Shown here: piece after piece, positions 1 to 64,000 of the stretch
Numbering within the stretch: position 1 is the first letter of the stretch
Layout of the letters: each line of letters begins with the position of its first letter
NCBI GenBank assembly: GCA_021815405.1
Contig: JAKAGV010000010.1
Location: forward strand, 62,001 to 126,000
Length of the DNA stretch: 64,000 nucleotides
From: Bacteroidota bacterium
Lineage (GTDB): Bacteria; Bacteroidota; Ignavibacteria; Ignavibacteriales; Ignavibacteriaceae
Direction: 5' to 3'
Program-made: the position numbers and the translations under genes
Notes under the pieces: generated by a model
The model's database searches: none
What the model saw: the letters and a program-made list of their open reading frames with translations, nothing else
Told to the model about the DNA's origin: nothing

Positions 1-445
1 ATTTGGTTGCATCAACAACGGCGCCTCCGAGATCATTTTGCGGAGGTGTACCTGTAACTCCGCCCGTTGTTATTGTATAATTTGGATTTGCATAACGAGT
101 ATAGTTTTGCATAGGAACAACAACATTACCGTTGGGTTGATCTTTTTCTACCGGCGAGAAGACCGCTGCCTTACCGTTCCAATTATCTGTTGCAACACAA
201 ATAAAACCGCCAAAGAAGCTTTCGGTTCCCTGAAACCGGCAGCCGTATGCACCGTAATCAGCAAATAAATTTAAGTTGGATGCACCGTATGTTATACCTT
301 TGTTTCCTCCATTCTCTGTTACACCTCCCCAAAGTCGGTTGACTCGAATTAAAGCTTGAGGGAACAAATTGCTTGCCGAGAAAAATGCTATTATAAAAGC
401 CGTACGAATAAAATTTATTCGATCTATTTTAATTTTCATTTTCAT
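1..445 (-). CDS. Exported protein of unknown function, N-terminal part only (runs off the window start)
   Basis: The minus strand is open from an ATG at 445 to the window edge, giving 148 residues. A GGAG ribosome site lies 5 bases before the ATG. The N-terminus is basic (MKMKIKIDR) followed by a hydrophobic stretch ending near SASNLFPQA, a good signal peptide. The mature part begins with RLWGGVTENGG and is rich in Gly, Asn and Tyr. I do not recognise the family. It starts 64 bases downstream of the TonB receptor gene on the same strand, with a weak TTTCCC/GGGAAA hairpin at 473-492 between them, so the two are probably co-transcribed and it may be the receptor's surface partner. The C-terminus, where a T9SS signal would sit, is outside the window. 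Confidence 0.7.
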   Translation of the reverse strand, partial: MKMKIKIDRINFIRTAFIIAFFSASNLFPQALIRVNRLWGGVTENGGNKGITYGASNLNLFADYGAYGCRFQGTESFFGGFICVATDNWNGKAAVFSPVEKDQPNGNVVVPMQNYTRYANPNYTITTGGVTGTPPQNDLGGAVVDATK

Positions 446-509
446 TTTTTCTCCAAAATTTTGATTACTGTCTTTCCCGTAAGTAAGGGAAATGACATCT
501 AAAGACTTT

Positions 510-3500
510 CTAAAAATCAAACTTTATTCCAAGCCAAACCGATCTTGTATATCCGTAAGAAAACAAATCTACATTAGGACTGTTTATCCATGGTTTGGCT
601 GATGAGTTCATATCACCGATCTTATCTTCTGTTGTAACAACATCACCTTTTTTATGTACAATGCCCATCGCATCAGTAACATCTTGTGTATATACATAGC
701 CGGGATATAAATATGAACCAGATGCTTCACTTCGTATAGGATCATAGTAAGAACTATGATACTCTGGAAGATGAAGCGATGCCATGTAGCCCGTAAAATC
801 TGATCCTGAAGCAGAACCATTGCCGCCATAGAAAGCGTAATTATATAGGAACTGCTTGTTGTTGAAAAGGTTGTTTACATTTAAGAAGACAGTTGCCCTA
901 AGCGGACCAACTGTGAAAGCCTTACTTAATTTCATATTGACTAACCACAAATTCGGCCATCTGAAATAATTTGTAGCTCCTTCGTCTGTACTGCGTGGAT
1001 TGAAGACGAAAATATCACCTAGTCTCCAATCGGGAAGAAGACTCAAGCTCCAGTCTCCTAGGAATCTTCCCCATCTGCTAGGGGATGTAAGCGTAATGTT
1101 TGCTCGTATTTCCGGAACGGGGAACGGTCTAGAAGGATTGGCATAAGAAAACGCAGCCGGAGCTACATTCGAAGCAGAATCCTGATAAACTGCAATTCTG
1201 TTTGTAATACCGCTGCTGGAATAAGTGTATTGTAAGTTTAACCAGCCTGTCAGATATTCACCAACAGATTTTGTTACTTGAAATTCAAGACCTTGAATGG
1301 TTGCATAAGAATCGCCCGATCTAAATCTATAATTTGGTATACCTGCAGTTGTAGGGATATAATTTATAACTCTTACATTACCAGTTACATCTTTATAATA
1401 TCCGGCAACATGAATTAGATACTCATTAAACAAATTGTAGTCAACTCCTAATTCATATTGAATTGTTTTAGAAGGAGCTAAGTTGGGATTTCCGAGGTCG
1501 TACAGTCCGCCTTTCTGAGTATCGTATCTAAAGCCGTAAGCGAGCATGTCTGCAAGAGGAGGCATGCTTCTAAATTGTCCATAGTTGAAATAGAATTTCG
1601 CACTCTCGGTAATTGGAAAAGATATTCCGAACCGTGGGCTGAACACGAGATGAGTAGCAACGGGTTGAAGTAATGGTGTTTGCCCAGCCGCAATATATTG
1701 AGCATTCAATTGATTCCAATGCTGCCAGATGATTGAACCGCCTGACTGCAGAATACTAAGATAATCTGTCGGAGTCCAGTTTGGAGCCGCAAATGCAGCT
1801 GCATCCCATGGTCTGCCGGTGGGCCATTCAAGGTTTCCAAAGCTATAATAGTCTGCGCGGATACCAATATTCGCAACCATATCTTCAAATGTAATCTGAT
1901 CTTGAATATATGCGCCCAAATTACGCGGATAAACATTGAAATTATATTCATACATACTTAATGGACCCTGGTTCGGCCAGTATGACCATCGATTATTGTT
2001 TAAAGCTGTATAGTGATATTCAAATCCAGCCTTTATAAAATGTTCTTTGTTAATCTGGCTTCCGAAATCTACTTGTAAGTTAACTTGCTGCGTAAGTGAA
2101 TTATCGTAATATAATCCGCCCTTGCTATCGAATCTTTCACTTAAGCCGGGAACACTTAAATATTGATCAAATACAAATCCGGCAACTGTATCTTCGCTGG
2201 CTCCTAAAGGAAGGATTTCTCTTCCGTATGGTGCCTCAGTTAAAGGAATTGGACCCGCATAAGCAATAGGCGTATTATTACGCATCGAACTCAAGTCCGG
2301 ATTAATATCTTCTTTTGTAGATTGAAAACTTCCCTTTACATCATAATAAGTAGTTGCACTAATTGCATGTGAAAGTTCGAAACCACCAAGGTAATTGTTT
2401 TCAATCCATGGCTGCAGCATTGTTTGGTACCAGTAATATATAGGACCATAATTACTTCCGTAAGAAGTAAAAAGAGGAATATCATTTTCAGGTACAAATG
2501 CGCCTCTATCAAGACCTTGATAAACGTTTGATACACCACCCTGAGTTACTTGATTTGCTATTGAAAGAGTTGCGGGCTCGCTGTCTGCAGCACGGGCAGG
2601 ATTCATTCCTTTTTCATAGCCCCAAATTCCAGTTAATTTAAGAGTAATTCCTTTGGACAAATTCGATTTCATAGCAAGCATTGTTGTGCTTTTCAAATCA
2701 TACTGTAATTCAAGCGGTTCAATGTATGAAGTCCGGGCTGTTGTGTTTGATAAATAAAAAGTAGCGTCGCCAAGTTCCTTAGCAAAGAATGGAATTGGTC
2801 CGCCAAATCCTCCGTCAAAGTTGAAGTCGCCGTATTGTCCTTCTTTGTTTGCATGGTTACTAAATGCGTTTATAAGATTTTGATCTGTTACGGGAGAACC
2901 AACATTCAAACCTTGGGCATTTAATTTATTGATGGTCTGGTTTAATAGAGCAAAATTTGGATTAACCATATGCATCCAAGCATCATACAGATACAAATCT
3001 ACCGGAGTAATTACCTGACCCGGTTTTAAACTGGCAGTCCATGATTGTGGAATATTTCTGCCGGTAAGATTCAGAAATCCAGGGAAAGAAGGATATTGAC
3101 CGAACTGCTGCGCTTGGTATTGCGTAATTATACCCTGCTGTACCGCTGCATTAACTCCTATGAAAGCAATTGTAGGATCAAGGTGAGGGCGCAGGTAATT
3201 ATTCATCGGATCATAAAGAGATGGACCAAATCTTTTCATATGCGCAGGGCTCTGTGTAAATGAAAAAGTACCATGGTATCCATCCATCGTTCCGGTTTTT
3301 GTAGTTACATCAATCAAGCCGGATCGAAATTGTCCATATTCTGCATTCATACCGCCTGCATTTAGTGAAACCTGCTCAATTGCACTAGTAGGTATAAAAG
3401 CATCGGATTTACCAACTCTTGCATCGACGAAAGGAAGCCCGTTAATTATAGTGCCGGTTTCAGAAGGACCGCCGCCTCTGATCTCAAGATATGTATTATC

Positions 3501-3989
3501 GGTTATACCTGCCTGAGTATTTAAAAAGTCTTGCAAGGTTCTAACACCGGCGGTATTAGTAATTGTCTTGTCAGTTACTACAATCTGGCTGCCTGAAACA
3601 TCTTTATGAAGAATGTCTCTAGGAGCTGTTACAACAATCTCTTTAGTCTGAACAGCGGAGGCTTCAAGATTAAAATCAATACGAGTAATTTGATTAAACG
3701 AAACCACGACATTGGTTTTCAATTCTTTTGCGTAGCCAATCATCGAAGCTTGAAGTGAATATGTCCCAATCGGTACATTGACAATTACGTAGTCGCCATT
3801 TAAATCAGTTGCAGCTCCCAAGGTGGTTCCCTGAATGACAATATTAACACCGATTAAAGGCTCTCCAGTCGTATTGTCTTTAACATGACCGACTATCTTC
3901 CCCTGCGCAATTATTTCTGTGGTATAAAAAGCACACAAAAATATTAAGGACAGAAAAGTAAAGAATATTTTTTTTGTACCAATACTCAT
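510..3989 (-). CDS. TonB-dependent outer membrane receptor with carboxypeptidase-like N-terminal domain
   Basis: The product has 1159 residues and should import glycan fragments across the outer membrane. After the signal peptide (about residues 1-29, ending TEIIAQG) comes a carboxypeptidase-regulatory-like domain (about 30-115, GKIVGHVKDNTTGEPLIGVN), then a plug domain (about 125-240, with LQDFLNTQAG and EIRGGGPSETGTIING), then a long beta-barrel ending in an aromatic Phe (WLGIKFDF). No STN domain precedes the first domain, so it is not a classical sigma/FecR transducer. The start is the ATG at 3989, with GTGGAG 5 bases upstream. No SusD-like gene is next to it. The substrate is inferred, not seen: the neighbouring GH43 and pectinesterase genes suggest plant cell-wall oligosaccharides. 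Confidence 0.9.
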   Translation of the reverse strand: MSIGTKKIFFTFLSLIFLCAFYTTEIIAQGKIVGHVKDNTTGEPLIGVNIVIQGTTLGAATDLNGDYVIVNVPIGTYSLQASMIGYAKELKTNVVVSFNQITRIDFNLEASAVQTKEIVVTAPRDILHKDVSGSQIVVTDKTITNTAGVRTLQDFLNTQAGITDNTYLEIRGGGPSETGTIINGLPFVDARVGKSDAFIPTSAIEQVSLNAGGMNAEYGQFRSGLIDVTTKTGTMDGYHGTFSFTQSPAHMKRFGPSLYDPMNNYLRPHLDPTIAFIGVNAAVQQGIITQYQAQQFGQYPSFPGFLNLTGRNIPQSWTASLKPGQVITPVDLYLYDAWMHMVNPNFALLNQTINKLNAQGLNVGSPVTDQNLINAFSNHANKEGQYGDFNFDGGFGGPIPFFAKELGDATFYLSNTTARTSYIEPLELQYDLKSTTMLAMKSNLSKGITLKLTGIWGYEKGMNPARAADSEPATLSIANQVTQGGVSNVYQGLDRGAFVPENDIPLFTSYGSNYGPIYYWYQTMLQPWIENNYLGGFELSHAISATTYYDVKGSFQSTKEDINPDLSSMRNNTPIAYAGPIPLTEAPYGREILPLGASEDTVAGFVFDQYLSVPGLSERFDSKGGLYYDNSLTQQVNLQVDFGSQINKEHFIKAGFEYHYTALNNNRWSYWPNQGPLSMYEYNFNVYPRNLGAYIQDQITFEDMVANIGIRADYYSFGNLEWPTGRPWDAAAFAAPNWTPTDYLSILQSGGSIIWQHWNQLNAQYIAAGQTPLLQPVATHLVFSPRFGISFPITESAKFYFNYGQFRSMPPLADMLAYGFRYDTQKGGLYDLGNPNLAPSKTIQYELGVDYNLFNEYLIHVAGYYKDVTGNVRVINYIPTTAGIPNYRFRSGDSYATIQGLEFQVTKSVGEYLTGWLNLQYTYSSSGITNRIAVYQDSASNVAPAAFSYANPSRPFPVPEIRANITLTSPSRWGRFLGDWSLSLLPDWRLGDIFVFNPRSTDEGATNYFRWPNLWLVNMKLSKAFTVGPLRATVFLNVNNLFNNKQFLYNYAFYGGNGSASGSDFTGYMASLHLPEYHSSYYDPIRSEASGSYLYPGYVYTQDVTDAMGIVHKKGDVVTTEDKIGDMNSSAKPWINSPNVDLFSYGYTRSVWLGIKFDF

Positions 3990-4036
3990 TTGTACTCCAC
4001 TAAAAAAGTTATTAAAACCTATTAGATGTAAGAACC

Positions 4037-4070
4037 AATATTAAACGCAGCGACTGTTTGGTTTAATATT
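4037..4070. repeat. 10-bp inverted repeat in the TonB receptor leader
   Basis: AATATTAAAC (4037-4046) and GTTTAATATT (4061-4070) are exact inverted copies separated by 14 bases. The element lies about 50 bases before the receptor start codon. It could be a leader hairpin or an operator. No T-run follows it in the direction of transcription, so a terminator is unlikely. Confidence 0.45.
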
Positions 4071-4328
4071 TATTTCCTCTTTTTTTAACAAATGAATAAA
4101 CTTCTGAAACTAAAGAATTCGTTACATTTGTCTTCATGTATTTCCCTTTCTTTTGATATTTATATTTATAAATAAGACTTTAGATTCAAGTATATCGGGA
4201 TTAATAATCTGGTTCGCTTAACACGGCTTCGCCACAGTGAGTCACATTATTTGATTTGACTACTTACCACATTGCAAAGCAATGAAATTAAACGAACTAA
4301 AATTTTTAAGAAAAAATATTTTTGTATA

Positions 4329-4358
4329 GGAGAATACATCTTTTATTCTCCGGGAGAA
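4329..4358. promoter_or_regulatory. Overlapping palindromes about 340 bases upstream of the TonB receptor
   Basis: GGAGAATA (4329-4336) and TATTCTCC (4344-4351) are exact inverted copies around a 7-base loop. TTCTCC (4346-4351) is also half of a 13-bp palindrome with GGAGAA (4353-4358) around one base. The middle arm is shared, so the two structures exclude each other. The arrangement could be a protein-binding site or a leader switch. The function is a guess. Confidence 0.3.
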
Positions 4359-4538
4359 CAATAAAACTAGAATGATAAATATGACACTATAACCTGGACG
4401 AAGATTTTTACATTGGTCCAACTTGAAAAGAGATTAACCTTCAAGTTAGGTTGAAAGATAGTTTGTAGATACGAGTTTGAATATTTGTAACAAATCTCCC
4501 GGATATGCCTTTCTTATAATTTTAAGAAAAATAGTTAA

Positions 4539-4560
4539 CGTTTAAGTAACCGATAACTTT
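4539..4560. promoter_or_regulatory. Motif CGTTTA-N6-CGATAACTTT, copy 1 (candidate operator)
   Basis: CGTTTA (4539-4544), six variable bases, then CGATAACTTT (4551-4560). The same 16 fixed bases with the same spacing occur at 8202-8223, upstream of the XylR-type regulator gene. I saw no third full copy. Two copies upstream of functionally linked units make it a candidate binding site for that regulator. Confidence 0.35.
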
Positions 4561-5014
4561 ATTGGTGCCTAAATTCCTAAATTTAAATTAAATTGTCAAG
4601 TTAAATTTTTGAAAAAATGGAAAAATTTTTTCTTCTGTACATACTTTGTTTACTCTAATTGGCTATATTTTAAGCAATTATGTCTGCAAATTTTCTATAA
4701 AAGATTTTAATATTTATTGGCATTAGTTCCGAACTTCTAGAATTTGCACATTTTAAATTCATAAAATTTCACTATCAACCGACCAAAATTCAATTTATGT
4801 AAAAAAGTTTAGAAAAGAGAAAATATTCGAGCAAGTCCTCGCATTATCAATGGTAGATCTCCTCAAGTTCTATAGTCAATAGGCTTGTTGTTAGAGTATC
4901 TGATTTCTTTTTCTAATATGTTCTTTCAAGATTTCGCTTGCAAGTAAAATTTGTAATTCTCAATTTCTTTAGAACATTCTGCAAACCGGCAAGTTTCATT
5001 GCCATGATTCATAG

Positions 5015-5142
5015 AACATGAGAAGCAAAATCCTAATTGAACACTCATCATCATCTAATATGAGTCGCTTCTGGGTCGCTTTAATTTAGGATTTGAAGCG
5101 ATTAAGTAGCGACTCATCTTTGGTTTATATAATTCTCATGTT
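5015..5142. repeat. Nested palindromic element, about 128 bp, MITE-like
   Basis: Outer arms AACATGAGAA (5015-5024) and TTCTCATGTT (5133-5142) enclose inner arms ATGAGTCGCT (5060-5069) and AGCGACTCAT (5108-5117). Those enclose TCGCTT (5076-5081) and AAGCGA (5096-5101). The two halves read as diverged inverted copies of each other. The element sits about 90 bases downstream of the GH43 stop codon. It may fold as an RNA 3' structure or be a miniature mobile element. I found no second copy in the window. Confidence 0.45.
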
Positions 5143-5234
5143 TGTTTTTTGCTTACAGCATAATTAGGTCATGCAGTAGCTGCCGTTTAGCGGCTATCTC
5201 TTTGTAGCCGGTCAGTTGTGATAAAATTTTTATT

Positions 5235-6962
5235 TTACGGTCTAACTCTAAACCAGTCAAAATCAGCATAACCGGTATCATTCGTCTTAATCTTACTTGA
5301 ACAAAACATTCCGACTTTAGCTCCAATCCACCTGCCATGCTCAGCAGTAAATGGCTTTCCGGCATCAATAAAATTATTTCCATCAAAGCTATAACTAAAT
5401 TGGCAGATAGCATTACTGTCTACTGTAACTCTAAAATAAATCGTTTCACTGTCAAACTTTTTTATTTCTTGTTCAGTTTCAGGTTTACCTTTATCAGCAT
5501 GAAGGCATGTTGTATAAGCAAGATAATTTCCGTCTTCCTTCTTTTCCAAAGAAAGATATGCATAACTTGCGCCTAAAACTATAAAGCCGACTTTATCTCC
5601 AACAGACAATGGATGAAACGTTAATTTGGTCGTCGCCGTAAATTTTTCTGCCGGAAATTTCTGCGATAAGATATTGGTGACGTCCCAATAATTTTTAAAA
5701 TTATTCGGTAGAAGCTGTGCATACAATCTTAAAAAACCTTCACCGGAAGTAAACAGCCACGTTGCACCCGGATTGCCTGACCATTGCCATTGTAAGCCCA
5801 GATGAGTCGAGTTAAACTCATCCGAAGTTTGCGGAACTTGAATCGGATAAGTTTTACCGACGTCGGGTTTTTTGTAAGACATAGCCGGTTCGCCTACTCC
5901 TTCACTATTCTGATTTACACCCATCATCGGCCAGCCATTCTTCCATTTCATCGGCTCCAACAAATCAACTCTTCCGTAGACTCCTCTATCCTGGAAATGA
6001 ATAAACCACGACTGCCCGGTTTGAGTTTCTACCCACGCACCTTGATGCGGACCATTGATATTTGTTTTTCCCTGATCTAAAACTTTTCGTCTTTCATATG
6101 GTCCGTAAATATTTTTTGAACGAAGAACAATTTGCCATCCCAGCTTAACTCCGCCTGCGGGTGCGAAGATATAATAATAACCATTACGCTTATAAAGTTT
6201 TGGTCCTTCAACGCCGGGGTCACTTACATGTCCGTCATATACGATTACACCTTCGTCTAATACTTTTGTACCTTCGGAATTCATCCGGTTAAGCACCAAA
6301 AGATTTCTTATACCAGCACGGCTGCCTGCATAAGCATGAATAAGATATGCTTTGCCGTTTGTATCCCACAAAGGACAAGGATCTTCTAATCCTTTTCCTT
6401 TTTGAACTAAAACCGGTAAAGACCAGGATCCGGCAGGATTTCTTGCCTTCACCATATAAATGCCATAGTCAACATCAGGATAGAAAATATAAAACTCACC
6501 GTTATGAAACCTTATCGATGGCGCCCACACACCGTTTCCATGCTGAGGCTTTGAGTAAACATCATAAGGAGGCTGCCGAAGAAGCGCATGACCAATAATT
6601 TTCCAGTTTACTAAATCTTTGGATTGAAGTATTGGTAACCCAGGTACCTGATCAAAACTTGAAGCGACCAGATAAAAATTGTCGCCAACTCTTATAACAT
6701 CAGGATCAGAATAATCAGCATAAATAATTGGATTTTTGTAATATCCATTTCCCAAATCGGGAATCCATGCAGCATCTTTACGTGGATGCTTCAGAGTCTG
6801 AGCATTCAAATCAGGGAAAGCCACGGATACCATAATCATGAAAAGGAAAAGGATTTCAGAGATCAGAGGTCGGAGATCAGAGATAAGTTTGAAGTCTGAC
6901 ATCCGAACTCTGACTTCTGACTTCTTCTTCCAAGCAGGATAAAAGTTAAAAATGAATTTCAC
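5235..6962 (-). CDS. GH43 family exported beta-xylosidase / alpha-L-arabinofuranosidase
   Basis: This 575-residue enzyme should release xylose or arabinose from xylan or arabinan oligosaccharides in the periplasm or outside the cell. The five-bladed GH43 catalytic domain spans about residues 73-380. The expected acidic triad is visible: general base Asp86 in YSDPDV, modulator Asp194 in GLEDPCP and acid Glu252 in GVEGPKL. A C-terminal beta-sandwich (about 395-575), typical of GH43 xylosidases, follows. The longest frame opens with GTG at 6962, 8 bases after the pectinesterase stop codon; ATG at 6902 is an alternative. The hydrophobic signal core (residues 37-49) and NAQ cleavage site are preceded by an odd stretch encoded by GATCAGAG-type repeats. 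Co-transcription with the upstream pectinesterase gene is likely. Confidence 0.88.
   Translation of the reverse strand: MKFIFNFYPAWKKKSEVRVRMSDFKLISDLRPLISEILFLFMIMVSVAFPDLNAQTLKHPRKDAAWIPDLGNGYYKNPIIYADYSDPDVIRVGDNFYLVASSFDQVPGLPILQSKDLVNWKIIGHALLRQPPYDVYSKPQHGNGVWAPSIRFHNGEFYIFYPDVDYGIYMVKARNPAGSWSLPVLVQKGKGLEDPCPLWDTNGKAYLIHAYAGSRAGIRNLLVLNRMNSEGTKVLDEGVIVYDGHVSDPGVEGPKLYKRNGYYYIFAPAGGVKLGWQIVLRSKNIYGPYERRKVLDQGKTNINGPHQGAWVETQTGQSWFIHFQDRGVYGRVDLLEPMKWKNGWPMMGVNQNSEGVGEPAMSYKKPDVGKTYPIQVPQTSDEFNSTHLGLQWQWSGNPGATWLFTSGEGFLRLYAQLLPNNFKNYWDVTNILSQKFPAEKFTATTKLTFHPLSVGDKVGFIVLGASYAYLSLEKKEDGNYLAYTTCLHADKGKPETEQEIKKFDSETIYFRVTVDSNAICQFSYSFDGNNFIDAGKPFTAEHGRWIGAKVGMFCSSKIKTNDTGYADFDWFRVRP
6853..6934. 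repeat. GATCAGAG/GTCAGAAG low-complexity repeat inside the GH43 signal-peptide region
   Basis: The stretch is built of degenerate short units such as CAGAGATCAGAGGTCGGAG and, on the other strand, GAAGTCAGAAGTCAGAG. It is in frame with the GH43 gene and encodes roughly residues 10-37. On the minus strand GTTCGGATGTCAGA differs by one base from GTTCGGAAGTCAGA at 31469-31482, so the same repeat type occurs near the minisatellite in the accessory segment. Confidence 0.55.
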
Positions 6963-6970
6963 AGTTCTTA

Positions 6971-7957
6971 TTACTTTCTTCTGACTAACGAAGGATTCCA
7001 GTTGCCGAAAATATTTTTCAAAGTATATTCGGCGGCTTCTTTAGATGTTAATTGTTTTGACCAACTGACTCTTTTCCCCGGATTAGCACCGGGACCAGTT
7101 GATTTGAACTCGGAATATCGTGCTGTCTTTTCTCTCTTCGGATCTCTCCAATTATTCCATCCGCCAGAAATTATCTGCGGACCTAAGTAACAATTTAGAT
7201 ATGCAACGGCTGCATAAGGACGCCAGGGACGACCAAGATATACTTTATTTAAACTTGAATCCGCAATTAATTTGCAATTAAAAAATACGTAACCAAATTT
7301 TTGTTTTGGGGAAGTTGACGCTGCTGTAACAAATGAATTCTTCTTACTTTTAATCAAACAGTTTTTGAATACTGCAGTTGCATCACCGAAAATAAAGTCA
7401 GTCGTGCCTTCAATATAGCAGCTATCATAAAACTGCCTGCTTGAGTCATTCGCCGCATAAAGCGTATCCTGGTTGCCGATAATGCGGCAGTTCTTAATTA
7501 TACATCTATCTGCTTCAACAGCAAGTGCAAGCGCCTGTCCAACTCTGCCCGCCGAATTCTCGAAGGTCAGGTTCTCAGCAATAAAATCATTTCCTTGGAC
7601 GAGCGCAGTATAAGAGGTGAAAGTGTTAATATCTCCCTTTCCATGATAATCATCGTATGTTATAATTGTGCTGTCCTTGCTTTCGCCAATTAAAGTAATA
7701 TTAGTTTTCCACGAAGGTACGATTACTTTTTCTTTATAAACTCCATTTTTTATATAAATCGTTACTCTTTTTTGAGCAACATCGGGCGCCGCATTTATTG
7801 CAGCCTGCACAGAAGTAAAATCTCCGCTTCCATCTTTTGCAACAACTATATAATATTTTTGAGTTTCTTCTTTTAGAAAATCATTTTTAGCGAATAATAA
7901 ATTTCCTAGAATAAAAAGCAAGCATATAAAAGTAACTTGGTAAGATATTTTATTCAT
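6971..7957 (-). CDS. Pectinesterase (CE8), exported
   Basis: The enzyme removes methyl esters from homogalacturonan, giving pectate and methanol. It has 328 residues: a signal peptide (about 1-23, ending LLFAK) and then a right-handed beta-helix of the CE8 family. The catalytic set is visible: Gln141 in VGQALAL, Asp164 in GNQDTLY, Asp187 in TTDFIFG, and Arg243/Trp245 in LGRPWRP. I chose the ATG at 7957 because AGAGG lies just upstream. An in-frame TTG 15 bases further up would add MCRGK. The gene leads the GH43 gene by only 8 bases and is transcribed divergently from the XylR-type regulator. De-esterification would open pectin for the GH28-type enzyme at 45595-47163. Confidence 0.93.
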   Translation of the reverse strand: MNKISYQVTFICLLFILGNLLFAKNDFLKEETQKYYIVVAKDGSGDFTSVQAAINAAPDVAQKRVTIYIKNGVYKEKVIVPSWKTNITLIGESKDSTIITYDDYHGKGDINTFTSYTALVQGNDFIAENLTFENSAGRVGQALALAVEADRCIIKNCRIIGNQDTLYAANDSSRQFYDSCYIEGTTDFIFGDATAVFKNCLIKSKKNSFVTAASTSPKQKFGYVFFNCKLIADSSLNKVYLGRPWRPYAAVAYLNCYLGPQIISGGWNNWRDPKREKTARYSEFKSTGPGANPGKRVSWSKQLTSKEAAEYTLKNIFGNWNPSLVRRK

Positions 7958-8401
7958 TTTACCTCTGCACAATTTTAAAGCATTCTATTTTTTATTTTGA
8001 ATTAAAAACAACCAGCTATATGAAGGGTTCGCGAATTCTTTTTTCATTCTTCTGTAAACAAATGACGATAAGAAATCACTGAAGAGAAGTTTGATTGTTT
8101 GAATTAACGTCTGAGCATGCAAATTCCAGAGATTCAGCATTAATATCTTTGAATTGGTTTTCAGAAGTATTCCTGGCAGTTAAATTATAAAATTTAGTCA
8201 TCGTTTACTTTATCGATAACTTTCTTTAGGCGAAATTTGAGATTTTTTTTGTAAGAGTCAAATTAATTTTTCATTTCGGTTATAAAATTTTTCAGGCTCC
8301 AACCTAAGCAGACTGAAATTTATATGTTTAAAATCAATTTCTAATTAGATAAAAAATTTTATAAGTTTATATATAGAGAAAGATTTTTGAATTACCGTAA
8401 C
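7958..8401. other. Divergent intergenic region between pectinesterase and XylR-type regulator
   Basis: The 444 bases separate divergent transcripts and should hold both promoters. They contain the second copy of CGTTTA-N6-CGATAACTTT at 8202-8223. No convincing open frame or RNA gene is visible. I could not assign promoter boxes with confidence. Confidence 0.55.
8202..8223. promoter_or_regulatory. Motif CGTTTA-N6-CGATAACTTT, copy 2 (candidate operator)
   Basis: CGTTTA (8202-8207) and CGATAACTTT (8214-8223) have the same spacing as at 4539-4560. The site lies about 200 bases before the regulator start and about 245 bases before the pectinesterase start, in the middle of the divergent region. 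That is where an autoregulated AraC/XylR-type operator would be expected. Confidence 0.38.
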
Positions 8402-9586
8402 ATGCCAGATACTAGTGCAATACTAAAAAATAAAGTAGAAATTTCATCATCGCTTCCTAAAGTAATATTACTTCTGGAAACTTCACGTGCATTTGGTAGG
8501 GATCTTCTGCATGGCATCGCTCGCTATTCAAAACTACATGGACCTTGGGCTTTTTATAGAGAACCGAGAAATTTAAAGTCGCACATACCTCATCTCAAAA
8601 ACTGGAATGCGACAGGAATTATCATGCGCAATTCAATTGTAAGCAAAGAATTATTCGCGCTAAAAATTCCAACTATTATGGTACTGCATCACTCCGGTAA
8701 ATCAGAAGACTTCCCAACCGTAGTTACCGACAGTTTTAATGCATCCAGATTAGCGGCAGAACATTTACTCGGCAGCGGCTTACGAAACTTTGCTTTCTGC
8801 GGCTTTGATGACATCTTTTGGTCTAACGATAGAAAATTTTATTTTAAAAAATTTATTGAAGATGCGGGCTTCCAATTATTTGCTTACGGTGAAGGTAAAT
8901 CAAAGAAATATAAGACATGGGAAAAAGAACAATCTTACATGTCTGAATGGCTGAAGACATTACCAAAGCCGATTGGTATTATGGCTTGCAATGACGACAG
9001 AGGCAATCATGTTTTGGAAGCCTGTAAAATTGCCAACTTAAATGTGCCGGAGGATGTTTCAGTAATCGGCGTTGATAATGACACTTTAATTTGTGACCTT
9101 AGCGATCCACCTCTCACAAGTATTGCGTTGAATACTGAAGCTGCCGGTTACGCCGCCGCAGAACTTCTTGATAAACTGATGCACAACAAGCCGGTCCAGA
9201 AAAATGAAATTTTAGTTTCAGCTTCACATGTTGTATGCAGACAATCCACAGATATTCTTGCAGTAGAAGACAAAGAAGTTGTGGAGGCAATCCGTTATAT
9301 TCGCCAAAATGCTAAAATGAAAATCAGAGTCAATGATGTTGTTGGAAAGACCTGTCTAAGCCGCCGCAGCCTTGAATCCAGATTTAGAAAATTTATTCAT
9401 CGTTCTATTCAAGAAGAAATTAGAAAAGTTAGAACAGATTTGATTGCGCAGATGCTTGTCGAAACTAATCTGCCAATTTCGGAAATTACAGATAAATTCG
9501 ATTTCACAGATCAGGAACATATTTCTAGATATTTTAAGAAAGAAAAAACAGTAGGATTACGAGAGTTCCGGCGAATACATAAGTAA
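8402..9586 (+). CDS. xylR: XylR-type transcriptional regulator: sugar-binding domain plus AraC helix-turn-helix
   Basis: The N-terminal two thirds (about residues 15-270) is a periplasmic-binding-protein-like sugar sensor, with LLLETSRAFGRDLLHGIARY near the start and GVDNDTLICDLSDPPLTSI later. The last 110 residues carry the two AraC-type helix-turn-helix motifs (RVNDVVGKTCLSRRSLESRF, then EITDKFDFTDQEHISRYF). This order is that of the xylose-operon activator XylR, not of LacI proteins, whose DNA-binding domain is N-terminal. I use the ATG at 8402. An in-frame TTG at 8387 with AGAGAAAG just upstream is equally possible. It heads the pentose catabolic series and is divergent from the CE8-GH43 pair, so it probably controls both in response to xylose or arabinose. 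Confidence 0.85.
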   Translation: MPDTSAILKNKVEISSSLPKVILLLETSRAFGRDLLHGIARYSKLHGPWAFYREPRNLKSHIPHLKNWNATGIIMRNSIVSKELFALKIPTIMVLHHSGKSEDFPTVVTDSFNASRLAAEHLLGSGLRNFAFCGFDDIFWSNDRKFYFKKFIEDAGFQLFAYGEGKSKKYKTWEKEQSYMSEWLKTLPKPIGIMACNDDRGNHVLEACKIANLNVPEDVSVIGVDNDTLICDLSDPPLTSIALNTEAAGYAAAELLDKLMHNKPVQKNEILVSASHVVCRQSTDILAVEDKEVVEAIRYIRQNAKMKIRVNDVVGKTCLSRRSLESRFRKFIHRSIQEEIRKVRTDLIAQMLVETNLPISEITDKFDFTDQEHISRYFKKEKTVGLREFRRIHK

Positions 9587-9611
9587 ACGCTGTTTGCGCA
9601 AAATGGTGATA

Positions 9612-9633
9612 AAAAAGTCAAGAAAGGCTTTTT
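9612..9633 (+). terminator. Possible weak terminator after the XylR-type regulator
   Basis: AAAAAGTC (9612-9619) can pair with GGCTTTTT (9626-9633), with one G-U pair, and the right arm ends in a T-run. The stem is AT-rich and short, so read-through into the symporter gene is plausible. Confidence 0.3.
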
Positions 9634-9718
9634 ATAAAATTGCTTAATATTAATTTTAAATGACTTGTTTCTACATTGGAATTCAAACTAAATCATCAAC
9701 ATAAAACATTGGGAACTT

Positions 9719-11452
9719 ATGATTAGTCAAATCATACCTTGTCTAACCTGGCTTTTAGCTGCCAGCACCAGCCTTGTTTCTCTAAGCTGGATTGATTCCT
9801 TAATTATCGCAATTTATTTCCTCTTCGTCTTAGGGATTGGATATTATCTTTTGCGTTATACAAAGACCGGCGACGACTTCTTTCTTGCCGGAAGAAAAAT
9901 GACTGCATGGATTGCAGGTCTCTCTTTCGTTGCAGCTAATCTCGGCTCACTGGAACTTATGGGCTGGGCTGCTTCGGCTTACCAGTATGGTATTCTTGCA
10001 ACACACTGGTACTGGATTGGCGCAATACCGGCGATGCTTTTCCTTGCAATCGTGATGATGCCATTCTATTATATTTCAAAGACACATTCGGTACCGGGTT
10101 ATTTGAAGCTTCGTTTCGGCGAAAGCTCAAGTATGCTCGCTGCTGTTACGTTTGGATTTATGACTGTACTTATGAGCGGCATAAACATGTATGCAATGGC
10201 TCTGGTAATGAAAGTCGTTCTTGGATGGGATATCCATTTCAGTATTTGGGTTTCATCTATAACTGTTATGGTTTATGTTGTTCTCGGCGGATTGCTTTCG
10301 GCAATCTTTAATGAAGTTTTACAATTCATGCTCATCTGGCTTGGTGCACTTCTAGTTCCAATTCTCGGTTTAATCGAAGCAGGCGGTTGGGGTGGTATGG
10401 TTGCAAAGATTCATCAAAATTTTCCTGGTGGGGATTATACACACTTATGGAGTACACTTGGTTCATTCAAAGACAATCCGATGGGAATCAACTGGGTTGG
10501 GATTGTCTTCGGTCTCGGCGCAATAATTTCATTTGGATATTGGACTACCGACTTCCTGGTAGTTCAAAGACTTCTTTCTGCAAAGGATTTGCGCTCGGCT
10601 AAAATGGCTCCGATTATTGGTGCAGGATTTAAGATGTTTGTACCTTTTATTGTTATTCTTCCCGGCTTATTGGGATTAGCCGTTATGCCTCACCTTGTAA
10701 GTGAGCAGCAGGCTGTTGCAACCGGTGGTCAAAGTTATAATGAAGTTCTCCCTCTGATGCTTGCAAGATATTTAAGTCCCGGCTTGCTGGGTCTGGGAAT
10801 TACAGCCTTAATTGCCGGCTTTATGTCCGGTATGGCTGGCAACGTAAGTGCGTTTGCAACTGTCTGGACTTATGATATATACAAACCAATTCATAATAAA
10901 TTTAAGCATACGGAAGTTGCAGATTCTCATTATGTAAGAATTGGAAGATGGACTACTATTCTTGGTGTAATCGTTAGTATCGGTACTGCATATCTTGTGC
11001 AGCAATTTGCAAGCATTATGGATTATGTTCAGGCGTTGTTCAGCTTCTTTATTGCACCATTATTTGGTACAGTTGTGCTTGGAATGCTATGGAAGAGAAC
11101 AACTGCTGCCGGCGGTTTCTGGGGGCTATTAGCCGGAATTCTTTCTTCGGTAGGTATGTATATAATTGTAAAGGTTAATCCCGCTATGCTAAAAGTTTTC
11201 GCTCTTTCAAGCGATGCAAAAGATATGGCTGAAAATATGTATCGAGCTTTATGGTCCTGGTTAATCTGCGTAGGTGTTACTGTAATAGTTAGCTACTTAA
11301 CGAAGCCGAAAACAGAAGCTGAACTTAACGGTTTAGTTAGAGGTTGTACAGAACTTCCATCCGAAGGACACTTGCCGTTAATTAAACGCCCTATATTCTG
11401 GGCTGGAGTTGTTCTTGCGGTTTTCATAATCCTTAATATAATTTTCTGGTAG
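9719..11452 (+). CDS. Sodium/solute symporter (SSS/SGLT family), probable pentose importer
   Basis: A 577-residue integral membrane protein with about 14 hydrophobic helices and the SSS-family hallmarks YFLFVLGIGYYLLRYTKTGD and FFLAGRKMTAWIAGLSFVA near the N-terminus. The middle holds a helix with GLGITALIAGFMSGMAGN, close to the sodium-site region of SGLT transporters. Members of this family use the sodium gradient to import sugars. The position between the XylR-type regulator and xylB/xylA/araBDA makes xylose or L-arabinose the likely substrate, but the sequence alone does not fix this. It is followed after 9 bases by a small membrane protein gene with a strong ribosome site, so the two are co-expressed. 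Confidence 0.88.
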   Translation: MISQIIPCLTWLLAASTSLVSLSWIDSLIIAIYFLFVLGIGYYLLRYTKTGDDFFLAGRKMTAWIAGLSFVAANLGSLELMGWAASAYQYGILATHWYWIGAIPAMLFLAIVMMPFYYISKTHSVPGYLKLRFGESSSMLAAVTFGFMTVLMSGINMYAMALVMKVVLGWDIHFSIWVSSITVMVYVVLGGLLSAIFNEVLQFMLIWLGALLVPILGLIEAGGWGGMVAKIHQNFPGGDYTHLWSTLGSFKDNPMGINWVGIVFGLGAIISFGYWTTDFLVVQRLLSAKDLRSAKMAPIIGAGFKMFVPFIVILPGLLGLAVMPHLVSEQQAVATGGQSYNEVLPLMLARYLSPGLLGLGITALIAGFMSGMAGNVSAFATVWTYDIYKPIHNKFKHTEVADSHYVRIGRWTTILGVIVSIGTAYLVQQFASIMDYVQALFSFFIAPLFGTVVLGMLWKRTTAAGGFWGLLAGILSSVGMYIIVKVNPAMLKVFALSSDAKDMAENMYRALWSWLICVGVTVIVSYLTKPKTEAELNGLVRGCTELPSEGHLPLIKRPIFWAGVVLAVFIILNIIFW

Positions 11453-11461
11453 GAGGTGGAT

Positions 11462-11683
11462 ATGGTAGGTGAAAGCAGAATTTCGATTTGGTTTTTTATC
11501 GGTTCAATATTATTGATTTATGGTATAATAATTTTTGCAGCCGGAATTTACCAGTTGTTCAATCCGTCATTTGGAGCCGGAGTCGAACTTCACCAGTTTC
11601 ATTCAAGTCTTTGGTGGGGTGCGTTGTTAATAATAATCGGCTTGATTTACTTGATTAAATTTAACCCGCGTAAGGTTAAATAG
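11462..11683 (+). CDS. Small membrane protein encoded directly after the sugar symporter
   Basis: The 73-residue product has two hydrophobic helices (about residues 10-29 and 47-63) separated by a loop rich in His and Phe, and a basic tail ending PRKVK. I chose ATG 11462 because GGAGG overlaps the symporter stop codon 5 bases upstream. A GTG 6 bases earlier would lie inside that ribosome site. I do not recognise a named family. Its tight coupling to the symporter suggests an accessory or stabilising subunit. That is inference from position only. Confidence 0.75.
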   Translation: MVGESRISIWFFIGSILLIYGIIIFAAGIYQLFNPSFGAGVELHQFHSSLWWGALLIIIGLIYLIKFNPRKVK

Positions 11684-11728
11684 TTCAAATTGATTTCTAA
11701 ATCTTAAGATGAATTTTGGAGAAACAAA

Positions 11729-12871
11729 ATGAAAAAGTTATTACTCTTTATTTTAACAGCTACTTTCTCTGTATCTATGATCTTTGCTCAGTCAGGGAAA
11801 ATGGACGAACCGATGATTCAAAAATCATTATTCGGAAAGATGAAAGATGGGAAAGAAGTTTATGAGTACACGCTTCAAAACAAACTTGGCGCTGAAGCTA
11901 AAATTATTACCTATGGAGCTAGAGTCGTTTCTCTTACTATGCCAGACCGAAAGGGTAAGTATGCTGATATTGTTCTCGGCTACGACAATCTCGAAAGCTA
12001 TGTGAAAAGTACAGATTATTTCGGCTCAATTGTCGGTAGATATGCCAACAGAATCGGTAAAGCAGAAATTACCTTGAACGGAAAAACATATAAGCTCTCA
12101 GCAAATGAAAATGGAAACGAACTTCACGGCGGCAAGTTTGGATTTAGCGAAGTAGTTTGGGATGCTAAGCCGCTTAACACAAAAGCCGGTCCGGCACTGG
12201 AGCTTACTTTAGTAAGCCCCGATGGCGACCAAGGTTATCCGGGCAAAATGACTGTTCATGTTACCTATACGTTAACGAATAACAACGAATTGAAAATTCA
12301 GTATGAGGCTACTACTAACAAGGAAACTGTTATAAATCTGTCGCATCATTCTTATTTCAATTTGTCAGGCGATCCGCATAATACAATTCTCAAAGAAATC
12401 TTGCAGATTAACGCAAACTCATTCACACCGATAGATAAAGAATCGATTCCTACCGGGAAGATTGAAAAAGTAGCAGGCACGCCATTAGATTTCAGAAAGC
12501 CAACTGAGATAGGTTCTAGAATAAACGATAATTATGAACAGCTTAAATTAGCTCACGGTTACGACTTCAATTATGTACTGAACAACTACAATGGGAAAGT
12601 TCGCGAAGTTGCTGATGTTTACGATCCTTCAAGCGGAAGATACATGCAAGTATTTACAAACGAACCAGGCATTCAATTTTATTCCGGAAACTATCTGAAC
12701 GGAACTCAAATTGGCAAAGGCGGTATTGCTTATCAACAGCATGCAGGCTTGTGCCTAGAAGCTCAGCATTATCCTGATTCACCGCATGAACCAAGGTGGC
12801 CTTCTGTTATTTTGAAACCGGGACAGGTTTATCATCAGACAACTATTTATAAATTTTCTACAAAAAAATAA
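11729..12871 (+). CDS. galM: Aldose 1-epimerase (mutarotase), exported form
   Basis: Interconverts alpha and beta anomers of free aldoses. The 380-residue product opens with a signal peptide (MKKLLLFILTATFSVSMIFA) and then a galactose-mutarotase beta-sandwich. Family motifs are visible: GRYANRIG, NELHGGKFGF, the catalytic His in NLSHHSYFNLSG, and the C-terminal Glu in CLEAQHYPDSPH. It is a close paralogue of the cytosolic mutarotase at 15863-16879. A periplasmic copy beside the symporter would feed it the preferred anomer of sugars released outside the inner membrane. It lies 45 bases after the small membrane protein gene and 14 before xylB, so it belongs to the same transcript. Confidence 0.9.
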   Translation: MKKLLLFILTATFSVSMIFAQSGKMDEPMIQKSLFGKMKDGKEVYEYTLQNKLGAEAKIITYGARVVSLTMPDRKGKYADIVLGYDNLESYVKSTDYFGSIVGRYANRIGKAEITLNGKTYKLSANENGNELHGGKFGFSEVVWDAKPLNTKAGPALELTLVSPDGDQGYPGKMTVHVTYTLTNNNELKIQYEATTNKETVINLSHHSYFNLSGDPHNTILKEILQINANSFTPIDKESIPTGKIEKVAGTPLDFRKPTEIGSRINDNYEQLKLAHGYDFNYVLNNYNGKVREVADVYDPSSGRYMQVFTNEPGIQFYSGNYLNGTQIGKGGIAYQQHAGLCLEAQHYPDSPHEPRWPSVILKPGQVYHQTTIYKFSTKK

Positions 12872-12885
12872 TTTCGGAGATATAA

Positions 12886-14370
12886 GTGTTAAGCCTTGGT
12901 TATGATGTTGGAAGCTCATCTATTAAAGCAGCAATAATAGAAATTGAAACCGGTAAACTGGTCGCGAGTCAATTCTATCCGAAAGAGGAAATGAAAATTG
13001 ACTCGCCTAAACCCGGCTGGGCTGAACAAAATCCTGAAATGTGGTGGGATTACGCAAAGATTCTTACAAAACAAATTCTTCAAGAAAATAAAATTGACGG
13101 AAATGAAATTAAAAGTATCGGCATTTCTTATCAGATGCACGGACTTGTCCTCGTCGATAAAAATCAGAAAGTCATTAGACCATCAATTATTTGGTGCGAC
13201 AGCCGCGCTGTTGAAATCGGCAATAAAGCTTTCAAAAAAATCGGAAAAGAAAAAAGCCTTAAGCATATGCTTAACTCGCCCGGAAACTTTACCGCATCAA
13301 AACTAAGATGGGTAAAGGAAAATGAACCGGCAAACTTTAAGAAGATTTATAAGTTCATGCTTCCTGGCGATTTCATTGCTATGAAATTAACCGGCGAAAT
13401 TGTCACTACTTACTCCGGATTATCTGAAGGAATTTTTTGGGATTTCAAGAAAAGAAAAATCTCAAAAGAAGTTCTTGACTATTTTGAATTCGACGAAAAG
13501 ATTTTCCCTGAAGCAAAACCAACTTTTGAAGTGCATGGTCAGCTTTCCAAGCAATCTGCGTCAGAACTTGGTTTGAAAGAGGGAACTGCGGTTTCATATC
13601 GCGCCGGAGATCAACCAAACAATGCATTCTCATTAAACGTGCTTAATCCCGGAGAGATTGCTGCTACAGCAGGAACTTCCGGAGTAATTTACGGAGTAAT
13701 CGATAAAGCAAGCTATGATTCAAAATCCCGCGTCAATCCTTTCATACATGTTAACTACACTAAAGAACACGAACGGCTTGGTGTACTTTTATGCATCAAC
13801 GGAACCGGCATTCTAAATTCATGGCTAAGAAAAACTATCGGAAACAAACTTAGCTACGACGAGATGAACTCTCTTGCAGAAGGTGTTACTATTGGATCGG
13901 AAGGCGTTTCGGTTTTACCATTCGGCAATGGCGCAGAACGTGTATTTGAAGATAAGATACTCGGCTGTCAGGTTTTGGATTTGGATTTCAATCGTCATTC
14001 GAAATCTCATCTTATTCGCGCAGCTCAGGAAGGAATCGCATTTTCATTGAAATATGGAATTGATATAATGACGGCGATGGGATTAGATATTAAAGTCATT
14101 CGGGCTGGCAAAGCAAATATGTTTTTAAGCCCGGTGTTTTCAAAAACATTGGCAAATGTAACCGGCGCATCGATTGAGCTCTTTAATACCGACGGTGCTC
14201 AAGGTGCGGCTCGCGGGGCTGCTGTAGGTGCTGGTTTTTATAAATCTTTCAAGGATGCTTTTGGTGCATTAAACAAGGTCATGAAAATTTCACCTGAGAA
14301 GAAAGAATTGAGACAGACTAAAGATGCTTACGAACGGTGGCTGGGTAAGTTGAATTCATTTTTAAAATAA
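12886..14370 (+). CDS. xylB: Xylulokinase
   Basis: Phosphorylates D-xylulose to xylulose 5-phosphate with ATP. The 494-residue FGGY-family protein starts with the phosphate-binding motif LGYDVGSSSIKAA, has the substrate motif ISYQMHGLVLV, the catalytic Asp in RAGDQPNNAF, and a C-terminal ATP-binding half with AGTSGV and GAQGAARGAA. The length fits xylulokinase better than ribulokinase, which is encoded separately downstream. The start is GTG at 12886, with CGGAGA 5 bases upstream. It is followed by xylA after 23 bases. Confidence 0.92.
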   Translation: MLSLGYDVGSSSIKAAIIEIETGKLVASQFYPKEEMKIDSPKPGWAEQNPEMWWDYAKILTKQILQENKIDGNEIKSIGISYQMHGLVLVDKNQKVIRPSIIWCDSRAVEIGNKAFKKIGKEKSLKHMLNSPGNFTASKLRWVKENEPANFKKIYKFMLPGDFIAMKLTGEIVTTYSGLSEGIFWDFKKRKISKEVLDYFEFDEKIFPEAKPTFEVHGQLSKQSASELGLKEGTAVSYRAGDQPNNAFSLNVLNPGEIAATAGTSGVIYGVIDKASYDSKSRVNPFIHVNYTKEHERLGVLLCINGTGILNSWLRKTIGNKLSYDEMNSLAEGVTIGSEGVSVLPFGNGAERVFEDKILGCQVLDLDFNRHSKSHLIRAAQEGIAFSLKYGIDIMTAMGLDIKVIRAGKANMFLSPVFSKTLANVTGASIELFNTDGAQGAARGAAVGAGFYKSFKDAFGALNKVMKISPEKKELRQTKDAYERWLGKLNSFLK

Positions 14371-14393
14371 AAATTAAATTAAGGAGATAAATC

Positions 14394-15722
14394 ATGGATT
14401 ATATAATTGGCAACAAAGAATATTTTAAGGGGATTGGTAAAATAAAATATGAAGGTAAAGATTCACGCAATCCTTTAGCTTTCAAATGGTATGATGAGAA
14501 GAAAGTTGTTTTCGGAAAACCGATGAAAGAATATTTCCGGTTTGCGGCAGCATACTGGCACAGCTTCTGCAACGAAGGTGGAGATCCATTTGGTCCGGGG
14601 ACAAGATATTTGCCATGGAAAGATGAGAAGGATGAAATATCACGCGCCAAGGCAAAAATGGATGCTGCATTTGAATTCGCAACAAAGATGGGAATACCAT
14701 TTTATTGCTTCCACGATTTTGATGTAGTTGAAGAAGGTAATTCGGTTGAAGAATCCGATAAACGCATGCAGACGATGGTTGATTATGCAAAAGAAAAGCA
14801 GAAAGCCTCCGGAGTAAAATTGCTTTGGGGAACTGCAAATGTTTTTTCAAATCCGCGTTACATGAACGGCGCAGGAACTAATCCAGATTTCAATGTTGTT
14901 GCATTTGCTGCTTCGCAGATCAAGCGTGCTCTTGATGCAACAATTGAACTTGGCGGCGACAACTATGTTTTCTGGGGAGGTCGCGAAGGCTACATGTCTT
15001 TGCTTAATACAAACATGAAGCGCGAAAAAGATCATCTTGCAATGCTTCTTACAAAAGCAAAAGATTACGCAAGAGCTCAAGGATTCAAAGGAGTATTTCT
15101 AATTGAACCAAAACCGATGGAACCAACTAAACATCAATATGATTTTGATGTAGAGACTGTTATTGGATTCCTGCGGCATTATGGTCTGGATAAAGATTTC
15201 AAATTGAACATTGAAGTTAACCATGCAACTCTTGCCGGACATACTTTCCAGCATGAAATTCAGTGTGCAGTTGATGCCGGACTATTCGGCAGCATTGATG
15301 CAAATAGAGGTGACTATCAGAATGGCTGGGACACCGATCAGTTCCCTGTAAATCTTTACGAACTTATCGAAGCAATGCTTGTAATTGCTGAAGCAGGTGG
15401 ATTTGGTAAAGGCGGTGTAAACTTTGATGCGAAAGTTAGAAGAACCTCAACAGATTTTGAGGATTTATTTATCGCTCACGTTACAGGCATGGATGTTTTT
15501 GCTCGAGCTCTTATAACTACAGAAAAAATTCTTAACGAATCTGACTACAAGAAGCTGAGACACAATCGCTATGCCTCATTCGACAGCGGCGACGGTTTAC
15601 GCTTCGAAAAAGGCGAACTAAATCTTGAAGACTTGAGAAACCATGCAGCTAAGAACGGCGAACCTAAACAGATTAGCGGCAAGCAAGAACTTTACGAGCA
15701 GATAATAACTAACTTCATTTAA
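14394..15722 (+). CDS. xylA: Xylose isomerase
   Basis: Converts D-xylose to D-xylulose with two divalent metal ions. The 442-residue protein has the class II signatures: catalytic His107 and Asp110 in [12 protein letters not shown], the metal ligand motif in [30 protein letters not shown] and the Asp-rich [16 protein letters not shown]. Length and N-terminal insertion match the long bacterial form. An ideal AAGGAGAT ribosome site precedes the ATG. It follows xylB closely. Downstream comes a 140-base gap with an inverted-repeat element before the next mutarotase gene. Confidence 0.97.
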
Positions 15723-15740
15723 CAGTTCTTATTTTTATCT

Positions 15741-15821
15741 CTTTGGAATTATGGAGCTTTGGAGTAATAGAGCAAGGTTGGAAAATCTGCTCAATTACTC
15801 CATTATTCCAATACTCCAAAG
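15741..15821. repeat. Dispersed TGGAGTAATGG-type inverted repeat, copy 1
   Basis: CTTTGGAATTATGGAGC and further units on the left read as an imperfect inverted copy of CATTATTCCAATACTCCAAAG on the right. Related elements made of the same GGAATATTGGAGT words lie at 28283-28345 and 55397-55463, each between genes. The transcript can fold into a long hairpin, which may stabilise xylA mRNA or dampen read-through. Confidence 0.5.
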
Positions 15822-15862
15822 TAGTTCTGTTTAAAATGAATTCATAATTTGAAAGATTATAA

Positions 15863-16879
15863 TTGAAAGTATTCAACCTAAAAAATTCTAACGGCGTCAG
15901 TGTAAATATAACCAATGCAGGCGCCGCAGTTCAATCAATAATTGTTCCCGATAAAAACGGCAAGTTCGAAGATATTGTTCTCGGATTCGATTCCCCGGAA
16001 GAATATCTTACTAAAAATGATCCATATCTTGGTGTTATTGTCGGCAGATACGGCAACCGTATCGACGGAGGTAAATTTTCTTTAAATGGAAAATCTTATC
16101 AAGTCACTATCAATGACGGGACAAATCATCTTCACGGCGGCGTTAATGGTTTTAGTAAAAAAGTCTGGAATGCCGAAAAGATAAAGAGTAATCTTGGCGA
16201 GGCAGTTAAGCTGGAATATCAAAGTAAGGACATGGAAGAAGGATATCCGGGAAATCTTACTTTATCTGTTGTTTACACATTAACAAATGCAAACGAGTTA
16301 AGAATTGATTATGAAGCTACAACTGATCAAGAAACAATTCTGAATCCAACTCATCATTCATACTTTAATCTTACGGGAAATCCGCAGAATACAATACTCA
16401 AACATGTAGTGATGATAAATGCTGACAAATATACTCCAGCAAATAAAAAATTAATTCCGACGGGAGAGTTAGCTAGCATCGAAAATACACCGCTTGATTT
16501 TAGAAAGCCGATGGAAGTAGGATTACGAATTGAAGATGAGAATGAACAATTAAAGTTTGCAGGCGGTTACGATTTTAACTGGATATTGAATGATTTCACC
16601 GGCTCAGTTAGAAAAGTCGCAAGTGCATTCGATAGGACTTCCGGAAGATTTATGGAAGTGTTTACAGATCAGCCGGGAATTCAATTTTATTCCGGCAATT
16701 TTCTTAACGGTACCGTCAAAGGAAAAGGCGGGATTGCTTATAACCGCAGATGCGGGCTCTGCTTTGAAGCGCAGCATTTTCCCAACTCGCCGAATGAAAA
16801 AAGTTTTCCAACTACTGTGCTAAAGCCCGGTGAAGTTTACAGGCAGACTACGATCTATAAGTTCTCTGTTCTGAGTTAG
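15863..16879 (+). CDS. galM: Aldose 1-epimerase (mutarotase), cytosolic form
   Basis: A 338-residue mutarotase of the same family as the product of 11729-12871, with GRYGNRIDGG, NHLHGGVNGF, the catalytic His in NPTHHSYFNLTG and the Glu in CFEAQHFPNSPN. It has no signal peptide, so it acts in the cytoplasm on imported sugars. The start is TTG at 15863, which gives MKVFNLKNSNG. Alignment with the paralogue supports this. Having one exported and one internal mutarotase in a single pentose locus points to a transport step that selects an anomer. Confidence 0.9.
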   Translation: MKVFNLKNSNGVSVNITNAGAAVQSIIVPDKNGKFEDIVLGFDSPEEYLTKNDPYLGVIVGRYGNRIDGGKFSLNGKSYQVTINDGTNHLHGGVNGFSKKVWNAEKIKSNLGEAVKLEYQSKDMEEGYPGNLTLSVVYTLTNANELRIDYEATTDQETILNPTHHSYFNLTGNPQNTILKHVVMINADKYTPANKKLIPTGELASIENTPLDFRKPMEVGLRIEDENEQLKFAGGYDFNWILNDFTGSVRKVASAFDRTSGRFMEVFTDQPGIQFYSGNFLNGTVKGKGGIAYNRRCGLCFEAQHFPNSPNEKSFPTTVLKPGEVYRQTTIYKFSVLS

Positions 16880-17013
16880 ACTATTTGGTATCTGGTATAG
16901 AAGTATAGGGTCTGCACCTTATTCCAATATACTCTATAACTCTATTTCCTTCCAGGACTTTTTTATTATGTTCAATCAAAATAATTTGTTCATCATATCT
17001 GGAAAAAATTAAA

Positions 17014-18714
17014 ATGAGTAAATATGCTATCGGATTAGATTTTGGGACCAATTCCTGCCGTTCGTTAATCGTAGATATATCAAATGGGAATGAATTAGCC
17101 AGCTACGTATTTAATTATCCGTCTGGTGAAGCTGGCGTAATTATTGATTCATCAAATCCTAATCTTGCAAGGCAGAATCCGCAAGATTATATTGAAGGAA
17201 TTGAAGTCACCATCAAAGAGGCGATTAAAAAAGCAAAAGCAACTGACAAAGAATTCTCACCGGATAATGTAATCGGTATTGGAGTTGATACAACCGGAAG
17301 TAGTCCAATGCCGGTAGATGAAAAAGGAATGCCTCTGTGCTTTCAAGAAAAATTTAAGGATAATCCGGCGGCAATGGTTTGGCTTTGGAAAGACCATACA
17401 TCTCATGAAGAGGCGCAGACAATAACAAAGCTTGCATCAGAAATTCGTCCCCAATACCTCGCAAAGATTGGCGGAGTATATTCATCGGAATGGTTCTGGA
17501 GTAAAATTTGGCATTGCCAAAAAGAAAGTCCGGAAGTTTTCAAAGCAGCGAGCAGCTTTGTTGAAATATGTGATTGGATTCCAGCAATTCTCATCGGAGA
17601 CACAAACCCTAATCATCTTAAAAAAAGTATTTGCGCAGCTGGGCATAAAGCAATGTTTAATGCACAGTGGGGTGGCTATCCCGATGCTGAATTCTTAGAG
17701 AAACTTTCTCCGGAATTAGGAGAATTAAGAAATAGAATTACTAATTCAGCATATCCCGCTGATGAAAGGATTGGATATCTTTCTCCCGAATGGGCAAGCA
17801 AGCTGGGATTGTCAATAAAAGTTTCTATTGCGGTCGGAGCCTTTGATGCTCACATGGGTGCGGTTGGAGCGGGTGTTAAAGCTGGAACTCTTGTTAAAAT
17901 TTTAGGAACAAGTACCTGCGATGTTATGATCCAACCTAATAAAAATAAACTCGCAGATATTCCTGGAGTATGCGGAATTGTTGACGGCTCGGTAAAAGGA
18001 GGCTTCTTTGGAATTGAAGCCGGACAATCTGCAGTTGGAGATATTTTTCTTTGGTTTGTCAACAATCTTGTTCCGGAACAATATGGGAAAAATCAAGATG
18101 AAAAATTTTTTAATCTTGAAAAAGCTGCTGCTCAATTGAAGCCAGGTGAAACCGGTTTAATAGCTCTTGACTGGAACAACGGCAACAGAACAATATTGGT
18201 AGATGTTCGGTTGACAGGGCTCTTATTAGGACAAACGCTTTACACACAGCCTCATGAAATATATAGAGCATTAGTTGAAGCGACTGCCTTTGGAGCGCTG
18301 GCAATCATTGACCGAATCGAAGAAAATGGCGTGAAGATTAATGAAGTTGTTAACTGCGGCGGGCTTGCTGTAAAAAATTCTTTGCTCATGCAAATCTACG
18401 CTGATGTTACCGGCAGACCAATGAAAATTTCCAAGAGCGAACAGACCCCGGCACTCGGCGCCGCAATCTTCGGTGCTGTTTCTGCCGGCAAAGAACCAAG
18501 TGGATATGAATCCGTTGACGAAGCAGAAGCAGCTATGACTGGCATAAATAAGACATATAATCCGATTAAAGAAAATCATGAGGTTTATAAAAAATTATAT
18601 TCTATTTATCGTCAACTCCATGATGGTTTTGGAACAAAAAGCTGGAGCGGGAATATGTATAATATTATGAAAGATTTATTGGATATAAGAGATAAGGTTC
18701 GCAAGGAGAAATAA
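17014..18714 (+). CDS. araB: Ribulokinase
   Basis: Phosphorylates L-ribulose to L-ribulose 5-phosphate. The 566-residue FGGY kinase is of the length usual for AraB. The N-terminal motif is IGLDFGTNSCRSLIVD, followed by the ribulokinase-type GVDTTGSSPMPVDE and the catalytic region VGAFDAHMGAVGAG. The nucleotide half has ILGTSTCDVM and ATAFGALAIIDRIEENG. The stop codon TAA at 18712-18714 shares its last A with the araD start codon, so translation is coupled. AAGGAGA at the end of araB serves as the araD ribosome site. Confidence 0.95.
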   Translation: MSKYAIGLDFGTNSCRSLIVDISNGNELASYVFNYPSGEAGVIIDSSNPNLARQNPQDYIEGIEVTIKEAIKKAKATDKEFSPDNVIGIGVDTTGSSPMPVDEKGMPLCFQEKFKDNPAAMVWLWKDHTSHEEAQTITKLASEIRPQYLAKIGGVYSSEWFWSKIWHCQKESPEVFKAASSFVEICDWIPAILIGDTNPNHLKKSICAAGHKAMFNAQWGGYPDAEFLEKLSPELGELRNRITNSAYPADERIGYLSPEWASKLGLSIKVSIAVGAFDAHMGAVGAGVKAGTLVKILGTSTCDVMIQPNKNKLADIPGVCGIVDGSVKGGFFGIEAGQSAVGDIFLWFVNNLVPEQYGKNQDEKFFNLEKAAAQLKPGETGLIALDWNNGNRTILVDVRLTGLLLGQTLYTQPHEIYRALVEATAFGALAIIDRIEENGVKINEVVNCGGLAVKNSLLMQIYADVTGRPMKISKSEQTPALGAAIFGAVSAGKEPSGYESVDEAEAAMTGINKTYNPIKENHEVYKKLYSIYRQLHDGFGTKSWSGNMYNIMKDLLDIRDKVRKEK

Positions 18715-19409
18715 TGTTAGAAGAATTAAAAGAGAAGGTATTAAAAGCAAATCAATCTTTAGTTGAATATGGATTAGTAACTTTGACCTGGGGAAATGTA
18801 AGCGGTATCGACCGTAAATCAGGGCTCGTGGTTATAAAACCAAGCGGAGTCGATTACAGTTTAATGAAAGCCGCAGATATGGTACTTGTTAACCTTGATG
18901 GAAAAATTGTTGAAGGAACACTTAGACCATCATCAGACTTACCAACTCATATCGAACTTTATAAGGCATTCAAAGAAATTGGGGGGATAACCCACAGCCA
19001 TAGTGAGAATGCAACTTCATTTGCTCAAGCATGCATTGAGATTCCTTGCTTCGGCACTACTCACGCAGACCATTTTAACGGATCGGTTCCTGTTACCCGC
19101 TTCTTGACCAAAGAAGAAGTTAATGAAAATTATGAACTGAATACCGGCAAGATAATTATTGAACGATTCAAAAATCTTGATTATGAAGCCATTCCAGGAG
19201 TTTTAGTTGCCGGTCATGCACCGTTTACTTGGGGAAAAAATCCCGATGATTCTGTAAAAAATAATTTGGTGCTTGAGCGTGTGGCGAGAATGGCTCTAAA
19301 CAGCTTGGCACTTAATTCAAATCTTTCAGACTTGCCGGAATATATCTTAGAAAAACATTATAAAAGAAAACACGGTCCGGATGCATATTACGGACAACAT
19401 AAAAAATAA
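18714..19409 (+). CDS. araD: L-ribulose-5-phosphate 4-epimerase
   Basis: Converts L-ribulose 5-phosphate to D-xylulose 5-phosphate, linking arabinose to the same product as xylose. The 231-residue class II aldolase-type protein has the zinc His pair in THSHSENATS, the phosphate-binding TWGNVSG and KPSGVDY, THADHFNG, and the third metal ligand in VAGHAPFTWGK. The length is that of E. coli AraD. It overlaps araB by one base and precedes araA by 29 bases with a ribosome site GAGGAGAT. Confidence 0.96.
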   Translation: MLEELKEKVLKANQSLVEYGLVTLTWGNVSGIDRKSGLVVIKPSGVDYSLMKAADMVLVNLDGKIVEGTLRPSSDLPTHIELYKAFKEIGGITHSHSENATSFAQACIEIPCFGTTHADHFNGSVPVTRFLTKEEVNENYELNTGKIIIERFKNLDYEAIPGVLVAGHAPFTWGKNPDDSVKNNLVLERVARMALNSLALNSNLSDLPEYILEKHYKRKHGPDAYYGQHKK

Positions 19410-19438
19410 ATTAAAATTTTATTAGAGGAGATTTAAAA

Positions 19439-20935
19439 ATGATCGACTTAAAAAAATATGAAGTTTGGCTTGTCACAGGCAGCCAGCATCTTTATGGAGA
19501 AGAAACTTTACGAACTGTTGCGGAACATTCCCAGGAAATTGTCAAAGCGTTTTCAGAATCAAAAAGAATTCCGGTACGCGTAATTTTCAAACCGGTCTTA
19601 ACAACGCCGGAATCTATTTACAATCTATGTCTTGAGGCTAACAATGCACCGAACTGTATCGGCTTGATAACATGGATGCATACTTTCTCTCCAGCAAAAA
19701 TGTGGATTGCCGGATTAAAAGTATTGCAAAAACCTTTCGTTCATCTTCATACTCAGTTCAACCGTGATTTACCGTGGGATAAGATTGATATGGATTTTAT
19801 GAACTTGAATCAATCGGCTCATGGCGATAGAGAATTTGGATTCATCTGTACTAGAATGAAAATAGCACGTAAGGTAATAGTTGGTCATTGGCAGGATGAA
19901 CAGGTACAGGAAAAGCTTTCTATATGGATGCGTGCTGCATCTGCAAGGCTTGATGCTCAAGGCGGAAAGATTGCCCGCTTCGGAGACAATATGCGCGAAG
20001 TTGCGGTTACCGAGGGAGACAAGGTCGAAGCTCAAATGCAATTCGGTTATTCTGTAAACGGCTTCGGAGTCGGCGATCTTGTTTCTTATATTAATAAAAT
20101 TTCAGATCAACAAATTGACAAGTTACTTAAAGAATACGAAGAGAAATATAATGTATCTAAACTCCTGAAGAAAGGTGGAGAGCACCATTCATCTTTAAGA
20201 GATGCGGCAAAAATTGAAATCGGTCTTCGAATATTTCTTGAAGAAAGAAATTTTAAAGGCTTCACCACAACATTTGAAGACCTGCACGGATTAACGCAAC
20301 TGCCGGGACTTTCAGTACAGCGATTGATGGCAGACGGCTATGGCTTTGGTGCAGAAGGAGATTGGAAAACAGCCGCGCTTGTTAGAGCGATGAAGGTTAT
20401 GGCATCCGGGCTCAAAGGCGGAACTTCATTCATGGAAGATTACACTTACCATCTCAATCCTACAGGTAAAAAAGTTTTAGGTGCACACATGCTGGAAGTC
20501 TGCGAATCAATTGCAGAAAGTAAACCTTCACTTGATATAAAATCATTATCCATCGGTAGCAAAGCAGATCCGCCTAGGTTAATTTTCAATGCACCCGAAG
20601 GTCCGGCATTAAACGCAACAATCATCGATTTGGGAGATCGTTTCCGCATGATCGTTAATGAAGTTGAAGTTGTAAAACCTAACGAGCCGCTGCCAAATCT
20701 TCCTGTTGCTAGAGCTGTTTGGACCCCAAAACCTAATTTTGAAACTGCCGCAGGAGCCTGGATTTTAGCAGGCGGAGCGCATCATACAGGATTCAGCCAA
20801 GCATTAACTTCAGAATATCTAGAAGATTTTGCCGAGATGAATGGAATAGAATTCTTGTTGATTGACGGTTCGACAAATATTTCGGAGTTCAAGAAAGAAC
20901 TCAGGTGGAATGATGCATTTTATTCTCACTCATGA
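19439..20935 (+). CDS. araA: L-arabinose isomerase
   Basis: Converts L-arabinose to L-ribulose with a manganese ion. The 498-residue protein opens with the family signature [17 protein letters not shown] and carries the metal-binding residues in [16 protein letters not shown] (Glu), GFGAEGDWK (Glu), EDYTYHLNP (His) and [10 protein letters not shown] (His). Length and motifs are typical. It closes the araBDA set, a gene order different from the E. coli araBAD order. HAD phosphatase and polyol dehydrogenase genes follow on the same strand. Confidence 0.97.
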
Positions 20936-21017
20936 AAACTTTCATCTTCACCATGTTCACTAAAAATGAAATTTGAAAATTCTAATTTTGTGTTTGAGCT
21001 TTTATCATTTAATAAAG

Positions 21018-21611
21018 ATGAAAACTATTGATAAATTCTCCTTGAACGGAAATATAAAAGGATTGATCTTCGACTGCGATGGAACACTTGTAGATTCAAT
21101 GCCGCTCCACATGAAAGCATGGAAAGAAGCTTTTAGACAATTTAACGAAAGATACGATGAAAAGTTTCTCTTCTCTTTAAAAGGGATGAAAGAGATTGAA
21201 ATTATCCAACTGTACAACATGGAATTCCAGACTTCAATTGAACCCGAGAAAATATTAATTGCAAAGCATGAGTATTTTCTCCGGCATATTAGCGAAGTAA
21301 AGCCAATCAAACCGGTTGTAGACGTTGTTAAATCATATTTCGGTAAACTGCCGCTTGCAGTAGTTTCAGGCAGTGTAAAAGAAATAGTGCATTCAGAATT
21401 GAAGGTGGTTGGTATTTATGATTTATTTAATATTATCCTTACTGCTGATGATCCGTTCAAGCCGAAACCGAACCCAGAAATTTTTATCACCGCTGCGAGC
21501 AAGATAAAAATTTCTCCGGAGAGCTGCCTTGTATTTGAAGATGGTGATCCCGGATTGGAAGCAGCCGTTAGAGCCGGGATGCAAACAATCGATGTTAGAA
21601 AATATTTATAG
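21018..21611 (+). CDS. HAD-superfamily sugar-phosphate phosphatase / phosphoglucomutase-like
   Basis: The 197-residue product has the four HAD motifs in order: FDCDGTLVDSM with the nucleophile Asp, VVSGSVK, KPKPNPEIF, and FEDGDPGLEAAVRAGM. A helical cap between motifs I and II makes it similar to beta-phosphoglucomutase and to small sugar-phosphate phosphatases. ATG 21018 is preferred because it places motif I at the usual distance. A TTG at 20973 would add a hydrophobic leader unlike the family. Its place between araA and a polyol dehydrogenase gene suggests it clears a phosphorylated side product or helps make pentitols. The substrate cannot be read from the sequence. Confidence 0.82.
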   Translation: MKTIDKFSLNGNIKGLIFDCDGTLVDSMPLHMKAWKEAFRQFNERYDEKFLFSLKGMKEIEIIQLYNMEFQTSIEPEKILIAKHEYFLRHISEVKPIKPVVDVVKSYFGKLPLAVVSGSVKEIVHSELKVVGIYDLFNIILTADDPFKPKPNPEIFITAASKIKISPESCLVFEDGDPGLEAAVRAGMQTIDVRKYL

Positions 21612-21626
21612 GTCCACGAGTAAAGT

Positions 21627-22679
21627 ATGAAGAAAGCGGCTTTAACAGGAATAAAGAAATTTGATGTAATTGAAAGTAAGATGCCAATTATTAAAAATCC
21701 CGGCGATGTTCTTCTGAAAATAAACTCCGTAGGCGTTTGTGGATCTGATATTCATTACTACACCGAAGGGAAAATCGGCGATCAGATTATTGACTTTCCT
21801 TTTACAATCGGTCATGAATGTTCTGCAACAGTTGTTGAGACAGGCAGTAATGTAAGCAAAGTTAAACTTGGAGATATTGTTGCAGTAGACCCGCTAGTCG
21901 CCTGTCATAAATGCTCACAATGTAAAAGCGGAAGAGAGCATACATGCCTTAATCAAAAATTTCTCGGTTGTCCGGGACAATTAGAAGGCTGTCTTGCAGA
22001 ATTTATTATTATGCCGGAAGAGAACTGTTTTATCGTACCTCAAAGTGTCAATCAGGAATTAGCAATGCTGATTGAACCATTATCAATTGGATATTATGCC
22101 GTTCAGTTGATGTTAATACATTCACATAAAGATTTAGATAAAAAAAATTCCATTGGAATTCTGGGCAGCGGACCAATTGGATTAAGTGTTTCATTATGCC
22201 TTCAAGCATCCGGATTTAAAAATATTTTTGTAACAGACAAACTTGATTACAGATTAACTGTCGCTTCAAATGCAGGTGCATTTTGGACCAGCAATCCCGA
22301 TAATGAAGATGTTGTCGAGTCGATGCTCAAGATAAATCCCGACAGACTCGATTTTGTTTTTGAATGCTGCGGGAAGCAGGAAGCAATTGATCAGGCAATT
22401 GAGCTTCTTAAGCCGGGCGGAATGCTGCTGCTAGTTGGAATACCTGAAGTTGATTTTATTTCTTTCAACATCAGTAAGATTAGAAGAAAAGAAATAACAA
22501 TTCAAAACGTAAGAAGGCAAAATAAAAGCGTACAGCCTGTAATTGATTTAATTTCCTCCGGAAAAATTTCTCCTGATTTTATGCTAACACACCGTTTCCC
22601 TCTCGAAAATACTGGTGAAGCTTTTGACATAGTCTCAAATTATAAAGATGGTGTAATCAAAGCTCTGATTCAAATGTAA
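21627..22679 (+). CDS. Zinc-dependent polyol (xylitol/sorbitol-type) dehydrogenase
   Basis: A medium-chain dehydrogenase of 350 residues. The catalytic zinc site is visible in VCGSDIHYYTEG and IGHECS. The structural zinc loop has four Cys in CHKCSQCKSGREHTC. The nucleotide fold begins at ILGSGPIGLSVS. The sequence is closest in style to L-iditol/xylitol dehydrogenases, which oxidise a polyol to a ketose with NAD. Beside the xylose and arabinose genes it could link xylitol or arabitol to xylulose. It starts 15 bases after the HAD gene and ends 2 bases before the convergent response regulator gene. Confidence 0.85.
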   Translation: MKKAALTGIKKFDVIESKMPIIKNPGDVLLKINSVGVCGSDIHYYTEGKIGDQIIDFPFTIGHECSATVVETGSNVSKVKLGDIVAVDPLVACHKCSQCKSGREHTCLNQKFLGCPGQLEGCLAEFIIMPEENCFIVPQSVNQELAMLIEPLSIGYYAVQLMLIHSHKDLDKKNSIGILGSGPIGLSVSLCLQASGFKNIFVTDKLDYRLTVASNAGAFWTSNPDNEDVVESMLKINPDRLDFVFECCGKQEAIDQAIELLKPGGMLLLVGIPEVDFISFNISKIRRKEITIQNVRRQNKSVQPVIDLISSGKISPDFMLTHRFPLENTGEAFDIVSNYKDGVIKALIQM

Positions 22680-22681
22680 GC

Positions 22682-24139
22682 TTATTTAAATCCAAGCTCT
22701 TTGCACATCCTGTAATAGTTCGACGGTGCAATGCCAAGCTTCTCGGCTGCGCTTGAATCAGAGTTGGAAATACTTCTTACATAAGCAATATATTTCTTTC
22801 TAAATATTCTTTCCATCTCTTTTAATTGGAGAACCTGACCTTGATAAAGCTCTTCGAAGTTAGTTTCATCCTTCATTATCAAGTGGTTCCTCAATATCAT
22901 CGGGTCGCTTATGTCCTTTGCTTCAATCTTTCCATTACAATTCAGAATTAACCTTTGAACAACGTTTCTAAGTTCACGTACGTTGCCCGGCCATTTGTAA
23001 TTTAATAAAATTTCTTTGGCTTTATCATCCACTTCAGGAATATCGACTCCAAGATCGAGGCTAAAATAATTCAGGAAGTAATCAAACAAGAGAATTATAT
23101 CATTTCCCCTCTGCTTTAATGGAACAATATCGATCGGCACTACATTCAATCTATAATACAAATCTTCTCGAAAGCGGTTGTTGTTTACTTCATTTGCTAA
23201 GTTTTTATTTGTCGCCGCTATTATTCTAACATTAACAGACAACTTTTCAGTGCGTCCGATTTTTTCAATTTCACCATCCTGAATTACACGTAAAAGTTTT
23301 ACCTGTGCAGGCAATGGAAGCTCAGCAACTTCATCTAGAAAGATTGTTCCGTTGTTTGCAACTTCGAATAAGCCGGGCTTGGTACTATTCGCACCGGTAA
23401 ATGCGCCTTTCTGATAGCCGAAGAGTTCACTCTCAATAAGATCTGCAGGTATGCTTCCGCAATTTATTGGGACAAAGTTTTCATATTTCCTTTTACTCTT
23501 TAAGTGAATATTCCATGCAACAAGTTCCTTACCGGTTCCGGAAGGACCGCTGATTAGAATATTCGCGTCGCTCTTTGCATATCTATCAATTGATTCTTTT
23601 AGCTGCTGTATCGGCTTGGACTCGCCGATAATTTTTTTCGTTTCTAAAATATTAGCAATATTTTGACGAAGCTTCTTATCCGACTTCAGTTTATGCTTTT
23701 CAAGGTTTTTCTTTTCATAAGCATTAAAGATACTAAGGGTAAAATCAGTCGGCTGATAAATGTAGTCTTCAATATTTCCAGGATATTTTGTGCAGTACCA
23801 GAAAGCTCCCGACTTGATTAAGCTGCTTGCAAAATTATAATCGGTAATGTTGATAGTCATTTTGGTAATCACAATTATCTGAATGAAAGGATCGATTTCT
23901 TTTATTTTTGAAATTAATTCTTGTCCCTTAAGTCCTCCTGAAATCTGATAATCAAGAATTACCACATCGTACTTATCGGGTTCTTTTTCAACCAGTTCAA
24001 GTGCAGCCATTCCGTTAGAAACAGTATCAAGTACTTTTATTCTTGAATCATAAAAACTAATTGTTTTCTTTATTCTGTTGACATCGAAATCTTCATCTTC
24101 GATTAGAAGAATATTTATATGTGAATTACTTGAAATCAT
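22682..24139 (-). CDS. Sigma-54-dependent response regulator (NtrC type)
   Basis: The 485-residue protein has a receiver domain (about residues 8-125, phosphoacceptor Asp in VVILDYQISGG, with Thr in VITKM and Lys in YCTKYP), a linker, an AAA+ domain (about 165-400) with Walker A GPSGTGKE, the sigma-54 contact loop GAFTGA, Walker B TIFLDEVAELP, and a C-terminal Fis-type helix-turn-helix (SAAEKLGIAPSNYYRMCKEL). The intact GAFTGA loop means it should open promoters with RNA polymerase-sigma54. A GAGG ribosome site precedes the ATG. It lies 75 bases after the kinase gene in the same direction. I saw no convincing -24/-12 promoter in this window, so its targets are unknown. Confidence 0.93.
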   Translation of the reverse strand: MISSNSHINILLIEDEDFDVNRIKKTISFYDSRIKVLDTVSNGMAALELVEKEPDKYDVVILDYQISGGLKGQELISKIKEIDPFIQIIVITKMTINITDYNFASSLIKSGAFWYCTKYPGNIEDYIYQPTDFTLSIFNAYEKKNLEKHKLKSDKKLRQNIANILETKKIIGESKPIQQLKESIDRYAKSDANILISGPSGTGKELVAWNIHLKSKRKYENFVPINCGSIPADLIESELFGYQKGAFTGANSTKPGLFEVANNGTIFLDEVAELPLPAQVKLLRVIQDGEIEKIGRTEKLSVNVRIIAATNKNLANEVNNNRFREDLYYRLNVVPIDIVPLKQRGNDIILLFDYFLNYFSLDLGVDIPEVDDKAKEILLNYKWPGNVRELRNVVQRLILNCNGKIEAKDISDPMILRNHLIMKDETNFEELYQGQVLQLKEMERIFRKKYIAYVRSISNSDSSAAEKLGIAPSNYYRMCKELGFK

Positions 24140-24177
24140 AAATTTCCTCAGAATAAGTTTTTTATTACGCCATCAGT

Positions 24178-24195
24178 TTTGCCAATTCTGGCAAA
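24178..24195. promoter_or_regulatory. Palindrome TTTGCCA-ATTC-TGGCAAA between kinase and regulator genes
   Basis: Perfect 7-bp arms around 4 bases in the only sizeable gap of the sensor operon, about 40 bases before the response regulator start. It could be an operator, or an RNA hairpin that sets the ratio of kinase to regulator. No T-run follows it on the minus strand. Confidence 0.35.
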
Positions 24196-24214
24196 TGTAA
24201 AATATTTTTAATTC

Positions 24215-25696
24215 TTAATTTTTAATTGTTATAGTAAACATACATCCGTTGTTATCTAAATTTTCCACGTCAAGTTTCCAACCGCAACGGCAAACAGCCA
24301 TCTGGTAAGCTATGTAACAACCATAGCCGGAGTTAATATCCTTACTCAGCCTAGTGGATTGGTTTTCAAGAAATATTTTCTTAACTCCATATTCATCTTT
24401 TTCAAGCAGTTCTTTAACAACACCAACTCCGTTATCCGAAATTGTAATGTATGAAATATTTTTTCCTTTATCGTATTTTGTTTTAATTATTATCGTAATG
24501 AATCTTTTATTGCCATGGTCTATACTGTTCTGAATTAACGGCTCAAGTATTTCCCAAACAATAAACTCATTCACACAAACCTTCGGGATGGATTCATCAA
24601 GATATAATTTGAACTCAAACATGTCATTCTTGCTTGATATCCTCAAAAACACATTTTGGATTATGAACTTAATGACCTTGTTTATATCAGTATTGAACAT
24701 CGGGTTGACTATTGTATTTATTTCCTGATCATACCATTTCATATCGTAAATAATCCGGGAAATAAAATTCGAATATGTAATAACCCTGTCCTTTATATCT
24801 TCCAGGTTCCCTGGAGTTAAACGTCTTACATCATCTTTGATGAAGCCCATAATCTTTTCAGCTTTATGATGAGTATGATATATTCTCTTGGTGAACAACG
24901 ATTCCTTTTCGAATTTTATTTGCTTTTCAAGATTTTCTGCATGTTCTTCAAACAGTTTTTTCTGAGCCTCATTTCTTTCTTTAACAGCCTGGGATGAGAC
25001 AAGAAAGATTCCTATCAAACCTAAAAAAATCAAAGTAGAATAAACTAGTGATACTCTATCAAAATTAGCGCTAATTTCGTCGGTCAAAAATGTAAAGTCG
25101 GGAGTTATTTTTAAATACATTACTCCGAGGTATTCGCCGTTCGGCACAAATGGAACTAGGATATTAAATGTTTTTTTGTTAACCAGTGTACTGTATATTT
25201 CTTCGGAGGTTTTGAGTTTATGCTGAAGCGGAAGAAAAAATTTTAATGCTTCATTGTGAGTGCTCATATTAAGGTCGTATGGAGAAAGCTTGCCCTTAAT
25301 ATATTCATCAAGCTTCTGCCCGCTGTCTATTACATAGATTTTTTGATCCTTAACGAGTATAAGGCAGATATCATCAACAGCTCGCTGAATAAGCTGCTGT
25401 TTAAAAATAACATTGAATGAATAAACTATCTTTTCATCTTCCATGTTTGAAACTGATTTATTCAAAAACAGATTTTCAAACAACAGTTCCATGCTAGTAG
25501 ATGTTATAGTTGCCAGTCTTTCAGCAGAATATCTTTTGTACCAGTCCTGAGTTTCGGATAAGAAATCATTCAAAGATGTTTTTTGTACGAAGGCTAGAAC
25601 GATTTGGAACAATATAAGTATTGTGAAAAAAATTGTTATGTGCCGGATCTCGAACCGGTACTTTGAAATTTTATTCCGTAAATACTTTTTAAACAT
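24215..25696 (-). CDS. Membrane sensor histidine kinase with an atypical phosphoacceptor region
   Basis: The 493-residue protein has a transmembrane helix near residues 20-37, a periplasmic domain of about 175 residues, a second helix near 214-234, a coiled coil, and a C-terminal ATPase domain with N-box EPLIQNSIDHG, G1 ISDNGVGV and G2 SGYGCYIAYQM. The helical segment before the ATPase domain has no standard H-x-(E/D)-(T/N)-x-x-P box. The best candidates are the histidines in IYHTHHKAEK. Kinase activity is therefore likely but not certain. It is encoded 11 bases after the solute-binding protein gene and before the response regulator gene, so the periplasmic domain probably reads the ligand state of that binding protein. 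Confidence 0.85.
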   Translation of the reverse strand: MFKKYLRNKISKYRFEIRHITIFFTILILFQIVLAFVQKTSLNDFLSETQDWYKRYSAERLATITSTSMELLFENLFLNKSVSNMEDEKIVYSFNVIFKQQLIQRAVDDICLILVKDQKIYVIDSGQKLDEYIKGKLSPYDLNMSTHNEALKFFLPLQHKLKTSEEIYSTLVNKKTFNILVPFVPNGEYLGVMYLKITPDFTFLTDEISANFDRVSLVYSTLIFLGLIGIFLVSSQAVKERNEAQKKLFEEHAENLEKQIKFEKESLFTKRIYHTHHKAEKIMGFIKDDVRRLTPGNLEDIKDRVITYSNFISRIIYDMKWYDQEINTIVNPMFNTDINKVIKFIIQNVFLRISSKNDMFEFKLYLDESIPKVCVNEFIVWEILEPLIQNSIDHGNKRFITIIIKTKYDKGKNISYITISDNGVGVVKELLEKDEYGVKKIFLENQSTRLSKDINSGYGCYIAYQMAVCRCGWKLDVENLDNNGCMFTITIKN

Positions 25697-25707
25697 AAGC
25701 TAACATT

Positions 25708-27030
25708 TCATTGCAAGATTATTTTATCAACCTTGATGGCATTAGTTGCTTTTTCAAGAGCTGTTTGAACAGAAATCTTATCTTCTATTGCCTCGTTAAA
25801 ATAAAAAGACATAATTTTAGAGAACTTTGTGTATTCCGGATTTCCGGGTCTTGAAACTTCCGTAGCTAATAATTCTTTCCCTTTTTCAAGATCCGGATAT
25901 TCTTTTTGATAGGTAGAATCGGAATAGAATTTTTTAAGCACTGGGTAGAAGCCTGCTTTTAAAAAAAATGTTTTTTGAGATTCTTCACGAAGTAAAAATT
26001 TAACAAAATCTATTGCCTCCGGTTTCTTATCCGAAAACTTTGAAATCATCAAATCCCAGCCGCCTAAAATAGCAGCAGGCGCATCACTTGAGAAATGCGG
26101 CAGCGGCGCCATCTTCAAATGACTATTAAAGAACGGATATGAATGAGAATCCTCAAAATCTTTGTTATAGGTTTGCCAGCCTCTCAAAAAGATTCCGTTT
26201 CCCTTCATAAATTTTTCGTAGCTTATAGTCTCTGTATATTGTGTAACTCCACGCGGGCTGATCTTATATTTATTTACTAAATCAACTAGAAGCTGCAAAG
26301 CTCTGTGTGCTTGCGGAGTCTGGAAATTAAATCCTTCTTTCTGGAAATAATCCGGTTCGATGCTTAGTAATTGTTCAATGAAAAAGCAAACTAGTCCTTC
26401 ATAATCTGCACCCGGAAAAATAAAAAAAGTATTAGGCAAACCATTCTGTGATTTCAACTTTATGAATTCATCCCATGTAATGCCGTGTTGAATTTCGCTG
26501 ATTATCTTATTACTGTCTTTTAGTTTTTTAAGAATATCTTCCCGGTAATACATAACTCCCATAGCTATATCAAGAGGAACTGCAACGAGTTCTTTATTGT
26601 AGTAACAGGTGCTTAAAGATGGCGCAAAGAATTCATTCATTTCACTTGGAGAAAAATATTTATTAAGTGGTTCTGCCCACTTCGCAAATCTCTGTACCCA
26701 AATAATGTCAACAGCAAAAAGGTCTATACCGTCTCCGCGGCTTCTTAATGAGCGCGCAACAATCTCCTTTCTTTCATTAGTGCTGAAATCGTTATTTGGA
26801 AAATCAATCGGGATTACTTTTATCTTCCCTTTATGGATTTTATTGTATTCATCAATAAGGATTTTATGAGCGGGAGTTATTCTATCAGCAAAATAAACAT
26901 TCTTTACTTTATCTTCTGATGATTGATATTCAAAAAAATTTATAGCCAGGTATGTAACAGTCAATACGACTAGAAAAATAAAAGCCCAGGTCTGCTTAAA
27001 CTTTATTTGCATCTTATTTTTGAAATTCAT
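25708..27030 (-). CDS. Membrane-anchored extracellular solute-binding protein (family 1), probable sensor component
   Basis: The 440-residue protein has the fold signature of family 1 sugar-binding proteins: DGIDLFAVDIIWVQRFAKW, a central VPLDIAMGVMYYREDILKK, and LGGWDLMISKFSDKKPEAI near the C-terminus. The N-terminus has one hydrophobic helix (about residues 14-32) after a basic stretch. I see neither a lipobox Cys nor a clear AxA cleavage site, so it may stay anchored in the inner membrane facing the periplasm. No ABC permease or ATPase gene is adjacent. The next genes are a membrane kinase and a response regulator. Its job is therefore more likely ligand sensing than transport. The ligand would be an oligosaccharide, given the neighbours, but that is inference. 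Confidence 0.83.
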   Translation of the reverse strand: MNFKNKMQIKFKQTWAFIFLVVLTVTYLAINFFEYQSSEDKVKNVYFADRITPAHKILIDEYNKIHKGKIKVIPIDFPNNDFSTNERKEIVARSLRSRGDGIDLFAVDIIWVQRFAKWAEPLNKYFSPSEMNEFFAPSLSTCYYNKELVAVPLDIAMGVMYYREDILKKLKDSNKIISEIQHGITWDEFIKLKSQNGLPNTFFIFPGADYEGLVCFFIEQLLSIEPDYFQKEGFNFQTPQAHRALQLLVDLVNKYKISPRGVTQYTETISYEKFMKGNGIFLRGWQTYNKDFEDSHSYPFFNSHLKMAPLPHFSSDAPAAILGGWDLMISKFSDKKPEAIDFVKFLLREESQKTFFLKAGFYPVLKKFYSDSTYQKEYPDLEKGKELLATEVSRPGNPEYTKFSKIMSFYFNEAIEDKISVQTALEKATNAIKVDKIILQ

Positions 27031-27248
27031 TCAAATAATTCCCAAGTTTTTTCTCAACGCATGAGTATATTGCCCTTACCCAATTTATTTTCAATTTCGA
27101 AATATTATGTATTAAAATAGGCTTTATAAAACGAACAATCAATCACTTAATTGAATAACAGACTGAATCAGGAAAAAATATTTAGATATCCGATTAAAAT
27201 TTAGCCTACACAAATAATAATTACATAATCCATTAACAGAGAACAATC

Positions 27249-28238
27249 TTAAAAAAACTTTTCGTATTCCGAAATTATTCTATTCAGCAATTCGTCTGTA
27301 TGTTTATTTATAACCTGCCGCTTCTTGTCTTCTTCAAACCAATCCAAAACTCTTTTAACTCCGTGCTTAAATGGAATTGTTGCTTTAAAGTCAGGTACAA
27401 AAGTTTTTATTTTTGTGTTATCAAAGATTACACTGTTTGATTTGTCGCCTGTTAACCCGCCTTCCAAAGATTTATCACACTTTACAATGAAGTCGGTGGG
27501 AATATGGATTATGTTAGCTTCAACTCCTACGGCATCGGCTAATGCTGTGTAGATTTGATTCCATGTCAGTACTTCATCCGTAGTTATATGAAAAGCATGC
27601 CCTATTGCCTGCTGATGCCCAAGCAAACCGACAAAGCCTTTAGCAAAATCATCAACGTGGGTATTTACCCAGAGAGAAGTTCCGTCACCGTGGACAATAA
27701 TTTTCTGCCCCTTCTTCATTCTATCTATGATGTTATAATCATTCCATCCGCCTAACGCAACAGGGATAACATTACCAAATGTAAGCGAAGGTCTAACAAT
27801 TGTTATCGGAAAATTTTCTTCCCGGTATGCGCGGTTTAATCTTTCTTCGCAGGCAATTTTGTCACGAGAATAATCCCAGTACGGATTGAAGAGCGGAGTT
27901 GATTCGGTAATAACCGGATGAGTTGGCGGCTTCTGATATGCTGAAGCAGAGCTGATAAAAATGTACTGCTTTGTTTTTCCCTTAAACAATTCAATATCTC
28001 TTTCGGCTTCCTGCTGCTTAAAAACAATCCAGTTTACAACTGCATCCCAGCGATGCCCTTTTAGTACAGATTCAACTTGTGCTTTATCGTTTATATCGGC
28101 TTTGATTTCATTCGCGCCTTCTATCTTAATGCCGGTTGTTCCTCTGTTTAACAAGAACAACTCTATTCCCCGCTGAATACAATGCTTGCTGACGGATGTA
28201 CTAATGTTTCCGGTTCCGCCTATAAATAAGACTTTCAT
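27249..28238 (-). CDS. NAD-dependent epimerase/dehydratase (extended SDR family)
   Basis: The 329-residue protein starts with a Rossmann motif, LFIGGTGNISTSVSK, and has the active-site elements FISSASAY and the YxxxK pair in YWDYSRDK. A substrate-side motif IVRPSLTFGN follows. Extended SDR enzymes epimerise or reduce nucleotide sugars. The substrate cannot be told. It lies 218 bases upstream of the solute-binding protein gene on the same strand but with its own GGTGAAG ribosome site, and probably runs as a separate unit. Confidence 0.8.
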   Translation of the reverse strand: MKVLFIGGTGNISTSVSKHCIQRGIELFLLNRGTTGIKIEGANEIKADINDKAQVESVLKGHRWDAVVNWIVFKQQEAERDIELFKGKTKQYIFISSASAYQKPPTHPVITESTPLFNPYWDYSRDKIACEERLNRAYREENFPITIVRPSLTFGNVIPVALGGWNDYNIIDRMKKGQKIIVHGDGTSLWVNTHVDDFAKGFVGLLGHQQAIGHAFHITTDEVLTWNQIYTALADAVGVEANIIHIPTDFIVKCDKSLEGGLTGDKSNSVIFDNTKIKTFVPDFKATIPFKHGVKRVLDWFEEDKKRQVINKHTDELLNRIISEYEKFF

Positions 28239-28282
28239 AATTCTTCACCATATTGTTTTTAACTCTCTGCGCATTTATTTGC

Positions 28283-28345
28283 AATAATGGAGAAATGGAA
28301 TATTGAAAAATTCAACTCCATTATTCCAGCACTCCAATACTCCAG
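28283..28345. repeat. Dispersed TGGAGTAATGG-type inverted repeat, copy 2
   Basis: AATAATGGAGAAATGG on the left faces CCATTATTCCAGCACTCC on the right in inverted order, around a short centre. It sits between the SDR gene and the STN-TonB gene. It has the same word composition as the elements at 15741-15821 and 55397-55463. Confidence 0.5.
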
Positions 28346-28428
28346 ACTTAAGAGCTGCAGAATATTTTAATGGCAATATCTTCTTTTTTTATGAATCCTT
28401 CAAGGAGTAGATTCTAAGTTTAGATTGG

Positions 28429-29094
28429 CTATTTACTATCGATAACTGTATACAGAAATGTAATTATATACCAACTGTTAATCGGGCGTCCATCTACTTT
28501 TGCAGGAATAAATTTTTGCTTATAAGCATACTGTAAGGATGCGGAATCAAGTATCGCCGACTTTGATGAATATTCAATTAAAGCCTTAGATACATCTCCA
28601 CGACTATTAACTAATAACTTTATTGTTACCTTACCTTCTGTTTTATTTACTGCTGCACCAAGAGGATATGGAGGTTCTGTATCAGTAATCATTTTCGCTT
28701 CCGAATAGGAATGAACTTTTTCCGACACTGGTATTTTTTCCTCGATTATTTTCGCATTATACTCAGTTCTTCTTAAATTATTTACTTTAAAAAGTACAAT
28801 CGAATTATTGTTAAATATCTTAAAGGAAATATTAGTTCCGGCGAGAATATTGTTTAAAGCATTTTTAATTGATACTGTATTAAAGCTGCATGAAACTTTT
28901 GTTTCATCGCTTAGTAGTTTGTCATTAAAAATAAAATTTAATCCTGACTTAGCTTGCAGTTCACTAATTACAGAGCGCAGAGGCAGATCTTTACAACTGA
29001 ATGATATTAAATCATTCACAACCGGCTGCGAAAAGGAAATAAGAGTTGCAGCAACAGTAATACATAAGATTTTCAAAGTAAGATTTAATAACAT
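28429..29094 (-). CDS. Free periplasmic protein with an STN domain fused to a TonB C-terminal domain
   Basis: The 221-residue protein has a signal peptide (about 1-24), then a secretin/TonB short N-terminal domain (about 28-105, with FSCKDLPLRSVISELQAKSG and INILAGTNISFKI-like core), a linker, and a TonB C-terminal domain (about 135-221, PYPLGAAVNKTEGKVTIKLL and ALIEYSSKSAILDSASLQYA). STN domains normally head TonB receptors or secretins, and TonB domains normally follow a membrane anchor and a proline-rich spacer. Here both are in one small exported protein with no anchor visible after cleavage. It lies downstream of FecR and a TonB-type lipoprotein gene, so envelope signalling is the likely role. 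Confidence 0.8.
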   Translation of the reverse strand: MLLNLTLKILCITVAATLISFSQPVVNDLISFSCKDLPLRSVISELQAKSGLNFIFNDKLLSDETKVSCSFNTVSIKNALNNILAGTNISFKIFNNNSIVLFKVNNLRRTEYNAKIIEEKIPVSEKVHSYSEAKMITDTEPPYPLGAAVNKTEGKVTIKLLVNSRGDVSKALIEYSSKSAILDSASLQYAYKQKFIPAKVDGRPINSWYIITFLYTVIDSK

Positions 29095-29168
29095 AATACT
29101 TGCTTAAATAAACTTACATAGCGCATACTATTAAATATGGGCTATGCATTATGATCTACCTGCGTTGT

Positions 29169-29305
29169 TAACTGAAGTTACGCAAAATGAATAAGTGGTT
29201 CATTTGTCATTCCGAACTTGTTTCGGAATCTTTATTTTTAAAATGTATTTATATGTTGATCCCGAAAGTTTTCGGGACAGCATGACAGTTATGTAACTTC
29301 AGTTA
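29169..29305. mobile_element. MITE-like element, family TAACTGAAG, copy 1
   Basis: The element is bounded by TAACTGAAGTTACGCAA and, inverted, a one-base variant ending ACTTCAGTTA. The centre holds GTCATTCCGAACTTGTTTCG-type words. The middle differs from the other two copies (36582-36709 and 49367-49497), with CCCGAAAGTTTTCGGGA replacing the usual second hairpin. It abuts the next element without a spacer. Confidence 0.65.
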
Positions 29306-29441
29306 TTAGTAACTCACGTTACGCACATGTCATGCTGAACTTGATTCAGCATCCCATAAATGCTGAAAAATGGGATTCCGAATCAAGTTCGGAATGACAA
29401 AGTAAATTAGATCCTTAATTGTGCGTAACGTAAGTTAGTAA
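29306..29441. mobile_element. MITE-like element, family CACGTTACGCACA, copy 1
   Basis: Imperfect terminal inverted repeats of about 22 bases (CTCACGTTACGCACA on the left, matched by TGTGCGTAACGTAAG on the right) enclose two hairpins: TGCTGAACTTGATTCAGCA, and ATTCCGAATCAAGTTCGGAA. Close copies lie at 34768-34901 and 36411-36543. It carries no open frame. Confidence 0.65.
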
Positions 29442-29459
29442 TAATCTTCAAAGTACGAA

Positions 29460-30287
29460 CTAAGAATTTATCTCCAGACTGCCGTCAAGTTCACCAGGAG
29501 CAATGCCTGGAAATTTTTCCTTAGCAAATTTTTCAAGCTTCCACAAAAGCATTTCCCTTGACTTTTGTCTATCGCTATCTAAACCTGGCGTTTTTTTAAT
29601 AAAGCGTATATCATGTTTAAGTGCGTTAAGCATCTGAGTTTTTACGGCTGCAAGATCTTCATAATCCGGGAAGCGCTGCATAAAATCATAATAGAGTAAA
29701 AAAGATAAAGGATAAACATCCCAATCTTTTTTCCATTCCGCTGAAGTAGTTGATAGCAGGACCTGTTCAATGGTGTTGTTAAAGTTCAGAATGTCGGTCA
29801 TGTTATGAACGAACTCACTGTCCCTAATCAAAATTAATTTTTGAATTCTCTTCCTTTCACTTGGCAGTGAGCCATTAATTTCATTAAAATAGCTCTGCAT
29901 ATCGTAGATGTACTGAAATGCAAGCTGGTTCTTATTGGACATATTAAACTTAATCTCCCAATTCAGCCGTGAACCAATTGGTCTGCCGTTACCCAAAGCA
30001 GGATTAAAAACTATATTCCAGCAGTAATTTTCAGCCGCACTATCAAGAACCTGGTTACCTGATGACTTAACCAAATCAACTTTCTTAACCTGCCCATCTT
30101 TATCAATATAAAGCATTAGCTTAGTAATGCCGGTAATAGAGTTTTCCTGGGCATGAGCAGGATAGAAAATTTTCGGCTGATACTTTACAGTTGGGGGCAC
30201 GTAATTTCCTTCCTCAATATTTTGTACATGTCCGCAACCGATATAGAAAAACAAACAAGCTATTGCTAGTACTATCATTCTTTTCAT
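29460..30287 (-). CDS. Lipoprotein with a TonB C-terminal-like domain
   Basis: The 275-residue product has a lipoprotein signal peptide with the lipobox Cys at about residue 18 (FFYIGCGHV). Residues about 35-115 form a TonB C-terminal-like domain (ITGITKLMLYIDKDGQVKKV and SSGNQVLDSAAENYCWNIVF). The remaining 150 residues are helical and unassigned. The gene starts 24 bases after FecR with an excellent GGAGG ribosome site, so it is co-translated with the anti-sigma factor. The pairing suggests it takes part in passing an envelope signal to FecR or shares its control. That role is inferred. Confidence 0.78.
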   Translation of the reverse strand: MKRMIVLAIACLFFYIGCGHVQNIEEGNYVPPTVKYQPKIFYPAHAQENSITGITKLMLYIDKDGQVKKVDLVKSSGNQVLDSAAENYCWNIVFNPALGNGRPIGSRLNWEIKFNMSNKNQLAFQYIYDMQSYFNEINGSLPSERKRIQKLILIRDSEFVHNMTDILNFNNTIEQVLLSTTSAEWKKDWDVYPLSFLLYYDFMQRFPDYEDLAAVKTQMLNALKHDIRFIKKTPGLDSDRQKSREMLLWKLEKFAKEKFPGIAPGELDGSLEINS

Positions 30288-30311
30288 GGCGAACCTCCGT
30301 TAATAAAATAA

Positions 30312-31334
30312 TTATTCCGAGCTAATTATGTAACTGTTATTTTGTTTTTCAAATTTCAGATCTTCAGCTAAACAAATCATTGCAAGAACACTGTCTGCGT
30401 TTGAACTTATAAATGTGCCGGTTAAAGTTTGATCATTCACATCTACCTTATTAGTTATAATTTTTATATGATAGAATCGTTCAAGCTCATTAAAGATTGC
30501 ACTTAATTTTGTCCTATCGAATTCAAGTTTTCCGTTTATCCATCCGGGTAAGAAGTTGAAACCTGCATTCTCTGCAACAGGAGCTTCGTTCTTAACAATC
30601 GTTCCCATCTGACCGCTTGTAAGCTTTACGCTCTTCAAATCGCTTTTATTATTTGACAGCTTAACCTTACCTTCTTTAACGAAAACTTTTGTAAGCTCAG
30701 TGCGACTGCAAACATCGAACTTAGTACCGAGTACGGTTACCTTTGCATTGCTTGTTTTTATTACAAACGGATGCCGTGCATCTTTTGCAACTGAGAAAAA
30801 TGCTTCTCCGTTCAACTTTACTTCACGGTTCTCTTTACCGAATGATTCAGGATATTCAAGCGTACTATTGTTATTAAGATTTACTAATGAGCCATCGGGG
30901 AGGGTGATGTTTTCGCGCTGGCTGTCTGCTGTTGTTATTGTCTTCATAACAGGAACGGAATTTATACGGGTTAACAATATTACAGCACTTATAAGAAAAG
31001 CAAGTACTACTGCGCCGCTAAGCGCCGGCTTTAATCCGGGTATTAAACTAAAACGGATGAACTGAAATATTTTTTCAATTGGAGTTTCAATTAAGCTGTT
31101 TTCACTTTCTGCAGAATTTATTTTTTCATTCAATCTTATCCATTCGGAATCAACTGACGGAAATTCAGGAAGGTTATTTGGTAATGTTGATTTCCAGATA
31201 GTTTCCAGCTTATTAAATTCTTTTCGATTGGCTTCGGATTCATTGAGCCATGAATTCAACAATTTTTTTTCGGATTCTTCAATATCTCCGGTAATAGATT
31301 TTATACAAATATCATAGAGCTGGTTTTTGTTCAT
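30312..31334 (-). CDS. FecR family anti-sigma factor
   Basis: A 340-residue single-pass inner membrane protein. The cytosolic N-terminal part (about 1-95) should hold an ECF sigma factor. A transmembrane helix lies near 103-122 (SGAVVLAFLISAVILLTRI). The periplasmic FecR domain (about 130-235) has ITLPDGSLVNLNNNSTLEYP and VLGTKFDV. The C-terminus (about 265-340) is an STN-like module with KLSAIFNELERFYHIKI. A sigma gene would normally lie directly upstream. Here the only candidate is at 36710-37243, in the right orientation but 5.4 kb away across the accessory segment. An AAGGAAAT ribosome site supports the start. Confidence 0.9.
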   Translation of the reverse strand: MNKNQLYDICIKSITGDIEESEKKLLNSWLNESEANRKEFNKLETIWKSTLPNNLPEFPSVDSEWIRLNEKINSAESENSLIETPIEKIFQFIRFSLIPGLKPALSGAVVLAFLISAVILLTRINSVPVMKTITTADSQRENITLPDGSLVNLNNNSTLEYPESFGKENREVKLNGEAFFSVAKDARHPFVIKTSNAKVTVLGTKFDVCSRTELTKVFVKEGKVKLSNNKSDLKSVKLTSGQMGTIVKNEAPVAENAGFNFLPGWINGKLEFDRTKLSAIFNELERFYHIKIITNKVDVNDQTLTGTFISSNADSVLAMICLAEDLKFEKQNNSYIISSE

Positions 31335-31442
31335 GTTATTTCCTTTTTATTAGCCTCTAACTGTATAATACAGTTGAACCGGGAAATACCCTACCGGAGT
31401 TAGAAACTTAGATGGAAGATTTTAATTTAAGGATGCCATCTT

Positions 31443-31520
31443 ATCAGAGGGCAGAGGGCAGTGTTCGGAAGTCAGAAGACGAAGATCGGCAGTCGGAAAT
31501 CGGAAAATCAGAGATCAGGA
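31443..31520. repeat. GATCAGAG/GTCGGAAG low-complexity repeat
   Basis: The stretch is made of degenerate units such as CAGAGGGCAGAGGGCAG, GTTCGGAAGTCAGAAG and GATCGGCAGTCGGAAATC. It is of the same kind as the in-frame repeat in the GH43 gene at 6853-6934, with a 13 of 14 base match at GTTCGGA(A/T)GTCAGA. Confidence 0.5.
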
Positions 31521-31530
31521 ACGGACTTAC

Positions 31531-31806
31531 CTGTTTACTGGTTCTGCTACTCTCTTTGCTGTTGAAGCTTCCGTGTCTGTAGCTAAAGTTTCCGTGTGTG
31601 TGGTATCACTTTCCATATCTGCAGTTAGAGTAACTCTCATTGCAGTTAAAGCTTCCGCATCTGTAGCTGGAGTTTCCGTATGTGCAGCATCACTTTCCAC
31701 ATTTGTAGCTGAAGCTTCCGCAATCGCAGATAAGATTTCCGTGTGTGTGGGAACACCTTCCCACTTTGCAGCTAAAGCTTCCGTGTGAGCGGCTGCGGTT
31801 TCCGGG
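31531..31806. repeat. Degenerate 21-bp minisatellite, about 12 units
   Basis: Units resembling GCTTCCGTGTCTGTAGCTAA recur every 21-22 bases (examples at 31566, 31586, 31608, 31650, 31670). On the plus strand they encode heptads of the form xxxAxxS, and on the minus strand heptads of the form TExxATx. Both frames stay open across nearly the whole array, but neither has a good start codon and ribosome site. Together with the repeat just before it and about 220 AT-rich bases after it, this fills the gap between FecR and the restriction-modification gene. It may be a decayed low-complexity gene or a recombination hotspot. Confidence 0.6.
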
Positions 31807-32030
31807 TTAGAAGAAGAAATTACTCTAACAATATTTTATTTCCCTTTTTTGACAGCAAAGCTTTTTGATGGTATTGATGGGGTTTTTGCCTGTGAGGGAT
31901 GAGATTCTGCAAACATTGAACCCTTAACGGAGTTACCATTAAGATTGATTTCTCTCCGGCGGAGCGAAATGATTGTAGAAAAAATAAAATAAAAAGAATA
32001 ATCAGCGCTCCGTAGGTGTGCTATGGTTAT

Positions 32031-32105
32031 TTATTTGATGTTGCCTTCTATAATTTTTATTTCATGATCGATTAAGTTGTAGAGATCGTAAATAAATTTC
32101 TTCAC
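32031..32105 (-). pseudogene. Short remnant resembling the C-terminal tail of an adenine methyltransferase
   Basis: From a GTG at 32105 the minus strand encodes 24 residues ending LYNLIDHEIKIIEGNIK. Tails of this type (LYGLTEEEIxIVEG) are common at the C-terminus of Eco57I-class and related DNA methyltransferases. No larger frame is attached: a stop codon lies about 10 codons upstream. It sits 36 bases downstream of the restriction-modification gene. It could be a leftover of an older methyltransferase gene, or simply a chance peptide. Confidence 0.3.
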
Positions 32106-32140
32106 GTTAAATAGACCTTTTAATTTATGTCAATTTCTTT

Positions 32141-34666
32141 TTATGGTTTCGTATACGGTCCCAGAAACCTTTTACCGTTCATGTGAATAAGGTGCGTAGG
32201 ATTTTCAGCAATCCAAATATCTGTTTCCCAGGCAATCTTATTGATGAAACTAAAAGAGGATTTTCTATCTAGGAAAGCACTTATAAAAACTAATCCAGCT
32301 TTGCTTTTTGAAAAGAGTTTTTCAAGTTCTATTTTTCTTTTAGGATCAATCGGACCATGACTTGTAACTGCTTCTACTAAAACTAGCCACCTTTTTTGTG
32401 TGAAATAAACTATTACATCGGGCATCTTTCCATGCAAATCTTCTATGGTAACTCCAATCTTTTCTAATTCAACTTTATCAAAGTAAGCCCATTTCTTTTG
32501 TGTGTCACCGACATAAATAAGTTTTGCATTAGGTGTATAATAGGGACAAAATTCTTTTATAATCTTATCTATTAAAATATTATGTAAGCCTTTTGAAAGA
32601 TTAATTTCTACATTATCAGATACTCTTAAAGGAATTTTTTCCATATCACGTTCTTGTGCATATTTTGCTGACAGAGACTTTACACCGGAAAGATATTTAT
32701 TCAACAAACTCGTCCACTCTCTAGTTTTAAAAGATTTAATTAAGGTCAAGGTATTTGTTTCTATTTGATATACAAAATGAGGACTGTTAGTAGAGCGGGA
32801 TTTATCAGGGTTAGGAACGATTAATCCGGCTTGAACAAATTGATGAACAGTTTGCCGTCTTACAGTTTCACGAGTGTTAGGTGCATACTTTTTTCCATAA
32901 TGGGTTTCCATAAACTCCATCATTGGAGTGATTCCTATTAAAGGTGCTTTGCATTCATTCCATTTTTGATTAGGTTTTAAGCTTAATAATGCAAGTAAAG
33001 TCAATGCAGATCTTTCATTCTGCTGATCTCTTGGAAGCCCAAGAAATTTTAATATTGAAAGAGCGTCTGAAATTTTTGTGTTGATTAAAGCAGGATTAGT
33101 ATCTTTTGCCATATTAAATAACTCCCTTTCTATTATTGAATCGATTTCTTCCTGACTGGGAAGTTCATCTGTAAAATATTTACCAATTGAGTTTAATTGT
33201 TCTATTGTTGGATAATATAAAAATCTTAAATCGTCTGCATTTACTTGAGTATGCCCGTTGAACAGCCTAAAGTACTGATCAACAAGTGTCGAATTTAAAT
33301 AGATTGTTAGTCCCAAAGCTAAGCTTTTAGAAAGAGGATTGTTGTTGATATGAAAGTAGTTTAAATGATTTTCAACTCCAATCAGTTCGCAATTAAATTT
33401 TGTATGATCAAAAAGCACTGCTGTGATTCTTTTCTTTTCTTCTTTTGAACTGAATCTTTTGCAAAAGACATAGTAGCCGGATTTAATTAAATCACTTTCT
33501 GTTCTGGGAGTTATAAATACAGCTTCCTTTTTTTTACTGGAATTTACAGGCCATTCTATTTTACCATTAAAAAAATGAAACGGATAAAAAAGAGGTGCAA
33601 TATTGTAGTTATTACTATCTGCTAAGTTAGGCTTTATTCTAAAGTCCACTATTTTGCCTGTTGATACGTTAACGCCGATGTCGCTTAATTTTAGTTTAAG
33701 AGAAGAAATTCTATCAATAATTTTGAGTGAGTAGTCATCTGTAATTATATGAATAACCTTATCTTTATCATCAGGATGAATAATGAAATCATGATTGACA
33801 GTTTGTGTCTTGAATATTTCGTCTTCCGGTGAGTCACTTGTTGTAATAAGTACTTCGTTGTTTTGAGGCTTTACTGGAGATACTAAATAAATTATATTTT
33901 CTTGCAGAACATCATCTTTACTGAATGCTTTGTTCCTATGATTGTATATATGAATCCGATGAAAGAAAAGCTTGCTGAAAAATATTTCTCTAAATTTTCT
34001 AAAATAGGTTCCGTTGCAGAAGCTTCTTGGTGTAATTGCGACTATTTGTCCATCTTCTTTTAGAAAGTTTAACGAAAGGAAAAGGAAAGCTGTATAAAGG
34101 TTGGTCGTTTCAAGACCAAGCTTGTTTAATAATTTCCTTGTATCTGATGAGCTATCTATTTTTTTGTAGGGCGGATTTAGAATGATTAAATCAAAAAGTT
34201 GTTTTTCTTTCCCCCGTGAATAGAAAAAATCATCATTAGATGAATTAGTTATTTCGTTGTATGCATAATTAATAAAATTTTCATGGACAATTTTATATGA
34301 TAATTTAATCCCGGCATTGATACATTTCAGATTGCAGTTTTCATAAGAATCTTCTATGTGCTTATGTAAGGAGTAATCGATTTCAACGGCAGTAACCTCA
34401 ATGTTTTTTAGATTATTATTTTTTTCTAAAATTTTATCAAGGAGAGCAGTGCTAAGTATCCCTGCCCCAGCCCCAGGATCCAAAATTTTTATACTTTCAT
34501 TTTTTTGCGAAATAGTAAAGAGTGAAACCATAAAAGCGGCTATTCCAGCAGGAGTGAAATACTGAGAAAATTTCCTTTTCTGTAAAGAATTATTTTTTTC
34601 AGAAAGATTTTTATCAGTTATTTCTGATATATCAGTTAAAGTTTCTATGGCCTCGGTGTATTCCAT
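32141..34666 (-). CDS. Single-chain restriction-modification protein: adenine methylase fused to a BsuBI/PstI-like endonuclease
   Basis: The 841-residue protein should both methylate and cut a DNA site. Residues about 30-260 form an N6-adenine methyltransferase core: the target region QYFTPAGIAAFMV, SAM-binding ILDPGAGAGILSTAL, and the catalytic LIILNPPYKK. A target-recognition region follows. Residues about 540-650 form a winged-helix module typical of the BsuBI/PstI endonuclease N-terminus (TRETVRRQTVHQFVQAGLIV). Residues about 690-841 are the nuclease domain, with YVGDTQKKWAYFD and the active-site MPDVIVY...LVLVEAVTSHGP (Asp, Glu). BsuBI and PstI themselves use separate methylase and nuclease genes, and 841 is about the sum of the two. 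No ribosome site is clear at the ATG. The gene lies inside the segment that splits sigma from FecR. Confidence 0.88.
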   Translation of the reverse strand: MEYTEAIETLTDISEITDKNLSEKNNSLQKRKFSQYFTPAGIAAFMVSLFTISQKNESIKILDPGAGAGILSTALLDKILEKNNNLKNIEVTAVEIDYSLHKHIEDSYENCNLKCINAGIKLSYKIVHENFINYAYNEITNSSNDDFFYSRGKEKQLFDLIILNPPYKKIDSSSDTRKLLNKLGLETTNLYTAFLFLSLNFLKEDGQIVAITPRSFCNGTYFRKFREIFFSKLFFHRIHIYNHRNKAFSKDDVLQENIIYLVSPVKPQNNEVLITTSDSPEDEIFKTQTVNHDFIIHPDDKDKVIHIITDDYSLKIIDRISSLKLKLSDIGVNVSTGKIVDFRIKPNLADSNNYNIAPLFYPFHFFNGKIEWPVNSSKKKEAVFITPRTESDLIKSGYYVFCKRFSSKEEKKRITAVLFDHTKFNCELIGVENHLNYFHINNNPLSKSLALGLTIYLNSTLVDQYFRLFNGHTQVNADDLRFLYYPTIEQLNSIGKYFTDELPSQEEIDSIIERELFNMAKDTNPALINTKISDALSILKFLGLPRDQQNERSALTLLALLSLKPNQKWNECKAPLIGITPMMEFMETHYGKKYAPNTRETVRRQTVHQFVQAGLIVPNPDKSRSTNSPHFVYQIETNTLTLIKSFKTREWTSLLNKYLSGVKSLSAKYAQERDMEKIPLRVSDNVEINLSKGLHNILIDKIIKEFCPYYTPNAKLIYVGDTQKKWAYFDKVELEKIGVTIEDLHGKMPDVIVYFTQKRWLVLVEAVTSHGPIDPKRKIELEKLFSKSKAGLVFISAFLDRKSSFSFINKIAWETDIWIAENPTHLIHMNGKRFLGPYTKP

Positions 34667-34767
34667 AAGTAGAAAAAGTTTCTTTTATAATAAATATAAG
34701 AAAAGAGGATATAAAATTTTAGAGGCTAACTAAATTGTTCTGAATCTGAGTCTGTCAATATCTTATT

Positions 34768-34901
34768 GAGTAATTCATGTTACGCACATGTCATTCTGAA
34801 CTTGATTCAGCATCCCCAAAGTGCTGAAAATTGAGATTCCGAATCAAGTTCGGAATGACAAAGTAAATTAGATCCTTAATTGTGCGTAACGTAAGTTTAT
34901 A
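34768..34901. mobile_element. MITE-like element, family CACGTTACGCACA, copy 2
   Basis: Same orientation and order of parts as 29306-29441: a TTACGCACATGTCATTCTGA start, the GATTCAGCA hairpin, ATTCCGAATCAAGTTCGGAA, the conserved AAATTAGATCCTTAATTGTG and the inverted end. Differences are point changes only, which suggests recent spread. Confidence 0.65.
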
Positions 34902-35002
34902 AGTTTTAATTCAATATAGGTACTAAACCGTTGTGTGAATTAGAAAAGACAATAAAGAAAACTGTTGAGACAGTTTCTAATTCGATTTTGAGCTTTCATT
35001 AG

Positions 35003-35132
35003 TGGGCTGTCCAAAAAGTAATTTTGTCATCACGAGTGAAGCGAAGTGATCTGAATTTTGAATTATAAACAAAAGATTGCTTCGTCGTTTCACTCCTCGC
35101 AATGACTTCTATTCTACTTTTGGGACAGCCCC
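35003..35132. mobile_element. MITE-like element with GGGCTGTCCAAAAAGTA ends
   Basis: The left end GGGCTGTCCAAAAAGTA is matched by the inverted right end TACTTTTGGGACAGCCC, with two mismatches. Inside lie CGAGTGAAGCGAAGTGATCT and the inverted GATTGCTTCGTCGTTTCACT. There is no transposase gene. Ends of this type resemble insertion-sequence termini, so it is probably a non-autonomous derivative moved by a transposase encoded elsewhere. Confidence 0.6.
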
Positions 35133-35268
35133 TTAACAAAAAAAAACAAAGCATTTACTAACCGTTTTAAATGTCCGTCTTTTGGCGGAATGGTTTATAA
35201 TTTGATTAACATAAGTGGTAGGTGCTGTGTATTTTTTGGAAAGTAAAAGATATTATGAAATACAATCC

Positions 35269-35295
35269 GTAGCACAGATTACTAATCTGTGCTAC
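35269..35295. repeat. 27-bp perfect palindrome GTAGCACAGATTA-C-TAATCTGTGCTAC
   Basis: The arms are 13 bases each around one central base, 29 bases downstream of the stop codon of the 35324-36079 gene. It may act as a transcript-end structure, but the minus-strand sequence after it has no T-run. Confidence 0.5.
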
Positions 35296-35323
35296 GATTA
35301 ATTACGATGAATGGAAAATTTTT

Positions 35324-36079
35324 TTAGTTTGCAGGCGGGGTTGGGTTATCCGGCGGATTATTGTTTGTGCCGCTATTATTTCGGTTATTCATTATGGCTT
35401 TGGCTATAACAGAAAATGTAAATAACTTTTGCATTGCGGGATTGTCTTTAAAATCTTTTCTAACAAGCTTGCCGAAACTGGTTACTTTTGTATAAATATC
35501 GTTTAAGGCATTTATGCCTTCGGCGGTATTTACCTGCCTTTTGCCTTTGGCTTGTTCTTGGGTTTTGTTTGCAAGCTGAAAAGGCACAGCGTTGTTCTTT
35601 ATAGTCGTAATATTGTCAGCCTTTGCACCATTTGCGGTAACTTCTGCTTCAAGTTCGGGGGTCATGTTGGCACTAAATTTATTCAACAGTTCAACAAGTG
35701 CTTCTTGATTGCCGTATGAAACTGAACGGTACAAGCTTTTAATGCCGAGGGTTGTCAGTATTTCGTTTCTTTTAGCAATATCGCTGCTGTATATGAATTC
35801 AATATCAGCTTTAAAATCACTAATCGATTGAAGAGACTGTGATTGCAATGTATGAACTGCTGCGGTAGCATTACGCAATTCCTTAGCATTATCAATTCCC
35901 AGATATTTTGAATAAGCAGTTTGAATTTGAGATTTGATACCGGGAAGGAAGGGATCTTTAAGAGCAGGTCTCTTTTCAACAATGACCTGGTAGTTATCGA
36001 CAGCGTTGTCGACCATTGTATCGGATGTATCGAGACATACAACGTCCGGGTACTTGAACTTACGAACTGGCAGAGTCAT
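35324..36079 (-). CDS. Unknown 251-residue helical protein with a Pro/Asn-rich tail
   Basis: I do not recognise the family. The protein lacks a signal peptide and membrane helices. It is predominantly helical by composition. The last 20 residues are rich in Asn and Pro (NNNPPDNPTPPAN). A strong AGGAG ribosome site 7 bases before the ATG, together with balanced amino-acid use, shows it is a real gene. It lies in the accessory segment between the restriction-modification gene and the ECF sigma gene, flanked on both sides by palindromes and MITE-like repeats, so it was probably acquired with that segment. A link with the restriction system is possible but unsupported. Confidence 0.75.
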   Translation of the reverse strand: MTLPVRKFKYPDVVCLDTSDTMVDNAVDNYQVIVEKRPALKDPFLPGIKSQIQTAYSKYLGIDNAKELRNATAAVHTLQSQSLQSISDFKADIEFIYSSDIAKRNEILTTLGIKSLYRSVSYGNQEALVELLNKFSANMTPELEAEVTANGAKADNITTIKNNAVPFQLANKTQEQAKGKRQVNTAEGINALNDIYTKVTSFGKLVRKDFKDNPAMQKLFTFSVIAKAIMNNRNNSGTNNNPPDNPTPPAN

Positions 36080-36410
36080 TTTAATTCTCCTATAATTTGT
36101 TACTGAAATAGATTGAATTAATTGCCCTTAGAAAAACGGAACAGACTTTTGCGGAAAAACTAGAAGAGTTTTTGCCTTTAACCCATTTAAGTCGTTCAAA
36201 AATTAAAAAAGAAACGAAAAATTGTCAAGAATATTAATAAAAAAGTTTAATAAACACGTTGTGTTGGTTATAGGGTATAAAGGTATAAGGGTATAAGGGA
36301 AATATGCTCCTATACCATTACTTAAATCTTTATAAATTTTTTTCACAGTGATGTTGAAGGAATAAGACACCCAACGTATTGGAGACGTTGGGTGTCCTAC
36401 ATGTCATTAC
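36080..36410. other. Gene-free stretch with GGTATAAG tandem repeats and a strong hairpin
   Basis: It contains the ribosome site and presumed promoter of the unknown 251-residue protein, a short tandem array of GGTATAAG-type units at about 36269-36300, and the hairpin at 36366-36396. MITE-like elements begin directly after it. Confidence 0.5.
36366..36396. repeat. 12-bp inverted repeat GACACCCAACGT / ACGTTGGGTGTC
   Basis: Perfect 12-base arms around 7 bases (36366-36377 and 36385-36396). The stem is GC-richer than its surroundings. It lies next to a MITE and about 290 bases upstream of the unknown gene. It may be a remnant of another repeat family. Confidence 0.45.
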
Positions 36411-36543
36411 TTAATAACACACGTTACGCACATGTCATGCTGAACTTGATTCAGCATCCCAAAAATGTCGGGAAATGAGATTCCGAATCAAGTTCGGAAT
36501 GACAAAGTAAATTAGATCCTTAATTGTGCATAACGTAAGTTAA
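36411..36543. mobile_element. MITE-like element, family CACGTTACGCACA, copy 3
   Basis: Same structure and orientation as 29306-29441 and 34768-34901, with CACGTTACGCACATGTCATG at the left and the inverted TGTGCATAACGTAAG at the right. It is followed after 38 bases by an element of the TAACTGAAG family. Confidence 0.65.
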
Positions 36544-36581
36544 TCAGTAGAAGCTTCTTAGTTGATACGTAAAAATATTAT

Positions 36582-36709
36582 TAACTGAAGTTACGCAATT
36601 GTCATGCTGAACTTGTTTCAGCATCTAAAAACAGCTTAAAAATAAAGATTCCGAAACAAGTTCGGAATGACAAATGGATCATTTTATTCATTTTGCGTAA
36701 CTTCAGTTA
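36582..36709. mobile_element. MITE-like element, family TAACTGAAG, copy 2
   Basis: TAACTGAAGTTACGCAA at the left is exactly inverted at the right end (TTGCGTAACTTCAGTTA). Two internal hairpins are built from TGCTGAACTTGTTTCAGCA and ATTCCGAAACAAGTTCGGAA. The element ends on the base before the stop codon of the ECF sigma gene. It is the inverted orientation of the copy at 49367-49497. Confidence 0.68.
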
Positions 36710-37243
36710 TTAAGTTAAATATTTTTTTAAAAGTGTAAACGCTTTCGTCATCCTCTTCTCAACGGCTTTTACAGAGATGCCGCAAATCTCAGCTATCTCG
36801 GAATATTTGTAGCCTTCGGTTCGGCTAAGGATGAAGACGGTTTTCAATTTTTCAGGCAGCTTTTCAAGAGCATTAAGGGTGTCAATCTCAATATCAATTT
36901 TTTCTTCCTCATATTTTCTTTTCCGGAGACTTTCATCTTCCAGCGAAACTGTTCCGGTTGATTTTAGCTTACGATAATTGATGATAAGATTGTTAAGGGA
37001 TTTATAAAGGTAGGCTTTAAATGATTTGTCCGGATTTAGATTTTCTCTTTTCATCCACACTCTAAAAAATACTTCTTGTACTAAATCGCGGGAAACATCA
37101 ACAGAATGAAGTCGGTACCATGCAAAGCGGATAAGAGGCTTGAAATATTTATAGTACAGAACCTTAAAAGCCCCGGCATTGTTTTGCATTACGGCTTCAA
37201 CTAAATCTCTGTCATTATTACTACCGTCATTAGTAAGGTTCAT
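36710..37243 (-). CDS. ECF-type RNA polymerase sigma factor
   Basis: The 177-residue protein has sigma region 2 (about residues 25-92, FRVWMKRENLNPDKSFKAYL with DLVQEVF before it) and region 4 (about 118-170, LPEKLKTVFILSRTEGYKYS and GISVKAVEKRMTKAFTLLKK), as in FecI-like ECF factors. Such genes normally lie directly upstream of a fecR-like gene. The nearest one here is at 30312-31334, same strand, across 5.4 kb of accessory DNA. A MITE touches the stop codon, so insertion right behind the gene is a plausible cause of the separation. The start ATG has no strong ribosome site. Confidence 0.92.
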   Translation of the reverse strand: MNLTNDGSNNDRDLVEAVMQNNAGAFKVLYYKYFKPLIRFAWYRLHSVDVSRDLVQEVFFRVWMKRENLNPDKSFKAYLYKSLNNLIINYRKLKSTGTVSLEDESLRKRKYEEEKIDIEIDTLNALEKLPEKLKTVFILSRTEGYKYSEIAEICGISVKAVEKRMTKAFTLLKKYLT

Positions 37244-37369
37244 TTTTAATTAATTACACTTCGAATTTATTTTTTGATATATCCCCAATTTATTATTTTA
37301 TTGCCGCCTCACAGCGGAGCGGCAACAAATTCATAAAAAATAATTTACCCCCTTAGTAACATGGCAAAA

Positions 37370-38749
37370 TTATCTTTCGCTTTCAAGTCTACGGATACAA
37401 TTTATTAATCCTCTTGTGGTATGGTAATTACATTTCCAGATGGTAGCCTTAGGCATGTACCTTGCTTGCGGATCGGTATCGATGCTGTTCCAGTACCAGC
37501 CGCCGTATTTATGATCGATAAGATATTCTTTAATGTACTGCCATTGGCGGCAGAATTTATCATAGTAGTTGTGCTTATCATGCGGAAAAATCTGCGACAT
37601 CATGAGAAATGAATTAAGCGCTTCAATCTGGTTCCACCATTGCTTAGTAGTTTGAACAACCTTAACGCTGTCTTCTCCTTTAAATTGATAACCTCCATCG
37701 TAGATACCTCCATGTACATTATCCCAGCCATGAGCCAATGCAAAATCATCCATTGCTTTACCTACCTGAATTGTTTTGGTATCGTCTTTAATGCCTAATG
37801 CATCCGAAGCTTCAAGGAGCAGGTAAGCAGTTTCAACATTATGCCCGTAAGAAATTTTATCAAGCTCGATGTGTTTTTTCCAAACTTCCCTGCTTGAATC
37901 GCGAAAGGAAAGAGGTGTACAGTCCCGCTGCATGAATAAGGTCAGATACGGTTTACTTCCAATTACGGTATCCCTAATCAGATAAAATAATGAACTGAGT
38001 CTTTCCTTTACCAAGTTATTATGCCATACTTTATAAAGCTGAGTGAAAGCTTCCAGAATATGTATCATTGAGTTTTGATCTTTAGGCGGAGTGCCTATGA
38101 AACCGTTTTTATACGGAGTTCCGTTTCTCTTCATAAACTGGAAGTATCCGCCGTATTTGGGATCGTAGCTATGCCTTTCCATCCAGTAAAAAGTTTTTTG
38201 TGCAAGATGAAGAGCAGCAGTATCGCCGAATGCCTGATAATAAGCTGCTAATCCGTAAATGGCAAATGCATTGCCGTAAGCGTATTTCATAATTTTTCCG
38301 TCAGTACTTATAGGTTTGCCTTCACGGTCAACAAGATCAAAGAAGCCGCCGTATTTTTTGTCCCACATTTTATTTTTCAGAAACTCGAACCCGTGCTTTG
38401 CATATTTGAAGAATGGCTCTTTCTTCTTGTAGTACATTGAAGCATTTGCATTTGACCAGACATGACGTGCTTGAGTGACTATCATTTTATTCTGTTTGCC
38501 TTGAAGCTGCCATTTATAATTTATATCGCTGAAGTAGCCGCCGTCGACAGTATCAATACTTAAAGGATAGAACAAATCGAATTCACTTTTCAATGCAACT
38601 TTCAATTCAGCTATAATACTTTCCTTATTCATTTCATAAGGAGATGGCATTTCATCTAAGCCTTTGTTTACAGCAATAATAACAAAGGAAAAAATGATTA
38701 AGATGATGAAAATTATTCTATTTGAAATTTCAGAGTTTGAATTTTTCAT
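37370..38749 (-). CDS. AGE-family epimerase with an N-terminal membrane anchor (cellobiose/mannobiose 2-epimerase type)
   Basis: The family epimerises the reducing-end sugar of beta-disaccharides or N-acylglucosamine. The 459-residue protein has a hydrophobic helix near residues 12-28 (IIFIILIIFSFVIIAV), then an (alpha/alpha)6 barrel with MIVTQARHVW, WDKKYGGFFDLVDREG, YGNAFAIYGLAAYY, ISYGHNVETAYLLLEA and WKCNYHTTRGLINCIRR. A paralogue without the helix is at 59859-61274. The anchor implies action in the periplasm, which is unusual because these epimerases are normally cytosolic. GAGGAGA 7 bases upstream selects ATG 38749. The gene is transcribed alone, downstream of the T9SS protein terminator. 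Confidence 0.85.
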   Translation of the reverse strand: MKNSNSEISNRIIFIILIIFSFVIIAVNKGLDEMPSPYEMNKESIIAELKVALKSEFDLFYPLSIDTVDGGYFSDINYKWQLQGKQNKMIVTQARHVWSNANASMYYKKKEPFFKYAKHGFEFLKNKMWDKKYGGFFDLVDREGKPISTDGKIMKYAYGNAFAIYGLAAYYQAFGDTAALHLAQKTFYWMERHSYDPKYGGYFQFMKRNGTPYKNGFIGTPPKDQNSMIHILEAFTQLYKVWHNNLVKERLSSLFYLIRDTVIGSKPYLTLFMQRDCTPLSFRDSSREVWKKHIELDKISYGHNVETAYLLLEASDALGIKDDTKTIQVGKAMDDFALAHGWDNVHGGIYDGGYQFKGEDSVKVVQTTKQWWNQIEALNSFLMMSQIFPHDKHNYYDKFCRQWQYIKEYLIDHKYGGWYWNSIDTDPQARYMPKATIWKCNYHTTRGLINCIRRLESER

Positions 38750-38943
38750 AATAATTCTCCTCAATTCATTCAATATTTAATCAATGATTTTTTAATAAAC
38801 ACTTGAATAAGAATATTGAGATTTCTATGTCATTCATTCTAAAAAGATTAAGTTTATTTTTTCTAATAGCACAATATCTACAGGCGTTTTATATTTTCAG
38901 TTGTCTATCAGCCATCCACCAGCATCCAGCTTCTTTTATATTA

Positions 38944-38981
38944 TAAAAAAATAACCGGCTGTATTTTTATTTACAGCCGGT
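38944..38981 (-). terminator. Rho-independent terminator of the T9SS protein gene
   Basis: On the minus strand ACCGGCTGTA pairs with TACAGCCGGT (38972-38981 with 38954-38963) around an 8-base loop and is followed by TTATTTTTTTATAA. The structure starts 30 bases after the stop codon of 39012-41630 and separates that transcript from the AGE epimerase gene. Confidence 0.85.
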
Positions 38982-39011
38982 CATTATAACTAAGCCAAAA
39001 ATATTTGGTTG

Positions 39012-41630
39012 TTATTTGAGCAGCATCATCTTCTTAACCATAGTAAAATCACCGGCTTCCAATCTGTAGAAATACACACCAGAAGCAAGAGAGTGTGCAT
39101 CGAACTGAATTGAATGTTCGCCTGCACTCATTATTCTGCTATTGATCAGAGTTGTAACCTGTTGACCTAGAATGTTGTAGACTATTAATTTCACATTTGA
39201 AGTCTTTGCAAGAGTGAAATTAATTTGAGTTGTTGGGTTGAACGGATTAGGATAATTCTGAGCCAGGTTATAACCATTGGGATGCTGACCGCCATTGCGC
39301 ACAGCAGAGACTGTCCTTTGAACGATCTGCAGCCAGTCTGCATTAATATTATTTCCCGAAATACCAATCGTATGTGTACCGGCAGAAGCAACATTGAACA
39401 AAGGTGAAACCATATCCAAGCCAGTTGAGTCGGTATTGCTCTTATATGATAAAGAAGCAACAGCAGAACCATCTAGATATACATTTCCAGTTTGAGCACC
39501 ATTTGTATTCTGATAGAAAATTCGGGCTATATAATTTCCTGGACTATTAAAATCTACATTAAATGTAGCAATTCCATTATTGCCAAGTTTAACGTACTTG
39601 AATCCTTGAGGAACCCATGTACCTTCACCTGCCGGAGTACAGCCTTCGTTAACAGCATCAGGCGGTATAAGATCGGCAACTACCGTAGAGGTTCCTGCTT
39701 GATAAAATTTAATTTCTTTCACACTTATAGGATTCCAGTTATATCCAAACGAAAGAGTATTTGCACCGGCTTTTAAAGTAAGAGGAACACTGTTAGAGCC
39801 GAGATCTGTTTTTGTGTATTTTACTGTATGCCATTGACCATCACCAAAACCTGACCATTTATTTGTGGGTTGTTCAGGACCGCTCCAAAATACAAACTGT
39901 CCCCATCCGAGTATATCGGTCAATGTACCACCATTAAGCAATATATCTGCCCCAACATTATTACCGGCTGTATTTAAGTTCCCAGTTATTTCCATATCAA
40001 CATCACCAGCTGTGGCTGCATTAAACGTCCAGGAGATTTTACCACCACCGGCTGTTGTATACCAGCATGATCCAGTAAAAGGAACAATTTCCGCACCGCT
40101 TGTTAAAGTACCATTTTCAGCTTGATCCTGCCATATTGGTGATTCGACAATTCTACCGCCAGGCATGTCCTCAATCTGTTTAATGTATTGAGCCTTGTTG
40201 TTTTCAAAAGTAGATTTTTGTGTCGGGAACCAATTGAGATCTCCGAGCGGTAAGCCGTCGGTACCAGCAGTTAACAAATTTTGGTCGGTATAAGTAAAGT
40301 TTTCCGGCAGCGGCCATGATGGTTCTGTCCACAAAGTATCTCCCGTAGCTCCATCGATTTCAAGATCATAGAAATATTCAGGCGGTCGCACTCCGGTAGA
40401 ATAATACTGATATCCTCGAGAAGCAGTAATATGATTATACATTGCGGTAATTTGTTTTTGATCATCCGGATTCATTGTGAAATTAGGATAAGCGCTTAAC
40501 CATGCAGTATCCTTAATAACCATTTGACCTCCCTTTAGAGGACTAAATGCAGTAAAGAATGAATCTGTTACCGCATTTATGTATGGCTGAACACGAACTG
40601 TATCGCCATATTTTTGTTTAAGGAACGGGTCAAGGAAAGCAGCAGCATTTGCAAAAAGAATACGCCTGCCTACATCAGTTCCATATTTAGACGGCATGGT
40701 ATTTATCGCAAACTGTCCGGTAGTGAAAGCTCTCGGATCCCTGCCGGGGGCAAATGTAGGTCCGTAGTCGCATAAGCCTTCGCCATGCCAGAATACGTTG
40801 ACAAGAAGTAAGTTCGTGAAGTAACCCTCTCTCCACCAACTGCCGGATGTTGAGTGCAAGCTTCTTCCGATATTTACCAAAGTATTATGGTTGAAACGGT
40901 AATACTTAGCAGCGCCGTTTTCGATTTGAATAGCTGCAAAGTTAACATTAAAGAAAGTGTTGTTCTCAATTACAACTGTATCTTGATCAGCCCACATTGA
41001 AATACCTCTTCCAGCCCATTGCTGTGTTGATGGTCTTTCAAGTAAATTACGGAACGTACAGTTTGTAATATACACATCGTTATTAGCACCGCCCTGCCAT
41101 GCAAGCATAGAGAAATTTGAACGCTCGAAGATGCACTTGTTCACATAAACGTGCAGGTTGTTTGCCTCAAATTCTATAGGCTGATAATAAGTCTGAACTC
41201 CCAAATCATCTGATCCTATTATGTAAAGATTGGCAAGAGTCAGATCTCCCGAAACTTGAAACATTTTTCCGGGACCGGCACCGGTATTTGCATCTACTAC
41301 CATTTGTATTACTGCCGGATGGTCGGCATGTGCAGTACCTGGTTCTTCGCCTACAATACGCAGCGCCCAGCCATTGTTTACTATGGTTTTGTTGTCCCAG
41401 TAATATCCCCCTTTCAGCAATTTGTAAACACGATTCAGGTTTGCACGAGCACCGCCTGCAACTGTATCTCCCATTACTACGTTGTACAAGGCATCCTGTA
41501 CTACATTGCCTTGTCCATCGTCCCAATGTACAACAAGAGTATCAGTTGCTTGAGCCAATAGCCTCGAAGTGAATCCGAAGCTCATAATAGCAATAAGGGC
41601 AGTCAAAATGAAAAAGTATTTGAACTTCAT
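39012..41630 (-). CDS. T9SS-secreted right-handed beta-helix protein with two carbohydrate-binding-like modules
   Basis: The 872-residue protein has a signal peptide (ending near RLLAQATD), a right-handed beta-helix of pectate-lyase type (about 30-330, with NNDVYITNCTFRNL and DTVVIENNTFFNVNFAAIQI), then two beta-sandwich modules of CBM35/CBM6 style (about 520-650 and 660-775, NGGTLTDILGWGQFVFWSG and GNYIARIFYQNTNGAQTGNV). The last 80 residues are a type A T9SS C-terminal domain (NYPNPFNPTTQINFTL, GVYFYRLEAGDF, MVKKMMLLK). It should be released or attached at the cell surface. The gene follows the TonB receptor by 98 bases with a GGAGGATT ribosome site, so receptor and surface enzyme form an operon. 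Catalytic residues could not be assigned, so lyase activity on pectin is inferred from fold and context. Confidence 0.86.
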   Translation of the reverse strand: MKFKYFFILTALIAIMSFGFTSRLLAQATDTLVVHWDDGQGNVVQDALYNVVMGDTVAGGARANLNRVYKLLKGGYYWDNKTIVNNGWALRIVGEEPGTAHADHPAVIQMVVDANTGAGPGKMFQVSGDLTLANLYIIGSDDLGVQTYYQPIEFEANNLHVYVNKCIFERSNFSMLAWQGGANNDVYITNCTFRNLLERPSTQQWAGRGISMWADQDTVVIENNTFFNVNFAAIQIENGAAKYYRFNHNTLVNIGRSLHSTSGSWWREGYFTNLLLVNVFWHGEGLCDYGPTFAPGRDPRAFTTGQFAINTMPSKYGTDVGRRILFANAAAFLDPFLKQKYGDTVRVQPYINAVTDSFFTAFSPLKGGQMVIKDTAWLSAYPNFTMNPDDQKQITAMYNHITASRGYQYYSTGVRPPEYFYDLEIDGATGDTLWTEPSWPLPENFTYTDQNLLTAGTDGLPLGDLNWFPTQKSTFENNKAQYIKQIEDMPGGRIVESPIWQDQAENGTLTSGAEIVPFTGSCWYTTAGGGKISWTFNAATAGDVDMEITGNLNTAGNNVGADILLNGGTLTDILGWGQFVFWSGPEQPTNKWSGFGDGQWHTVKYTKTDLGSNSVPLTLKAGANTLSFGYNWNPISVKEIKFYQAGTSTVVADLIPPDAVNEGCTPAGEGTWVPQGFKYVKLGNNGIATFNVDFNSPGNYIARIFYQNTNGAQTGNVYLDGSAVASLSYKSNTDSTGLDMVSPLFNVASAGTHTIGISGNNINADWLQIVQRTVSAVRNGGQHPNGYNLAQNYPNPFNPTTQINFTLAKTSNVKLIVYNILGQQVTTLINSRIMSAGEHSIQFDAHSLASGVYFYRLEAGDFTMVKKMMLLK

Positions 41631-41728
41631 AACTAATCCTCCAGATTAATTTATAGTTGATTGTTAATTAATGATATAGTACTCATTAGAGAATCATATC
41701 CATATTTAAGAATAAATTTTCCGCTCAA

Positions 41729-44704
41729 TTAAAAATTGTATCTAAAACCAACATCCATGGTAAATCCATAATATTCTATATAACTCGGGTTATTCAATTC
41801 CGATCCCACATAGCTGTTATCAGGTCTGCTATTGAGATTATTAAAGTTTGCGAAGACCTGCAGATGTTCAAACAACTTCTGCTGCAATGATAAATCCCAT
41901 CTTCCATAAGAGCCTGTATAAGTGCTGAACCTAGTGCTAGGTATAACGCCTTCATAACCAATTGAAGTAAGCTTATCAGTCTGATATAAGTATGAGAGGC
42001 GTGCTGAGAATCCTCCAAGGTCGTATCCAATCGTAATATTAAAAATATGCGCCGGTTGATCAGGCATACGAGTTTTAACTTCTTTAGAAGCTAAGGAATA
42101 TTGACGGCGTGTACCAACAGTCTTAATTACCAGACTATCGTATTGCAGCATCATTTCGGAATAGATGTGTGTGTAATTTACGTTAAGTACAAGTCCGCTT
42201 AACACGGATGGCAAATACCAAAAATGAGTCTGCCACTCCAATTCAAAACCATAGTAATAAGCCGGATTAGGATTGTTCATATAGGTATTAACAGTTGGTG
42301 CAGAGCTTTGATACCAGCTTACAGGAATCTCTAAATTAGGATCGGGCTTAATTCCGCCTTTAAGCGGGAAGGTAGCAAAAAATATTAGATCTTTTACATT
42401 CTTGTAAAATCCACTTGCTGAAAAAAGTCCTATCTCGTTATTAAAAACTGAAACTGCGACATCATAGTTTGTGGATTGGGCTGGTCTCAAAGAATAATTA
42501 GCTGCCTGCATATAACTGTTATCACCGCTCAGATAAGATATGGGAGCGTATTCCAAAAATTGTGGGCGTGCAAGAGTTTCTGTTCTTGCCAACTTAACCT
42601 GAAGCCAATTTATCGGTTTGACAATCAAGTTTACCATTGGCAGCCAAAAAGCATTATTTCTAATTTTATTCAGATTTACAAATCCTGCAGGCGGCTGTTC
42701 CGGTGCTTGACCAGATTGAACTTGCTGATATCTCTGTCCGTTATAACTGGTGAACTCTCCTTCCCATCTAACACCCGGAATTAAAGTTGCCATTGTTCCA
42801 AAATTGAATTCACCCATCAGGTAACCAGCTTCATACCGCTCGAAACCAGAATAGTCGCTTCCATAATTCCCAATTGAATATGGAAGCCACAATCTTTTAT
42901 CCGCCGGGGCAGCAATTAATGCATCCATCATCTGATTCATCATGGGTTGATTTGGTATTAATCCGATTGGATAGTCACCATTTAAAAAATTAGATCTAGA
43001 ATAATTAGTAAGGAAAGGAGTGATTGACAAACCGCCATCCTGCTTAATAACAGAATCAATATTCCAGCTAGGATAAACCTGATTAAGATATGTGAAGACA
43101 ACATTTAGTGCATTACCGCCGTTGCCATACTGCAAACCACCGTAACCATATTGGCTTTGATCATTGCTCCTGTCTATCCATCTTAACTTTGCACCGGTTT
43201 TTATTTTTCCGCTTAATTGTTCAGTGAAGCTAAAAGGTATTTCAAAGTTTAATCTTGCTGCTGTGGTGTTTTCAATAAGCCTTGTACCGTAGCGGTACAT
43301 ATAAGCCATCCAGGTTATTTGAAGACTGTCATTCGTGCTGGCAGCAATATTTTGAGGAGACATTGTAGGATAATACAAGTCTGCGTTCAATGCTTGAGAT
43401 TCTTGACCGAATTGCCAGACACGATGATTAGGATCGTTAGTTGCTGTTCCTGTCCGGCTTACATTAGCATCGTAACGAATCCATCCGAAATCTTGTGTAA
43501 TGGCTAAAGAACTTGTATATACATTTGTAGTGGTTTTTTGCTGTTCCAATTGATAATAATGACGGTTTGTACTGTATGCTGCTGACGGAGTAAAAATCTG
43601 ATTGATATGAAATTCATTATCAGAATTTAATTGATTAAAAAATCCGTTAGCTGTTATCTTGCCGTTAGGTATTACATAATCCAACAGTAAGCTTGCACCT
43701 GCCCTTTTCCGATTTACTTTTTCTTCCCTTAAATTTAAAAAGCCAGTAACTATTGTTGCTTCAGTCCAACGGTTCCAGGTATCCTGAAATTTATCTGCAC
43801 TCCGGTCGTAATTATCAACATTGGCATTAATTATTATACCCAGCTTTTCATTTAAATATCTATTGCTTGCACTAACAGTGAAGTTATAGTTGTTGTAATA
43901 TTTTTGAAGTTCATTATAACCGCCTTGAAGTGACGCATTCAAATTAAATCCGGAAGGTGCTTCTTTAAGTTTTAAATCTACCGTTCCACCCAAAACATCT
44001 GCATCCATATCGGGAGTTACTACTTTTTTCAGAACAATTCCATCAAGCATATTCGAAGAGATAAGAGAAAGATCGACGCTTCTATCCTGGCTTCCTGTTG
44101 CGGGCAGCTCAACCCCATTTACTGAGATAAGGCTGTATTTTGGATCCAAACCTCTAATCTCAACTTTTGTTGCTTCACCGCCGTATCTTTGAATTGATAC
44201 ACCGGGTAAACGTCCGATTGATTCGGCTGCGTTTACATCCGGTAATTCTTTTATACGAGCTTTCGATACTACATTCTCAATAGTATTGGAAGATAACTGT
44301 TGGTTAATAGCCGAAAGCTGCCCTTCAGCCTGAGCGGTAATAACCACGGTTTGTCCTGTTAATGATTGAGGTTCAAGAAAAATATTCTGTTCGAGTGTTT
44401 CATTTTCCGAAACCGTCACCGAAATTGTAGTCGAAGAATATCCAATGTAAGATACAACCAGATCTACTTTTCCCGCCGGAATATTTTTAAGAATATATTT
44501 TCCCTCAAAATCAGTTGCGGCACCAAGGCTTGTTCCTTTTACAATTATATTTGCACCAATCAAGGCTTCTTTTGTTTCTTTGTCTGCAATTTTTCCTTTA
44601 ATCGCTCCCGTGCCTGCAGCTGTAACAACTTGCACAGCAGCCAGGAAAAATGCAACGACAAACAATATCAATTGTCTATCAATTTTTGTAAAGATGTAAT
44701 TCAT
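41729..44704 (-). CDS. TonB-dependent outer membrane receptor, second copy
   Basis: The 991-residue receptor has a signal peptide (about 1-30), a carboxypeptidase-like domain (about 32-115, GAIKGKIADKETKEALIGAN, IPAGKVDLVVSYIGY), a plug domain (about 140-260, VNAAESIGRLPGVSIQRYGG, EIRGLDPKYSLISVNGVELP) and a barrel ending MDVGFRYNF. The plug and barrel style is that of the TonB receptors seen with pectin and xylan genes, without SusD. No STN domain is present. AAGGAGAG precedes the ATG. The downstream partner is the T9SS beta-helix protein. Upstream lies a possible decayed gene and then the GH28-type gene. The probable cargo is pectin fragments. Confidence 0.92.
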   Translation of the reverse strand: MNYIFTKIDRQLILFVVAFFLAAVQVVTAAGTGAIKGKIADKETKEALIGANIIVKGTSLGAATDFEGKYILKNIPAGKVDLVVSYIGYSSTTISVTVSENETLEQNIFLEPQSLTGQTVVITAQAEGQLSAINQQLSSNTIENVVSKARIKELPDVNAAESIGRLPGVSIQRYGGEATKVEIRGLDPKYSLISVNGVELPATGSQDRSVDLSLISSNMLDGIVLKKVVTPDMDADVLGGTVDLKLKEAPSGFNLNASLQGGYNELQKYYNNYNFTVSASNRYLNEKLGIIINANVDNYDRSADKFQDTWNRWTEATIVTGFLNLREEKVNRKRAGASLLLDYVIPNGKITANGFFNQLNSDNEFHINQIFTPSAAYSTNRHYYQLEQQKTTTNVYTSSLAITQDFGWIRYDANVSRTGTATNDPNHRVWQFGQESQALNADLYYPTMSPQNIAASTNDSLQITWMAYMYRYGTRLIENTTAARLNFEIPFSFTEQLSGKIKTGAKLRWIDRSNDQSQYGYGGLQYGNGGNALNVVFTYLNQVYPSWNIDSVIKQDGGLSITPFLTNYSRSNFLNGDYPIGLIPNQPMMNQMMDALIAAPADKRLWLPYSIGNYGSDYSGFERYEAGYLMGEFNFGTMATLIPGVRWEGEFTSYNGQRYQQVQSGQAPEQPPAGFVNLNKIRNNAFWLPMVNLIVKPINWLQVKLARTETLARPQFLEYAPISYLSGDNSYMQAANYSLRPAQSTNYDVAVSVFNNEIGLFSASGFYKNVKDLIFFATFPLKGGIKPDPNLEIPVSWYQSSAPTVNTYMNNPNPAYYYGFELEWQTHFWYLPSVLSGLVLNVNYTHIYSEMMLQYDSLVIKTVGTRRQYSLASKEVKTRMPDQPAHIFNITIGYDLGGFSARLSYLYQTDKLTSIGYEGVIPSTRFSTYTGSYGRWDLSLQQKLFEHLQVFANFNNLNSRPDNSYVGSELNNPSYIEYYGFTMDVGFRYNF

Positions 44705-45150
44705 ATACTCTCTCCTTCAAAATCGAATTAAGATTAAATTTTAAAAGTGGATTTTTCTCTTGACTTAGTATGGGGATATAATTTAGAAGGCTAGCTGGAT
44801 GAGCCATTTTATCTATCAGGAAATAGTATTCCCCGGAAGCGGATTTTTTAATTGCATCAATTAAAAGGGCTTCATTTACAGAACAGATGAGAGCCCATTT
44901 ATCAACGGATATAAAATTCCGTCGGATAAAACTGATAATTGCACCAGCAAAAATACCGGAAGCAATCTTATCGCCTTTTGTAAGCAATTGCATCTTCATG
45001 TTTCCCACATCTTTTAAAGACAAGTTTTTTTATGAGCCAGGCGCTTGTCTTTTCTGCAGCCGGATTTATAATTCTGTCTGGACCGGCTGTATAAAATGTT
45101 AAAAATATTTCAGCAATATATCGCCTACAAGAATCAAATCTTCGAACACT
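44679..45150 (-). pseudogene. Possible decayed gene upstream of the TonB receptor (two overlapping frames)
   Basis: One minus-strand frame is open from 45150 and encodes about 45 protein-like residues (DRIINPAAEKTSAWLIKKLV). A second frame takes over at an A-run near 45013-45017 and stays open for about 110 codons to 44679 (KMQLLTKGDKIASGIFAGAI, ICSVNEALLIDAIKKSASGE). Joined by a one-base shift they would form about 155 residues, ending inside the TonB receptor start. The second frame alone has TTG or ATG starts (44999) and could be a small gene that overlaps the receptor by 26 bases. I recognise no family. A degraded fragment is the most economical reading. Confidence 0.28.
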
Positions 45151-45594
45151 TTATGCAGTAATAAATTCCTCAATTTTCCTCCTTTGAAATTTGATTATTT
45201 ATTATTTACAATTATTTCAAAGCCATACTAAAGTGGAAACGAAACAAACTGGAGATTGTAATTTTAAATATGCTGTGCGGAAGGGTAACCAACTTTTCGG
45301 CAAACTCTTAATTTCTATTTTCATGAAATTAAACATGGTATCTATTCCATTAATAATTTGTAAATAAATTATTCAGAAATAATGCCAGCAGAAGGTTTAG
45401 GAACAATATAATAATTCAATTGATAAAAGAAAACTTATAAGATATACTACACATTTTCATTTTATTTAATTGATAAAAATTATAATTAAGATAATAGGTT
45501 AATTCATCAATTATTGCTAAATAAAGTATAATTCTGGAGCAACATTTTCTATTATTTATTATCGTACTAGCGATTTAATAAGGCAAACAATTAT
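45151..45594. other. AT-rich gene-free region upstream of the second TonB receptor
   Basis: It lies between the GH28-type gene end and the TonB receptor unit and should hold the receptor promoter. I see a 9-bp inverted repeat CTTTGAAAT (45182-45190) / ATTTCAAAG (45214-45222) and two copies of AATTGATAAAA (about 45419 and 45468). No open frame or RNA gene is visible. Confidence 0.5.
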
Positions 45595-47163
45595 TTATGG
45601 AATAACATTTTTCTTCAAAAGAAGTTTTTTATTTGAGTGAGAAGCTCGTGAATTCATAATTCTATAACCGTTTCCATCACACAGATAAATTGATGAAGAG
45701 TTTTTATCATTATGAGCAGGATCGGCAAGACAATTTTCAATTGAAATGTTTTTAAACTTATTAAATTCAATTCCGTTGGTAAAGTAATTTTCTTTTACAT
45801 CGCTCCATTTTATATCGAAATCACGAAGCTGTATGTTCTTAACATTCTCAGCATAAAATGCCGGTATGTCATGCTCGAACATTTGCTTCTTCGGATCAAT
45901 AGCAGGACGAAGATCAAAATTACCGCCGCAGACAGCTTCAAGCGGACTTTCATTTAATTTAAACTGTACATCATTAAATGAAATATTTTCGATTGTGCTT
46001 TCATCGCTGCTGTATAAAAGGAATCCGTCTTCACCGGTTGCAATAATATGACTGAACTTGACGTTACTAATTTTACCAAGTGTTACTTTTTCTTTTCCTC
46101 TGATTACTGAAATATGAACCGGCTCGCCGTTCCCCCACCAATCACCGGTGAAAAGATGTGTGTGAATTATAAAATTGGAAAAAGTCATATCTTTAATTGA
46201 ACCTTGATCCCGTACGCAAAGATTTATACCACGGTTCGAGTTTGTAACTACGATGTTCGAGAAAGCATAATTTATCATATTGTTTTGATCCCACCCCCCG
46301 ATGCGGATTGCACTTGATCGCGAAACAAGGTAGCAGTTTGTAACTGTTATATTTTTCGAATCGTGTTTCAAATTTTTATAACCAGGCAAATCAAAATGGT
46401 AGGCATAACCAGTAAAAACCAAAGCATCATCACCGGTACGGATGTCGCAGTTAGAAACCTGCACATTGCTGCAAGAAGTAAAATCCATCCCGTCATTGTT
46501 GGGCACCATAAGATCATTCTGCACTCGAACAGCTGAAACAATAACGCCGTTGCAGTCCGCAAAATGAAGCGTCCAGAACGGCGAATTGGAAATTAAAACA
46601 TTCTGAACTGTTACATTATTACAATCAGAAAAGATTATCATCTGAAAAGGTCTATCCAACGGAACAAACGGACCATCACCTAATCCACTTAATACTTCTC
46701 TAAAATGTTTTTTCTGCCGAGTATATTGAGTGCTTACGGTATCAAATACTTTTGATTTATGTGTATTCATAAATGCATCACCGCTGCCGTCTATATTTCC
46801 ATGACCGGTAATAAAAACGTTTGTGGAATTTTCCGTATATATTAATCCGACTTTCTTTCCGTTAAGATAATAATCTGCAAGTTTATTGCTGCCTTTTAAA
46901 ACAGCACCGCTTTCAAGATGAAGATTGACATTGCTGAACAATTGTATTGTGCCCGAAATAAATACTCCCTGGGGAACCAATACAACACCGCCTCCTGCAT
47001 CCCTGCATTTATTTATTGTATTCTGAATCGCAGTTGTGTTTACAGTTTTTCCATCAGCAACAGCTCCGAATTCTTTTATGTTGTACGTTCCTCCGAAGGA
47101 TAATGTAAAATCAAAAAAGAAAAGTATTAAGGCAAACAATACAACCACAGCAAATTTTTTCAT
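45595..47163 (-). CDS. GH28-type polygalacturonase/rhamnogalacturonase, exported
   Basis: Hydrolyses galacturonan or rhamnogalacturonan in pectin. The 522-residue protein has a signal peptide (about 1-23), the pectate-lyase-superfamily opening YNIKEFGAVADGKTVNTTAI, and the GH28 catalytic motifs PNNDGMDFTSC (first Asp) and RTGDDALVF (Asp pair). The usual GHG and RIK motifs appear only in altered form (AIRIGGWDQ, RGINLCVRDQG), so it is a divergent member. It lies 33 bases downstream of the GH51 gene with a GGAGG ribosome site, giving an arabinan/pectin side-chain plus backbone operon. An exo-acting role on oligosaccharides taken up by the neighbouring TonB receptor is likely. Confidence 0.86.
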   Translation of the reverse strand: MKKFAVVVLFALILFFFDFTLSFGGTYNIKEFGAVADGKTVNTTAIQNTINKCRDAGGGVVLVPQGVFISGTIQLFSNVNLHLESGAVLKGSNKLADYYLNGKKVGLIYTENSTNVFITGHGNIDGSGDAFMNTHKSKVFDTVSTQYTRQKKHFREVLSGLGDGPFVPLDRPFQMIIFSDCNNVTVQNVLISNSPFWTLHFADCNGVIVSAVRVQNDLMVPNNDGMDFTSCSNVQVSNCDIRTGDDALVFTGYAYHFDLPGYKNLKHDSKNITVTNCYLVSRSSAIRIGGWDQNNMINYAFSNIVVTNSNRGINLCVRDQGSIKDMTFSNFIIHTHLFTGDWWGNGEPVHISVIRGKEKVTLGKISNVKFSHIIATGEDGFLLYSSDESTIENISFNDVQFKLNESPLEAVCGGNFDLRPAIDPKKQMFEHDIPAFYAENVKNIQLRDFDIKWSDVKENYFTNGIEFNKFKNISIENCLADPAHNDKNSSSIYLCDGNGYRIMNSRASHSNKKLLLKKNVIP

Positions 47164-47196
47164 TCTAAATTTCCTCCAATGGCTTTATAAAGAGAT

Positions 47197-49182
47197 TTAT
47201 TTACTTTCGTAATAAAGCATGTCAACCGGAATAACTTGTTTTGCCACGCCCGGACCTTCAATGCTTGCATCAAGCGCCATTCCGCCTCCGCCCTGAAAGA
47301 ACCACACTCTAATTTTATGGAATCCGGCTGTCAGTTCAATTGTACCAGAACGTTCTTCCGGTGCATGCTGACCGTCATTGCTTACAATCATCTGATCATC
47401 AACGTACAAGCTTGAACCATCATCAGAATTTGTAAAGAAAGTATAAACGCCGTTCTTGGGAATATTTATATAACCGTTATACTGAACACCGAAATTCTCT
47501 TCGGAATTTTTCTCCGGGATTTTTATTTGATCTATTACTCCTTCGCTTTTAGGAGTAAGCAGATCAAAGTTCGGCAGACTTCTCCATTGTCCTTCGTAAT
47601 ATTTATATTGAAGTCCATGCTTTGGATTTTTCAATTCAATCGGTGGCGGAAGCTCATGCGTACCGGTTACAGTAAGAACAACTACCGACATCGGCGGCAT
47701 GTTAACATCAACTTTATTATCTGCCAGTTTGAAATCCGAAAAACTTTCCGGCTTTACTTCATTAGGATTTTCAAAAGTATTATCCGCGTTCATCTTGCTC
47801 GAGGTAAGAATTTCTCCTTTTACTTCATCAGCTTTAAATTTCACAAGATCGCAAGATACTTTTTCCACTTTGTCAGGATCAATATTGCAAAGCGAGATGT
47901 GCATCTTACCGGTTGAGTCCAGCGAAGCGGAACAATTTATTGCAGGCAGATTCTTCCCTTCAAAAGTATATTCGGATGATTTTACTTTGGTTGGAATCCA
48001 CATCGCATTCTGATGAACTTTGTATAAATCAAAGACATAATAAGTCGGAGTAAGAACCATCTTATCTCCTTTAGTCAAAATCATTGCTTGAAGGACATTC
48101 ACCATCTGGGCTATGTTTGCCATTCTTACACGGTCGCAATGGTTATTAAAAATATTGAGGTTTGCAGCCGCAGTTATTGCATCTCTCATTGTATTCTGTT
48201 GGTAAAGAAAAGCCGGATTCGTTCCGGGTTCTACGCCGAACCAGTTACCCCACTCATCAACGCAAAGTGCAACACGCTTACCGGGATCGTATTTATCCAT
48301 TATCTCTTCATTCTTATCGATCAGCGTTTCCATCATTAAAGATTTTTTCATGATGTCGAACCAGCCCCTCTCGGTAAAATCGGCGGCGGGCTTACCATCG
48401 CCAAAAGCGTAATAGTGAAGTGACAAACCATCGATATAGCTTCCGGCTTCTTTCATAACAACTTTAGTCCAATTGTAATCATCGCTTCCTGGTCCTACAG
48501 CAATTTTGAAAATTTTATTCTTGCCGTAGTTCTTCATGAAAGTTCCGTATCTTCTAACCAGATCGGAATAATATTCAGGAGTCATGTTTCCGCCGCATCC
48601 CCAGCTTTCGTTTCCGATGCCCCAGTACTTCACTCCCCACGAATGATCTCTACCATATTTCTTTCGGAGTTCAGTCATCGGACTTACATTATCCGAGTTA
48701 ACATATTCAACCCATTCGGAAAGCTCTTTCACTGAACCGCTTCCTACGTTGCCAGTAAAGTAAGGCTCGGCTCCAATCAATTTGCAAAACTCAAGAAACT
48801 CGCTGGTTCCAAAATGATTATTCTCGGTTACACCACCCCAGTTTGTATTTATCATGGATGGTCTTTTATCTCTCGGTCCAATGCCGTTCATCCAATGGTA
48901 TTCATCGGCAAAGCAGCCGCCGGGCCATCTTAGTATCGGCACTTTAATTTCTCTTAATGCATCAACAACATCTTTCCTTATGCCGTCGATATTTGGTATT
49001 GAAGAATGAGTTCCGACCCAGATACCGCCGTAAATGCAGTGACCGAGATGCTCGGAGAACTGTCCGTAAATATCTTTGTTAATTTTATATTGAAGATGAG
49101 TCGCATCCACCGTGACTTCGCTTGTCTGTGCATTCGTCATGATAGAGGCAAATAAGAAGAGCAGTACAATAATTTTTTTCAT
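47197..49182 (-). CDS. GH51 alpha-L-arabinofuranosidase with a C-terminal PA14 domain, exported
   Basis: Removes arabinofuranose from arabinan or arabinoxylan. The 661-residue protein starts with a signal peptide ([19 protein letters not shown]). The GH51 barrel spans about residues 25-400, with [13 protein letters not shown], the acid/base Glu in [11 protein letters not shown] and the nucleophile Glu in [11 protein letters not shown] beta-sandwich follows to about 510. The last 150 residues form a PA14-like module ([29 protein letters not shown]), which often binds glycans. Most GH51 enzymes are cytosolic, so the signal peptide places this one outside the inner membrane. The arabinose released can enter by the symporter and the araBDA route at 17014-20935. 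It heads the operon with the GH28-type gene. Confidence 0.93.
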
Positions 49183-49588
49183 TTTATCAACCTACCATTT
49201 TGTTTTTTGGGATTACTGAAATAATATTGATGGATCAATAATATTGCTTGATTCCGAATCATGCATGGCATACGTTTAATCCATCTCCACTTGATGTTTG
49301 AATTTATTCAATGCGGATACAATTGAAACTCGCAACAAGCGCCGCAATTCTATGTCAATATAATATTACTGCTTAAGTTACGCAAAAAGAATAAAATAGT
49401 TCATTTGTCCTTCCGAACTTGTTTCGGAATCTTTATTTTTAAGCTGTTTTTAGATGCTGAAACAAGTTCAGCATGACAATTGCATAACGCCAGTTACTGG
49501 TTATTTCCTTATTTTATTATCTGAACATGAATCTGCAGAATCTAAACATGAAAGAGCCGGAATAACTATCTCGTTTTATACTTAATGG
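49183..49588. other. Gene-free region between the GH51 and aldo/keto reductase genes
   Basis: It should hold the promoter of the GH51-GH28 operon. The part next to the aldo/keto reductase gene is occupied by a MITE-like element (49367-49497). An imperfect palindrome around AATATTGATGGATCAAT is near 49225-49250. No open frame is visible. Confidence 0.5.
49367..49497. mobile_element. MITE-like element, family TAACTGAAG, copy 3
   Basis: It matches the inverted orientation of 36582-36709 nearly throughout, including ATCTTTATTTTTAAGCTG, and ends with diverged inverted repeats (CTTAAGTTACGCAAAA and TTGCATAACGCCAGTTA). The ends are the most worn of the three copies, so it is probably the oldest. 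Confidence 0.62.
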
Positions 49589-50581
49589 TTATTTGCTGTA
49601 AAGTATGCCTTCGATCCTTCGGAGCTCTTCTTCAGAGAAAGAAAGATTATCAATCGCTTTTACCGCATCGTCAATTTGTTCAACTCGGCTTGCACCAATC
49701 AACGCTGAAGTTACTTCTTTATGACGAAGTACCCAGGCAAGTGACATCTGCGCAAGAGATTGATTTCTCTCTTTAGCCAATTCATTCAGCTTTCTTACGA
49801 TTGAAATTATATCCTGAGTTACCTGTTCAGGCTTTAAGAATCCTGTCGGTTTTGCAGCACGCGAGCTTGCAGGAATTTCATTCAAATATTTATCGGTTAA
49901 GAGTCCTTGTGCCAGTGGAGAAAAAACAATGCAGCCGATTCCTTCTTCTCCAATAACCTTAATTAAGCCGCCTTCAATCCACCGCTCAAACATGCTGTAC
50001 TTCGGTTGATGAATCAGTAAATGCATTCCCATAGACTTTAAAGTCTTTGCCGCTTTTTCTGTTAATTCTGGAGAGTAATTTGAAACTCCAACATAAAGAG
50101 CCTTACCGTTTCTTACTATATCTGCTAAGGCTCCCATCGTTTCTTCAAGCGGAGTTTCGGGATCAGGACGGTGATGATAAAAAATATCCACGTAATCAAG
50201 TCCCATTCGTTTCAAGCTTTGGTCCAAGCTTGCAATCAAATATTTACGTGAGCCCCAATTACCGTAAGGACCAGCCCACATATCATATCCTGCTTTGGTT
50301 GAAATTATCAATTCATCCCTGTAATCGGAAAAATCTTTCTTCATTATTTTACCAAATGTTTCCTCAGCCGAGCCATACGGCGGTCCGTAATTATTCGCAA
50401 GATCGAAATGAGTAATGCCAAGATCAAAAGCACGCCTCATCATCGTTCGGGAATTCTCATACACATCAACTCCGCCGAAGTTATGCCACAATCCCAATGA
50501 AATTGCAGGCAATTTAATTCCGCTTCTGCCGCAGCGGTTATATTTCATTTTATCGTATCTATCCTCTTCTGCTAAATACAT
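49589..50581 (-). CDS. Aldo/keto reductase (YghZ-like)
   Basis: A cytosolic NADPH-dependent oxidoreductase of 330 residues. Family motifs are visible: FDLANNYGPPYGSAEETFG with the catalytic Asp and Tyr, LIISTKAGYDMWAGPYG with the Lys, YVDIFYHHRPDPETPLEETM with the His, and the C-terminal cofactor site LIGASRVEQI. The style is closest to glyceraldehyde-3-phosphate reductases of the YghZ type. Its role in the locus is unclear; reduction of reactive sugar aldehydes is one option. ATG 50581 has GGAGT 5 bases upstream. It is flanked by a MITE and the GH2 gene. Confidence 0.87.
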   Translation of the reverse strand: MYLAEEDRYDKMKYNRCGRSGIKLPAISLGLWHNFGGVDVYENSRTMMRRAFDLGITHFDLANNYGPPYGSAEETFGKIMKKDFSDYRDELIISTKAGYDMWAGPYGNWGSRKYLIASLDQSLKRMGLDYVDIFYHHRPDPETPLEETMGALADIVRNGKALYVGVSNYSPELTEKAAKTLKSMGMHLLIHQPKYSMFERWIEGGLIKVIGEEGIGCIVFSPLAQGLLTDKYLNEIPASSRAAKPTGFLKPEQVTQDIISIVRKLNELAKERNQSLAQMSLAWVLRHKEVTSALIGASRVEQIDDAVKAIDNLSFSEEELRRIEGILYSK

Positions 50582-50714
50582 CCATTACTCCATTGAATTA
50601 GATTTAATTTTTACTTTCTAAAATTTTGTGCTGCCTTTGAGTGAATTTTGCTTTTGGTTTCACAAAGTTGCGCTAAGTTCTGCACAAAGTTATACAGCGA
50701 TAATCAAAATAACT

Positions 50715-52781
50715 TCACTTGGAATATTTCCACCAGCATTCATCAAAATACTCTTTCCCGTATATCATTGCAACAGCTTTTACATCATTTGAACCTGCAC
50801 TCAAGTTCACGCCGTTCCAAATAAAACGGTGGTCATTGCTTTTTGTTTTACCTAAAGATTTCCCGTTCACAAACAGTTCAACTTCATCAGCATTAGAATA
50901 AACTTTTACATTGATCTCAGAAGTATCTCTTTCTGTATATCTTTTATCAGTTATATACACCATCGGTTGGGGATTCCAGTTTACTTTGTACCAGTAATAT
51001 GAATCTTTCTTTACTGCATGGTCTTGAGTGATAAGTCCTTTATCATTTACACCTGGCTTATATCCTTCATTTCTTGAATCTGAAGCAAAATCAAATCCAT
51101 TCCACAAAGAGGAAAACCAGATGTACGGTCGTGCTGCAATTTCCTTCCAACTTATCTCATGAAAATAAGTTTGATATTCCTCAGGATGCCAGTGGCTTCC
51201 CGGCACAGACTGCCTTGTTCTATCCGGATAAAAATCTTCGTGCTGATATATACTGCCGCCGGCACCATACTCACTTAAACCGATTGCTCTATCGGGATGT
51301 TCCATATGCCATTTATCCAGGTAAGGTCCTAAATCCTGAACCTTGCCATTATACCATCCAAAATATTTATTTAAACCAAGTACATCAGTTACAAAAGCAG
51401 GAGGAATATTATCAAAATTGGCGGCTGCCGTAGTTAATCTTGTCGGGTCTTCTTTTTTTGCAATTGCATTTAACTCTTTGATGAGCGATGTAGCATCAGG
51501 TCCTTTAACGTTTCCAAGCTCGTTAAAGATTCCCCAGAAGAATATTGCCGGATGATTATAGTTCTGCAGAATTAATTCTTTCAACTGCTGTTTACAATTA
51601 TCAGCAAAATCTTTTGAAACTACAATATGATTAACTACCGGAATCTCAGTCCATACAACAATTCCATTTTTATCGCACAGCCGGTACATCTCCTGTCCGT
51701 GCTGGTAATGTGCAAGGCGAACCATAGTTGCACCGATATCTAAAATATATTTCATTTCCTGTCTGCGGTCAGCATTGGTTATTGCACGCCCTTTGTCTTT
51801 CTTATCTTCATGAAGAGCAACGCCGTAAAGTTTGTACGGCTTTCCATTTAAGAAAAATCCTTTATCGGGATCAACGCTGTAATACCGAAGCCCAAGCGGT
51901 TGAGTTTCTTCATCAATTAATTCTTTATTCAGATATACTGCAACGACGACTTTATAAAGATAAGGATCAATCTTTCCATTCCAAAGATGTGGTTTATTCA
52001 TTAAAATATTCTGCCGGAAATTTTCTTCGGAACCTTTCCCGATTTTTATAATTCCTCCGGCTTCTTTAACTAAATTGCCTTTCTCATCAAAAATTTTTGT
52101 TTTGATTGCAATCGCCTGATCTCTTTGCGAATCATTCTTTAGATTAGTTAAAATAGACAGCTCGGCTAAATCATCAGTTACTTTCTTCTGTGTTATAAAA
52201 ACACCCGGCGAAGCATAATCAGTCAAAGAAATGTGGATTTTATTAGTGGCTGTTAAGTTGACCTTTCTGTACAATCCGCCGTCCATTGTAAAGTCAGCAT
52301 CAAGAGGTGCAAGCTCAAACTTTGGAGAATCTTGAAAAGAAGTATTATCAACTTTTACCGCAATTATATTTTCCTTCCCGAAATTCAGAAATTTTGTTAA
52401 ATCAAAAATGAAAGCTGCGTAACCACCTTTATGCTCGCCGACGAATTTGCCATTAGCATAAACGTCGGCTATCATATTTGCTGCACCGAAACGGATGAAA
52501 ATCTTTTTAGATGATAATTCTTTATCTATCTTAAATGTTTTTCTATACCAAGCCGGACCCCGGTAATAAGTTCCGCCATCCTGCCCATCAAGGTTATTCC
52601 AAGTATGCGGCAGGCAAACTGTTTTCCAATTCTTATCATTAAAATTAATTTCAGATGCGCCTGCAATATCTCCTTTTGAAAATTTCCAATCCTTGTTCAA
52701 AGGGATTTTTATTCTTCCAGATGCTTGAGCCATAAAAGTTCCTGCAAGAAACAATATAAATAATAGTAAAAAATTTTTCAT
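50715..52781 (-). CDS. GH2 family glycosidase (beta-galactosidase/glucuronidase type), exported
   Basis: The 688-residue protein has a signal peptide (about 1-20), a jelly-roll sugar-binding domain (LNKDWKFSKGD, TVCLPHTWNNLDGQDGG), an immunoglobulin-like domain, a TIM barrel with acid/base Glu in FFWGIFNELGNV and nucleophile Glu in IGLSEYGAGGS, and a C-terminal beta domain (EVELFVNGKSLGKTKSN) of the type common in Bacteroidota GH2 enzymes. It cleaves a beta-linked galactose, mannose or glucuronate residue. Near GH5 and ManA genes, removal of side-chain galactose or terminal beta-mannose is plausible. The substrate is not fixed by the sequence. AGGAG 7 bases upstream supports the start. Confidence 0.88.
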   Translation of the reverse strand: MKNFLLLFILFLAGTFMAQASGRIKIPLNKDWKFSKGDIAGASEINFNDKNWKTVCLPHTWNNLDGQDGGTYYRGPAWYRKTFKIDKELSSKKIFIRFGAANMIADVYANGKFVGEHKGGYAAFIFDLTKFLNFGKENIIAVKVDNTSFQDSPKFELAPLDADFTMDGGLYRKVNLTATNKIHISLTDYASPGVFITQKKVTDDLAELSILTNLKNDSQRDQAIAIKTKIFDEKGNLVKEAGGIIKIGKGSEENFRQNILMNKPHLWNGKIDPYLYKVVVAVYLNKELIDEETQPLGLRYYSVDPDKGFFLNGKPYKLYGVALHEDKKDKGRAITNADRRQEMKYILDIGATMVRLAHYQHGQEMYRLCDKNGIVVWTEIPVVNHIVVSKDFADNCKQQLKELILQNYNHPAIFFWGIFNELGNVKGPDATSLIKELNAIAKKEDPTRLTTAAANFDNIPPAFVTDVLGLNKYFGWYNGKVQDLGPYLDKWHMEHPDRAIGLSEYGAGGSIYQHEDFYPDRTRQSVPGSHWHPEEYQTYFHEISWKEIAARPYIWFSSLWNGFDFASDSRNEGYKPGVNDKGLITQDHAVKKDSYYWYKVNWNPQPMVYITDKRYTERDTSEINVKVYSNADEVELFVNGKSLGKTKSNDHRFIWNGVNLSAGSNDVKAVAMIYGKEYFDECWWKYSK

Positions 52782-52984
52782 TCATTCACTCCTCTTATTT
52801 TCATTATTATATTTTAATCCCTGAAGATGCCATAAAAATACAGATTATTTCCGATGACTTTGATAAGTCCCGATAGCTGGTGAAATAATGGAATCATCGC
52901 GGTTACTCATCAGCCTTCCATGCAATTTAATGTCATTGAGTAGTTCCGGACATTTCGAGGGACCTATAGAGATGATCGAAAACA

Positions 52985-54214
52985 TTACGATATCTCGACT
53001 CTGTAAAATTCAGCTTCATCTTCAACGGAAATTTCATAGTCGAAAAGGAATGCCGGAATAAAGAACGATTCTCCCTTCGAAAATTTTTGCGACATTATTC
53101 CGCCGTCCGTTGTCCAGCTTATTTTCAGATTACCGTTTGATATAAGATAGACTTTAGGTTTATTATCAGATTTGATCTTTTCAAAGTATCCGCTACTTTT
53201 TTTAGAATATGAAACTTCAAACTCCTCAGCAGGAGTCTTATAACTTACATCGTCAACTTTCATTTCACGGTTGATGATTTCATATTCCTCAAAATCATAT
53301 CTCATAATTTTTAGAAGAGTATTTACATCCTTAAATTTATTTGAAAGACCTGCACGTACAACATTATCGGAGTTCGCCATGCACTCAATTATATTTCCTT
53401 TAATGTATGCATGCGGAACTCCGGCTTTAGTAAAGATTGCCTGTTGAGGCTTAAGCTGAATAAAATTAAAAAAGAAAAATGAAAGCAGCCCGACATCCGC
53501 ACCGAACAAACTAAATTGAGTTAGAAATTGGGATTCTTCAAGAGACAAATCTTTTCTATTCTTAAGCCGCTGCTGAATACTTTTTATGCAGGTCTGAAGC
53601 TCCTCTGTTTCTTTGGCTTTATTCATTATTACACTGTAAAGTTCCTTAATAGATTTTTCCTGTTCTGATATTTCAATAGAGTTAAATATTTTTTCTACAT
53701 TATCTTTGCCGGCAAAATCTTGAACCTCCGGAAGCGAATGCAAGTTCATAATTATTTCATCCACCGGGCGAAAGCCTGCAATAGCTGTTAAAGAATCTAC
53801 AGCAATTGCAATCTCAGGCTTATGGTTGTCATCCGGATAATTTTTCGGATCTGCGGCGTGCAGCATTATTGCCTGTTCTTTATTTGGATGAGTTTGAATT
53901 GAAAGCGCTCTTTCTGCCGAAAGAACTTTTAGCAGAAAAGGAAATTTATTATCAAACTTTTTAGAGACGTATTCTCCCAAAAACTCTAAAGGATATTCTG
54001 CGATAATTTTATCAAGCGGAAACCGCTTACCGTCAATTTCAATTTCTGAAGGCGCTTTAGGATGAGCGCCGATCCAAAGCTCGGCGTAAGGTACATCATG
54101 CTCAGGTTTAATACCTAAAAATTTTGGTATGAATGCATCATTATCTTTCGTTCCCCAATCGTAATTTTGAATCTTATTGAATAGCTTATAAGGCTGAGCA
54201 ATTAATCGTTCCAA
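52985..54214 (-). CDS. manA: Mannose-6-phosphate isomerase, class I
   Basis: Interconverts mannose 6-phosphate and fructose 6-phosphate with zinc. The 409-residue protein has the cupin zinc ligands in LSIQTHPNKEQA, DDNHKPEIAIA and VPHAYIKGNIIE, and the opening NYDWGTKDND. The start is TTG at 54214, with AAGGAACG 6 bases upstream. No better ATG is near. Its place among two GH5 genes, a GH2 gene and an acetylesterase gene is the main reason to read this block as mannan catabolism. The mannose kinase needed to make its substrate is not in the window. Confidence 0.94.
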   Translation of the reverse strand: MERLIAQPYKLFNKIQNYDWGTKDNDAFIPKFLGIKPEHDVPYAELWIGAHPKAPSEIEIDGKRFPLDKIIAEYPLEFLGEYVSKKFDNKFPFLLKVLSAERALSIQTHPNKEQAIMLHAADPKNYPDDNHKPEIAIAVDSLTAIAGFRPVDEIIMNLHSLPEVQDFAGKDNVEKIFNSIEISEQEKSIKELYSVIMNKAKETEELQTCIKSIQQRLKNRKDLSLEESQFLTQFSLFGADVGLLSFFFFNFIQLKPQQAIFTKAGVPHAYIKGNIIECMANSDNVVRAGLSNKFKDVNTLLKIMRYDFEEYEIINREMKVDDVSYKTPAEEFEVSYSKKSSGYFEKIKSDNKPKVYLISNGNLKISWTTDGGIMSQKFSKGESFFIPAFLFDYEISVEDEAEFYRVEIS

Positions 54215-54269
54215 ATCGTTCCTTAGGTTAAATTACAAAAAGTTTTTATTAACTATTCAATTTTAAACA

Positions 54270-55349
54270 TTATTTACCAAATTCGCCTTGTGCTGCCTCC
54301 TTATAAAATATTCCGTTGTCTGTAAGTTTGTAAGATTTCCACGATTCAAACATTGTCGGTCCCCATTCCGGATCGAAGCACCACCAAATCCAGCTCATCT
54401 TTTTCTCTTTGAAATAATTCATGATTGTTTTACCGTAGGTGAAGTTGGTAGCGCTGTCTGGCATTGTAAAACCAAGCTCGGTTGCAACTACCGGATATTT
54501 GTTTGCAGCAAAGCCAAAGTCTTCCTCCCATTTTGGCTCGTAAGGCGGAGTTCGTTTATGAGGATAAGGATGGACAGAGTAGCCGATTCCTTCGGCATCA
54601 ATCGGTTCCATGTTTAATGGTGTCAAATCATAAGCCCAGTCAAAACCTGCAACCAAAGGAATTTTTTCGGAATCATATGCACGGATAAGCTTTATTAAAT
54701 TTTCATTTATCTTTTTCCAATCGTGCCATGAAACATTTCCCAGCCTTCCCCGGTAATCTGTCGGTTCATTGAACAACTCATAAAAGCATATTGTGTTGAT
54801 ACCTTGAAAGTGTTCGGCAATTGTTCTCCAGAAGTTATAAGTCTCTGTTAGAGAGGTAACATACATCGGATCTTGAAACAATCCTTCTTCGAGATTTCCG
54901 ATTGAATGCCAGTCGATGTCGATATACATTCCAAGCTCCGTACACCATTCAACTGCCTGGTCTAACAGTTTTAGATATTTTTCGGGAGTTATTTCTCTCC
55001 AAGAAACCGGATGCACAGGTATGCGGATAATCATTGTACCAAGTGTTTTCGCTTTCTCAAAAATCTGTTTACTCCAGTGACCTTCATTTATAAGTTTGCC
55101 AGGATCCGCAATTGCAAGCCCGTGGAATATTACGGTATCACCGTTTGTATTTACAAACTGGTTTCCCTTCACCATAATTAACGGAAGCAGTTTCGCATCT
55201 TTAAATTTTAATGGTGCGCCGGGAAACCTGTCATTCCACCACTCGTGGTACTTTATTGCCGGCTTCTCTTTTCCCTGCGTATAATCTTTTTGAGAAGATA
55301 AAAATAAAACCAAAAATAAAATCGGTAGAACGGTTGAAAATTTTTTCAT
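54270..55349 (-). CDS. GH5 family endo-glycosidase, exported
   Basis: A 359-residue glycosidase with a signal peptide (about 1-24) and a GH5-type TIM barrel. The acid/base Glu is in FYELFNEPTDYRG and the nucleophile Glu in VVATELGFTMP. Conserved substrate-side residues appear in IIRIPVHPVSW and YIDIDWHSIG. The family contains cellulases and mannanases, and the short single-domain form fits either. The ManA, AGE epimerase and acetylesterase genes nearby favour mannan. No T9SS signal is present, so it is probably periplasmic. Confidence 0.88.
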   Translation of the reverse strand: MKKFSTVLPILFLVLFLSSQKDYTQGKEKPAIKYHEWWNDRFPGAPLKFKDAKLLPLIMVKGNQFVNTNGDTVIFHGLAIADPGKLINEGHWSKQIFEKAKTLGTMIIRIPVHPVSWREITPEKYLKLLDQAVEWCTELGMYIDIDWHSIGNLEEGLFQDPMYVTSLTETYNFWRTIAEHFQGINTICFYELFNEPTDYRGRLGNVSWHDWKKINENLIKLIRAYDSEKIPLVAGFDWAYDLTPLNMEPIDAEGIGYSVHPYPHKRTPPYEPKWEEDFGFAANKYPVVATELGFTMPDSATNFTYGKTIMNYFKEKKMSWIWWCFDPEWGPTMFESWKSYKLTDNGIFYKEAAQGEFGK

Positions 55350-55396
55350 AACAAAACCATTTAATTAATTAAAGATTAGATTTGTTAAGGACCGTT

Positions 55397-55463
55397 TGGA
55401 ATAGTAGAGAAATGGAAAATGGAGTTGATTCATTTCAAAACTCCAATATTCCATTTCTCCAGG
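55397..55463. repeat. Dispersed TGGAGTAATGG-type inverted repeat, copy 3
   Basis: AGAGAAATGGAAAATGGAGT on the left is an imperfect inverted copy of ACTCCAATATTCCATTTCTC on the right, with a loop of about 12 bases. It is between the SASA esterase and GH5 genes and matches the style of 15741-15821 and 28283-28345. Confidence 0.52.
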
Positions 55464-55487
55464 ATATCATAAGTTGCAATTTAAATT

Positions 55488-57545
55488 CTATTCACTCCAG
55501 TTATCGGTTTTAAATGTTGATGCCGGAAGACCTTCAGTATTAAATAGAGTTCCGACAACTGCATTAGTCCAGGTATATCTTACAGCAACCGGATATTTAA
55601 CTTCATCGCTATAAACAATGAGCTTTGTTCCGTCAACCTTAACATCGGCTTTTACAAACTTTTTATCTTTTCCGGCAATAATAAATTCTGTATGCCCATT
55701 CCAATCTTTCATTACCAATCCTTTGCCTGCGTATTTAAATGAAAGGATTATTTTTCCATTTTCAATCTTCATTGATTTATAAATTGGTCCAGAGTAAAAA
55801 ACTTTTTTATGGTAATTCTTTGCAAGCGCCCAAAGTGCAAGCCTAAGACCTACATCTTGTTTATCGGCAGGATGGATTGTCTTCAAGTCTCCGATATCAA
55901 GCGTAACCGCCATTCCGGTGTTAGGAACTGAAAGCGTTTGGCACTGAGCCCAACGGATAACGTACGATTTAGAATTGTCTCCGTAGCTCCACGGCGCAAT
56001 CTGAACATAATAAAATGGAAAATCTCCTTCTTTCCAATCTGCCCTCCAGTTTTTAATCATTAACGGGAAGAGTTTGTTGTATGTATTATAATCTTCCGGG
56101 TGATCCGAATTGGATTCACCTTGATACCAAATTACACCTTTGATAGTGTACTGAATTAATGGCGCGATCATTCCATTGTACAACATTGTAGGAGTGTTTG
56201 GTCCAATGCTAATATCTGTCTTAGGTCTTAAAAAGAATTCCTGATCGTCAACTTTGTAAACATAAAATTTATTGTTAATGAATTCAGCTACGGGCAGATA
56301 TTTCCATTCGCCGGCAAGAGAAATACTTTGTGTACTATCAGCAGGATTTGCCGGATGAATTCTCATAGGAACTCCGTTACCCCAGATGCCGCCTCCGCCT
56401 CCGTTATCAATGACTCTTACAGCAATAGTTAAAACTGAATCTTTAACAATTTCACCCGGCACATTATAAACTCTTGGAGTCTGCCAAAAGCCTGGCTTTT
56501 CCATTCCACCAACAAAAACTCCATTAATATAAGATCTGTCCATATCATCAACAGGTCCCAATTCTAAAACTAAATTTGAATTAATCCATGACTTAGGAAT
56601 TTCAATTTTCTTTCTGAACCAAACCGTTCCATCAAAATCGCCAACCTCAGTTGATTCCCAGTAAATAGGCAGACTCATAGTATGCCATTGGCTGTCATCA
56701 AAATTAATCTTCGAACATAAGCTGTCGCCGAAATTAAGATCTAAATATTGCAGCGAGTCCGGTTTTTTGCTTATGTCAATAACGGGATGGCTTCGAATCC
56801 ATTCCTGCTGTTTTTTTATTTCGCCTTTTGAAGCTGCAATTTTATTTAGTACTTGCTGGTAATCATCAAAAGTAGAAAGATACTTTGCCGAGATCCAGGG
56901 CTGAATTTTTGTTCCGCCCCAGCTTGAATGGATTAAGCCAATCGGAACTTTTAATTCTTGATATAATTTTCTGCCGAAGAAATAAGCCGCGGCACTGAAC
57001 TTCGCGGCAGTTTTCGGATTACATTCACTCCACATGCCGGAACAATTAAACTCAGGCTCACCGGCAACAGCTCTTGCAACTGTAAATAATCTTATATCCG
57101 GATAGTTTGCCGCATTAATTTCTTCAGCCGAGTTTTTAACAATGTTCTCAGGCGGCCAGCCCTCAAGCGGCATTTCCATATTTGATTGACCCGAACAAAC
57201 CCAGACTTCACCAAGCATTACATTTTTATAAACAATAGTTGAGTCACCGATTTTTACTTTCACTTCATATGGTCCGCCTGCATTTTTAGTTGTCAGCTTC
57301 GTCATCCAGACGCTGTCATCTTTCACTTTTGTTTTGGCTGATGCACCCCAGCTTGAGTTAACTGTAACAGGTTCACCAGGATTTGCTTTTCCCCAAAAAG
57401 TTACTTTTGTTCTCTGTTGAAGTACCATGTTATCAGAGAAAAGCGACGGCATAATAATAAATCTTGAATCAATTTTTGATTTATCTGCCGGATAATTAAC
57501 AGCGGCAAAGGCAAACATGAATATAAGAAGTAAAAATAGTTTCAT
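55488..57545 (-). CDS. Sialate O-acetylesterase-like (SASA) carbohydrate acetylesterase, exported
   Basis: The 685-residue protein has a signal peptide (about 1-19) and an SGNH-hydrolase core split by an inserted jelly-roll domain (about 265-410, FDGTVWFRKKIEIPKSW). The nucleophile Ser is in VCSGQSNMEMPLEGW. HSSWGGTKIQPWIS and IWYQGESNSDHPEDY are the next family blocks. The Asp/His part is in TIHPADKQDVG. Family members remove acetyl groups from sugars. Here acetylated mannan or xylan is the likely target because sialic acid genes are absent. AAGGATT precedes the ATG. It is transcribed between the two GH5 genes. Confidence 0.88.
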   Translation of the reverse strand: MKLFLLLIFMFAFAAVNYPADKSKIDSRFIIMPSLFSDNMVLQQRTKVTFWGKANPGEPVTVNSSWGASAKTKVKDDSVWMTKLTTKNAGGPYEVKVKIGDSTIVYKNVMLGEVWVCSGQSNMEMPLEGWPPENIVKNSAEEINAANYPDIRLFTVARAVAGEPEFNCSGMWSECNPKTAAKFSAAAYFFGRKLYQELKVPIGLIHSSWGGTKIQPWISAKYLSTFDDYQQVLNKIAASKGEIKKQQEWIRSHPVIDISKKPDSLQYLDLNFGDSLCSKINFDDSQWHTMSLPIYWESTEVGDFDGTVWFRKKIEIPKSWINSNLVLELGPVDDMDRSYINGVFVGGMEKPGFWQTPRVYNVPGEIVKDSVLTIAVRVIDNGGGGGIWGNGVPMRIHPANPADSTQSISLAGEWKYLPVAEFINNKFYVYKVDDQEFFLRPKTDISIGPNTPTMLYNGMIAPLIQYTIKGVIWYQGESNSDHPEDYNTYNKLFPLMIKNWRADWKEGDFPFYYVQIAPWSYGDNSKSYVIRWAQCQTLSVPNTGMAVTLDIGDLKTIHPADKQDVGLRLALWALAKNYHKKVFYSGPIYKSMKIENGKIILSFKYAGKGLVMKDWNGHTEFIIAGKDKKFVKADVKVDGTKLIVYSDEVKYPVAVRYTWTNAVVGTLFNTEGLPASTFKTDNWSE

Positions 57546-57690
57546 GGCAATCCTTCGATTAAAAATTATTCTTAAAAAATTAAATAGTACTTAATGGTTA
57601 ATTTAAACATTCTTGCTCTTAATATTATATTAAACAAGGTACAGTGGTATTACTAAAAAGCTGTCTTATACTGTCCTTATTGCCCAAAAT

Positions 57691-59541
57691 CTATTGAACC
57701 GTAACAATATCGGGATCAGGTTTTTCGACCTTTGAATAAATAATTTCCACCCGGCTAAGTTGAGATGTATCATTAAATTTTATCTTCAAATACCTGCTGT
57801 CTGGTGGAAATTCATTACAAGTATAAATCGCCGGTGTATAGAAACCGTAAAAATTTTTATAAGGCGGAAAAGTTTCAATCTTAGCTGCCACCTGCTGTAA
57901 ATTATTTAATGAATCTGAAGCAAAGAAATCAAGTCCGCACTGGCTGTTTGTTAAAAACAATTCAACTCTAATTGAATCTATTGCCGATGGAACTTGATAA
58001 ATAATGTAAGCATCTTTAGAGCCTTCTAAGCGGCTATTGTCCTCTTTTGCCTTGAATAAATCTTGGTTCCCGATAAATCGTAAGCTATCGGACATCTTAA
58101 AAAATTTTGTTGAATCTGCCAGTTCATCCACCAGCTTTTTATAATTTACTTTTACCGGACCGACTTCATTAGACGGCTCCGATGAGCCTGAGCTATTCTT
58201 TGCTATTACTCTATAAAAGTAACTATCACCAAGCGCTGCTGTCGTATCATCAAATAAAGGTCGAAAGACCGCATCTGCATCACTTACGCTGTCTGCAATA
58301 ATCTGCCAGTCATCTTGTCCGGAAGTTTTTCTTTGAATAGAATAATACTGAGCTCCTGTTGAGCCTTGCCATGAGATATCATAAACATCTTTTAACCGTA
58401 AAAGTTTCGGAGCTTCCGGTATTGGCAGCAACGGTTCCGGAAGACCGTCTATTCTGTATGCGCTTCTACGCATAAAGTTCATTACATCTTCTTCATGATA
58501 ATAATTTCCGGATGGAAATCCTGGGAATCTATACGAGCCTGCATAACGTTCGCCATGCTGGTAAAAGCCGCCGCTCCGTGCATGGAATCTCATACTCCAT
58601 ATCATTATTCCTGAAACATCATTATCAATAACAGTATCGACAATAGTTCTTACATCCTTCGGATTACTGTAGCCGAATTCACCGACAAAGTATGGTTTCT
58701 TACCCTTTGTCAATTCTCTATTTTTTAATATATCTTGAACAGCAGTATTAATAGGAGAGTAACAATGAGTGGACAAAACATCAAAATTAGGATTGTCAAC
58801 TTCTTTCTCGGTTAAAACATGTGCATGAGTTCCTTCCAGTACAAGATGATTATGATCTATACTTTTTATAAACGCTGCAATTGTATCCTGCCAAGAAAGA
58901 GGAGCTTGAAGCTCATTGCCGGTTTCCCAGCCGAGCACAGCTTTATCATCTTTATATAAAACTCCAGAGTAAATATTTTTTCTATTAAGTACGAATTTAA
59001 TTGTCTTTTCAAAATCAGATATCAACTGCGGATCGGTCCAGAAGTCGTCTGCAGTCTTTCCTCTGAAAGCCGCATATTCGGCTCTTCCTCCCCACCACCA
59101 CCAGTTATCGACGAAAGGAATAATCAATCTGATTCCTTCTTCATTTGCTATTTGAAGAACTTTATCCAGAGATCTGAAAGCTTTCTCATTAAACTTTCCG
59201 GGTCCTTCAATGTATCGAATTATATGCTTTGATTCTCCTTTCCTCCTTACGGGCAGCGTATATATTCTTACAACTTTTCCGCCATCCATTTTAATTGCTC
59301 GCAGTCCATCACGGATTTCGAATTCAGTTGGCAGCCGCCATGGGCTTGATGCCTTAAATGGAAAATAATCCTCTATATAATGCAGGTTGGGAATATCGTA
59401 TGAAACAAATCTCAGTTCTTTTCTGCCGTCCATCAGCTTGTCTTTATCAGTTGTTATAAAATTTTTGAACTGGCTTGTAGTCCCGCATTGAATAAGAGGA
59501 ATTGAAAGCGACGAAAGAAGGAGTAGTAAAAATTTCTTCAT
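57691..59541 (-). CDS. GH5-type mannanase-like lipoprotein with a fibronectin type III domain
   Basis: The 616-residue protein starts at ATG 59541, giving MKKFLLLLLSSLSIPLIQCG with a lipobox Cys at residue 19. A longer start would put 11 extra residues before the signal. The barrel (about 40-370) has the acid/base Glu in LGWETGNELQAPLSW and the nucleophile Glu in PYFVGEFGYSNP. This arrangement is that of fungal-type and bacterial mannanases. A fibronectin type III-like domain (about 385-475, SWQGSTGAQYYSIQRKTSG) and a C-terminal beta domain follow. As a lipoprotein it should be attached to a membrane, probably exposed on the outer membrane. It is divergent from the cytosolic AGE epimerase. 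Confidence 0.86.
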   Translation of the reverse strand: MKKFLLLLLSSLSIPLIQCGTTSQFKNFITTDKDKLMDGRKELRFVSYDIPNLHYIEDYFPFKASSPWRLPTEFEIRDGLRAIKMDGGKVVRIYTLPVRRKGESKHIIRYIEGPGKFNEKAFRSLDKVLQIANEEGIRLIIPFVDNWWWWGGRAEYAAFRGKTADDFWTDPQLISDFEKTIKFVLNRKNIYSGVLYKDDKAVLGWETGNELQAPLSWQDTIAAFIKSIDHNHLVLEGTHAHVLTEKEVDNPNFDVLSTHCYSPINTAVQDILKNRELTKGKKPYFVGEFGYSNPKDVRTIVDTVIDNDVSGIMIWSMRFHARSGGFYQHGERYAGSYRFPGFPSGNYYHEEDVMNFMRRSAYRIDGLPEPLLPIPEAPKLLRLKDVYDISWQGSTGAQYYSIQRKTSGQDDWQIIADSVSDADAVFRPLFDDTTAALGDSYFYRVIAKNSSGSSEPSNEVGPVKVNYKKLVDELADSTKFFKMSDSLRFIGNQDLFKAKEDNSRLEGSKDAYIIYQVPSAIDSIRVELFLTNSQCGLDFFASDSLNNLQQVAAKIETFPPYKNFYGFYTPAIYTCNEFPPDSRYLKIKFNDTSQLSRVEIIYSKVEKPDPDIVTVQ

Positions 59542-59858
59542 AGAATTTTCTTTACAGTATTTTGTTGTTATCAATTAAAAAGATGCACGGGTCAAATATT
59601 CGATATAATGAAGCGAACAAACATTATGCCGGTAGAATTATTTCACTAAAATGTCCGGCTTTAGATAAAATCTTTCCGTAAGAAAAAAATATCAGTCAGA
59701 ATCTCGCTCATACAAATTTTTCTGGCTTTTAAAATTATCATTTTTATAAAAGTATATCATAATTGTAAAAAGCTGAGCTTCAAATGCATCTATAATTCAC
59801 CATAAACTTAGCACACAATTTGAAGTTACAATCAATACATATTGTTAAGAGGATTAAG

Positions 59859-61274
59859 ATGCCCGACTTAAAAAATCATTTAAATATAAATTCCGAAGAC
59901 AAATTAATATTAGAAGAAATGCACAATGCACTCGACAAAAATCTTCTCCGGAAATGGTATCCGCTTGCCGTTGATAAATCAAACGGCGGATACTTTACTG
60001 ATATTACTTATGATTTTAAGATTGATGCTGTTCAGCATAAAATGATTGTTACACAGGCAAGGCATGTTTGGACAACTTCCAAAGCAGCAATTTTCTTCGG
60101 AGACAAAATTTATGATGAAGCTGCAAGGCATGGCTTTGACTTTCTTCGCAATTCAATGTGGGATCAAAAGTACGGAGGCTTTTATCAAATGAGAGACGAA
60201 AAAGGAAAGTTCTCCGATTATCTCGGCTTCAACGAAGAGAAACGAACCTACGGCAATGCTTTTGGCATTTACGGACTTGCTGCTTTATACGAGCTTTCAC
60301 ACGATAAAAAAATTCTTGATTTCGCCATCGATGTTTTTGAATGGATTGAGAATCATGCATTCGATCCAAAACTAAAAGGATATTTTCAGTTTATCGATCC
60401 GAAAGGAAATCCATTTGACAAGTATAGTGAATACAAAACTAAAGCTTACGATGATGTTGAGCTTGGCTATAAAGATCAGAACTCATCAATCCATTTACTT
60501 GAAGCTTACACAGAGCTATACAATATGTGGCATAACGACAAACTCCGCAAAAAGCTTTATGACCTGCTCTTGTTAATCAGAGATATAATAACAACTCCGA
60601 AGGGATACATGAACTTATTCTTTGAATATGACTGGACACCAGTTTCTTTTAGAAATTCGCCGAAAGAAATAAGAGAAAAAAATTATCGTCTCGACCATGT
60701 TTCATTCGGTCATGATTACGAAACTGGATTTTTAATCCTCGAAGCTTCTTATGCACTCGGGTTAAAGAATGATGTTGAGACTCTGCGTATCGCAAAGCGT
60801 ATGGTTGATCATGCAATTGCAAACGGCTGGGATAAAGAGTACGGAGGCTTCTGGGATGCAGGTTATTATTTTGCCGGTGAGAATATCTGCACTATAATCC
60901 AATCAACTAAAAACTGGTGGGCGCAAGCGGAAGGTTTGAATGTTCTTTTGATAATGTCTAAGATTTTTCCCAATGAAACTGTTTATCGTGAATATTTTTT
61001 AAAGCAGTGGAATTATATAAAAAATTACTTACTCGATAATGATAACGGTGATTGGTTTGAAGGCGGACTGGATAAAGAGCCGCATTTTAAAACCGGACCG
61101 AAAGGACATATTTGGAAATGCACCTACCATACCGGCAGAGCTTTGATGAACTGCATCAAGATGCTTTCAGATGAAAATTACTTTCTGCAAAAAGAAAGTA
61201 AAGGCTTTAAAGAGCAGAAAGATAGCTTCGACAGCTTTCTTGCGAACTGGAGAAAAACAGCTACCATGATTTAA
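59859..61274 (+). CDS. AGE-family epimerase, cytosolic (cellobiose/mannobiose 2-epimerase type)
   Basis: The 471-residue protein has the (alpha/alpha)6 barrel motifs MIVTQARHVWTTSKAA, WDQKYGGFYQMRDEKG, YGNAFGIYGLAALYE, VSFGHDYETGFLILEA and WKCTYHTGRALMNCIKM, with the catalytic-type histidines near HDYET and YHTGR. It is a clear paralogue of 37370-38749 but lacks any leader. I chose ATG 59859 because AGAGG lies 6 bases upstream. A TTG at 59820 is less likely. Beside mannanase, acetylesterase and ManA genes, conversion of mannobiose to mannosyl-glucose for later phosphorolysis is the best reading. A GH130 phosphorylase gene is not in the window. Confidence 0.88.
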   Translation: MPDLKNHLNINSEDKLILEEMHNALDKNLLRKWYPLAVDKSNGGYFTDITYDFKIDAVQHKMIVTQARHVWTTSKAAIFFGDKIYDEAARHGFDFLRNSMWDQKYGGFYQMRDEKGKFSDYLGFNEEKRTYGNAFGIYGLAALYELSHDKKILDFAIDVFEWIENHAFDPKLKGYFQFIDPKGNPFDKYSEYKTKAYDDVELGYKDQNSSIHLLEAYTELYNMWHNDKLRKKLYDLLLLIRDIITTPKGYMNLFFEYDWTPVSFRNSPKEIREKNYRLDHVSFGHDYETGFLILEASYALGLKNDVETLRIAKRMVDHAIANGWDKEYGGFWDAGYYFAGENICTIIQSTKNWWAQAEGLNVLLIMSKIFPNETVYREYFLKQWNYIKNYLLDNDNGDWFEGGLDKEPHFKTGPKGHIWKCTYHTGRALMNCIKMLSDENYFLQKESKGFKEQKDSFDSFLANWRKTATMI

Positions 61275-61465
61275 AAATTCGCGATGTAAATGTATTCTGT
61301 TTATACAATCAAGAGAATGAGCCCATTCAGAGCATGTGAACTGCATATGTGCTTTAAAAAATAATTTCAAATATTTCAAAAATTTGTTTCTTTTAAATTT
61401 AATTCTTTTTAATTTCACTATTGAAATAACTAATACATTATATTCACAAACAAAAGGAATACGCT

Positions 61466-61756
61466 ATGGCAGACAAGTCAATGACCAAATCTCAAATTCT
61501 CGATCATCTCTCAAAGAAGACCGGATCGACAAAAAAATTTGCCGGACAGTTTTTGGATGAGTTGGTCACTTTAGCTCATAAAGAGGCTAAAAAATCTTTT
61601 GTTATTCCTGGCTTAGGAAAGTTAGTCGTGGTTAATCGTAAAAAAAGAATGGGAAGAAACCCTGCGACCGGTGAGACAATGGTTATTCCTGCAAAGAAAG
61701 TGTTGAAATTTAGATTAGCTAAAGCAGCAAAAGATGCTGTACTAGGCAAGAAATAG
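61466..61756 (+). CDS. HU family DNA-binding protein
   Basis: A 96-residue histone-like protein. The N-terminal helices (MTKSQILDHLSKKTG) and the DNA-binding arm with its conserved GRNPATGETMVIPAKKVLKF are complete. The C-terminus is rich in Lys and Ala. It would bind and bend DNA as a dimer. AAAAGGA before the ATG is a suitable ribosome site. It is a single-gene unit bounded downstream by a hairpin at 61771-61800. Confidence 0.95.
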   Translation: MADKSMTKSQILDHLSKKTGSTKKFAGQFLDELVTLAHKEAKKSFVIPGLGKLVVVNRKKRMGRNPATGETMVIPAKKVLKFRLAKAAKDAVLGKK

Positions 61757-61770
61757 TAACGTTTTCCTTA

Positions 61771-61800
61771 AACAAGGTCCGGTGAATTCCGGACTTTGTT
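61771..61800 (+). terminator. Hairpin terminator after the HU gene
   Basis: AACAAGGTCCGG (61771-61782) pairs with CCGGACTTTGTT (61789-61800), 12 pairs with one G-U, around a 6-base loop, starting 15 bases after the stop codon. The following T content is low, so the stop may be incomplete, but the stem is strong. Confidence 0.65.
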
Positions 61801-61868
61801 GCTTAATATCATCCTTATCTTCCTCTCTTTTAATTTTATCTCGTTAATTCTTATTTTTATTTTATCAA

Positions 61869-63668
61869 ATGAAGCTTCTATTAAAATATCTTAAGCATTA
61901 CTGGAAGCTGGTATTGCTCGCCTTGGTGCTAGCATCAATAAACCAGATTTTTTCTTTGCTCGATCCGTACATTTACAGAATTGTTATAGATCGCTATGCT
62001 ACCAAATTTAGCAGCTATACAACCGAAGAATTTTTTAGAGGTGTTCTGCTGCTGCTTGGTGCAGCTGTCGGTGTTGCTTTTATTTCAAGGCTTGCAAAGA
62101 ATTTCCAGGATTACTACGTCAATGTTATTACACAGCGGCTTGGTACAAAAATTTATAACGACGGTATAGAGCATTCACTTAAACTTCCCTATTCTTTATT
62201 TGAAGACCAGCGTAGCGGACAAACTTTAGGAGTTCTTCAGAAGGTCCGGACTGATGTTGAGAAACTAATTGCTGCAATTGTAAATATTCTTTTTACTTCC
62301 CTGGTCGGAATCATTTTCGTCACGGTATACGCTATCAATGTCTATTGGTTAATAGCTCCGGTGTTTTTCTCGGCAGTTCCTCTTCTCGGAATCATCAGCT
62401 CGGTGTTAAGTAGAAAAGTCAAAAAGATCCAAAAGAAAATTGTTGATGAGACTACTGCACTTGCAGGCTCAACAACAGAATCACTTCGGAACATAGAGCT
62501 TGTTAAAAGTCTTGGTTTGGGCAAACAGGAAATAGGAAGGCTTAATTCTGTTACTGATAAAATCCTTGTACTTGAATTAAAGAAAGTGAAATATATCCGA
62601 AGTTTAAGTTTTATTCAGGGAACATGCGTAAACTTTCTTCGTACTACTATCATCTTTATAATGCTTTATTTGATTTTCATCCGTGCAATTACTTTCGGCG
62701 AATTTTTTTCTTTGTTCCTTTATTCATTCTTTATCTTCGGTCCGCTGCAATCTCTTGGAGATATAATTAATACTTACCGAGAAGCAGAAGTCTCACTCGA
62801 TAACTTTGATAAATTGCTGAAGCAGCCGCAGGAGTCAAAGCCAGAACATCCGGTAAAAGTCGGAGAGTTTCGAACACTTGAGTTTGATGATGTAAGCTTT
62901 AAACATCAGTCTGCAACTACACATGCATTAAAAGATATTTCTTTCAAAACCAAAGTAGGAGAAACCATAGCTTTCGTAGGACCATCCGGTGCCGGTAAAA
63001 CAACGCTGGTAAAGCTTCTCGTCGGATTGTATTCGCCACAGTCCGGAAAAATATTATATAATGATATTCCTTCTTCTGAAATAGATTTTGACGAGCTCAG
63101 AGAAAAAATCGGATTCGTTACTCAGGATACTCAGTTATTTTCAGGAACGATAAAAGAAAATCTGCTGTTTGTAAATCCAACTGCTTCAGATGAAGAATGT
63201 CTTGAAGTGCTTGGACTGTCTGCCTGTCAAAATCTTCTTGATAGAGCCGACCAAGGCATTAACACAATGATTGGTGAAAGCGGTGTAAAAGTTTCGGGCG
63301 GTGAGAAGCAGAGATTATCAATTGCTCGCGCTCTGCTACGGAGACCAAATATTTTAGTCTTCGATGAAGCAACATCTTCTCTCGATTCTCTTACAGAAGA
63401 AGAGATCAGTTCAACGATATGGGATATTTCGAGAAGGAATGATCTCTTAACAATTATGATTGCTCACCGGCTTTCAACAATTTTGCATGCAGATAAAATC
63501 TATGTCCTTGAGCGCGGCAGCATTGTAGAATCAGGCACTCATCTTGAGCTGCTTGAGCTTAAAGGTTTGTACTATGCAATGTGGCGTCAGCAAATCGGAG
63601 AGCGCGAGCGCGAAACTTCAGAACTGCTCGTCAACAGAAACGGAAATCTGGTAAATAATGAAGATTAA
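61869..63668 (+). CDS. ABC transporter, fused permease and ATPase (half-transporter exporter)
   Basis: The 599-residue protein has a six-helix transmembrane domain (about 1-315) and an ATPase domain (about 340-580). Walker A is GPSGAGKTT, the signature is VSGGEKQR, Walker B is ILVFDEATSSLD and the switch His is in IMIAHRLSTI. The layout is that of lipid or multidrug exporters acting as homodimers. The cargo is unknown. It has no functional link to the glycan genes that I can see. The next gene downstream is an exported protein of which only the start is in the window. Confidence 0.92.
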   Translation: MKLLLKYLKHYWKLVLLALVLASINQIFSLLDPYIYRIVIDRYATKFSSYTTEEFFRGVLLLLGAAVGVAFISRLAKNFQDYYVNVITQRLGTKIYNDGIEHSLKLPYSLFEDQRSGQTLGVLQKVRTDVEKLIAAIVNILFTSLVGIIFVTVYAINVYWLIAPVFFSAVPLLGIISSVLSRKVKKIQKKIVDETTALAGSTTESLRNIELVKSLGLGKQEIGRLNSVTDKILVLELKKVKYIRSLSFIQGTCVNFLRTTIIFIMLYLIFIRAITFGEFFSLFLYSFFIFGPLQSLGDIINTYREAEVSLDNFDKLLKQPQESKPEHPVKVGEFRTLEFDDVSFKHQSATTHALKDISFKTKVGETIAFVGPSGAGKTTLVKLLVGLYSPQSGKILYNDIPSSEIDFDELREKIGFVTQDTQLFSGTIKENLLFVNPTASDEECLEVLGLSACQNLLDRADQGINTMIGESGVKVSGGEKQRLSIARALLRRPNILVFDEATSSLDSLTEEEISSTIWDISRRNDLLTIMIAHRLSTILHADKIYVLERGSIVESGTHLELLELKGLYYAMWRQQIGERERETSELLVNRNGNLVNNED

Positions 63669-63733
63669 TAAAAAATTGTCCTTGAGTTTTTTATAAAATG
63701 GATAAAGGTTTTTGCAGAGATCAAAAGGTTAAG

Positions 63734-63779
63734 AGCATAGCGTCAGAAACAACTTGCACTTTGCTCAATACGCTATGCT
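63734..63779. repeat. 10-bp inverted repeat after the ABC exporter gene
   Basis: AGCATAGCGT (63734-63743) and ACGCTATGCT (63770-63779) are exact inverted copies around 26 bases. It lies 66 bases after the exporter stop codon and may mark the transcript end, though no T-run follows directly. Confidence 0.4.
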
Positions 63780-63867
63780 TGCCCGATAATCATTTTATTT
63801 CAGTCTATCAGTTTTATACAATTCATTTTAATATTTTTAAACATCAACCAAATACGGAGCTAAAGGG

Positions 63868-64000
63868 ATGAAAAAATTCCTAACGATTCTTTCTTTTCAG
63901 ATTTTAGTTTTACCATTTTTATTTGTACCTGATTTATCTTCCCAAACAATCACTGACCTTATTCAGCCGGTACATTTAACTGCTGGTGTGCCGGATTCAA
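63868..64000 (+). CDS. Exported protein, N-terminal fragment (runs off the window end)
   Basis: An ATG at 63868 with GGAG 8 bases upstream opens a frame that stays open to the window edge, giving 44 residues. They are a typical signal peptide (basic MKKF, then a hydrophobic core ILSFQILVLPFLFV, ending near DLSSQ) and a short mature start, TITDLIQPVHLTAGVPDS. The function cannot be told from this part. Confidence 0.65.
   Translation, partial: MKKFLTILSFQILVLPFLFVPDLSSQTITDLIQPVHLTAGVPDS

Follow-up and report, generated by a model that had tools for sequence, protein, structure and literature searches.

A gene group for an ECF sigma factor, a FecR-type regulator and a free STN-TonB protein in Ignavibacteriales: a possible adaptor-based form of cell-surface signalling

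Genes and features of the locus

The window, i.e., the whole stretch of 64,000 nucleotides that was analysed, comes from a genome of 4.97 Mb in 31 contigs (G000, completeness 99.98) and carries on its minus strand three genes that encode a FecR-type anti-sigma factor, a lipoprotein with a TonB-like domain and a small exported protein; their positions agree with those in the initial annotation (Table 1). An ECF sigma factor gene lies displaced upstream on the same strand, 5.4 kb from fecR; the initial annotation left out this gene as well as the precedent of VreA.

Table 1. Features of the locus, in order of position in the window
Feature	Position	Strand	Layout or remark	Evidence
NAD-dependent sugar epimerase-like gene	27249..28238	minus	downstream of the STN-TonB gene	Pfam
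STN-TonB protein (putative adaptor), 221 aa	28429..29094	minus	signal peptide; STN about 28771-29016; short linker; TonB_C 28450-28677	Pfam, model and fold matches, 9 full-length relatives including its own
Palindromic REP-like repeats	29203..29444	.	between the lipoprotein and STN-TonB genes	inverted repeats
Lipoprotein, 275 aa	29460..30287	minus	lipobox Cys18; TonB_C 29943-30170; conserved helical C-terminal domain about 29514-29933	Pfam, 9-member alignment, model
FecR-type anti-sigma factor, 340 aa	30312..31334	minus	FecR domain 30660-30941; STN-like FecR_C 30324-30530; hydrophobic stretch about residues 104-123	Pfam, PupR match
Single-chain restriction-modification gene	32141..34666	minus	N6-methylase and BsuBI/PstI-type nuclease	Pfam
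251-aa ORF	35324..36079	minus	in the inserted stretch	no Pfam match; NCBIfam PQLLE far under cut-off
ECF sigma factor, 177 aa	36710..37243	minus	probable partner of FecR	Pfam; orthologues upstream of FecR in other cassettes
GlcNAc-2-epimerase-like gene	37370-38773	minus		Pfam; linked in other loci
Beta-helix secreted protein	39012-41630	minus		Pfam; linked in other loci
TonB-dependent receptor without STN	41729..44704	minus	CarboxypepD_reg and Plug	Pfam

The small exported protein had been described as a fusion of an STN domain to a TonB C-terminal domain, and both domains are found above the Pfam cut-offs (STN, residues 52-103, E 2.8e-13, 49.8 bits versus 28.4; TonB_C, residues 140-215, E 7e-13, 49.3 bits versus 24.6), with predicted folds that agree. 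The STN domain, which had been placed at residues 28-105, thus has its Pfam match well inside these limits and a modelled fold that covers about residues 27-108. An AlphaFold model built with seven members (mean pLDDT 81.3, pTM 0.48) shows two folded domains, the relative placement of which is unreliable because of the low pTM. The best structural match of residues 28-108 is 6ovm_B (Z 11.8, rmsd 2.1 over 80 residues), the chain B of the PupR complex, which is presumably PupB; the signalling domains of FpvA and FecA follow with Z 11.5 each, and secretin domains also align with this part (Z 8-9.7). Residues 126-218 match the TonB C-terminus 9dc4_T (Z 11.4), and TonB solved with FoxA, BtuB and FhuA appears among the fold matches of the predicted TonB_C domains of the module. 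The complete TonB_C fold is retained in the seven aligned STN-TonB members. By eye, each of the seven sequences in this alignment (A1) has a small residue and then Gln at the end of its signal sequence, therefore it is plausible that the protein is cleaved and soluble. The hallmarks of a TonB energy transducer, i.e., an N-terminal membrane anchor and a long Pro-rich spacer, are absent; in their place the alignment shows, also by eye, a cleavable-type signal sequence and a short linker. The ordinary TonB proteins of the class (L170, L171) do have the N-terminal hydrophobic anchor and the Pro-rich spacer, as well as neighbours that look ExbD-like by eye.

A second TonB-like domain had been reported on the lipoprotein, and it is indeed found at residues 40-115 (E 4.8e-13, above the Pfam cut-off). 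The lipobox residue Cys18 is invariant in the nine aligned lipoproteins, and the model shows the TonB_C fold followed by helices; a fold search with this helical domain gave generic helical matches only (best Z 7.5), and this is no evidence of a new fold. The lipoprotein gene lies 24 bp from fecR, and judging from the sequence both may be co-transcribed. The STN-TonB gene is separated from that of the lipoprotein by 365 bp that include palindromic repeats and a terminator-like hairpin. The core of the palindromic repeat occurs seven times in the window versus zero copies expected, and the repeat is also present beside the inserted restriction-modification stretch.

FecR shows both of its expected domains above the Pfam cut-offs, PF04773 at residues 132-225 (E 3.7e-22) and PF16344 (FecR_C) at residues 269-337 (E 2.6e-13), the latter being the STN-like end that the initial annotation had already recognised. 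Its profile matches PupR (6ovk_R, 1.3e-15) and a Bacteroidota anti-sigma protein (4m0n, 1.1e-42); since the STN domain of the exported protein aligns with the C-terminal part of this same anti-sigma protein (4m0h, Z 10.7), the STN-like end of FecR is to be seen as a feature of a known family.

The ECF gene product scores above the cut-off of TIGR02937 and just below that of TIGR02985, and it is the probable partner of FecR. The restriction-modification gene and the 251-aa ORF that lie between the two genes have no relatives in 17 comparison loci, and they are not part of the signalling module. Upstream of fecR no tandem repeats were detected by TRF, and a degenerate 21-nt register is visible in the inverted-repeat analysis. 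A motif search upstream of eight ECF genes yielded no accepted shared ECF promoter: with widths 24 and 32 the top score lay inside the span of those from six shuffled sets, and with width 28 it exceeded all six, a motif that was counted as no result because it was obtained with 25 starts versus eight for the controls and its sites are unlike a promoter.

Profile matches in the whole genome amount to one FecR, one STN, seven TonB_C and 35 receptor plugs, and the sole FecR and the sole STN are those described here. Given that the Pfam STN model misses several STN domains in the class, a wider STN profile (A7) was built for the class; searched with it at E<=0.05, the genome again gave a single STN, that of the 221-aa protein, and none on a receptor. 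This is in agreement with the earlier statement that the receptors of the window lack STN, as the same profile gave no second STN among window ORFs of at least 60 aa. Ten genomes were covered in this way: G329, G058 and G754 likewise have the cassette STN only, five have more, and in G700 none was found. With the Pfam model STN is present in at least 36 of 245 genomes of the class, a lower bound for the reason given above.

Conservation in the order and the FecR operons of the class

A profile of the STN-TonB protein was passed by 12 of the 164 genomes of the order; nine have a full-length protein, one a partial match and two the TonB_C domain only. The last two (G153 and G230) were dropped, and the partial match (G700) was rejected as full-length, given that it covers only model positions 96-217 at a contig end. 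The genes for FecR, the lipoprotein and the STN-TonB protein are consecutive on one strand in all nine genomes, i.e., our own and eight relatives, and we refer to this group as the cassette. An ECF gene is found upstream in the eight cassettes whose contig extends far enough: directly in five, and at a distance in the other three (L092, 649 bp; the window, 5.4 kb; L124, 7.5 kb). In G697, of the same genus, 3.9 kb separate the ECF gene from a FecR fragment; their contig also has the epimerase neighbour of the window (96% over 114 residues), and the lipoprotein is on a different contig. From these gaps it follows that the ECF-FecR junction opened more than once, while FecR, the lipoprotein and the STN-TonB protein stayed together.

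The named relatives are Melioribacter, Melioribacteraceae, Ignavibacteria and Chlorobiota MAGs; Melioribacter is a member of the Ignavibacteriales (Ignavibacteriota), and to judge by these named relatives all cassettes belong to this one order. Outside it, no full-length STN-TonB protein appears among the matches listed for 391 genomes of the class (seven inside the order) and 395 of the phylum (three), our own included, in searches that could miss a distant VreA-like relative. The hit in G034, outside the order (query positions 49-212), and the neighbour hit G014 turned out to be ordinary TonB proteins with no STN match. G144 and G192 were rejected as small STN proteins, because receptor profiles also match them and their frames run into contig ends. 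A tblastn search on plasmids returned four records that match the TonB_C part only.

The lipoprotein is also present without the rest of the module in G241, G376 and G749, which belong to one genus, and in G697. No FecR was detected in the first three at E<=1e-10, therefore the lipoprotein need not serve FecR. As in the window, the sugar epimerase is close to it in these three genomes, and in G241 and G749 relatives of the receptor and of the beta-helix protein of the window are also nearby; the lipoprotein is therefore no less a part of a glycan-use locus than of the FecR module. Copies of the epimerase, 62-74% identical, are found close to a cassette or to a lipoprotein on its own in L092, L096, L156, L157 and L158, of which L092 and L096 are cassette loci. 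Relatives of the receptor are found near the cassettes of L124 (64%) and L095 (51%), versus 31-34% for the four other receptors compared. In L091, L093, L094 and L125 no link to the tested glycan-locus genes was found in the stretch compared.

In the class, an ECF-FecR pair is commonly followed by an STN-bearing receptor. The 45 FecR proteins collected comprise nine from cassettes and 36 non-cassette anti-sigma FecRs; an STN-bearing ORF follows 33 of these 36, 28 at once and five more with the wider profile (L131 and L132, then L056, L057 and L035), in a non-random sample (22 from among the strongest FecR hits, eight from chosen regions and six from the STN search, namely L002, L003, L007, L008, L010 and L022) and with a label that denotes an STN hit in the following ORF rather than a whole receptor. 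The three FecRs left without a clear partner are L055, with a weak hit (E 0.028), L054, with no profile hit, and L047, at a contig end. In six further loci (L162-L167) an STN-bearing receptor frame comes after FecR in every case, one gene further on in L163 and L164. The operons of L129, L130, L133, L134 and L137 resemble the cassette in that FecR precedes an STN-bearing gene, and in the presence of an ECF gene except for L129, in which none matched; however, their next gene encodes a receptor of about 990-1040 aa, where the cassette has the lipoprotein and the STN-TonB protein. Because 33 of the 36 other FecRs precede an STN-bearing ORF, the STN-TonB protein occupies the place of the transducer, as far as this biased sample goes. 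The cassette FecRs group together (bootstrap 85, SH-aLRT 76, values under the starred level) and are separate from the 31 members of the main STN-receptor group.

Comparison with known signalling systems

Cell-surface signalling is usually described as an STN domain borne by the receptor that touches FecR. With the FecA-FecR-FecI, FoxA-FoxR-FoxI and PupB-PupR systems the module has in common an ECF factor, a regulator of the FecR type whose end is STN-like, and an STN partner that has the same fold; in those systems, however, the STN domain is on the TonB-dependent receptor, and here it is on a probably soluble TonB_C protein. In the MxcH-type receptors (NF038079) the start of the model aligns with the TonB_C domains of the lipoprotein (41.8 bits) and of the STN-TonB protein (31.8 bits), both scores being far under the cut-off of 925 for the family; this alignment suggests that TonB_C at the N-terminus of a receptor exists, although there it is fused to the receptor and in the module it is on separate proteins.

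The architecture of an STN domain joined to a TonB-like domain is already known from VreA of the PUMA3 system of Pseudomonas aeruginosa. As given in the accessible part of its description, VreA is an exported, barrel-less and mostly soluble protein with an N-terminal STN domain (residues 29-115) and a TolA/TonB-like C-terminal domain (133-238), its gene stands with those for an ECF factor and for a regulator of the FecR type in the order vreA-vreI-vreR, and its architecture was called unique by its authors in 2009; they suggested that STN meets VreR and that the C-terminus meets an outer-membrane partner (PMC2729926). Compared by layout, both systems share such a protein beside an ECF/FecR pair. 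They differ in gene order, which is ECF, FecR, lipoprotein and STN-TonB in the cassette; in the C-terminal domain, which is clear in Pfam here and was modelled on TolA at 9.3% identity in VreA; in the additional conserved TonB_C lipoprotein of the cassette; and, as it seems, in the neighbours, which are glycan genes here and TpsA/TpsB and ExbBD genes in PUMA3, where they are reported as linked to all VreA homologues (PMC2729926). No Pfam match to TpsA/TpsB or ExbBD was obtained among the subset of window proteins scanned. Given that the order differs, that the neighbours seem to differ and that the comparison is by layout only, the module is better said to work like PUMA3 than to be a proven member of it. 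Deletion of vreA is reported to leave the output of PUMA3 unchanged under phosphate starvation, hence the main input may be something other than a VreA-like protein (PMC4971064). The accessible text of PMC9249621 mentions neither VreA nor STN, and a search of the open-access literature gave nothing on FecR with TonB in Ignavibacteria, nor on STN with TonB_C and FecR, which is weak evidence of absence. What is new is the lineage and phylum, the TonB_C lipoprotein, the genome with a single STN and 35 receptor plugs, and the link to a glycan locus.

A possible mechanism and its alternatives

It seems to us somewhat probable that the locus encodes an ECF/FecR module in which a soluble periplasmic STN-TonB adaptor, and not a receptor, is the transducer that couples receptor occupancy to the release of the ECF factor. 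We infer that the STN domain of the adaptor would bind the STN-like end of FecR, as the signalling domain of PupB binds PupR, and that its TonB_C domain and that of the lipoprotein would dock on periplasmic segments, presumably TonB boxes, of TonB-dependent receptors that lack STN; the candidate most likely to be read in the first place is the linked receptor of Table 1. Occupancy of the receptor would change the amount of adaptor on FecR, which in turn would be exposed to or protected from proteolysis, and the freed ECF factor would transcribe glycan-use genes. The initial annotation had proposed that the STN-TonB protein could carry a receptor or envelope-stress signal to FecR; its role as a carrier is favoured by the gene position, the domain, the plausible solubility and the precedent of VreA (PMC2729926, in its accessible part), whereas nothing was found that speaks for an envelope-stress input. 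Several results count against the adaptor reading: the failure to find a shared promoter, the gaps of 365 bp and 5.4 kb in the window, the presence of the lipoprotein in three genomes with no FecR at E<=1e-10, the four cassettes with no link to the tested glycan-locus genes and the unchanged PUMA3 output after deletion of vreA (PMC4971064).

The same protein might, instead, be a constitutive chaperone or brake that shields FecR from proteolysis, its TonB_C domain merely anchoring it to the lipoprotein, to peptidoglycan or to TonB with no reading of receptors, in which case the true signal would be whatever titrates or degrades it. According to the accessible part of PMC11637429, the signalling domain of FoxA shields FoxR from proteolysis before induction and is apparently cleaved off, and the STN-TonB protein would be such a domain encoded free; nevertheless, a pure shield needs neither the full TonB_C fold kept in the seven members nor a second conserved TonB_C protein next to it, and we consider this explanation rather unlikely. 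That the lipoprotein and the STN-TonB protein are auxiliary TonB-like transport proteins of the linked receptor, with FecR controlling only their expression, would account for the lipoprotein that accompanies the receptor and epimerase locus in genomes without FecR; but the STN-TonB protein looks secreted and has no Pro-rich spacer, unlike the ordinary TonB proteins of the class (L170, L171), and transport would leave unexplained why STN is found next to FecR only, which makes this improbable. The 5.4 kb between the ECF and FecR genes and the 365-bp repeat element before the STN-TonB gene could also be read as signs that the module is split by insertions, is decaying in this genome and may not work as a unit; a gap between the ECF and FecR genes likewise exists in L092 (649 bp), L124 (7.5 kb) and L168 (3.9 kb). 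Yet all four frames are intact with scores like those of other members, and an ECF/FecR pair can work without adjacency; decay appears to us very improbable.

Within the adaptor reading, a bolder version is that a single ECF/FecR pair serves many STN-less receptors through a relay of two TonB_C proteins, the lipoprotein and the STN-TonB protein, which would read engaged TonB boxes non-covalently; there would then be one shared adaptor and not one dedicated transducer per signal. We regard this version as doubtful; if it were true, this type of signalling would gain a new component in the lipoprotein's conserved helical domain.

The presence of the only detected STN domain on a TonB-like adaptor, in the same run of genes as in eight relatives, represents a natural separation of transport from signalling, and the module offers a clean test of the proposal, as it stands in the accessible part of PMC11637429, that the signalling domain works detached from its receptor. 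The layout described for VreA, as far as its accessible description goes, is now also seen in a distant phylum, where plant-glycan genes are its neighbours. With the STN-TonB protein in a conserved gene group together with a probable regulator partner, this bacterium may sense nutrient uptake via a free adaptor.

Restriction-modification gene and repeats in the window

The gene that lies between the ECF sigma factor gene and the FecR gene, the probable anti-sigma gene of that ECF, encodes a single protein of 841 residues in which an N6-methylase is fused to a BsuBI/PstI-type nuclease; relatives of this protein were sought in 17 comparison loci and none was found. Several copies of a REP-like palindromic repeat adjoin the inserted restriction-modification stretch, and the window holds seven copies when up to three mismatches are allowed, versus 0 expected. 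The interval between FecR and the restriction-modification gene contains degenerate repeats spaced by multiples of 21 nt, for which TRF gave no match.

Features of the window
Feature	Position	Strand	Basis
Run of genes for a solute-binding protein, a histidine kinase-like protein and a sigma-54 response regulator	22682-27030		Pfam
REP-like palindromic repeat	29205-29399, 34789-34860, 36479-36672, 49406-49431		copy search, <=3 mismatches
Degenerate repeats	31547-31824		
Methylase-nuclease gene	32141-34666		Pfam

Related genes in the comparison loci

Copies of the TonB_C lipoprotein gene without an adjoining FecR or STN-TonB gene were observed in loci L156, L157, L158 and L159, and in the first three of these a relative of the window epimerase is close by. 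Locus L169, from a genome (G283) that also carries the cassette, has an ORF of 154 residues (2330-2794) with a weak STN match and neither a receptor nor a TonB_C match. In L163 and L164, FecR is separated from the STN-receptor by an ORF of 336-339 residues, whose start appears LacI-like by eye.

Probable sensing genes beside the glycan genes

The run of solute-binding protein, kinase-like and response regulator genes adjoins the glycan genes, and likely constitutes a sugar-sensing system.
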